64,000 bases of DNA from NCBI RefSeq assembly GCF_041260155.1, contig NC_091933.1, forward strand, positions 28,526,933-28,590,932. Reading direction: 5' to 3'. The position numbers and the translations under genes were made by a program. The notes below the pieces were generated by a model. That model was given only the letters and a program-made list of their open reading frames with translations. It searched no databases and had not been told where the DNA came from. Source of the DNA: Ptychodera flava (lineage: Eukaryota; Hemichordata; Enteropneusta; Ptychoderidae). Below, piece by piece: positions 1-64,000 of the stretch (position 1 is its first letter; each line of letters begins with the position of its first letter).

Positions 1-1517
1 ATGTCCATGAGAACTTTAACTCGACCTCGTAAGAACTTACCCTGTATGGTATGAGAATCAATATGCCATTTAGTGGGTCCAATTAGCAATAATCTCTCGA
101 TGGAATGATGTTCATTACAAGAATAAAATTTATGTGTTATTGCCGTGAGGTTTGAGGGACTGTTTTACGTGAACTCGAAAACGTGTACAGTACACACCAG
201 GGACACGCGTACAAAAGACAGATGTTGCACTGTATCGTGTAGAATCGTCTAGAGATTCATGAAACTCTCCTCGTGATCTAGACAGTATGATTGGCATTAT
301 GTAGTTCTGTACATGGTTTAAATTTTCAGGAAAAAAATAGCTCCCAAAGAGCTTCCCATGGAAATACTATAGACTTAACATGTGAGCGAAAAGTAAGATG
401 TTTCGTTGATCAGTTGTGTTTACAACACAGATGAGCCGCAGAGAGGACTCGGCTGTGCCAAAGGCATTGTAAGAAAGAGCCAAATTAGGGAAATAACAAT
501 ATCGACTATCTGAGGAAATCCTAGCCTTCGGCACGATGAATTCACAATGACGTTTTCGTTGACCGTCATCTCGTTGCAAATGACCTGTCGGCGGTGGCAA
601 TTTTCTAGAGTTTTTCCCTGTCGGATAATTTACGAGCAAATTACAAGAGCGGCATACCTTGGTGCCATGAGAGTAGATAGCACTTGTTATGCCATGCAAT
701 TCACACGAGAAATAAAAAGTAACGGATTTCCTTCTCTGCGTAGCCAAAGAAACGCGTCTAGAATATCTACTGATAGATAGGTTATTTGAATGGAACATTA
801 TCAATGGAGATAATTTTGACAATTAAAGTTGTGCTATCTTTTCCCGCGCACAAAATTTAAGCTTGTCAAAAGAAAACGAGCACAAAATGCACTTTCTGGG
901 CCGTGCAGCGTATTGACTTCAACCACGAATGACACTTACAACATTGCACATTATCCATTGAAGAGAAAATATAAAGTTCACGTTTATTTACGATAATTGT
1001 CATGGAAAAGCCAATCATCTGCTATAGGTACGTGCTGTCCATTTACCCGCTTACCTGTGTGTTACATGCCCCAGCAAAATACATCACCCTTCCCGTTGTA
1101 GGCGCGTGTCCTTAATAAATACTAAATCTGGACAGCTAACAGGTTTGTTCGCCTAAAATAAAATCTGTTTCTCGGCTGATAGAATATGAAAGCATAAACT
1201 CTATCTCGTTGAAAGGACGAGCGGGTTTATACATCATTTTTGTACGTTTTTGTGTTCATCAAGGAACTTTGAAAACGCCCGGTGGAATAGGATTGGGTTC
1301 GTTGCGGGGAAGAGGGTTGTCGATGTGGATTCAAAATCATACGGCTCAGAGAGGGCACGTCGGGAGCATTTTGATGAGGTCGGGTACAGAAGGGTAATAA
1401 GACAGAAGGAAACTATAGAGGGCGGGGACTGAGTTTGGAATCTTCAAATCATAGCGGCGGTCACTGGCGAGTAGCTTTCACTGTCCTTTTTGCTTGCAAT
1501 TTGGTCGATGGTCCCCG
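1..1517. other. No gene recognised
   Basis: I see no coding signal I can support here. The longest open frame (minus strand, 367-822, 151 codons) has no recognisable domain and no convincing splice context. The stretch may be intergenic or intronic sequence of a gene lying outside the window. Confidence 0.5.
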
Positions 1518-1850
1518 TTAAAGGGACAAACTCAGCCATTTTTCATGAATTTGGTTTGATACGAGATACTACTTATATTGTTTGACAGTCAAAAGATACT
1601 GAGTGAACGGGTGACCATGCATATATTGGACCCCGGTTTTAGAGACGATAAACGAAACCATTGAGAATATGAATTAATGGTCATGACCATTAATTCATTT
1701 TCGCGATGGTTTCATTTAATTTGTCTAAAACCAGAGTCCAATATATGCATGGTCACGCATTCATTCAGTATCTTTCAACATGTGAAACAATATGAGTAGT
1801 ATCTCGTATCAAACAAAATTCATAAAAAATGGCCGACTTTGTCCTTTTAA
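1518..1850. mobile_element. Foldback MITE with TTAA target duplication
   Basis: The two halves are reverse complements with scattered mismatches over about 160 bp each. The outer ends read AGGGACAAA and TTTGTCCTT, and TTAA flanks both sides (1518-1521 and 1847-1850). The axis lies near the self-complementary CATTAATGGTCATGACC stretch around 1680. There is no coding capacity. A TTAA duplication is the habit of the piggyBac and Kolobok superfamilies; the assignment to either is inference. Confidence 0.75.
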
Positions 1851-2182
1851 ATAAATGCATTTCTCCAAGACGTAAAGTTTGCAACGTGGTGAAGTATTTA
1901 ATAGATTCTATTGGCTTTCTCACCTCACTATAAATTGAGAACGCCGCGGTGGCCTAATTCTATCACAAATATTCAAGGTATACTAAGTCAAGCAAATATT
2001 AACAAATATTTGAACGTGCTTCCAAGTCAGATTTTCGAAATTGAATTTTCACTAAGTACTTCGTTTACCACAGGGCGTGATGATGCATTTTAACGCGACA
2101 ATCATGATCGATTTTTCTTCTCAACTGGATCAATCTTGGTATATTTAATCCGTACTTTAGGGTTTAATACAACTCAAGTTCA
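1851..2182. other. No feature recognised
   Basis: AT-rich sequence between two foldback elements. The 60-codon open frame here has no supporting signal. Confidence 0.5.
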
Positions 2183-2815
2183 ACTTTTCAGGTACCGCCA
2201 ACTAAGCTGTTCGTGCAGATAGGTGTTCGTGCGAAGTTTTTCAGCGGGCGGGCAAATTTCGAAACTAATCAGCGGGCGGGGAGAAAAATTTATATTTACT
2301 GTGGGCGGGGAAGAAATTTCACTATTTTCAGTGGGCGGGGAGAAAATTTTTGACAGTGGGCACCGGAGGATACGTAGAGGGAGGGGAAAGCGGCGTGGTT
2401 GATAGAACTTGAGGGGAGATTTAGCACCTAACTTAGAGGGGAGCAATGTTCCAAGCTATACTGCCAGCTGCTCCCACGGTTTGCGTTGATCTGGGTGGCC
2501 TAGTATGCATCAAGCTGGCACTGGGAAATTTCAGTAGTGGGGAGAGGGCAGAGGGGAGCTTAAAATGTTAATGTTGTGGGGAGTGGGGAGCGGGCAGACT
2601 ATAGATACTTGAGGGCAGCGGGCATCAAAATTCAGTGGGAGGGCATATTTTCCGTGTATGCCAGTGGGAGGGCGATTACGAACAGCTCTACTTTCCCCTC
2701 CAAATTTTGGGTCAAGGTCAAAAATACGAAAAATCGGTATATCAGCCTTCAAAACATGTTTTGTGATAATTTTGCGAAATTCATGAAATTTACCAGTTGG
2801 CGGCACCTGACTTTT
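2183..2815. mobile_element. Non-autonomous element with TIRs and G-rich core
   Basis: Imperfect terminal inverted repeats CAGGTACCGCCAACT (from 2189) and AGTTGGCGGCACCTG (to 2809) are flanked by ACTTTT on both sides (2183-2188 and 2810-2815), which looks like a 6-bp target duplication. The interior is strongly strand-asymmetric, with repeated GTGGGCGGGGA-type motifs alternating with AAATTT tracts. The 88- to 91-codon frames on either strand are low-complexity by-products of this composition. The superfamily is unknown to me. Confidence 0.65.
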
Positions 2816-3735
2816 CGTCCATTGATAAACTGTGGTGGCTATAGTTCATGATACACATCTAGATATGCAATGTTATTCTCATTCTAGTTTATAGTCTGTT
2901 GATGATGTTACCCATCTCCGATCAGCTCGCTAAGAGGGTATAGGCTTGATCAGTCGGCCATGAACTTTGGGAAACACCCATTCATCTATTGTATATTTTC
3001 CTCAGTTGGCTTTTGTTGGATTATGACAGTAAACACTTTATTAAACGCAGAAAAGAAATGAAAAAAAAATTCTCTGCGATAAAATTTACAGTAGAGGAAA
3101 ATATATGTAGTATTTGAAAAAAACGCACTTTTTTCAGCTATAGATTTCTTCTATATCAACAAAATTTTAATGATTCGGTAAAGTATACGGAGTGAAACCC
3201 GACATAGATAAGAAGCTGTTTGGAGTAAAGTAATTAACATTAAACATGTCATTTATGTTCGTTTCAAGTCTATTGTTTAGTAATGATTCAGCATTTTTGT
3301 TATAAACTTTTTTATGAGCACTGTCGATCAATTGGAAGAAATAATTAACTTTTTATGAACACAGTTGATTGATCGGTAGAAAGAAATACTGTCTGTTTGA
3401 AATACTGGCAAGCATATCGTCTGACAATGTTACTCAGATAGCATTAATTTATTATCCAACACAAGCATCTGACCAGGTTTCTCAATGGCCTCTTAAATTC
3501 CTATCGACTGACCGTTGATACGGTAAACTAAATAACATTCCGTTAGAGGGTATATAGGCTAATTACCAAAGAAAGGTCACTATTGGCGTTGCAACGCTAA
3601 TAACGTGGACTTCTTTCAAATTTGTAGAGTTCTGGCAATAAATGTCAATGATAAATGATCACCATTTTAATAGATAAATTTGTCGATTCACTATCTTTTA
3701 ATGAGAATGTTGAATAATTATTGTGCTTTTACTCA
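2816..3735. other. No gene recognised
   Basis: AT-rich sequence with no sizeable open frame. A short internal similarity is visible (TTTTATGAGCACTGTCGATC near 3310 and TTTTTATGAACACAGTTGAT near 3350), suggesting an old small duplication. Confidence 0.4.
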
Positions 3736-3830
3736 TAGTCGCTTGTGAATGAATACACGACGGCTGCATGCTGTACGGTATGCATTTGCATACCATACAG
3801 CGGCCGTCGTGTATCTGTTCACAAGCGACT
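3736..3830. mobile_element. Short palindromic element
   Basis: AGTCGCTTGTGAA at the left end pairs with TTCACAAGCGACT at the right end, and the inner arms (ACACGACGGC and GCCGTCGTGT, then CTGTACGGTATGCA and TGCATACCATACAG) continue the pairing to the axis. About 95 bp, no coding capacity. It is probably a MITE; no clear target duplication is seen. Confidence 0.6.
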
Positions 3831-4352
3831 GTGCAGGCTTGTCGTAAATAATAATTTTCTTGCTATTTATTTGGATAAATCTTCGTAATTTCTCGATTTT
3901 TGCCGATTTCTTTGTTCTGTGACTATATTATGGATTTTCATCCATCCGTCAATCGTGTTTTGATATCTAATAATTATGTCTATTTATTATGTCTATTACG
4001 ACTATTTTTATCATGTCCCACCTTGTCGCTCGACTTCGTGCAAGGAGATTAAATTGTACACGACAGTCATTTGCAGGGGCAACAAGTGAACGTTTGCTCC
4101 AGGCCTGCGTGGCGGAAAAGGTTACATAAACTATTCGTGGTGGTATTCAGGACATGCAGGAGCAACGTGAAACCAGCATGCACGAGACAGGGCTCCCATC
4201 GCGTAAAATAGGTCTATGTGTAAAAACAAACTATACTTGTATATCCAATAGAGTTCAATACGTTGTTGCTTTCTACGTATGGTCAGAAACCTACAATAAC
4301 ATAAAACATTTTCATCACACAAGTATGATAAAATTTTAAAAAGAACAATTCG
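3831..4352. other. No gene recognised
   Basis: AT-rich spacer between two palindromic elements. No supported open frame. Confidence 0.4.
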
Positions 4353-4478
4353 ATCACAGTCACCTGTGGGTCTCTGCCCCATAGACATGTGTACATATGC
4401 CTGAGAAGAAGAGGCATATGTACACACGTCTATGGGGCGCATAGACGCAGAGCAGAATAGACCACAGGTGACTGTGAT
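4353..4478. mobile_element. Palindromic MITE, family P1, copy 1
   Basis: ATCACAGTCACCTGTGG pairs with CCACAGGTGACTGTGAT at the far end. Inner arms contain GCCCCATAGACATGTGTACA and its near complement TGTACACACGTCTATGGGGC around a short loop near 4412. Two further copies of this family lie at 6118-6250 and 63604-63688, which supports mobility. No protein is encoded. Confidence 0.7.
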
Positions 4479-4861
4479 TTGATTCACGGCAAAAATCAAT
4501 AGCCACACTGCCTCTAGGACTTGTACACGGTTTTCACTGAACATGTGATTAGAAAACAGTTGAAAGCATTCACCTGGGCGAAACCTTGATAAATTGAAAT
4601 ACTGATAGTACAGCCTCAGAGAAGACCGACTGGACCTGATTTTGTTTCTCATTTGCAGAAATGCACTAGTTCAGTAGCTCAGTACCAGCAACATGTTGTG
4701 CTCATGGTATCGATTTTTGATCGTTAAGGTGGTAGTTTCTTAGGCAGAAGATCAGAAGAACACACACGATAAAGTCTGTAAATCCTGCTGCTGCATTTCC
4801 AACGCACAAGCTTTTATTAGTTGATCGCAAACTGAGAAAAAGGATCTGGGCCATGCTGTAA

Positions 4862-5455
4862 GGTTACTCCACAGGGTGTTGTCTAAATGTCCGTCCCCAG
4901 GGGTGGGTAGGTGTTTCGTTGTATCGCTAATAAAGATATATTCTACCAACCTTTGGTGTTTCGGTCTTAACTTAGCACTGCCCTTGACAATCTTGCGTAT
5001 ACGTTTTATCAACATGTTGCGTCTATTATCTGATGAGTTTGAGTGCCTCATTAGCCAAAGTAATCAAGGGTAAATTACTAATCTGTGGACGCTCTCACCA
5101 GATTATCACCGGATTAAATTTGACACAGTCAATAACGAACGCACCAGCAAGGTATACAGTTATACCTTGCTGGTGCGTTCGTTATTGACTTTGTCATATT
5201 TAATCCGGTGATAATCTGGTGAGAGCGTCTACAGATTAGTAATTTACCCTTGATTACTTTGGCTAATGAGGCACTCAAACTCATCAGATAATAGACGCAA
5301 CATGTTGATAAAACGTATACGCAAGATTGTCAAGGGCAGTGCTAAGTTAAGACCGAAACACCAAAGGTTGGTAGAATATATCTTTATTAGCGATACAACG
5401 AAACACCTACCCACCCCTGGGGACGGACATTTAGACAACACCCTGTGGTTACTCG
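4862..5455. mobile_element. Near-perfect 578-bp palindromic element
   Basis: Positions 4870-5447 form one long inverted repeat with its axis at about 5158/5159. The ends read CACAGGGTGTTG and CAACACCCTGTG. I count only a few mismatches between the ~288-bp arms (for example GTGTCAAATT against TTGTCATATT near the axis). GTTACTC flanks both sides (4863-4869 and 5448-5454), a 7- to 8-bp duplication. That size and the CAGGG-like end resemble hAT elements, but this is inference. The ~100-codon frames read from it on both strands are mirror shadows of one sequence. Confidence 0.85.
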
Positions 5456-6117
5456 AAGCTTTACCCATTTTGAACACAGAAAAGTAAATAGGAAAGATGT
5501 TTTATGAAGCTTGCGACTTTTTAAACATCGCACAGATTTCACAAAGGTCACACGTCCAATAGTTCATAACCCTGAAACATTTCCGTTGATTACTAACAGC
5601 TCACGATAATTGGCTGCTAAGACGTGCTAAGCAGCAAAAATGTTGCGAAAGTGTTCGCAATTTGTGCATGTAGATCCTCACAATCTGTGTCGATTAATTG
5701 CAGACCGCTTTCAACAACGCGACACAAGAAAATACTAATACTTCAACAGGGATTTTTTTTCAAAATTGTCACAAAGGCGGAAATATTTGAACGTTTTCTT
5801 TATTACCAAACAAACGCTTCCCCAAGGCTATGTAATTGGCTAGCAACCAGTTTACGTTTCTCAGTTTATTGAAGGTTAACAGCCATTGAAAGTTGAACCG
5901 GCATCCAGGCCAGGAAATAGACAAGGCGCCGAAAACTGAAGAACTACATACCAGACAGTATGCCAATTTCACCTTGTATTGCAGACAATTTTCGAGCGTC
6001 TAGACACTACATATTCGTCATTGAACGGATTGATCATTTGAACACGCAGCGTCTAGACGTTTGAAAAAAATCGTTAACGTGCGATGGGGCAAAGAGTCGC
6101 TTCTTCAATGTGAAATA
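5456..6117. other. No gene recognised
   Basis: Spacer with no supported gene. The 82-codon (plus) and 67-codon (minus) frames lack recognisable domains. Confidence 0.4.
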
Positions 6118-6250
6118 GATCACAGTCACCAGTTTTCTAAAATTCCGCTCTGCGCCCCATAGAAGTGTGTACATATATGCCTGAGAAAAAGATGTAGACA
6201 CGTCTATGGGGCGCGTAGGACCAGAGCGGAATTTTGAAAACAGGTGACTA
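6118..6250. mobile_element. Palindromic MITE, family P1, copy 2
   Basis: GATCACAGTCACC at the left pairs with GGTGACTATC at the right. The inner arms carry the family signature GCGCCCCATAGAAGTGTGTA and its complement. It lies about 150 bp beyond the AATAAA signal of the EGF gene. Confidence 0.65.
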
Positions 6251-6396
6251 TCTTTAGATCATGGGATAGAGAAGGCGTGTAATTTGTTTTGCAACCTCAG
6301 GTCAAACATTCTGTAACGTGGTAGGACAATCTCTAGTGTAAAACAATCTTGTAATTGAACCAGACACAAAATGCACGACATTGTGTGGCAAAGTAA

Positions 6397-6402
6397 TTTA
6401 TT
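6397..6402 (-). promoter_or_regulatory. Polyadenylation signal of the EGF gene
   Basis: AATAAA on the minus strand, about 137 bases beyond the stop codon of the EGF gene. The intervening 3' UTR is AT-rich. Confidence 0.65.
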
Positions 6403-6538
6403 CTGGCATATTTTTCAATTTTTTGAATTTTTACATAGATGTACAAATAAACTCTGTAATATACACTATTCACATTAAACCAACAAAAATAACGAGATGA
6501 TCATCACAAGTGGTGAACGACGTGTGAATTAGAAGGGT

Positions 6539-22794
<16,256 letters not shown>

Positions 22795-22835
22795 GGTGTA
22801 TCTTCAACTTGTTCAGGTCGGGTCGGGTCGGGTGA

Positions 22836-25020
22836 CGTGGCACAAGTGAAACTGACGGATGAGAAAAATGGATGACGGGACAAACACTGGATTTTACAAA
22901 TCATTTGCCTATGCTCACCCCACTCTGCAGGGGACACTTGATTCTGATTGGCTAGATGCCAAAGAGTACACCTTGTCTTGACCAATTATGCGTTCTCCCA
23001 TGATAGTCAAGCAGGTTGACGATGCATTTAGGTGTCCGGTGTCAACAGGTGCCATAGATTATACACACACATACATCAAAATATGGGCAAATTTGAAACC
23101 ATGAATATTCCAATCTGTAGACAGAAACTTTCTCAGTGTTGGTGTGTTTTTGTAACCGGACTTCGACTAAACCAGTTCATATCTGTAGCCAACCATACAT
23201 ATTTCACCACTCCGAAGTAAGCTCACGAGGTTTAAGATGAAGTTCAAATTCGCGCGAGTGACTTTATAATGTTTATTGAAATCTCTTTCAGCGTGTCTGA
23301 CGTAGTTCAAATGTTACATCGTAAACTGACACGTTCACGGTCAGATCACCGACAAGAGAAGGCTACTGACTTTAGAGTTTCCTCTGCCGCATCTTCTGAA
23401 ACCATAGACTGTCTATGCTTGAACTCTCACAAGTTTTCTCCTAATAGCAAATCATGACCTTGACCTTCGTTTGTAGACCTAGAGTTGGTTACTCGCGGCC
23501 ACGAGTAGGTTCAACTGTCATTGGCAGTACTAATAAGATTGTAAAGAAAGCTCAATGAACGCCAACAGACGAGCACGACTGATCACCGCGGGGAAGTTTT
23601 AAATACAGTTATTTATATTTTAGTGGAGTATTGCTTAGCTTCAAAGTATTGTAGTATTATTGAAAAATTGGAATCATCTTCCGACTCCGCTGGCAGTACT
23701 TTTGGACATTATGATGATAATAATAGACGCCGTGAAAGGGTTAATCGTCATTCGATACAACTCTGACGCTGATGAAAAAATCTCTCTGCTTCTCAGTTGT
23801 TAAGTTTTCCTCTTTAAAATTGCATTGAAGTAACCTTCATTGGCACTTTACTCTGAAAGCTGCAGCTTCCGATAAGACATAAAATACATAATTCAAGAAT
23901 GGAATTTATACCCATGTGATACGAACTATCATGAACCTATGTTCGTGTTGAACTTTCCATGAACTTATGCTTGGGAAATCCCCTCGAGTCCCTGGAATAT
24001 TTCTATATGTGATGCACAGATTGTACGGTACATGAATATTATAGAAATAACGGGCGACGTTAATGGTCAGAGCGGAGTCTGTTATTTCCATTATATTATA
24101 AGTGAACCCAAGAAAACCGTCAAAATTTCCGAAAATTTCAGGAGCGAACGACAACTGGGCCCAGGAAACTGAGCAATACACGACGCACTGTCACGCGCGC
24201 TGTAAAAAAATTGGCAAATCCGGAGATGTTTTCAGAAAAAAGTATCTCAACTTGACCTACAAGTGCTCCATTTTATTTTGTGATTGATTATGATTTACGT
24301 TTGAGGTGTAAAGTTACGATACTTTGAGTTTTTAATCTTATTATTCATATTCACGGGCCTGTAAACAAACCATTACTGTGTATTTGTGGTCAGTCACGTG
24401 GTTCAGCTCGACCAATCAAAATGCGACGGGCAGGGCATGGTAATATAATCCGCGATACACTGATATTCCCAACACTTTATGAGCCTTAATCGTCAGATTT
24501 TTACGTAAATTTATACTTATTTATACATATTACGTAAAAGAATACCGTTGTTTTGGACTTCAAGCATCCAATGCTAATAATACTGCAAGTACCTATCATG
24601 ATATACCTTTCACTGCAAGTTGTACTGTAGCAACAGAAAGTGAACATTTTCTCATAAATGTATTCAGTATGTAATGAAATGGAAAAAAACCCAGCGAGAT
24701 TGGTTGTCAGCGTGGTTCGATAATGGTCAGGATCTTACAGTTTCCACTTTGGTCTTGTTTTTCTCGTTTTGCTTTCTCTATTTGTTAATTGTACGCAGTT
24801 ACTTTGTCTATATTGTCATTGTACTGTCCCTGGTGTATTGCGCGCTGGTAGCCCGGGGTTGGACAGAGAGAGTGGGAAAATAGTATGAATTATGTATTCT
24901 CAATAATTCCGGATAATTCACAAATCGGTGTTTTACTCGTTCATATGTATTGATATTTAACATTATGATCTCTTTTCTCTATGGATTTTAGGGCGAAGTT
25001 AATTTTTAAGGAGGTCTAAG
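22836..25020. other. Intergenic, no gene recognised
   Basis: Upstream of the EGF gene. The open frames of 60-90 codons show no recognisable family. The frame at 24674-24883 is rich in hydrophobic residues, but only because the DNA is T-rich. The promoter of the EGF gene should lie in the first few hundred bases, but no clear TATA element is placed. Confidence 0.45.
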
Positions 25021-25027
25021 TCAGAGG

Positions 25028-25130
25028 CAGCACTGTGGGACGAGTAATCTCTACGCGAATACGCTAAATACTCAATACACATCACAGCCAGCACTGCAGG
25101 ACGGTTAATCCCTACACGAGTACGCTGTAG
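25028..25130. repeat. Two-copy tandem duplication
   Basis: CAGCACTG.GGGACG.GTAAT followed by CTACRCGARTACGCT and AAATACTCA occurs twice in about 130 bp, with roughly 60-bp spacing. Confidence 0.6.
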
Positions 25131-25377
25131 CCCAAATACTCATTCTGCGTCAAGGCCCAAGCGTAAAGAGGGGTGATTTGAATATTTAAATTGAGCTCAA
25201 TAAATTCCACTATCTCAAGCAGGTACTACTATTTCTTTTACAGTAGCATGCGCCCCAGGGACAATCGGACACTCGAACTTTTACATTTTTCTTCTGATCT
25301 ACCACTTATGGGGCTCAGTTTGAAGCTCTTGGTGTTATATCACCGTTTCAGGTTTTTGAAATTGACAATTTTATTTT

Positions 25378-25540
25378 TCTCCATAGAGTTAGCACAGGGA
25401 TGGCGGCCATTTTGAATTTCAAATATCGGTAAATCTTGGGCAATTTGTTCCTCTAGAACCAAAATTTGCACAGTGCCCCCCGATCTTTATTTTTGATTTG
25501 AAAGAGAATGGTTGAAATATTACTTGAGGAAAGTTTAAAC
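25378..25540 (+). repeat. Dispersed repeat, copy 2
   Basis: Second copy of the GGCGGCCATTTTGAATTTC family seen at 13167-13330. Confidence 0.55.
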
Positions 25541-25969
25541 GAAAGGTTAGGTCTTTCACTTTGGAGGCTCATACTACCTTAAAGTTGCTGTAGAACTGAT
25601 AAACCTCAAATCGGAATCAGAATTAAACAAAGGTAAAACTTACACAACAATTGAAGATACTCAGGGACTGAACAGAAATCACTGAAGGGGAGGGCTTGTG
25701 TTTCATAATGACGCTGCGTGAAAAAATAGTGATCCCTCAAAAGCGTTTGCTTGAGAAAATGACCCCCCCAATTTCCATGCGCAAAAAGCAGTGACACCAC
25801 ACCACACCCCACCTACCCCAACCCCCCTTGTGTGCCACAGTCCAGGTAGGATTTCCGGGCAGGAATCAGAAGACAAGAGCGAGACAAAGTATGATTTTGA
25901 GATCAAGGAAGATAAAGCCACCCTGCAGGTGAAGAGTCAAAATGGCAGATAGTAAAGTAGTCTGTCTGT

Positions 25970-27443
25970 AACTATATACTACACTATATATTCCAAACTT
26001 TGAAAGCTCATTAGATATGCAAACTATAAATTAGCTGACACGAAAACTTAAGTGCGAAATGACTTTCAATATTGGTGTAACCTGGTATAATTATCAATGT
26101 GCATAGCATGTTATGCCAACTTTGATCAAATAAATGCAAGTATATATCCCTAATTAGGAAAGTTCATTTAATACACAAATTAGGAATTGACTGAAATGTT
26201 CTCATTAAATATGCAAATTATGAATAGGCTGAAGTAAAAATGTTAAATGACTTTCAATAATGTCGTATCATAGTATCTTTAATGTACAAAGTAGTTCATA
26301 AACTTTGGTCTAGTCAAGACAGATAAATATCCTAATTAGGAAAAATAATTAAATTTGCAAATACGGAATCGGCTAAAGTGCTGTATCATAGTATCTTTAA
26401 TGTACATAGCAAGTTTTGTCAAATTTGGTCAGTCAATACAGATAAATATCCCTAATTAGGAAAGTTCATTATATATGCAAATTAGGAATTGGCTGAAATA
26501 ATAAAGTTTCATGATTTTTAATAATGTTGTTTTATAGTATCTTCAATATATGTTGCAAGATTCATCAACTTCGGTCGAATCAATTCAGATATATATCCCT
26601 AATTAGTGAAGTTCATTAAATATGGAAATAAGGAATTGGCTGAAGTAAAACTGCTTAATGACTTTCAACAATGTTATATCACAGTATCTTCAATGTACAT
26701 CGCAAGTTTCATCAATTTTGGTAAAGTCCATTCAGATTTATATATCTAATTAGGAAAGTTTATTAAATATGCAAATAAGTATTTGGCTGAAGTAAAACTG
26801 CTTAATGACTTTCAACAATGTTATATCATAGTATCTTCAATGTACATAGCAAGTTTCATCAATTTTGGTAAAGTCCATTCAGATTTATATATCTAATTAG
26901 GAAAGTTTATTAAATATGTAAATAAGGAATCGGCTGAAGTAGAACTGCTTAATGACTTTCAACAATGTTATATCATAGTATCTTCAATGTACATAGCAAG
27001 TTTCATCAATTTTGGTAAGGTCCATTCAGATTTATATACCTAATTAGGAAAGTTCATTAAATATGTAAATAAGGAATTGGCTGAAGTAAAACTGCTTAAT
27101 GACTTTCAAAAATGTTATATCATAGTATCTTCAATGTACATAGCAAGTTTCATCAATTTTGGTCAAGTCAATTCAAATAAATATCCCTAATTTCAAAAGT
27201 TCATTAAATATGCAAATAAAGAGTTTGATGAAGTAAAAATGCTTAATGACTTTCAATAATGTTAAATCATAGTATCTTCAATATACATACCGAGTTTTGT
27301 CAATTTTGATCAAGTCAAATCAGATATATATCCCTAATCAGGAAAGTTCATTAAATATACAGACAGACAGACAGACACACAGACAGACACACAGACAGAC
27401 AGACATCGCTGCGACATATGCTCACGTGTGTCAACACGTGAGC
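25970..27443 (-). mobile_element. Hairpin-microsatellite-array element, copy A1
   Basis: Read on the minus strand: a GCTCACGTGT...ACACGTGAGC hairpin (27443-27420), a (TGTC)n microsatellite (about 27410-27360), then roughly eight diverged tandem units of ~145 bp. Each unit carries a version of ATTTAATGAACTTTCCTAAT and ACTATGATATAACATT, down to about 25985. No protein is encoded. It is the inverted partner of the copy at 27532-29047, and its distal end is shorter than that copy. Confidence 0.75.
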
Positions 27444-27531
27444 AAAAAATAATCAATGGAAATAAAATACCTATTCAAATAAACAGTTGATTCTAAAAAA
27501 AATCAGTTTTAGCTCATTTTTTGCTCACGTG

Positions 27532-29047
27532 TTCACACACGTGAGCATATGTCGCAGCGATGTCTGTCTGTCTGTGTGTCTGTCTGTGTGTCTGTCTGTC
27601 TGTCTGTATGTGTGTCTGTCTGTCTTTGTGCTCAATATCTCAAAAACGGCTCATCAGATCAGAATCAAATCTGGTACATAGATTCAGTTTGCAAACGGCA
27701 AGAAGTGATTAGTTTTTGGTGGATGTGACTTGCTTACGTTTTGCTCATTTGTATAATTAATGATTTTAGAAAAAACTGATATATATTGAGAAGGACTTCA
27801 CATAATTTGATGAGATTTGTTACCAATGTTGATCGCATCAAGATATATCAGCTGTGAAAGTTATTAAGGGGTGACGCGAAAGGTAATTACTAATTTGCAT
27901 ATTTAATGAAATTTCCTAATTAGGGGTATATATCTTAATGTACTCAATCAAAATTGACGAAACTTGGTATCCTTATTGAAGATACTATGATTTAACATTA
28001 TTGAAAGTCATTAAGCATTTTTACTTCATCCAAATCGTAATTTGCATATTTAATGACCATTCGAAATTAAGGATATATATTTGAATTTACAAAACCAAAA
28101 TTGATGAAACTTGCTATGTACATTAAAGATACTATGATAGAACATTATTAAATGTCATTGAGCATTTTTACTTCAGCCAATTCCTAATTTGCATATTTTA
28201 TGAACTTTCCTAATTAGGGGTATATATCTGAATTGACGAGACCAAAGTTGACGAAACTTGGTATGTACATTAGAGATATTATGAAAGAACATTATTGAAA
28301 GTCATTAAGCATTTGAACTTTAGCCATTCCTTATTTGCATATTTACTGAACTTTCATAATCAGGGATATTTATCTTTATTGACTAGACCAAAGTTGACGA
28401 AACTGGCTATGTACATTAAAGATACTATGATACGACGTTATTGAAAGTCATTAAGCATTTTTACTTCATGCAGCTCCTAATGTGCACATGTAATGAATTT
28501 TTGAAATTAGGGATATCTATTTGAATTTACATGACCAAAATTGATGAAACTTGCTATGTACATTAAAGATACCATTATTGAAAGGCATTAAGCATTTTTG
28601 CTTCGGCCAATTCCTAATTTGTGTATTTAATGAGCTTTCCTAATTAGGGATATATACTTGGATTTATTTGATCAAAGTTGGCATAACATGACTTCCAATA
28701 TTGGTATAACCTGGTATAAATCATCAATGTACATAGCATGTTTCATGTCAGCTAATTTCTGGTTTGCATATCTAATGAGCTTTCAAAGTTTGGAATATAT
28801 AGTTTGAAGGACTTGACAAGAGGCAATTACACTTGCTATATAAAGAGGTGATACAGTGACAGCAGTCAAAGAAATTAATTATTTCTATTTCAGCTAATTG
28901 CGTATTTGAATACTTAATGACCTATAGAGTTAATCTGTGGTGAATAGTGTTCATTATGTTGATCATAATACTTTAAATGAAGTTGCAAACATGTGGCAAA
29001 GGTTCAAATTTACACATCACTGCAATATATAATGAAACACGTGAGCA
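27532..29047 (+). mobile_element. Hairpin-microsatellite-array element, copy A2
   Basis: It begins TGCTCACGTG and ends CACGTGAGCA (29038-29047), so the termini are inverted repeats. Order: hairpin, (TGTC)n microsatellite to about 27625, a core with AATATCTCAAAAACGGCTCA and GATTAGTTTTTGGTGG, then tandem ~145-bp units to about 28720 and a unique tail. It is head-to-head with copy A1 across an 88-bp spacer. The plan recalls satellite-bearing non-autonomous elements described in bivalves and other invertebrates; that placement is inference. The Cys-Leu-Ser-Val repeat frame here is microsatellite. Confidence 0.75.
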
Positions 29048-29095
29048 TTTACTGTTCATATCTGGTTTAAATATAGAAAATGCGTCGGTATTGCT

Positions 29096-29196
29096 CATGA
29101 CATGCGACATGCGAGTTTTTTAAACTGCGACCTGGGAGTTCTTAAACTGCGACATGCGAGTTCTTAAACTGCGACATTCGAGTTGCAAAGCGGCGT
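29096..29196 (+). repeat. Short ~24-bp tandem repeat
   Basis: About four copies of a unit close to CTGCGACATGCGAGTTCTTAAA. Related sequence recurs at 29336-29390 and, inverted, at 60890-60940. Confidence 0.75.
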
Positions 29197-29229
29197 TTGC
29201 ATACATGTCATTTCGTTCTCCTCCTAACG

Positions 29230-29325
29230 ATGGATTACAGAGGTAGAGACGAGCTTATTTCTGCATACTTCTACAATGAATACACCGTGGGAGAAATAGC
29301 GGCCACATTAGGACTCAGACAAGTA
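29230..29325 (+). pseudogene. Fragment resembling an integrase-core gene N-terminus
   Basis: The frame MDYRGRDELISAYFYNEYTV continues GEIAATLGLRQ and then runs into repeat sequence shared with 60900-60940. From memory, this start resembles the N-terminal helix-turn-helix of single-exon integrase-core proteins common in corals and lancelets. Only about 32 codons are present, with no catalytic part. Low confidence. Confidence 0.3.
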
Positions 29326-29407
29326 TGGAAGACCAGTCACGACCTGCGACATACGACCTGCGTCTTTAAACTGTTATCTGCGACCACAGGCGTGATGTTT
29401 ACTGCAG

Positions 29408-30126
29408 TGTTGTCCTTAGAAGCCGGGTGCCGGGTAAGTAACCCGGCTGTTTTGCATTTTTTCCCCGGCTACTTTTAACGTAGTTAGATTATTTTATAGA
29501 CCAGGTCCTGTTATTGCACTGCCAGCTGTTAGACGGCACACGTACGATTAGCAGTTTCGCGACCCCTTTCCCCCGCATGGCACTGCACAAACATAAAACA
29601 GTTTCTAAATACCCGTTTGTGGCTTTTTGAGCCCGATCTTTTATTTGTTAAATAGTGTTATTGGCTGATGGACGCGCCTATGGTGTTGTCTTTAATTTTT
29701 TACGAGCAGTGTAATTGGTTTGATTGGTATTGTCGTGAATTACATTATTGATTTATATTTTATTGCTATTATTATTGTTTACATTGTTATTCAGTCATTT
29801 CAAGTTCAAACCAGTTGTGTTCTAGTATTACACGCGTTCCTGTGGGAAACTGACACAAACTTTATGGACCAGGCCATTCTAGCCAATCACAACGCAGCCC
29901 GCTAAAATTGTTTTGTCCTACCGAGCCTATAGCATATAAGCACGCATGCCATGTATATTTGGGCTGTCAGCGTGAGCGTGAGCAAGAGAGCACATGTAAG
30001 TCATGTAACAGTACTGCAGTCAATAAACGTGCGTTCCCAGTTACAGTTCAGCCAAGTGTCATTGTCTTGTATCGTCACCCACTCATTGCTGTGAAACGAA
30101 CCCCCTTCCATTGTGGCTCACCCACA
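29408..30126 (+). mobile_element. 5' LTR of a BEL/Pao-type fossil
   Basis: A 719-bp segment starting TGTTGTCC and ending ACCCACA fits an LTR. It has a TATA-like GCATATAAG near 29934 and an AATAAA near 30022, and is followed at 30130 by TGGTGCCGAGACC, a plausible tRNA primer-binding site. The first ~320 bp recurs inverted at 61235-61555. No 3' LTR partner is seen in the window. Confidence 0.65.
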
Positions 30127-31852
30127 ATTTGGTGCCGAGACCAGGATCACAGCCAACCATGCCGACTTTACAAGCTCTACTGAAAAGACGAGAAAAGGCG
30201 AAATTCCTTCTCATCGGACATCTGGAACCGATAGAACAGACAACATCAGACAACATGACACTACCACAACCAAAGCAAAGGATTACCACGAAATCATCAC
30301 TGGGAAACCCACACTCGATCGGAAACTTGAAAGCCTACTGACTGTCTGTCAAGAACTGTACGATCAATTAGACATTTCTCATGCAGAATTCGGAACTACC
30401 GCCGATCTCGAAAGAGCCATCTCCGCCCGATGTTCAAGCGTCGCCGTATTCATTGACACAATCAAAGCTGCTGAACAGGTACGTGTAACCACTCCCGCAC
30501 AAGTCAACACCATTGATACCTCACAACAACCGATTCCCACGCACCAAAATCGACCAGCAACTCCATACAAGACTATACAACTACCAAAATTGGAAATCCC
30601 GATCTTCTATGGAGACTACAGACAGTGGAATCAATTTTTCGATAACTTCCGGTCCGCCATCGATGACAACGAACATTTGTCAGACGTGCAGAAATTCGTA
30701 TACTTGCGCAGTTTCCTCGGAGGTGAAGCCAAACGTACTATCGATGGATTCGCGACCACCGACGCAAATTATGCTACCGCTGTCAAACTACTGAAAGAGA
30801 GGTACGGTCGAACTCAACTCATTATCAACGCACATATGAGATATTTGTGGGAACAACCACCCCCTTCGAACAATCCAGAAAGTTTGCGACAATTTCACGA
30901 TGAACTGGAAACCACGATTCGCGAACTCAACGTCATGGGAAAGAATGAAAACGACTTCGGCGAACTACTCATCCCGATGCTACTCGAGAAATTACCTAAG
31001 GAATTCCAAATGCAACTTGCACGCGGTCGCGACGACGATTCGTGGACTCTATCGGAATTAACCAAAGCCATGACCAAGGAAATTCGCGTATTATCAGTCG
31101 GAAATAAACTCTCGGATCTGTCTACGGTTGATGGAGATACTACCCCCCCCCCCCCCCCCGCGGTTTCTGCATTCTATACGAAAACCGCTCGCGGATCTAA
31201 CCATGCTACCACTGGATTTAACCGCCGGAAATCGCATAATACTACTCCCGCAAAACGATCGCCACCTGCTCAAAGAAAATGCGCGTTCTGCAGCGGACAA
31301 CATTCTCCGAACAATTGTATCAAGATCTCTGAACCAAGTCAAAGACTGGAAATTGTCAAACGCGATCATTTGTGCTTCAACTGTCTAGGTAAACATTCTG
31401 CGAACTATTGTAAATCCAGATTCACTTGCCGTGTGTGTAAACAGCGACATCATACCGCCCTTCATGATGACAGCAAGGTACGTTCAAGCTCTCCAAACTC
31501 GGACTCAAAGACTAACCAGGCGAGCGTCAACTTCACACACGCGTCACGTGATTCCACCTCTACGGGACATGTGTCTCCTCCTCGCCGCATACTGTTGAAG
31601 ACTGCGAAAATCCGCGCCAGTTACAGAGGTAAAGAAGCCATCGCTAACGTACTATTCGATGAAGGCGCCGACCGATCATTCGTTACCAAGCGATTTGCCA
31701 AATCACTCAACGCAAATGTGCATAACACTGAACTTTTGAAACTGAAATCGTTCAACAACTCGCAAGCCGACTACACGTCCGTTCCTGCTACATCACTCAG
31801 GGTTCTCAAAAATTTTGAAGTAGGCGGAAAATTCAGAAAAGTAGGCGGTTAG
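30113..31852 (+). mobile_element. BEL/Pao gag-protease fossil, broken
   Basis: Directly after the LTR and primer site, the translated region shows a gag core of the DUF1759 type (FYGDYRQWNQFFDNF, then FLGGEAKRTIDGF). Two zinc-knuckle-like Cys/His clusters follow (CAFCSGQHSPNNC and CFNCLGKHSANYC), then the start of a BEL-type aspartic protease (peptidase A16 region, LLKTAKIRASY). Reverse transcriptase, RNase H, integrase and 3' LTR are absent: the element passes into unrelated repeat sequence at about 31805. It is a broken 5' remnant with at least two breaks. Conservation of the gag text suggests moderate rather than great age. Confidence 0.8.
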
Positions 31853-32110
31853 CTTCTGTGTGCAACCAGGTTCCCTGAGCAGGGGGGGGGAGAGGTGTGG
31901 TGTGGTGTTTAAGTATTTTTTTTAAATTGAAGACATTTCTGAGCAATTTCATGCATTCTTATACAGTGTATAAAAGGCTATTCCAACATACACACAGGGG
32001 GCGGGTTTCAGGGACGGGGTCCCCCGTCTCTGTGACCAAGAAATTTTTAAATTTTGAAGTCACTTTGGAGTAATTTTATGCATTCTTGTACAGTATTAAA
32101 GACCATTTCA
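31806..32110 (+). repeat. AGTAGGCGG repeat and tandem duplication
   Basis: GAAGTAGGCGGAAAATTCAG and a second AAGTAGGCGG mark the junction at the end of the BEL/Pao remnant. A related AGTAGCCGG repeat lies at 33420-33490. Between 31915 and 32110 a segment with TTTCATGCATTCTTATACAG recurs once after ~130 bp as a diverged tandem copy. Confidence 0.5.
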
Positions 32111-32676
32111 GCAAAAAAGAATAATCATTACCATAGTCAATTACAACATGTTTTCAAGGGATAAAGTTTTTAAAAAACGTCAGAAAAATTAATTTGATCA
32201 TTCGGGCCTGTCAACTGCATTCAGTTGACAAGGATAATAGCAAAATTTCACCAGACTGTAGTGTAGAATTATGTTTAGCTCATGACTTGAACAAACATTT
32301 TGAAATACATCATAGAATAGGGGTTTTCACAACCCAGAAAACGATCCGCTGGAATCCTGGCCACCCTAGCTGTACAAAGTTTTTGACTGATTTAAATAAA
32401 CTTGATTGAAGATACAGTAAAATCAAACAGTTTATTCAATTCAATGAATTATAGGAACACAATTTTCAGTAATTTTAATTCACAGTACTAATTTCACAAT
32501 AAAACGAATCCGCGAGCTGATTATTGATTTTTTGGTGATGTTGAATATAATTGAAAAAGAGAGGTAAATTTCAGTGTTCATGTTTGATAAAACCTCAAAC
32601 TAACGACACCGAACGCCAGCCTGTACTACACCGTGTGTGTACAAAGCACCGGCAGTCAATTGTAACACAGTACACA

Positions 32677-33090
32677 CAACGCGATATCGGTCGACCTGAA
32701 ATTTGACACTGTGATCGACGTAGCGTTTCAAAAGTACGAAAAGTGAGACCAAGTAATTTTTTGTTTATTTAGATTTGATCTAAACCTCCCAAAACCAACA
32801 GACAAAGTCCTTCTCTTACGCAGAAAATCAAAGTTTTCAAGCGTCGACTTTCTCTTCCGCGATACACACAACCACGGCCCCTCCACAAAACGCGATGTCG
32901 ATCGACTTGAATATTGGCATCGTGATTGACCATGGATGGATTGACATGACGTTTCAAAGTATGAAAAATGAGACTCAGTAACTTTTGGTCGCTTTAGATT
33001 TGATCAAAAACCTACCAAGCCATCAGACAAGGTCCTACTCTTGCGCAGAGAAACCAAAGCTCTCAAGCGTCGACTTTCTCTTCCGCGTTT
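32677..33090 (+). repeat. 226-bp tandem duplication
   Basis: CAAGCGTCGACTTTCTCTTC occurs at about 32839 and 33065. The preceding ~190 bp also matches (ACGCGAT.TCG.TCGACTTGA, TTTAGATTTGATC, CAGACAA.GTCCT.CTCTT). Two moderately diverged copies upstream of the transposase-derived gene. Confidence 0.65.
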
Positions 33091-33780
33091 GAGAAACAAA
33101 AGTCGGCTTCATTCGGAAATGGTCGGCTATTCGCGGGCATAACGTAATTGTATGTAAGTCCAATTTTCGGCTATACCCGATGTGAACGTCGGAATAATTC
33201 GGCCTGTGATCGGGCAAGCGAGGTTGACCTCGAGAGCGGCCCAGTATGAGTACAACACGTTCGCTGATCGCGGTACTACAGTGATAGCAACAAGTTCACC
33301 GCGTAAATTGCTAGACTACATGATATAGCCACATCGGCACTTCTGAAATATTATCTCCGGCTTGCAAGACCACCAAAAAAATCAAAATATTGTTATCAAA
33401 ACCAGAATTTCAGGGCCAGAGAGCGATACAGTGCTGAAAAGTAGCCGGCCAAAATACGAAAGTAGCCGGTCAATTTGGCCGGCATCCGGCTAAAAATGAA
33501 CACGCTGATCATTGCAACTACACTGCTGACTCGCAGCGATTTTCCAAGGTTGGAACTGATTGGTTGGTGTGTGTGAGTGACAGGCTCCGCCCCAACGGTT
33601 TTAGGATAGCGCGCAATCCCAATCCTTGTGGAGCCAGCCCCAAGAGCTGGAACTTTTGACATTATTTTCATGACTTTACATTCAAACCACGATTTGTCCC
33701 TGTAGATGAACTTACTATGGGCGTGCATACGCGTATCATCGACCTTCGTTCGTGACTGGACGTTTATTCACAGATTCAAC

Positions 33781-36700
33781 ATGGCGTCGTCCATCGCTAA
33801 GCGTGGACGGGGCCCGCGCGGACACCCTGTTACTACGAGCTCGGCAAAAAAGCGAAGGCAGCTGCGTGGCAATGCATTGAAGCGTCAATGCAAGATATAC
33901 ATCGGCAACCAGATCACAAGATGGCAGGATTTAAAGGATGAACTGGGCCTTTCTAATCCCGATTTGGCGGCAGAATTGATCGACAGGTAAGGGTAATGAT
34001 AGCTGCAAAATTGTAGCTCTACGATGAGGCGGTCGGTGAGTTTTGGTTTTTGCGACCTCGCTCACCAGTAGAGCTACAATGCCGAAGGCCCTGAAGCATA
34101 CAAAATAAGCACGCTGCACATGGCACGGCATTTTGATGTAAAATCCCATATATTTACTGCATTTGGTCATACTGATTTATCACTATTGAAGATTAAACAC
34201 TATACTACACTAACCTTGTCGTGTATGGGGTTTGGTATTTGTTCAAATACGTCGATCGCGTTCCAAAAACATTTCTTTGAGCCGCCATTACCAACTTCCG
34301 GTAATGGCGGCTCCCAGAAGCACGCTCAATGTTTATGGAACGTGATCGACATGTCTGTGCTAATACCAAACCCCATAAACGACAAGGTTAGTGTAGTATA
34401 GTGTTTAGTCTTCAGTAGTGATAAATCGGTACGACCAAATGCAGTAAATATGTGGGATTTTACATGAAAATGCCGCGCCGTGAGTGGCGCGCTTATTTTG
34501 TATGCTACAGGGCCTTCGGCATTGTAGCTCTACTGTTGCTGCAGTACAGTAGCTCGAGGTTTTGCCTGGGTATTTGGGTCGGACGGCCGTCCGACCCAAA
34601 TACCCAGGCAAAACCTCGAGGTACTGTACTGCAGCAAGCTCTACTGGTGAGCGAGGTCGCAAAAACCCAAACTCACCGACCGCCTCACCGTAGAGCTACA
34701 ATTTTGCAGCTAGGGTAATGAGACAGTGTGAGAGTGCGGCCCGACGCGTCTAGCGTTAATACTAAGTTCACATAATTTGTGCCTCGGGGACACATCGTTC
34801 TTCGTAGTCTGAACATTTTCATGGTTTCTAAGCCAACCATGATTCCTGCCCAGTATATTTCGGTCCCAAACGCTTCGTCACCGCATGGAGGTAGTAGAGA
34901 CCGGGACCCAAGACGTTTTGGCACTGCTTTGTTTCGAGTTAGGTGCGGAATTGTGTCTTTTCCTGAAAGCCATTTCTAAACTACGTGTATTCCCTATGGG
35001 AGCTAAACTAGCTAAAAACGATAAACATGACAAAAAAAACGATAATTATCACTTTCTAAATAGCGCTCAAAGTTTAGAAATTAGCTGTAGTTTAGAAAGT
35101 TTAGAAAGTCAGGCCTTAGGTTGAAATTTTTTTCCAAGGATATATCGGATAAAAACGATAATTATCACTTTCTAAATAGCGTTCTAAGTTTAGAAAATAG
35201 CGGAAGTTTAGAAAGTCGGGCCTTAGGTTGGAAATTTTTTCCAAGGATATATCGGATAAAAACGATAATTATCACTTTCTAAATAGCGCTCAAAGTTTAG
35301 AAATTAGCTGTAGTTTATAAAGTTTAGAAAGTCGGGCCTCAGGTTAAAAAAATTTTTCCAAGGATATATCGGATAAAAACGATAATTATCACTTTCTAAA
35401 TAGCGTTCTAAGTTTAGAAATTAGCTGAAGTTTAGAAAGTCGGGCCTTAGGTTGAAATTTTTTTTCCAAGGATATATCGGATAAAAACGATAATTATCAC
35501 TTTCTAAATAGCGTTCTAAGTTTAGAAATTAGCTGAAGTTTAGAAAGTCGGGCCTTAGGTTGAATTTTTTTTTCCAAGGATATATCGGATAAAAACGATA
35601 ATTATCACTTTCTAAATAGCGCTCAAAGTTTAGAAATTAGCTGAAGTTTAGAAAGTCGGGCCTTAGGTTGAAATTTTTTTCCAAGGATATATCGGATAAA
35701 AACGATAATTAGCTGTAGTTTATAAAGTTAAGAAAGTCGGGCCTCAGGTTAAAAAAATTTTTCCAGGATATATCGGATAAAAACGATAATTATCACTTCT
35801 AAATAGCGTTCTAAGTTGAGAAATTAGCTGAAGTTTAGAAAGTCGGGCCTTAGGTTGAAATTTTTTTCCAAGGATATATCGGATAAAAACGATAATTATC
35901 GCTTTCTAAATAGCGTTTCTAAGTTTAGAAATTAGCTGTAGTTTATGATATGTTTGATGAAAACGTTGGTTCAGCATTTGGTTTTAAATGTGTATTTTTT
36001 CCCATTGTTTCAAGGGAAAATATGTGAGCTTGTAGCGTTCTAAGTTGAGAAATTAGCTGAAGTTTAGAAAGTCGGGCCTTAGGTTGAAATTTTTTTCCAA
36101 GGATATATCGGATAAAACGATAATTATCACTTTCTAAATAGCGTTCTAAGTTGAGAAATTAGCTGAAGTTTAGAAAGTCGGGCCTTAGGTTGAAATTTTT
36201 TCCAAGGATATATCGGATAAAAACGATAATTATCACTTTCTAAATAGCGCTCAAAGTTAGAAATTAGCTGTTGTTTAGAAAGTTTAGAAAGTCAGGCCTT
36301 AGGTTGAAATTTTTTTTCCAAGGATATATCGGATAAAAACGATAATTATCATTTTCTAAATAGCGTTCTAAGTTTAGAAATTAGCTGAAGTTTAGAAAGT
36401 CGGGCCTTAGGTTGAAATTTTTTTCCAAGGATATATAGGATAAAACGATAATTATCACTTTCTAAATAGCGTTCTAAGTTTAGAAATTAGCTGAAGTTTA
36501 GAAAGTCGGGCCTTAGGTTGAAATTTTTTTCCAAGGATATATCGGATAAAAACGATAATTATCACTTTCTAAATAGCGCTCAAAGTTTAGAAATTAGCTG
36601 TAGTTTATAAAGTTTAGAAAGCCGGGCCTTAGGTTGAAATTTTTTTCCAAGGATATATCGGATAAAAACGATAATTATCACTTTCTAAATAGCGCTCAAA

Positions 36701-39700
36701 GTTTAGAAATTAGCTGTAGTTTATAAAGTTTAGAAAGCCGGGCCTAAGGTTGAAATTTTTTCCAAGGATATATCGGATAAAAACGATAATTATCGCTTTC
36801 TAAATAGCGTTCTAAGTTTAGAAATTAGCTGTAGTTTATGATATGTTTGATGAAAACGTTGGTTCAGCATTTGGTTTTAAATGTGTATTTTTTCCCATTG
36901 TTTCAAGGGAAAATATGTGAGCTTGTAGCGTTCTAAGTTGAGAAATTAGCTGAAGTTTAGAAAGTCGGGCCTTAGGTTGAAATTTTTTCCAAGGATATAT
37001 CGGATAAAAACGATAATTATCACTTTCTAAATAGCGTTCTAAGTTGAGAAATTAGCTGAAGTTTAGAAAGTCGGGCCTTAGGTTGAAATTTTTTTCCAAG
37101 GATATATCGGATAAAAACGATAATTATCACTTTCTAAATAGCGCTCAAAGTTTAGAAATTAGCTGTTGTTTAGAAAGTTTAGAAAGTCAGGCCTTAGGTT
37201 GAAATTTTTTTTCCAAGGATATATCGGATAAAAACGATAATTATCATTTCTAAATAGCGTTCTAAGTTTAGAAATTAGCTGAAGTTTAGAAAGTCGGGCC
37301 TTAGGTTGAAATTTTTTTCCAAGGATATATAGGATAAAAACGATAATTATCACTTTCTAAATAGCGTTCTAAGTTTAGAAATTAGCTGAAGTTTAGAAAG
37401 TCGGGCCTTAGGTTGAAATTTTTTTCCAAGGATATATCGGATAAAAACGATAATTATACATTTCTAAATAGCGCTCAAAGTTTAGAAATTAGCTGTAGTT
37501 TATAAAGTTTAGAAAGTCGGGCCTTAGGTTGAAATTTTTTTTCCAAGGATATATCGGATAAAAACGATAATTATCACTTTCTAAATAGCGTTCTAAGTTT
37601 AGAAAATAGCTGAAGTTTAGAAAGTCGGGTCTTAGGTTGAAAATTTTTTCCAAGGATATATCGGATAAAAACGATAATTATCACTTTCTAAATAGCGTTC
37701 TAAGTTTAGAAAATAGCTGTAGTTTAGAAAGTTTAGAAAGTCTGGCCCTAGGTTGAAAAAATTTTTCCAAGGATATATCGGATAAAAACGATAATTATCA
37801 CTTTCTAAATAGCGTTCTAAGTTTAGAAAATAGCTGTAGTTTAGAAAGTCGGGCTTGGAGTGGAAAAAGTTTCCCCAAGGATATATCAGATAAAAACGAT
37901 AATTATCACTTTCTAAATAGCGCTCAAAGTTTAGAAATTAGCTGTAGTTTATAAAGTTTAGAAAGTCGGGCCCCAGGTTAAAAAAAATTTTCCAAGGATA
38001 TATCGGATAAAAACGATAATTATCACTTTCTAAATAGCGTTCTAAGTTTAGAAATTAGCTGAAGTTTAGAAAGTCGGGCCTAAGGTTGAAATTTTTTTCC
38101 AGGATATATCGGATAAAAACGATAATTATCACTTTCTAAATAGCGTTCTAAGTTTAGAAATTAGCTGTAGTTTAGAAAGTCGGGCTTGAAGTGGAAAAAG
38201 TTTCCCAAGGATATATCGGATAAAAACGATAATTATCACTTTCTAAATAGCGCTCAAAGTTTAGAAATTAGCTGTAGTTTATAAAGTTTAGAAAGTCGGG
38301 CCCTGGTTAAAAATTTTTTTCCAAGGATATATCGGATAAAAACGATAATTATCACTTTCTAAATAGCGCTCAAAGTTTAGAAATTAGCTGTAGTTTATAA
38401 AGTCGGAGCTTGGGCCAGTGGAAAAATTTTCCCAAGGATATATCGGATAAAAACGATAATTATCACTTTCTAAATAGCGCTCAAAGTTTAGAAATTAGCT
38501 GTAGTTTATAAAGTTTAGAAAGTCGGGCCCCTGGTTAAAAATTTTTTTCCAAGGATATATCGGATAAAAACGATAATTATCACTTTCTAAATAGCGCTCA
38601 AAGTTTAGAAATTAGCTGTAGTTTAGAAAGTCGGGCTTGGAGTGAAAAAGTTTCCCAAGGATATATCGGATAAAAACGATAATTATCACTTTCTAAATAG
38701 CGCTCAAAGTTTAGAAATTAGCTGTAGTTTATAGAGTTTAGAAAGTCGGGCCCCAGGTTAAAAAATTTTTTCCAAGGATATATCGGATAAAAACGATAAT
38801 TATCACTTTCTAAATAGCGTTCTAAGTTTAGAAATTAGCTGAAGTTTAGAAAGTCGGGCCTTAGGTTGAAAATTTTTTCCAAGGATATATCGGATAAAAA
38901 CGATAATTATCACTTTCTAAATAGCGTTCTAAGTTTAGAAATTAGCTGAAGTTTATAAAGTCGGGCCTTAGGTTGAAAATTTTTTCCAAGGATATATCGG
39001 ATAAAAACGATAATTATCACTTTCTAAATAGCGTTCTAAGTTTAGAAAATAGCTGTAGTTTAGAAAGTTTAGAAAGTCTGGCCCTAGGTTGAAAATTTTT
39101 TTCCAAGGATATATCGGATAAAAACGATAATTATCACTTTCTAAATAGCGTTCTAAGTTTAGAAAATAGCTGTAGTTTAGAAAGTCGGGCTTGGAGTGGA
39201 AAAAGTTTCCCAAGGATATATCGGATAAAAACGATAATTATCACTTTCTAAATAGCACTCAAGTTTAGAAATTAGCTGTAGTTTATAAAGTTTAGAAAGT
39301 CGGGCCCCAGGTTAAAAAAAATTTTCCAAGGATATATCGGATAAAAACGATAATTATCACTTTCTAAATAGCGTTCTAAGTTTAGAAATTAGCTGAAGTT
39401 TAGAAAGTCGGGCCTTAGGTTGAAATTTTTTTTCCAAGGATATATCGGATAAAAACGATAATTATCACTTTCTAAATAGCGTTCTAAGTTTAGAAAATAG
39501 CTGCAGTTTAGAAAGTCGGGCTTGGAGTGGAAAAAGTTTCCCAAGGATATATCGGATAAAAACGATAATTATCACTTTCTAAATAGCGCTCAAAGTTTAG
39601 AATTAGCTGTAGTTTATAAAGTTTAGAAAGTCGGGCCCCAGGTTAAAAAAAATTTTCCAAGGATATATCGGATAAAAACGATAATTATCACTTTCTAAAT

Positions 39701-42700
39701 AGCGTTCTAAGTTTAGAAATTAGCTGAAGTTTAGAAAGTCGGGCCTTAGGTTGAAATTTTTTTTCCAAGGATATATCGGATAAAAACGATAACTATCACT
39801 TTCTAAATAGCGTTCTAAGTTTAGAAATTAGCTGAAGTTTAGAAAGTCGGGCCTTAGGTTGAAATTTTTTTTCCAAGGATATATCGGATAAAAACGATAA
39901 TTATCACTTTCTAAATAGCGCTCAAAGTTTAGAAATTAGCTGTAGTTTATAAAGTTTAGAAAGTCGGGCCTCAGGTTAAAAAAATTTTTCCAAGGATATA
40001 TCGGATAAAAACGATAATTATCACTTTCTAAATAGCGTTCTAAGTTTAGAAATTAGCTGAAGTTTAGAAAGTCGGGCCTTAGGTTGAAATTTTTTTCCAA
40101 GGATATATCGGATAAAAACGATAATTATCACTTTCTAAATAGCGCTCAAAGTTTAGAAATTAGCTGTAGTTTAGAAAGTTTAGAAAGTCGGGCCTTAGGT
40201 TGAAATTTTTTTTCCAAGGATATATCGGATAAAAACGATAATTATCACTTTCTAAATAGCGTTCAAAGTTTAGAAATTAGCTGTAGTTTAGAAAGTCGGG
40301 CCTTAGGTTGAAAATTTTTTCCAAGGATATATCGGATAAAAACGATAATTATCACTTTCTAAATAGCGCTCAAAGTTTAGAAATTAGCTGTAGTTTATAA
40401 AGTTTAGAAGTCGGGCCCCAGGTTAAAAAATTTTTCCAAGGATGTATCGGATGAAAACGATAATTATCACTTTCCAAATAGCGTTCTGAGTTTAGAAATA
40501 AGCTGAAGTTTAGAAAGTCGGGCCTTAGGTTGAAATTTTTTTTCCAAGGATATATCGGATAAAAACGATAATTATCACTTTCTAAATAGCGTTCTAAGTT
40601 TAGAAATTAGCTGAAGTTTAGAAAGTCGGGCCTTAGGTTGAAATTTTTTTCCAAGGATATATCGGATAAAAACGATAATTATCACTTTCTAAATAGCGCT
40701 CAAAGTTTAGAAATTAGCTGTAGTTTATAAAGTTTAGAAAGTCGGGCCTCAGGTTAAAAAAAATTTTCCAAGGATATATCGGATAAAAACGATAATTATC
40801 ACTTTCTAAATAGCGTTCTTAGTTTAGAAATTAGCTGAAGTTTAGAAAGTCGGGCCTAAGGTTGAAATTTTTTTCCAGGATATATCGGATAAAAACGATA
40901 ATTATCACTTTCTAAATAGCGTTCTAAGTTTAGAAATTAGCTGTAGTTTAGAAAGTCGGGCTTTGAGTGGAAAAAGTTTCCCAAGGATATATCGGATAAA
41001 AACGATAATTATCACTTTCTAAATAGCGCTCAAAGTTTAGAAATTAGCTGTAGTTTATAAAGTTTAGAAAGTCGGGCCCCAGGTTAAAAAAATTTTCCAA
41101 GGATATATCGGATAAAAACGATAATTATCACTTTCTAAATAGCGTTCTAAGTTGAGAAATTAGCTGAAGTTTAGAAAGTCGGGCCTTAGGTTGAAATTTT
41201 TTTCCAAGGATATATCGGATAAAACGATAATTATCGCTTTCTAAATAGCGTTCTAAGTTTAGAAATTAGCTGTAGTTTATGATATGTTTGATGAAAACGT
41301 TGGTTCAGCATTTGGTTTTAAATGTGTATTTTTTCCCATTGTTTCAAGGGAAAATATGTGAGCTTGTAGGAGTAGTCTCGTAGAACCAGGAAAATACTAT
41401 TAGTTTCCCAAAGAAGTAATTTTTAAAATGCGAAGCTCAAATATGACTTATCCAATAGACCACCGAGATAGTCTACTTCCTATAAAATTTACCATTGGGC
41501 AAGAAGTTTAAAGTTACTAAGTAGGGAAATGTGACAGTGAGTAAGCACAAACACAATTTGTGAGGAGTAATTGTAAATGTTTTGTTTTGTCCCTCAAAAA
41601 CAAAGTCTGTCGAATAACCACCCGGCTATTGCTTATGACAAATAAACCAGTTGTGTGTCTTGAAGACAAATGTAATACCGTAAAAGTAACCAGACTGCCA
41701 CAGTTCAAATGACCAAGGTGTGTAGGGATTATCTTAGTTCCACGACAGGAGCAGATTAAGTAATGATGCAAATTAATGCTAATGGCCTTATCAAACGTGT
41801 TGCCCCTGTGGTTGCCATCACCTGGCAGCTGCGTGCTCGCAGTAAAATATGGCGTCATTAAGAAATCCGGGCCTGAAGTGAAACTTTTTTCCAGAATAAA
41901 TCGGATGAAAATCTGCGAGCTTGTAGCAGAATTATTGTAGAACCAGGAAAATACTATCAGTTTTCCCTGAAGTAAGTTTTACAATCGAAATCTCAAATGT
42001 GATGCCCGAGATACTATACCTTCTGCTCATTGCATTAGGCAAGAAGTATAATGTTACGAAGTAGAGAAATATGACAGTGAGTCAGCTTAAAACAAAATTT
42101 GTGAAGAAAATTGTAAATGTTTGTTTTTCAAGGTCTGTCAAGCAACCTCCCGGCTAGTGTATATGCAAATAAACCAGCTGTGTGACGTGAAGACGAATGT
42201 AAATAAAAGTGACCATATTGCCAAACTTAAATGACCAAGGTGTGTTGAGATTATCTTTGTCCACAACGATCGCGTCCATGTGTGCAGATTAATGCAAATT
42301 TATGCTAATGGTCTTATCAAATGTGTTGCCGGCCAGGCCGCCATCTTCCAGCTGCGTGCTCACAGTAAAAGATTGAATCATTCAGAAAATGGGGCCTGAA
42401 GTGAAAACAATTTTTCCTTGATATATCGGATAAAAACGATAATTATCGCTTTCTAAATAGCGTTCTAAGTTTAGAAAATAGCTGTACTTTAGAGAGTCGG
42501 GGTTGGAGTGGAAAAGGTTTTCCAAGGATATATCGGATAAAAACGATAATTATCGCTTTCTAAATAGCGTTCTAAGTTTAGAAATTAGCTGTAGTTTAGA
42601 AAGTCGGAGTCAGTGGAAAACATTTTCGAAGGATATATCGGATAAAAACGTTGGTACACCATTTCTGTTGTCATCTGTATATGCCCTAGTGTTTCAAGGG

Positions 42701-45700
42701 GAAAAGTGTGAGCTTGTAGGAGCAGTCTTGTAGAACCTGGAAAATACAATCAGTTTTCCCCAGAAGCAAGTTCTAAAAGCCAAAGCTGAAATGTGACTTG
42801 TCCAATAGACCGACGAGATAGTACCTCCAAATTAATGCATTGGCCCTATCAAAAGTGTTGCCGGCCAGGCTGCCATCTCCAGGCTGCGTGCTCACAGTGA
42901 AATGTGGAGTGCGTGAGATGAAGTCCCGCAAACTTTTCAAGAATATGTCGGAAAAAAAGGCTGATACAACGTTTCTGTTGTCATCTGTATATTCCCAAGT
43001 GTTTTTATTAAAGTAAAAAGTGTGAGTATGTAGGAGTTTTCTTGTAGAACCCGGAAAATACTATCCGTTTCCCCCAGAAGTAAGTTTTAAAATCCAAAGC
43101 TCAAATGAGCTTGTCCAATAAACCAAAAATGGAACAATACTACCACAGTTCTAATGACCAAGGTGTGTTCAATTACGATCGCGCGCGTCAATTTGTGCTT
43201 CAAGTTAATGCTAATGAGGCATTGATAAGGCTATTAGCATTAATTTGCACCACAATGGACACGATTGTCGTGGAACTATCTGACCCTCTTCTTGTCTGTG
43301 TCTGAACACACCTTGGTCATGCGAATTGTGGCAGTATGGTTATTTACATTCGTCTTCACGTCACACATCTGGTTTATTTGTCATTAACACTAGCGGTGGC
43401 TATTTGACAGTCTTTGTTTTTGACGGTCAAAGAATAAACATTCACAATTTTTCGTCATCGCTCACTCAGAGCCACATTTCTTACTTCATGACATTCAATT
43501 CTTGCCCGTTGCAATGGTCAATTCAATAAGGGGTGCTTTTCTCGCGAGTTTATGGAAAAAAACATTTGAGCTTTGGATTTGCCGCTTGGCAAAACTGATA
43601 CAGTATTTTCCTGATTCTATCCGACATATCCTCGAACAAATTTTTTTCACTCAAGACCCGATTTTCTAAACTTCAGCTAATTTCTAAACTTAGAACGCTA
43701 TTTAGAAAGTGATAATTATCGTTTTTATCCGATATATCCTAGAACAATTTTTTTCAGCCAAGGCCCGACTTTCTAAACTTCAGCTAATTTCTAAACTTAG
43801 AACGCTATTTAGAAAGTGATAATTATCGTTTTTATCCGATATATCCTTGGGAAAAAATTTTAACCTAAGGCCCGACTTTCTAAACTACAGCTAATTTCTA
43901 AACTTAGAACGCTATTTAGAAAGTGATAATTATCGTTTTTATCCGATATATCCTTGGAAGAAATTTTTCACCCAAGGCCCGACTTTCTAAACTTCAGCTA
44001 ATTTCTAAACTTAGAACGCTATTTAGAAAGTGATAATTATCGTTTTTATCCGATATATCCTTGGGAAAAAATTTTTAACCTAAGGCCCGACTTTCTAAAC
44101 TACAGCTAATTTCTAAACTTAGAACGCTATTTAGAAAGTGATAATTATCGTTTTTATCCGATATATCCTTGGAAAAAAATTTTCAACCTAAGGTCCGACT
44201 TTCTAAACTTCAGCTAAACTTCAGCTAATTTCTAAACTTAGAACGCTATTTAGAAAGTGATAATTATCGTTTTTATCCGATATATCCTTGGGAAAAAATT
44301 TCAACCTAAGGCCCGACTTTCTAAACTTCAGCTAATTTCTAAACTTAGAACGCTATTTAGAAAGTGATAATTATCGTTTTTATCCGATATATCCTTGGAA
44401 AAAAAATTTCAGCCAAGGCCCGACTTTCTAAACTTCAGCTAATTTCTAAACTTAGAACGCTATTTAGAAAGTGATAATTATCGTTTTTATCCGATATATC
44501 CTTGGGAAAAAATTTTAACCTAAGGCCCGACTTTCTAAACTACAGCTAATTTCTAAACTTAGAACGCTATTTAGAAAGTGATAATTATCGTTTTTATCCG
44601 ATATATCCTTGGAAAAAAATTTTCAACCTAAGGTCCGACTTTCTAAACTTCAGCTAAACTTCAGCTAATTTCTAAACTTAGAACGCTATTTAGAAAGTGA
44701 TAATTATCGTTTTTATCTGATATATCCTCGAACAAATTTTTCACCAATGCCCGACTTTCTAAACTTCAGCTAATTTCTAAACTTAGAACGCTATTTAGAA
44801 AGTGATAATTATCGTTTTTATCCGATATATCCTTGGAAAAATGTTTTCACCCGAGGCCCGACTTTCTAAACTTCAGCTAATTTCTAAATTTAGAACGCTA
44901 TTTAGAAAGCGATAATTATCGTTTCTGGCTAAACTTTCTAAGTTTAGATTTAGATTTAGACAATTCTAATTTAGCTTTCTAAACTTCCAGCTAAACTTTC
45001 TAAAAACGATAAAAACACAATTCCGCACCTTAATGTTTGTTTCCGATTGGGCTACCATGTACTACTGAACCGTGTTTGCAAAGAATATACACATTTGCCA
45101 ACCACGTCTACACAGCAGGCCGACAATAAACGTGTGCCAAACAAACGATTTTTTTCCCGAATTGTGTAATTCGTATGTACTGTATCTATCATGTGGTTTA
45201 GTCACGGCTGTATCCATGCATGCATGGATGTAAAAAATAGACACCCATGATCCATGTAGCTCTGCGTGGCGGGGCTGTGTGTTAGTACTGTTGTTACCAC
45301 CGTATACTGTAACGCTGGTAACACAGCCCTGCCATGCAGAGGCTACAGTATATCATGCTACAGCGCAGGTCCGAAGGCAAACTAAGGTTATGCTCGCTAA
45401 AAATTTGACCGCTGTGGTTAAAAGAGTCGGCAAAAAAACCCCACGGGACAAGATAAAAGGTTAGAGAAGAATACTTAGCATTTTAAATAATTTGGTGAAA
45501 AATCATTGAAATATCGGAAACAACTGTCTAAACATCATGGGTCCAAGTTCCAATTTAAATGTAAAACAGTGTCTCCAAATCTAACCGAAAGCTTTTCGTA
45601 TGTTATACAGCTTCATGAAATTTTTGTCAACAAGAATTCGATCAAAACTTACAACATAGCAATTCACAGCGCACTTGAAATTTCTTACCTTTTTTTTTTA

Positions 45701-48700
45701 AAAAAAAAGAACATTATGGGAAGGGGCGGCTGATTGATCGCTAAAATAACATGTACATTTTATAAGGCATTTGTAACATATTTTGGTTTCCATTTTTTCA
45801 TAAATTACTTCAGTTATCACAGGACCAGGAGTCATGAAGTGTTGCCGGAACAAGCATTACCACCTGTAAATGAGCCTTCTTCCTCTAGGACAATTAGGCC
45901 TTCAGCATCACCCCATATAATTGAGCAACTATATGAGTTGTCTAGTACATCATCAGTTTCATCTGGTCATGGGTAAGATATCATTTCACTTCTTTGTGTA
46001 ATGTTAAATGTAACTGGTAGACATTTTACTGTAATGGAAAGATGAATAACAACAAACAAGAATAGTTGTTTGTTCAGTCATTATGGTAGCTGTACAATGT
46101 TCAAATTTTCAAACAAAGAAGTGTTATTTGTTTATGAGAAATCTGTGCAGCTGTATGATCAACAAAGTAGACAGTGTATGCTGTTGACAGCTGAGGTACT
46201 AGAACTGACAACGTAGTAATGATCTGGTCTCAGTGGCTTTTACATAATAACTTGATTCCATTTATTTCTATTTCAGAAGAAAAAATGTGCCAAAACAGCC
46301 CACATCATCAACGCCAGCAGGTCAGCAACTGACTGCAAGTACATTTAAAATGTCTGAGATGTCTGAAGAGATGTCTTCCATTGTATCCACAAGATAAACA
46401 TTGTGTAATGAACTTCTCATGGCCCTGGTGTACATGTTTGTGAAGGAAACAGAACTCCAAGCAATAGGATAGAAATCACGTTAAACCACTGTATCCTGCA
46501 GCTGTAGTTTAAATATTACCAACAAAGAAAAGTAGTTAACTGAACTAGATGTACTTGTTGGACAGATCAAAAGTATCTTTTACTCAAATTGGTGTCTGCT
46601 CATATGCATGTGAATTTAAATTTCTCTGAAAGTCACAAAATTTCCGTGAAAGTCAAAAATCTTTTCCATTGTAAATGTTTTCTGTTTGTTCAAAGTTACC
46701 TATGCCAAGTTAGATAATTATGTATGAATTATTTCCTGTGCTTGGGTATGCTTACAATGTCTTTTCATGTTTTTAATCCAGTGACATGTTGATGTCAGGA
46801 GTGGAGGAAATGCAAGACAAGGAACACCAAACAGAAACAGAACCAACAACAAGGTACATAAGCTCAATTTATTTTAGTGTCACTCTACATAATTTCTAGA
46901 ACACACTAAATAACTTCTACAACAATATGTAATCTTTTGTGACATCCAAATGACGAATGTAACTATTTAACTTCCACATTGCAGTGCTAGTGGCAGAATG
47001 GGAAGAGGAAAAAAGAGTACCATATCAGAATCTTTTGTGGACCCATTTGAGTAAGTCCTTTTAGTATTTTGAAAGAAAAGACAATAAGTAGTATGACAAC
47101 AGACCGGCATATCACTAATATAAGCTTTATCAATATTGTTGATTACTTTAATATTGTTCAACACTTTGGAAGAGATATATATTTCGTGATATATGTACTG
47201 ACTATTTTAATAGTTGCACAATTTGCCTTGTGATAATCATGACATTATGTGATTCACCTCCAGTGTGAGTATAGATGAGACAATTGATCCAACCAATGAT
47301 TATGATCATATTGATCTGTCATACTATGATGGAGATCCGGATTATGAACCAAGCTTCAATATAACTATACAGTAAGTAAAACAATTTATTGTACAAGGGT
47401 TTTGTCAGGTGTACGTAGCTGGCTACAAATTGGTCTTGTACAAAGAGGGCACATGGTGTGTAACATAACCATGACACTGGTCTGCCATAACTGCTGTTGG
47501 GACACTATGATATACATGCATTTGTGTTTGCATATCTTTGCTATAGCCTGAAGTTCATGCATGTAATGTTCATAAGGTTCAAAATCCTTAAAATTCATTG
47601 AATTTTCAAACACTATTACAAAGATGAAGTTTACCACAAGAAATCATGTCAAATTGATATGTCTACATGTGCTGATACAATATGTTGATTTGAGTAGTGA
47701 CAACACTTCCCTGCAATAAATCCTGGAAAAATTTAATTTTCTATTGTGGCACTTTTACACAATTGAAAATCTGGGTAATGTTTTCAATGCAGGGCATAAT
47801 TTTAATCGCAAACAGACTACTTATCCATCATTAGCAACACATTAGTAAATACATCGTGCTAAACAACTCTTATCATAATTTGAAATTTGAAATTAGCATG
47901 TATATTGATACTTCTCACAGGTCCCATGGAATTGACATGGAAGACTTTCCATCTGACCATTCAGAGTTTGATGACAGAAGTGATGAAGACACCTCTCCCA
48001 ATACACAGGAACAAGGAGAATTGGGCATAACAGGAGTGAGAAGTGAGGCAGATGTTAACAGACTTATTGAAGAGGACTTTTATTTGATAAGCCTTGGCCA
48101 ATTATTGTTGTTGGCCGAAGCTGAACTTAAGTCAACATGCAGCAACTTAGACTGTAAAGGAATGCTGACCATTTCAACAAACACGGTAGGGTCAGCACTG
48201 TATCTATCATTGGTATGTACATTGTCTTTGACACTTATGTAATACTTTGATTCATTCAGTGGCACTTAAAGTCACGGGCCTTTCAGACTATTCTACTTTA
48301 AACTGGGTACAAGGTGACGTGCAATGACATACATAACATACTACAGACTTAATGTCCTCATGACAGCATGGCTCTCATCACGCTAGGAAGATTGACGTAT
48401 ACAGTGTTCACTGCTGTTATGTAAAGAATTTTGACTAAGTCATAATTACTGTGGATTCATGTTGTTACAGCCATATTATACATAGGTGAAGTATCAGGCC
48501 ATTCACATCCTAACAGTTTTAAACATCTTGTGAATTTACATAACTGTAACAAACCCTGTAGGTTCAACACTTCTCCATGTCTGTTATCAATACAGACACA
48601 AATTTCATCAATGTGATCACAGAAATAGCTGGACAGAGACTACAGAACTGTATACGTGAACGTTCAATATGTATGTTGCATGCCTGTGAAAGCAGCTGTA

Positions 48701-51700
48701 AATCCAACGAAAAACACAGGCCATTCCCTATATCAAAGATAGATCAGGGCCTGTTTTGTGATCTAAGGGGTTGCTGTGTGAATATCTTGTTAAATCCTGT
48801 ACAAGATTCTGAGTTTGATCATAATGTTCATATGTCCAGAGTACATAGTATTATACAAATCTGTAGTTACAAACAGAGGTAATGTTAAACTTATCTTGAT
48901 ACTTTATTGTAGGTATGCCCTTCTGGTCATGTAGAATACAAGTGGTGCTCACAGCCCCTTCTCAAACGACGGCTTCACAGTGGAGACCTGCTTACATCGG
49001 CCTCCATACTGATGTCCGGAAACAATTACAGCAAAATTGCTTTATTTGCCAAGATGTTAAGGTTGAAGATAGTCAGTAGTAGTACATTCTTCAAAATACA
49101 GCGGCACTATCTAGTTCCATGTGTGGATGAATATTGGCTTTCACATCAACAGGAAATACTTACCAAGTATCAAGATCAGGAGATTGTTATTCTTGGTGAG
49201 TAACGGTTACTGTAGTGACTGTTACTGTAGGACAGAGTACCGTACTATACACATTTGTCTTCGTCCAACATGCATTCTATGTCATTTAAGAAAAATTTGT
49301 GCATTGAATAGACATGGCGCAATCCTAATGACAATGCACATTGACTGAGATTTGATTATCACAAATTATTGAGAAATTTGCTTATAGGAATACGTATTCA
49401 TTGCTCTTAAAGTAGTAAAATTTTACACTCAGTGTAATTGTGGTATATCTGCTTATTTTACGATATCACAAGGTGATGGAAGAATGGACTCTCCTGGATA
49501 CTGTGCACAGTACTGTACATACACTATCATGGAAAACGAATCCAAAGACATTTGGGAGATTGTAACCATAGACAAACGTCAAACTGACAAAAAATCAACC
49601 ATCATGGAAAGAGCAGCATTTCAAGAAGGGTTAAACCAGCTCCGTGATAAGGGACTGCAGATAAAAGAAGCAGTAACAGATGCCCACACTCAAATTGCAT
49701 ACCTGATGAGTAAGTTTGATAAATATTTCTCTTTTTAACTACCATATAAACAACAGCAAATCAACCTGCTTTTTTAAGTTGTTTCATCATACTAATATTT
49801 AACTGTAAAATTAACTACCGGTAGTCAGAATTAAAAAGAGCGTGTAACAGCTTTCATGATAAATGAACTGTGTTCTTGATAACAAGAACATGACAACATG
49901 AAATAATTCAGTTGATATTGATCATATGTTGTTGCAGTCATAGCCAAGATGAGGGACTTAAAGGTTTGTTCATCCGTCTTTATCGTAAACCATCACTAAG
50001 ACATCATATCACTCAATTCCTACCTCTTTGTTGTACTTTTTCATATAGCCAAACATTACACAAATTTAGCTACATTTATTCCACTAGTACTTGGAACATC
50101 AGCAGTGCACATACTTTCCCAGCCATTTTCCCAAATTCACTTCATCATGATTGCTGTCACCATGACAACTTCTGATGATGCTTTTGAAATTAATGAAAAG
50201 GGTGACTATGTCATTTACAATAACTTGTCTATTAAGTATGTAAAGGCAAGTCATAGGTTACTACATAGCTAATCCTGCAATGCATGAACCTATGCTGTAG
50301 ATGAAACACTGAGCACCTTCTTATTGGCAGTTAATCCTTCCTCTATCTCTTTTTGTGTAGAGACCACATACCCTGGTATCACACATTCATTTGATATATG
50401 GCATGCTGCCAAGAACCTTGGGAAAAAAATAACGAAGGTTTGTTGCTGTTGCAATGTTAAATCATAGGTATATGTTTGTCATTTTTCATCAAGAATGATG
50501 CATCACTTGGTTTGAATTAGCTGTCCTCTGTAGTGTGAGCTGCTGCTATACATGCAATAATGCTTAGTTATTTATGCCACCATAAAGCCCATTTCACATA
50601 CAAATAATTTTTTCCCTGACACCTACATTTTAATATACATGTACTGATATCTTAAATCGTTGTCAGTAAAGTGTTATCTTTTATGAGGATTGAGTCAAGT
50701 TTTTCTTTTATCTGCTTTCAAGGCTGGTCAGCAGAAGAACTGTAAAGCCCTTCAGAAATGGAGCAGGCATATCAGGAATCATTTTTGGTATTGCTGCCAA
50801 AAAGCTTCAACTTATGAAGAGTTCCTGGTAAGAGTGTATGAATGCCTTTTGAAATACAAAACGTTCAATTATTTCTGTTGATGGAAATCACACTTAGCAG
50901 TCCACTCGTATGGACATTATTTGGCCAAAGAAACAGAGTGAGGGAGGAGTGTTGCCGTACACATTTTCAATCTTATTATTCCCCCAGGACAGTGTCCGTG
51001 GGGACTTACAGGTTTGGTAATATCTGTGCGTGCATGTGTGCATGCGTGCGTGCGTGCGTCCGTTCACGCAGATATCTCGGAGATGCCTGGAGCTATTTAA
51101 TTCAAACTTGGTTCAAGGATTACTTTATATGTCATACATATGCACGTTGATTTGTTTTGTGATAAGATCCAATATGGCTGCCGTAGGCCATTTTGTTACG
51201 ATTTTTTCATGTATGGAGCCATAACTCAGACATATTTCCACCAGTATCATTCAAAGTTGGTACAGGGACATTGACCTATTTCATACATATGCACATCAAT
51301 TTGTTTCATGGCATGTAGCATTATCATGTCAATTACTGAAGTTTCGTAATTAGGCCGTTATATCAAGAAATACTGCATCAAATTTCATGAAACTTGGTAC
51401 AGATGTTAAGCTCACATTACTTTAACAGTGAAAAAGACATTTACCAGTGTCATTTTAATTATTTGTAATTGCATAAGTAATGAACTTTCCTAATTTGAGT
51501 GATATATCTACAAATACTGTGTCAAATTTGATGAAACTTGGTACAGATGTTGGTCTCGTAATGTTGTAAATACTGCATCAAACGTTATAAAATATAGTAC
51601 TGGTGATAATCTGTCAGTGTTACGATAGGATGCAATAATATTTCTAATTGACTCATTTAATGACCTTTTGTAATTAGGATGGCGGCCTACATTGGTTTTA

Positions 51701-53598
51701 TGTTGTCACCACCATAGAACTCATTATTGGCCATTGAGCTCCATCTGTATGCAGTATTTTATCACAGACCTAATTAATGAAGAGGACTCTATCCTCTCTG
51801 AGGACTTGCAATTAAAGTACCCATTTACAAGTAGGGACTGTGTCATCAACGATTACTTGTTTGTCTCATAATTTATGTTAAGTGTACATCTCACTCTCTA
51901 GACCCATGACATTTTATGATTTCATTTTAGCTAATAGAGACTGTCTATAGAAACTATTAGTGTGGTATTTTTCATTATGAGGAATGTTAAAATGTATGAT
52001 AACTGAAGTATTTATTATGCTTCCATCACAGGGACTTTGGTGTGGTGTGATTCATCATGTTACAAATGAACACGAATGGGTCTTATCATATGGCCAGGGA
52101 ACTAATTCTTGTAACCATGGACCTCTAACAGAATCTGCAGACAGTGACAAGGAATGGCTAGAAAAGGGTAGTCCAGCTCATGTAGCACTGGTGAAAATTG
52201 TCATGGACAAGAGATTTACAAATCAAATTCACTACTTCATAAATTGTAGGTAAGTTGGCAGGTTTATGTTAAATTACAAAGTAATACACTGATGTAAATG
52301 ATGGAAATTTGCCACGGTACCTGCACATGTAACTCTAAACAGGAAGTCTTCAGTCCCTGGTTCTCGCATAAGATGTTGTTGACAGTGACTGTCCATGTGA
52401 TTTTAGTCCCTTACTTTCATAGAAATTTGTGCATCTGGTTAGTCAATTTGCTCACAGATAAAGCTGATAGAGAACCTCTCTTTTAAGTCCTCAAACTGAC
52501 AGTAGCATATTCTGTTCCCACACATCTTTGATTCCTTTTGCTCGAATAATGCAAAGTTTGTTGGTTTCAATTTTTGCAGAAGTACTGCTGAGTTAGAGAC
52601 ATTCCAGCAGAGTATACTTGTGTATGCTGCAAAGAGGTTTTCATATGTGCCACCAGTATACAGAGCCCGGAATCGTTTAGCAGCAGTGGATCACAATGTT
52701 CACCACAGCAGGGAAATTATGAGAAACAAAAAGGGTGAAATTGTGTAAGTAGAACACGACATTTACTTTGCCAACTTTGCAGAACAGTAGTACTATTATT
52801 ACTACTCATGTGGGAGTTTTTCATAGCCATATCACTGTTTGTCTTTTTTTTTTAATTTAGAGTCTTTGTTTATCAGAATTTAATTTTATGTTCTTCCAAA
52901 GATTATATTTTTATGGCTCCATGAAAAACAGCCACTACCCTGGAGAAAGGCTAATTGGATTCCAATAAAGAACAGGAACAAGAATGTTGAACTTTTACCT
53001 CAGTGCTACTTTTGTATCACATTACATTCATGGAAGTTTTGGGGTGTATTTGATCTAGCAATGTCAAACTAGTACTGGGAGGTGCTGGCAGTAAGATCAC
53101 ATCCCTACCCTGTTTCAGCAAATCAAAAGGCATCATTGAAAGTTATTTTGTAGGGATGTACTTCACAACCATGATTGAGAGGTCAATGTTACACTATCCA
53201 AACTTTTAATATTGCATTGTCTGTGTGCTCATGAATGACTGATAGACAATTATTTTTCCTCACACTGTCCTTGACACAACTTTTAGTATTATCATTTTAA
53301 GCCAAGGTCACAGAGAGACTGATGAGAACTACATTCTACTTCATTCAGCTATCATAGGCATTACAACAAGAAAAGTGGAAGGTGGAGTGCCTATCCAGTG
53401 AAGGTAAACAAGACATATCCACAAGTAGCTCCATTGAAAAAGCTTATTATAGAGAAACGACAGGCTGACCAGGGGGGGATGCAGAAGAAGAAGGATTTAG
53501 AACCAGGAGATCCACGAAGAATATCAGCACACGTTGCACCTCTGAGCCCACCGCCAACAGCTTCCATTGTCCAGGAGTATGTTTCACGTCGACAATAA
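33781..53598 (+). CDS. DDE-transposase-derived gene, 13 exons
   Basis: Hand-built exons: 33781-33986, 45814-45972, 46782-46853, 46985-47050, 47264-47371, 47921-48212, 48913-49195, 49473-49709, 50361-50437, 50723-50827, 52032-52249, 52580-52744, 53358-53598. All junctions are GT-AG and in phase, giving 742 residues with no break. Residues ~49-70 (RWQDLKDELGLSNPDLAAEL) form a short N-terminal domain; ~150-235 are acidic. The core resembles the fold of many cut-and-paste transposases: GDGRMDSPG (Asp397), VTDAH (Asp465), a [C/D]xxH motif DIWHAAKN (486-493) and a candidate Glu550 in NEHEW. I recognise the family as one common in fish and marine invertebrates, often annotated only as uncharacterized; Kolobok- or Dada-like origin is possible but not settled. 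A host-like exon structure over 20 kb and an intact frame suggest a domesticated gene. Exon 1 is joined to exon 2 across an 11.8-kb intron on phase and family grounds only. Confidence 0.75.
33991..34721. mobile_element. Foldback element with 9-bp duplication, MULE-like
   Basis: TAGCTGCAAAATTGTAGCTC at 34000 pairs with the complement ending at 34712. GGGTAATGA flanks both sides exactly (33991-33999 and 34713-34721). The arms pair almost throughout, to an axis near 34290 (GCCGCCATTACC and GGTAATGGCGGC). The right arm is lengthened by a nested element at 34536-34637. A 9-bp duplication with long inverted repeats fits Mutator-like elements. It sits in intron 1 of the transposase-derived gene, four bases after the donor GT begins. 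Confidence 0.85.
34527..34646. mobile_element. Nested 102-bp palindrome with 9-bp duplication
   Basis: Element 34536-34637 begins TTGCTGCAGTACAG and ends CTGTACTGCAGCAA, with its axis in GGACGGCCGTCC at 34586/34587. Only about one mismatch is visible. GCTCTACTG flanks it on both sides, and the left arm of the host element shows the uninterrupted site, so the insertion is directly demonstrated. Confidence 0.9.
35020..41280 (+). repeat. Satellite array, left arm, about 55 units
   Basis: The unit is about 106-118 bp and contains CCAAGGATATATCGGATAAA, the 10-bp palindrome GATAATTATC, CACTTTCTAAATAGCG and TTTAGAAAGTCGGGCCT. Two main unit types (with or without an extra TTTATAAAG step) are interspersed. 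Within each unit ACTTTCTAAA and TTTAGAAAGT can pair as a stem. A variant segment (GTTGGTTCAGCATTTGG) occurs at about 35960, 36857 and 41300; the first two are ~897 bp apart, showing a higher-order duplication. Frames through the array are artefacts. Confidence 0.95.
41360..43225 (+). repeat. Internal ~515-bp repeats of the foldback element
   Basis: A segment running from GAGCTTGTAGGAGTAGTC to CAGCTGCGTGCTC occurs at about 41360-41880 and 41908-42410, with partial copies at 42710-42910 and 43020-43200. It contains ATGACCAAGGTGTGT and TGCAAATTAATGCTAATG. Three or four satellite units intervene at 42417-42640. No coding signal. Confidence 0.8.
43230..44930 (-). repeat. Right arm: inverted internal repeat and satellite array
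   Basis: From 43230 the internal repeat is read in reverse (ACACACCTTGGTCAT near 43307 mirrors ATGACCAAGGTGTGT). From about 43640 to 44930 there are about eleven satellite units in the opposite orientation to the left array. A short GCTAAACTTCA slip recurs at 44215 and 44655, showing a duplication of ~440 bp inside this arm too. Confidence 0.9.
45257..45350. mobile_element. Short inverted repeat
   Basis: TGTAGCTCTGCGTGGCGGGG pairs with CCCTGCCATGCAGAGGCTACA, and TGTGTGTTAGTACTGTTGTTACC partly pairs with GGTAACACA. About 94 bp, imperfect, in intron 1 of the transposase-derived gene. Confidence 0.5.
46277..46397 (+). CDS. Candidate alternative terminal exon a
   Basis: After a TTTATTTCTATTTCAG acceptor, the frame fits exon 2 of the transposase-derived gene (phase 2) and reads 40 residues (RKNVPKQPTSSTPAGQQ, then ...MSEEMSSIVSTR) to a TAA. 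No in-phase donor leads onward, whereas exon 2 joins 46782 directly. It may be an alternative 3' end giving a ~160-residue product without the catalytic core, or a chance open frame. Confidence 0.35.
48562..48882 (+). CDS. Candidate alternative terminal exon b, Cys-rich
   Basis: After an AACCCTGTAG acceptor, phase 0 from the exon ending at 48212 reads 106 residues to TAA. It contains SVINTDTNFINVITEIAGQR and the cysteine-rich text CMLHACESSC and FCDLRGCCVN. Base and codon composition look protein-coding. Using the GT at its end would put the next exon out of frame, so it is either a terminal exon, giving a protein of about 407 residues with the N-terminal and acidic parts but no catalytic core, or part of another gene. 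I do not recognise the domain. Confidence 0.45.
   Translation, partial: VQHFSMSVINTDTNFINVITEIAGQRLQNCIRERSICMLHACESSCKSNEKHRPFPISKIDQGLFCDLRGCCVNILLNPVQDSEFDHNVHMSRVHSIIQICSYKQR
50981..51760 (+). mobile_element. Hairpin-microsatellite element, copy C
   Basis: It starts with a CCCCAGGACAGTGTCCGTGGGG-like hairpin (50983-51004), then a (TGCG)n microsatellite, then GATATCTCGGAGATGCCTGG and a core with CATATGCAC and GATCCAATATGGCTGCC matching copy D at 9250-9640. The distal part carries AATGAACTTTCCTAATTTGA, matching the tandem units of copies A1 and A2. It lies in the intron between exons ending 50827 and starting 52032. Confidence 0.65.
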
Positions 53599-54637
53599 AT
53601 GCAGCAATGTGAATGAACTTTTGAAACACCATAAAGCTTGCCACAGTTTTTGTAGCAAAATATAGCAAGGAAAAGTGTTAGGTGCTTTATAATGGGTATA
53701 TTGTGCAATTCAAAGTCCAAATAATTTATAAATTATCATAAATTTTCTGTAGTCTTCAGTTACTATGTGATCAACAAATTATACAGTTTATTGGTGTACA
53801 ACTAGGGTTGTAGCCCTGTAAAGGAGATATCCCATGACTCAGTCAGATTAAGAAACGTACATTGGATTAAGAAATGTACATTGCTGTTTAAAAGTTCAAA
53901 ATTTGTGGAATCCAAACACATTTGGCATACAAATGCAATTTTCAGCTGATTTTGTTGTTTTATCAGGTGCTGCCGTTAGGGTTAGGGTCAGAAGAAGCCT
54001 TTGGGCAACAAATGTGAGAGCTCACAAATCAAATTGTTTTTTCGGTAAATTGATATACCGTGGTACTCTAAGTAGGGCCACCAATAGCATAACCAAGAAA
54101 GCAATGGTAATATCTTTGACTAGAAACAACAGAGGTTACAATAAGGAGATTTTTGATGTTTGTGCTAAAAACGCTTTTATGTACAGTCAATGAGAATCAA
54201 ATTCTTACACTGTATACTCCTTTGTTGAGGTAGTTAGTAAGCATTATTCTTCCTGAAGCAGTTTATCGATTTCTGTATAAGTTTTATTGTTGTTCTGTAT
54301 AAGTTTTGTTGTTGTTGTTGTTTTCATATCGAACCACTCAGGAGGAAGAACTCTTCCGTCCCGCAGGCTTGTACATGCCCTGACATTTACCTCTCAATAA
54401 GCAGTGTCACCAGTGACAACAAAACAGCCAGGCCAGGTATAAATAAAGATTGTTCTGTTTTTGCAAGGTAACAGTGTTGGCTAGTGAATTTATTTAACTA
54501 TTTCACATTTTATGCACCAGTTATGCACCAGTTACTGGGATAGGAGCAAACAAAAATTATTGTTTTCAACAGATTTATTCATTTATAACAAAACATCAAT
54601 TTGAAAGGAAAGTCAACATGTTTAAGTTACAACATAA
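53599..54637. other. Short convergent intergenic region
   Basis: About 1 kb between the stops of the transposase-derived gene and the ballast-domain gene. The 96-codon plus-strand frame at 53903-54193 has no recognisable family. 3' UTRs of both genes are expected here; AATAAA occurs at about 54440 on the plus strand. Confidence 0.5.
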
Positions 54638-57605
54638 TCACTGACAGAATAACATCAAATGTAACAACCGATTAAACTTAGGCCAATCTCCCAGGATTAA
54701 ATCCTGTGTATTGTCCAAATCTGTCTGGAACTTATCACGGATGGCCCACACACAACAACTAGGAATGACCCTTCTGTCCCCGGCACCCAGTCTTCCATAC
54801 TGCCACAGAATAAACTGCCTGTACGCAGCATGTCTGTTACACTTATTCAGGTCTGCATCCTCGTTCAATGCCAACACATCCCTTCGGTAAGCCCTGGCTA
54901 TTGCCAGGACCCCTTCGTTCAAGCAGAAGATTCTCAAATCCTAAAAGATAAAGAAAGACAATGTTAGAGGTAATTTAGAGTTTTGGAAAAAATTGATTCC
55001 ATTGATCCTACCTCTGTTTGGTCTAGATCAATGTATCCTATGATAAATCAGTGTTAACTTGAGTTTAGTTATTTTCATGATTTGGTGACTTTTAATGTGG
55101 AACTTTTGTGGAACTTTGAGTGAATATGACACATGGAAGTTAATTGTTATCAAAATTATTATCAAATTACAGACTGATGATTCTTGCAGATTTTGTGCAT
55201 TGTCTTAAATAATACGATGACTTCACTGAGTACAGAGTCAGTGCAGCTACCTGTACTGCATGTTGATGTTTATAATAATCCCAAAGTCAGTGAATCAGGA
55301 CTAACTTGCTGGATTGCTTTCAGTTTTCAGAAGCATGAGTAGCACAGTTTCAAAGCTTACAAATTAACTACTCACCGGTGATTGTGACATACAGAATTCA
55401 TGAGGTCTATCACAGCACTTTCTCTCTGGTTGTGTGGGCATTTCCCTACAAAATGTGCAAACACACCAATCTGGTTTGGATGATGATTCTGACGGATGGT
55501 ATCCGCCCACTCCAGGTTGTTGTGGTTGCGGTACTGCCAAGTTAAACACAAGACTGGGTTGGTTCTCAATAATCTTTAGCAGTAGGTCATTTTTTTCTGT
55601 GTCGTTCATTTGTTCTATCATGGCCTGAAAGAAAATGACAAATTTTTTACCTGCATGTCTGTGCACCAAGTTTATAAAGACATCATTGTGACTGAGCATA
55701 AGAGCACACACCATGATAGTAAAATAGCTGTACCAGCGCTAATGTGGACCCTTTGGGTCTGAAGATAAAAAAAAAAGGCAATATTCACACACATATGTGA
55801 TAAATGGCTTACCCGTAACGTTACCTTCCTCTGTTCTATATTGAGTAAGGCCTCATTACTTGATGTTGGTCTGGCTTCTGTGGTAGTGTGTCTGCCCCTT
55901 CCTCTACCTCTTCCTCTTGCACGACCTCTGCCTCTGCCTCTACCCCTGCCTCTGCCCCTGCCTCTAACTGTGCTTGAAACATCGATGTGCTCTTGGCTGT
56001 CATCGGATGAAGGTGGCGGTGATGTCTATGTGAAAATGTTGAGCAAACATGTCAAAACCAATGAAACAGACATTCCATGCTAACGATACAATCCATCTCC
56101 CAAGAGCAAATCATTATGAAGACTATGACAGGTCTAGCAGTCAGATTATGAAATTTGTATTTGTAGGGACCTTTGGCTGAAAAATGGGTACAAAAACAAG
56201 ACAATGAAATATGTAGAAACACATGTACACATACACAGTGAAAAAAAACAAGTAAGCAAAATAAATCTGAACACTAAATGATATGTATGCCGGAGCATTT
56301 CAAAGCGTTACATTAGAATCAACTTGCATACTCATTTCTTTCAATTACTCTACTATGCTATTTTCAGCGTCCATATAGTTTGCTCTTTACTTTCATGATT
56401 TCATTGCTGTTCATTTTATTTTTAATCGACTTCCCAAGGCTGATTTACTCAGTTTTATTGTGCATAGGCCTTTATTTCTAGGGTCTCTTATTTATGTAAG
56501 TTTATAGTTATGCATGAGTGTTTATCTTTCTTTGTGTTATAGTTTATTCACATCTTGTATTGACTGCACTCCTATTTTCTAAAGTATTTTATCTGTCAGT
56601 CTGTTTCTATTTAGCCAAAGACCATAGTGCTGCCACAAACATTTTTTGTGTGCGCTGCATATACAGCTGTAGTGGCTCACTGCTGGTGCTTCATTGTAGC
56701 TTTTACAGTCCAAACAAACTAGCGTTGTCTTGCAGATTCTCCCTCTTTCCTAACGTATCTTTGTTAAAATTCTATCAAAAAATAACGTCATATTCAAATA
56801 ATAGAAATCGTGTTTACGTTTTCCATGTTGGGCTACGCTGCGCCCGAGATCAGAGAAAAACGCTCATGGGATACGCACTATAAACCCACGATAAAATGCT
56901 TGGACTCTTTGAGGGTCAACTCAATCCGTGAACGTAAAAATGCAAGTTTGATCATCGTAAATCCAGTTTGTTTAGCGTGAATGTAAATTCTTTTATCCTC
57001 TACGGTCATCGGTTCGAAAATAAGCAAGATGGATAGGCTATGATTATATAGTCTGAGAAAACAACATCAGCCCGTGTGGTCAACATGAACTTCCGGCCGC
57101 AGCCGGTCATCACTCATCAGACAGCCATAACGTCGCGCCCAACATCTACGGCTGTAAAGTGAGGCTTGCACTGCACTGCAAGCGATTTTTGTTTTTGCAA
57201 TAAGACAGATCCGTCCTTTCGTCGTAGCCCCGAATAATACAATGCTGGATATCGCTGATGTGAAAGTATCGGGGAAAGTATTCACGTTCATGTAGACTCG
57301 ACTGCAACGTAACTACTTTGCCGTAAGCAACAACGCATAAGCTTACACAAACACAGGCGGCAGCGGAAAACTTTGCACATATGTCGTCGAGACATCATAG
57401 CCGTTTATCGAAAAATCACAATTCTGCGAGTGTTGTGCGATTCTTACAACTCAAATCCTGGATTTCAGGCCACAGCTTTGTGATCGGCATATTATTATTT
57501 CAGGCGTCCTACAAAGGTTTCTAAATCGCTAAAAGTTGCTGGATGTGTTTTCTCGATAGAAATGACGGTCAAAGTAAATACCTGATGAGTGAGAAAAGTC
57601 TGCAT
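54638..57605 (-). CDS. P2X7-type ballast-domain protein
   Basis: Exons in transcript order: 57605-57582 (tentative start, MQTFLTHQ), 56025-55825, 55624-55376, 54940-54638, all phase 0, 258 residues. Residues ~29-53 are an Arg-Gly repeat. Residues ~120-258 match the cytoplasmic ballast domain of vertebrate P2X7: a Cys cluster CxCxxC-x10-CC-x6-C (from WCVCTFC to HEFC), then LNKCNRHAAYRQFILWQYG and VIPSCCVWAIRDKF, equivalent to the LRHCAYRCYATWRFG and ILPSCCRWRIRKEFP segments of P2X7. In P2X7 these cysteines bind zinc and the domain binds guanine nucleotide. No channel segments are present, as in other free-standing invertebrate ballast proteins. The exon at 55825 has a second in-frame donor (end 55813) that would add four residues. 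Exon 1 is weak; internal exons are firm. Confidence 0.8.
56026..57581 (-). other. First coding intron of ballast gene, nothing else seen
   Basis: If the tentative start exon is right, this is an intron. The open frames here (plus 56518-56883, 121 codons; minus 57067-57291, 74 codons) show no recognisable family. Confidence 0.4.
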
Positions 57606-57675
57606 TCGAACATGAACATGTTGAATTTACCTGACACTTGCAATTGTTTGAAAAAATATACATATGTACTACTTA

Positions 57676-57830
57676 CGTCTTCCGTCGAGTCCAGTGTATG
57701 AGTTCACGAGAAGTTCACTCGGTCCATTTGTAAGTCACACGCCAAGTTCCCGTTCTCGTTTAAAATATCGCTGCGTGACGTTGCATTCATTGCGTTCTTA
57801 GTCACGTGAGGAGCTCCTGGAAATGGCGGC
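57676..57830 (-). promoter_or_regulatory. Possible 5' UTR exon and promoter of ballast gene
   Basis: On the minus strand a GGAAGAC/GTAAGT donor lies at about 57676, and the upstream sequence is richer in CG dinucleotides than its surroundings (CGGCCGCCATTTCC near 57830). It would be a non-coding first exon in front of the tentative start at 57605. Inferred from splice signal and composition only. Confidence 0.3.
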
Positions 57831-57905
57831 CGATTTCAAAATTCCGCGAAGATACCAAAACGTTATTCAACGAATCCGTCGCCAGTAGGGGACAAATGAA
57901 TGTAA

Positions 57906-58018
57906 ATGCAGGTAATGTGGCTTAATGGGGGTGATTTAAAATATATTGTAGAAGATTAGGACAATATGCCAGGGAAAAATGAATGCTAAAGTTCCAGCTT
58001 TAGGGGCTTTACTTAAGC
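57906..58018. other. Spacer before telomere-like tract
   Basis: No feature recognised. It leads into the CCCTAA-type tract. Confidence 0.3.
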
Positions 58019-58078
58019 CTAACCCTATAACCCTACACCTAACCCTAACCCTAACTTAAGCCTAACCCTAACCCTAAC
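58019..58078 (+). repeat. Interstitial telomere-type repeat, short
   Basis: About ten imperfect CCTAAC/CCCTAA units in 60 bp, the complement of TTAGGG. Confidence 0.85.
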
Positions 58079-58095
58079 CATCGGAAATACGTATC

Positions 58096-58250
58096 AACAA
58101 ACAAACAAACAAATAAATAAACAAACAAATAAGTAAACTGCTCTTTATTGACAAATATTAACAAAACAGCTTTTCGCTGTTATTTTATTAAAAATAACAA
58201 ATAAACAAACACAAACACATACACACAAACAAACAGACACAAATAAACAA
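58096..58250. repeat. (CAAA)n-rich low-complexity sequence
   Basis: Two AAACAAAC/AAATAAAT runs (58096-58136 and 58195-58250) flank an AT-rich core. Confidence 0.8.
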
Positions 58251-58259
58251 CAAGCACGA

Positions 58260-59565
58260 GTCCCCTGTGGTTATACGTCGTGATTCCGGCATGGGTTCAA
58301 TTGCACTGCACCTCTCCATGTTCTCCATGTTGGGTTGCCCGATAGTGTCTTTCGATGGACCCTCTGAATCATATTTTTTTCACGGACTCGTGAAGCAAAT
58401 TTGAAAGAAAATAGAGTTGTTTCCTTCCGACGCCATGCTGCATATCTGCTTTGATCAAATTTGGGGGACAGCGAGACGCGGTGATCGCGCACGGTTTATT
58501 TGCATTTAATTTGTTGCAACATTTCTGTCAATCACTCACTTTGTGTCATAAGTTTCAGAAACTATCGCTCGCCTGAAAATTAGCAACGTAGTAAGTTCAT
58601 AGGCACAGCTGACATGATAACGTGCCTCTGAGCTACTATGCCAATTTGTCAGACTATACCCAGAGAATCCGAAACTTTCCACACACCAGATATGAACTGA
58701 ATGGCCTCGCGTGCACATTTTGTAAAGTACTTCTTGGGTATTGGCTTTTATGAAGAAGGAAAATGTGTCAATAGATGACAAAATTTGTTCCCGAATTTCT
58801 CAAAATCATCTGTGCCGCGCCGTGTAGCAGCAAAATGAGTTCGTGACCTTTGAAGTACGCGTTTCAAAAAATAAATACCCATGGGAACCTGCTCACCACG
58901 CCACGCAACTCATGTACAGCTGACTATGGTGCACTTGTCAGGCGATGGTCGATGATTCTGGTTATTGCCTATATTGTCAAGTTCAATGCCTAATTTACGG
59001 AAACACGAACTCTGTCTAGTGTATTCGAAGCTCTGCGTACAGGTTGTGCACACGGCCTCTACCACGTGGTGTCCTGTGGACAGTGTGGTACAAGCCGTCG
59101 GCCTACCACCGTACCGCCGGGAAACGCAGACCTATTGTACGCAGGAGCTAGCCTACTGCTGCTGATTTAACATCAATGCCAACATGGAAATCTCATGAAA
59201 AATTTGTCATTGTGTTTCTGTAGCTAATACAATCTTGAAAAGCAACTTAAAAGACACAGACTGTCAATACGTCGCCATAATATTATGCTGATCTCAGCGG
59301 AACCATGCCGGAATATGAATCGCTGACCCCGGTCGCTGACACACACACAAGATTGAAAAGTGTCACTCTACATCTCATTCTCAGAGAAAAATGCATTGAT
59401 CAACCCGATAATCTAGCTTTTGGTTCGCTATGTCCAGAGTAACCCACACGATTCTTAAAGTCAAACGTCGACACGACGACATCAACAGTCAAAACTCAAG
59501 ATTAGCGATCAGCGCGGCCGAGTGACTGAATTCAGAAATCACTTTGTGTAAAATGTTTTAGTATA
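58260..59565. other. No gene recognised
   Basis: Open frames of 65-81 codons on both strands show no recognisable family or convincing splice context. Confidence 0.45.
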
Positions 59566-59569
59566 GCGC

Positions 59570-59825
59570 CCTCAAACATACTTATTTAGCCTCCCCATAG
59601 ACTTATACAGGCCACAAATTTTCTTTTACTCATAACTTGATAAATTCGCAAAGCACAACCACCAAAAACTAATCAGTTCTTGCAAATTTGAAGAACAAAT
59701 TGTGTGCGAAATGTGATCGGAATCTGCCAAGCCGTTTTTGAGATATCGTGCTAACAGACAGACACACACACACACAGAAACGCCTAAACCATAACCTCGC
59801 TGCGCGCATGCGCACGCGAGGTAAA
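59570..59825 (-). mobile_element. Hairpin-microsatellite element, copy B
   Basis: Read on the minus strand: a CCTCGCGTGCGC...GCGCAGCGAGG hairpin (59823-59795), a (GTGT)/(TCTG) microsatellite, then GATATCTCAAAAACGGCTTG and GATTAGTTTTTGGTGGTTGT. The last two match the core of copy A2 (27640-27730) almost word for word. The tandem unit array is absent, so this is a short form. Confidence 0.65.
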
Positions 59826-60578
59826 AATGAGCGATTGACAGAAATGTTGCAACAAATTTAATGTCAAGCGGGCACTCATCTCGTCTAGTTGTCGCCTAAG
59901 CTCAGTCGCGGAGAGTGCTTTCGCAAACATTTTACTATTATTGTTTGCGTATTATAACTCATCACAATCCAATGCTTAATGTTATTATGAATTGGATCGA
60001 CTCTCTACGCATTTTTTTAATTGTTATGAGTTTGCTATATACGCATTTTTTTACGTAAATGCGAACACTGTTACAGTGAATTATCTTACCGATGTTTTTT
60101 TTAACAAAGGCGAATGTGTTTTTATTAGAATACTGTCGGTATTTTGAATTTTCCATCCTGATTTTGGGAAATGAGGAATGAAACGAAGAGACTGCAGGTG
60201 ATTTAAGACTAAATGTTAAATCTTCAATGCAAATAAAACCATAAGTGTGTCATAAATAATACAAAGAAAACATAATCATGTTTGTTTGTTTTGTTGTATG
60301 TGAGCCACGTCTCAGACACACAACAAAAGTACTGTTTCAGTCTCAGCTAAATGTCACCTCAGATGCCACCAGAGAATACCATTTCCGCTCCAAAATTTCA
60401 TTTTTCGCCTTGCGAGAGGGGGACAGCCCCTCTCGCGCTCTCCCCCCTCGTTCGCTACGCTCACTCGCCATTCGGTCGCTTCGCTCCCACCCCGGGGCTC
60501 CCACGCAGTCCACCCGTCTACTTTCTTGAATTACCCGGCTACTTTTAAATATAAGGACAACACTGTAGCCTACTGGGT

Positions 60579-60677
60579 AGTTTGTATAAGTGTAGTTTAT
60601 GCTACGCTCCGACATTCTCTTCCGTAGCCTACGGAAGAGAACGTCGGAGCGTAGGAATAACTACACTTATATAAACT
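60579..60677. mobile_element. 99-bp palindromic element
   Basis: AGTTTGTATAAGTGTAGTTT at the left pairs with the complement ending TATATAAACT. The inner arms GCTACGCTCCGAC and GTCGGAGCGTAGG pair to an axis in CCGTAGCCTACGG. It interrupts a sequence that is nearly continuous at 29385-29415 on the other strand (ATGTTTACTG then CAGTGTTGTCC), which supports insertion. Confidence 0.7.
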
Positions 60678-60704
60678 AAACAGTAAACATCATGCCTGTG
60701 TCTG

Positions 60705-60895
60705 CGACCTAACCCTAACCGTAACCCTAACCCCTAACGCTAACTAACCCTAAGTTATGCCGTTACGATTTTCCCACCCTTGGCCTAACCTCCAGGGTTG
60801 AGAGCGAAGTGGGCCTAAGACTTTTTACCAGAGAAAACCTAACCTCTAACCCTAAACCTAACCCCTAACCCTAACCGTAACCGCAGATCGCAGTT
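60705..60895 (+). repeat. Interstitial telomere-type repeats
   Basis: Two clusters of CCTAACCCTAA/CCTAACCGTAA units (60708-60760 and 60836-60885) separated by a non-repeat stretch. They abut the GCGACATGCGAGTT-type repeat shared with 29096-29390. Confidence 0.85.
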
Positions 60896-61234
60896 TTAAA
60901 AACTCGCATGTCGCATGTCGTGACCGGTCTTCCATAGCTCTGAGAATAACTTGATTTGTTGAGAAGATTTTATATATACTGGTAGTGACGTTGGCAGCCA
61001 GCGTGGGCGGAAAACTAGCTTGCCAGTCTCGTGAACTTCGAATCGTCGATCAAAATCACATCTTTTCGGTGTCTTTCTCATACCAATTCAGCGACATTGA
61101 AGTTTTTCATACATAAACTAAATGTATTGTTGGAATCAAGTATACTATTTGAACGGGCTTTCTTCGGCAAGGTGCCAGTGGCCGTCACAACATTTCTTTT
61201 TGACGCCAAAGATGACCTAAGATGACTTCCATAC

Positions 61235-61555
61235 TAATCAAACCAATCACGCTGCTCGTAACAAAGGCAAACACCATAGGCGCGTCCATCAGCCAATCAC
61301 ACTATTTAACAAATAAAGATCGGGTTCAAAAGCCACAAATGGGTATCCAGAAACTGTTTTATGTTTGTGCAGTTCCAAGTGCGGAAAGGGGTCGTCGCGA
61401 AACTGCTAATCGTACGTGTGCCGTCTAACAGCTGCTAGCTGGAAGTGCGATCCCGAAGTAATAGGTCTGTAAAAATAATCTAATTCCGTTAAAAGTAGCC
61501 GGGAAAAAATGCAAAACAGGCGGGTTATTTACCCGGCACCCGACTTCTAAGGACA
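61235..61555 (-). mobile_element. Partial LTR fossil, same family as 29408-30126
   Basis: Minus strand from 61555: TGTTGTCCTTAGAAGTCGGG, continuing in step with the first ~320 bp of the LTR at 29408, including AACAGTTTCTGGATACCC against AACAGTTTCTAAATACCC and the ATAGGCGCGTCCATCAGCCA segment in complement. The rest of the LTR and any internal region are absent, so it is a truncated remnant. Confidence 0.7.
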
Positions 61556-61859
61556 ACACTGGGTTTCTTTTTCGACTGGGTGGATTTTCTTCGATTTGAT
61601 TTTTTGTCAATTGTTTACCCGTGGTCGGCAATATGGCCGCCCAGGAGGACAAGCCGTTTCGGAATCTGACGTGCAAGCATGCTGTCAGGTGTACTAATGT
61701 TGAAGGTGTTCCCGTAGAGAGCTATGTTGAAGAGACTGCAAAGAGAGTCGGAAGTGAAAAATGTTATTGCTGTATCTGGAATGAATAAGTCCGTTGTTGT
61801 GTTTTTAGCAACACTCGGTATATGTTGAAAGGGGACCAAGTCATCTGGACCTCTGTCCG

Positions 61860-62960
61860 TTTCGACCCCAATAGTAATTACTGGTTGAGGTCACCTCGAC
61901 CCCGGTACCCAAGTCACTTCGACCTCGTCCTACTTTTCATGTTATATGACAACATTTTACTGAATATATAATGCAATTTTGCCAGCGAGAATTGATGGTG
62001 TTTCTGCGAGAGAACTGTTTGCTTCGAAACGATAATTTGGCTGTTTGATTCGAAAAATGCAGGCACCACGGCTAGCGCCTACGCGTCCGCGAAGGCGATT
62101 TGCCGTGTACGCCCATGGATGTTTTTGGTACATGGTGTGTTCCTGGCGTTACTAGCTTCTTCAAAGTACTATGAACATAGTTTAAACTAACGACATGCTT
62201 TCGAGATAATAATACAAATGTGTTTGAGGAGTGTAGGTGACTAAGGTGGAGGGGTCGACGTGACCTCTTTTCATTCCTGATGAAGTTTTAGAGGAATATT
62301 TATGGAAACTTGTATAGATCGTAAGAAAACAACGATGATATCGATGATACTGAAAATGTTCAGAAGACGATACTTGTGTTGATGAGAATTCTGGTTATAT
62401 TGATGTTGTTGAAATAAAATGTAAATGAAGATGTTGATGAGCATATGAATACACCTGAAATTGACACCTCAACTGACCTCAACGTCAACTCGCTTTGTCC
62501 TCAACAATGAGGCACAATCAGAGTCCGCTCACAAAGTCACATCTGTTTAGGGAAAGACCTCTGCCTAGTAAAAACAGTCAACCAACTAAAGTCAAAGAGA
62601 ACAATAAAAGTGTTAATTCTGCTGCAGACGTTCATGCCGATGAAGACAGGGTAGAACCCCTGCTTCTCCTTCTTACTCTTCGCTCCTTTCAACTCCGGTG
62701 TTTTTGTTGTTTTTTTTGATCCGCTTTCATCGTCATCGTCTTCACTTGCTCAGTCTCAGTCCTTAGATTTTCCTGAAACTCCATTTTCAGATGTAATATT
62801 GATGAGTCTCAGGATTCGTTTGTTTCTCGGGTCCCAGTCTTCAAGAAAAATTTCTCGAAGTCAGTCTATTTGGTCTGGAGTGAAAACGTCAAATTCGTTT
62901 GCTCAGCTGTTCTCAGCGAAGTTTCTGATCGTGTCTGATTTGTAAGAGTTTCAGGAAGAG
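61860..62960. other. Degraded, protein-like sequence without an intact frame
   Basis: Short frames rich in Ser and Asp codons and Ser-Gln-Ser text suggest former coding sequence between about 62300 and 62950, for example the 74-codon frame at 62495-62719. There is no family signature that I can name and no splice structure that joins the pieces. It could be a mobile-element remnant. Confidence 0.25.
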
Positions 62961-63307
62961 TTGCACATCAAGTCGTCTAGTTTACTTGAGGTTTTAGAAA
63001 AAAATCAAGGCTCCAAAAATATAATATGATAGAAAAATGTCAAGATTATTGTTCAGATTTCAAAGTTAAGTTATATTAGATTTTTCAAAAACCTTAAATG
63101 GCTTCTCCTGCTGACCTTGGGGTCTGGTCCATTTGAAATGTTTTGTATAGCAAGCATGACGTCACCTTAGACATTAACCAGCTTATCAACCATTAGTGAT
63201 GCAGCTGAGATGCAGCGATTTAAATGGTAGTAGAGAATGAAATAGAAAGTGTTCAAAGCCGTGTAGAGAGGACTGGCTGTGTTAGCTAGCCACCTTACCT
63301 TTTTATA

Positions 63308-63440
63308 TACTCCTAGTATATTGGACGATCCGGCCGGTCGGCCGGCCACCTATGTCATACACAACTCATACACGTACGTACACCCCTGGTATATTGGACG
63401 CCCCGGCCGGCCGCCTGTGTCATACACAATTCATTTACGT
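63308..63440 (+). repeat. Two-copy ~75-bp tandem repeat
   Basis: GTATATTGGACG followed by GGCCGG motifs and TGTCATACACAA.TCAT occurs at about 63317 and 63390. The GGCCGGCC core is GC-rich and self-complementary. Confidence 0.75.
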
Positions 63441-63603
63441 ATAGCGATTTTATCGACTGCTGCTTCACAGAAAGGAAGCTCGACCCGGATGAAATACTAA
63501 CTAGGATATAGTGATATCAATGTTTCATAATTACGATTTATTATTTTTAATCATTACGAAACTAATATCATATTTTTAGACAATTAATGTCCAGTTCGCC
63601 TGT

Positions 63604-63688
63604 GCCCGGCCCATAGACATGTGTAGATGCAGGTATCTAGATCTATACACCGTCACACGTTTATGGGCCGCGTAGGCGCAGAGCGGGC
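63604..63688. mobile_element. Palindromic MITE, family P1, copy 3
   Basis: GCCCGGCCCATAGACATGTG pairs with the arm CACGTTTATGGGCCGCGTAG, with the axis in ATCTAGAT. It carries the same CCCATAGACATGTGTA core as the copies at 4353 and 6118, but is shorter and more diverged. Confidence 0.6.
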
Positions 63689-64000
63689 TTGCAGTCAACA
63701 AGTACATGAAGTAACGGCTGGTTATAATCGACGAAATCGGCAAACGGCGAAATAGCGAAATGAAGAAATAAAGAAACTGAAATGATATAGAATGAAATAA
63801 ATCCGACAAACAGCAAAACAGACTGTCGATTCGATGTATTACTCGCGCCACTCGCTCCACATTGTCCTGCTATTACAGCGCCCTTTTGTGAGTAAGGTAA
63901 GGGGAAGAACTTTAAGGGAGGGAGGGCCAGCATTTTTTTCAATAGTGACCCTTCAAAAGTGTTGGTGACCTCCTCTATTATCATGCACAACAAACAGAGA

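Follow-up and report, generated by a model that had tools for sequence, protein, structure and literature searches.

A likely non-autonomous foldback DNA transposon, probably of PIF/Harbinger type, with satellite arms in the acorn worm Ptychodera flava

Layout of the locus

The window, by which we mean the whole 64,000-nt stretch of Ptychodera flava DNA that was analyzed, contains one 10,088-bp unit at 34942-45029 in which a satellite is present in two opposite orientations. Elsewhere in the window are a gag-like open reading frame (ORF) at 30095-31852, with 93% identity to a P. flava protein across 89% of its length, and an ORF at 55367-55738, with 79% identity to a second P. flava protein across 89%. 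No conserved domains were detected in six frames in the near flanks of the unit (31800-34940 and 45033-49992). The components of the unit and its borders are listed here in order.

34939-34941, no strand: left TTA, a copy of the target-site duplication (TSD), outside the left terminal inverted repeat (TIR)
34942-34956, plus strand: left 15-bp TIR, GGTGCGGAATTGTGT (exact match)
34957-35034, plus strand: left terminal domain, 78 bp, with words in common with the satellite monomer (8-mer comparison)
35035-41280, plus strand: left arm, about 56 copies of a 107/117-bp satellite (Tandem Repeats Finder and monomer comparison)
35946-36035, plus strand: 90-bp core-edge fragment within the left array, 100% identical to 41280-41369 (self-alignment of the element)
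36839-36928, plus strand: second 90-bp core-edge fragment, 100% identical to the core edge, one 893-bp period onward (self-alignment)
41281-41906, plus strand: core unit 1 (self-alignment of the element)
41907-42436, plus strand: core unit 2, 73% identical to unit 1 (self-alignment of the element)
42420-42650, plus strand: satellite island of about two monomers (2.2 units) inside the core (Tandem Repeats Finder)
42618-43204, plus strand: core units 3 and 4, shortened (self-alignment of the element)
43205-43619, minus strand: inverted core unit (alignment to unit 1)
43618-44924, minus strand: right arm, 12 copies of the left-arm satellite, inverted (Tandem Repeats Finder and monomer comparison)
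44925-45014, minus strand: right terminal domain, 90 bp, with words in common with the monomer (8-mer comparison)
45015-45029, minus strand: right 15-bp TIR (exact match)
45030-45032, no strand: right TTA, a copy of the TSD, outside the right TIR

Tandem Repeats Finder placed 56.1 copies of a 107-bp unit at 35097-41279 and 12.0 copies of its reverse complement at 43618-44924, in agreement with an earlier, sequence-only reading of this DNA that had described about 6.2 kb of satellite in one orientation and about 1.3 kb inverted. A 117-bp monomer variant occurs beside the 107-bp unit. Long inverted arms of tandem repeats that are unequal in length, here 6.2 kb on the left and 1.3 kb on the right, correspond to the plan of a foldback element. 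The longest inverted match between the arms, among the matches listed (25 of 784 pairs), is 334 nt at 96% identity. A hairpin formed by the monomer is suggestive only (z -1.89; 8 of 200 shuffles folded equally well).

The stretch between the arms (41281-43617) had been recognized earlier as an internal block of about 1.9 kb. It measures 2.3 kb, includes 2.2 satellite units, and is not one unique block; rather, a unit of about 0.6 kb recurs in it as three to four decayed direct copies and once in inverted orientation, with monomers and monomer-like pieces among them. Aligned with unit 1, the inverted unit is 80.5% identical over 374 bases when gaps are left out and 69.5% identical when gaps are counted, and the foldback turn lies near 43205-43220. 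No Pfam family was returned for the core, searched in six frames with an E cutoff of 1, and we therefore take the element to be non-autonomous.

Inverted duplications are a known type of assembly artefact, and a false palindrome could form when a read is joined to its own reverse complement. Such a join would sit poorly with arms that differ both in length (6.2 vs. 1.3 kb) and in monomer variants, with an inverted core that is only about 80% identical over aligned bases, and with 2-kb flanks that show no similarity better than E 1.7. We regard an artefact of this kind as extremely improbable.

Termini, target site and superfamily

In the whole window, GGTGCGGAATTGTGT has two sites at up to two mismatches, 34942-34956 on the plus strand and 45015-45029 on the minus strand. 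Both are exact, and 0 of 100 shuffles contained two matches. With the A of the adjoining TTA, the exact inverted match extends to 16 bp, and matches of at least 16 bp were found in 1 of 17,527 pairs of random 200-bp windows taken outside the arrays and at least 3 kb apart. The trinucleotide TTA lies directly outside both termini, at 34939-34941 and 45030-45032, and the probability that both flanks would be TTA, or both TAA, by chance is about 0.0009. The flank match stops there, giving a TSD of only 3 bp, and the two terminal domains are poorly alike past the 15 bp. In a scan of end pairs around the two junctions, which took pairs with four common terminal bases and a flank match of at least 2 bp, the element's pair was the best (18/20 bp, TTA). 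The 15-bp inverted ends with TTA are unlikely to have arisen by chance. The exact termini, the TTA on both flanks, and the sharp, transposon-like boundaries of the array, all pointed out in the sequence-only reading, hold up in this analysis.

Exact inverted pairs of at least 13 bp, 1-12 kb apart and outside the arrays, number 19 in the window, including the element's own pair, which is second in length to a 26-bp pair at 58508/59858. A 15-bp low-complexity inverted pair is also in this set. The occurrence of such pairs elsewhere, together with the uneven lengths of the arms, would be compatible with an ordinary satellite array that carries an internal inversion, its short inverted ends and TTA being coincidental. 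The pair considered here, in contrast, lies at both satellite edges and only there, comes first in the junction scan, and has TTA on both borders; furthermore, the terminal domains resemble the monomer while the flanks do not. We find an inverted ordinary array very unlikely.

PIF/Harbinger ends are described as having TIRs of 14-25 bp (the range of autonomous elements) and TTA or TAA TSDs (PMC2213677). The TIRs found here are 15 bp and exact, with the 3-bp TTA at both ends of one copy, such that the earlier suggestion of PIF/Harbinger mobilization is reasonable on the TSD and TIR length of this copy. The TIR starts with G(N)5GAA and does not match G(N)5GTT, the mining motif of a Medicago survey (PMC2213677). 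This motif was a mining condition of that one plant survey, and we did not treat it as defining for animals.

It is the transposase that sets the superfamily, and none was recognized in the core. Because foldback elements occur outside PIF/Harbinger, as exemplified by Galileo of the P superfamily (PMC3688188), the element could be a foldback DNA transposon of another superfamily for which the TTA match is partly luck. Mutator-type foldbacks, in contrast, have TSDs of 8-10 bp, as in Tetris, or 9 bp in the case of Tm1, whereas the flank match here ends at 3 bp. We consider another superfamily quite unlikely. A further foldback in the window, at 34000-34712, has a 9-bp TSD, and both kinds are therefore distinguishable.

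We think it likely that 34942-45029 was inserted as a single unit in the acorn-worm genome and that this unit is a non-autonomous foldback DNA transposon, for which we infer a transposase of the PIF/Harbinger type. The structural part of this reading (foldback, satellite arms, TIRs) is well supported, and the assignment to PIF/Harbinger, as judged from the sequence of one copy, is probably correct. A PIF/Harbinger-type transposase supplied by another element would have cut and pasted the element into a TTA site.

Origin and growth of the satellite

The left terminal domain has nine 8-mers in common with the monomer (0.61 expected) and the right terminal domain has 24 (1.49 expected), with 0 of 2000 simulations as high in either case. 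For 7-mers, the counts are 12 on the left (2.25 expected; 3 of 2000 simulations as high) and 36 on the right (4.39 expected; 0 of 2000). The flanks just outside the element have no words in common with the monomer. Given terminal domains rich in monomer words and outside flanks without them, the monomer appears to be an amplified piece of subterminal sequence. Counted together with its complement, the motif TTTAGAAA is found 156 times in the left arm, 36 times in the right arm, and five times in the core, with one and two occurrences in the terminal domains and seven in the rest of the window. The apparent source of the satellite is the element's own subterminal DNA, and the 107-bp unit may have arisen through amplification of a subterminal sequence containing TTTAGAAA and its complement. 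The arm repeats of Galileo carry sites bound by the THAP domain of its transposase (PMC3688188), and, by analogy, the amplified TTTAGAAA motifs may be extra transposase-binding sites.

A satellite could also enter such an element from outside. In a published capture model, proposed for miDNA4 in Xenopus (described in PMC12628747), an older TIR element would have captured a pre-existing genomic satellite, which later expanded inside it. The monomer words in the terminal domains, along with the monomers and monomer-like pieces in the core, favor an origin from the element itself; they are not decisive, and we consider capture unlikely.

Several observations bear on how the arms reached their present lengths. 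The left arm carries two copies of an 893-bp block, with 872 of 881 aligned bases identical (99%; 24 gap columns). The 90 bases at the start of the core, and the bases that precede them (179/179 aligned; 4 gap columns), are found again in the array at a distance of about 5.3 kb. In the second captured copy, 166 of the 171 aligned bases before the core edge are identical (20 gap columns). At the break of the captured core edge, TAG is common to the core and the monomer. The recent duplication in the left arm and the exact copy of the core edge in the array indicate that the array grew inside the element. The right arm has a repeated block of its own of about 440 bp (420/428 aligned bases, 98%; 25 gap columns).

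Four monomer variants were compared between the arms; three show a difference (p 0.02-0.05) and the fourth shows none (p 0.47), all uncorrected. GCTCAAAGTT is present in 19 of 53 left-set monomers and 0 of 10 right-arm monomers (p 0.025, uncorrected) and AAAGTTTAGAAAG in 17 of 53 vs. 0 of 10 (p 0.050, uncorrected), while GAAGTTTAGCTGAAG is found in 0 of 53 vs. 2 of 10 (p 0.023, uncorrected). A monomer length of at least 115 is seen in 19 of 53 left-set and 2 of 10 right-arm monomers (p 0.47, uncorrected). Given the duplicated blocks in each arm and the arm-specific variants, we conclude that each arm had its own recent duplications. The array had been proposed to be the body of a mobile element whose arms grow and shrink by unequal exchange. 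The foldback plan and growth by internal duplication, seen in the 893-bp block, the core edge, the block of about 440 bp, and the arm variants, bear out that part of the proposal; as for the route, unequal exchange or template switching could have lengthened and shortened the arms to the present 6.2 kb and 1.3 kb.

Mean monomer identity is 0.916 between the arms, 0.914 within the left set, and 0.932 within the right arm, in a comparison that left out 3 of 66 intervals (229, 227, and 1211 bp) and whose 53 "left" monomers take in two from the core island. Right-arm monomers cluster on the monomer tree (4 changes vs. a shuffled mean of 9.4; 0 of 500 as low). Some monomers of opposite arms are 98-99% alike, compared to about 80% for the inverted core, which led us to consider gene conversion between the arms. 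The inverted core may instead have diverged as a paralogue, and on the tree a single right-arm clade, and with it separate arms, is not rejected (p 0.348), so that conversion is no more than a candidate.

Known systems and what the element may mean

FB of Drosophila and TU of sea urchin have arms of nested tandem repeats, longer duplications, and membership in superfamilies other than PIF/Harbinger. As these two are generally described, they resemble the element in their nested-repeat arms and are set apart by the longer duplications. They had been named as the nearest known plan, a place that now goes to MtPH-A6-4, with its inverted subterminal tandem repeats, and to Tetris, both of which are closer in the available parts of their descriptions. 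With these closer precedents, the idea is less new than the sequence-only reading assumed.

In Medicago truncatula, MtPH-A6-4 is a PIF/Harbinger-like subfamily, and 18 of its 23 members are described as having 60-bp tandem repeats in 2 to 35 copies, in some members at both ends and in opposite orientation (PMC2213677). The repeats contain a repeated short motif and are also reported at 27 other sites, where in every case at least one side keeps residual homology to the transposon terminus (PMC2213677). The likeness, drawn by description, lies in subterminal tandem repeats that are inverted at the two ends (PMC2213677). MtPH-A6-4 is from a plant, with a 60-bp unit and putative autonomous elements, whereas the element here is from an animal and has a 107-bp unit, about 68 arm copies, and one known copy of the element itself.

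Tetris of Drosophila virilis is likewise a non-autonomous foldback, with flanking, tandem-repeat (TIR-220), and inner domains and a middle; its repeats have a stretch in common with the flanking domain, and its arrays are described as having expanded into satellite (PMC4079207). It differs in its 8-10 bp duplications, suggested Mutator membership, 220-bp unit, and arms of up to 1,735 bp (PMC4079207). In Vaccinium, the non-autonomous Harbinger elements HARB-N1_VCo and HARB-N7_VMa, with mostly TAA or TTA duplications, are similar in that a terminal part was multiplied into a satellite, VaccSat7; they have 3-5 units near the 3´ end, and the available text of that report describes no foldback (PMC7290377). 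Galileo of Drosophila has long, internally repetitive TIRs and differs in belonging to the P-element superfamily and in having a known transposase (PMC3688188). Further routes from transposon to satellite are described in a recent review (PMC12628747).

In the rest of the 64,000-nt window, the element has only three short matches, at E 0.16 or worse. An exact satellite word had no matches in viral contigs or in GTDB genomes, two collections unsuited to an animal repeat. None of the element's sequence strings were found in the open-access papers searched, and the available main text of the P. flava genome paper makes no use of the words Harbinger, satellite, tandem repeat, and inverted repeat (PMC11175523). 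Among the matches listed from the open-access literature, there was no report of the element itself or of a PIF/Harbinger foldback with arms of satellite in any animal, nor, among the matches listed, of satellite growth tied to a mobile element in a hemichordate.

This kind of element is already known from Drosophila and Medicago, and the acorn-worm element is a new, well-preserved example. More tentatively, and less likely than not, the element could stand for a family of animal foldbacks of PIF/Harbinger type. Satellite in such a family would stem from amplification of a subterminal motif bound by the transposase, would be built up within the arms, and would be carried to new TTA sites in 10-kb blocks, with inter-arm exchange keeping the arms alike. 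The element described here would tie satellite growth in a hemichordate to mobile DNA. Within one molecule it displays terminal domains that resemble the monomer, a monomer island inside the core, arms that have grown, and an array that has captured the core edge, which makes it a concrete test case for foldback arms as satellite nurseries in animals.

Other foldback structures in the window

A second foldback satellite occupies 25983-28803, and its sequence differs from the 107-bp satellite that forms the arms of the main element, the probable foldback DNA transposon under study. It is built of 147-bp repeats, present in both orientations, that flank (ACAG)n/(TGTC)n tracts and a hinge, the latter being near-perfect (27357-27450 against 27516-27609, 99%). 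The outer ends, at 25983 and 28803, match each other in inverted orientation, and no target-site duplication was seen at these ends.

A further foldback element, at 34000-34712, is separated from the main element by about 230 bp. We found that it has exact ends of 24 bp and a 9-bp duplication, GGGTAATGA. Nested in its right part is a palindrome of 102 bp (34536-34637), which carries a separate 9-bp duplication of its own, GCTCTACTG.

Open reading frames and telomere-type repeats

30095-31852: open, gag-like ORF with DUF1759
55367-55738 (-): ORF with a P2RX7_C domain
58014-58079, 60708-60753 and 60838-60882: short interstitial TAACCC (telomere-type) repeats

The gag-like and P2RX7_C ORFs match Ptychodera flava proteins at 93% and 79% identity, respectively. 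DUF1759, carried by the former, is typical of BEL/Pao retroelements.

A palindrome and an inverted pair

We also documented a near-perfect (98%) palindrome of 580 bp at 4869-5448, with TTACT at each flank. Elsewhere, an exact inverted pair of 26 bp lies at 58508 and 59858, spaced by about 1.35 kb. The flanks of this pair, compared at 3 bp, did not match; the two copies are possibly the ends of another element.
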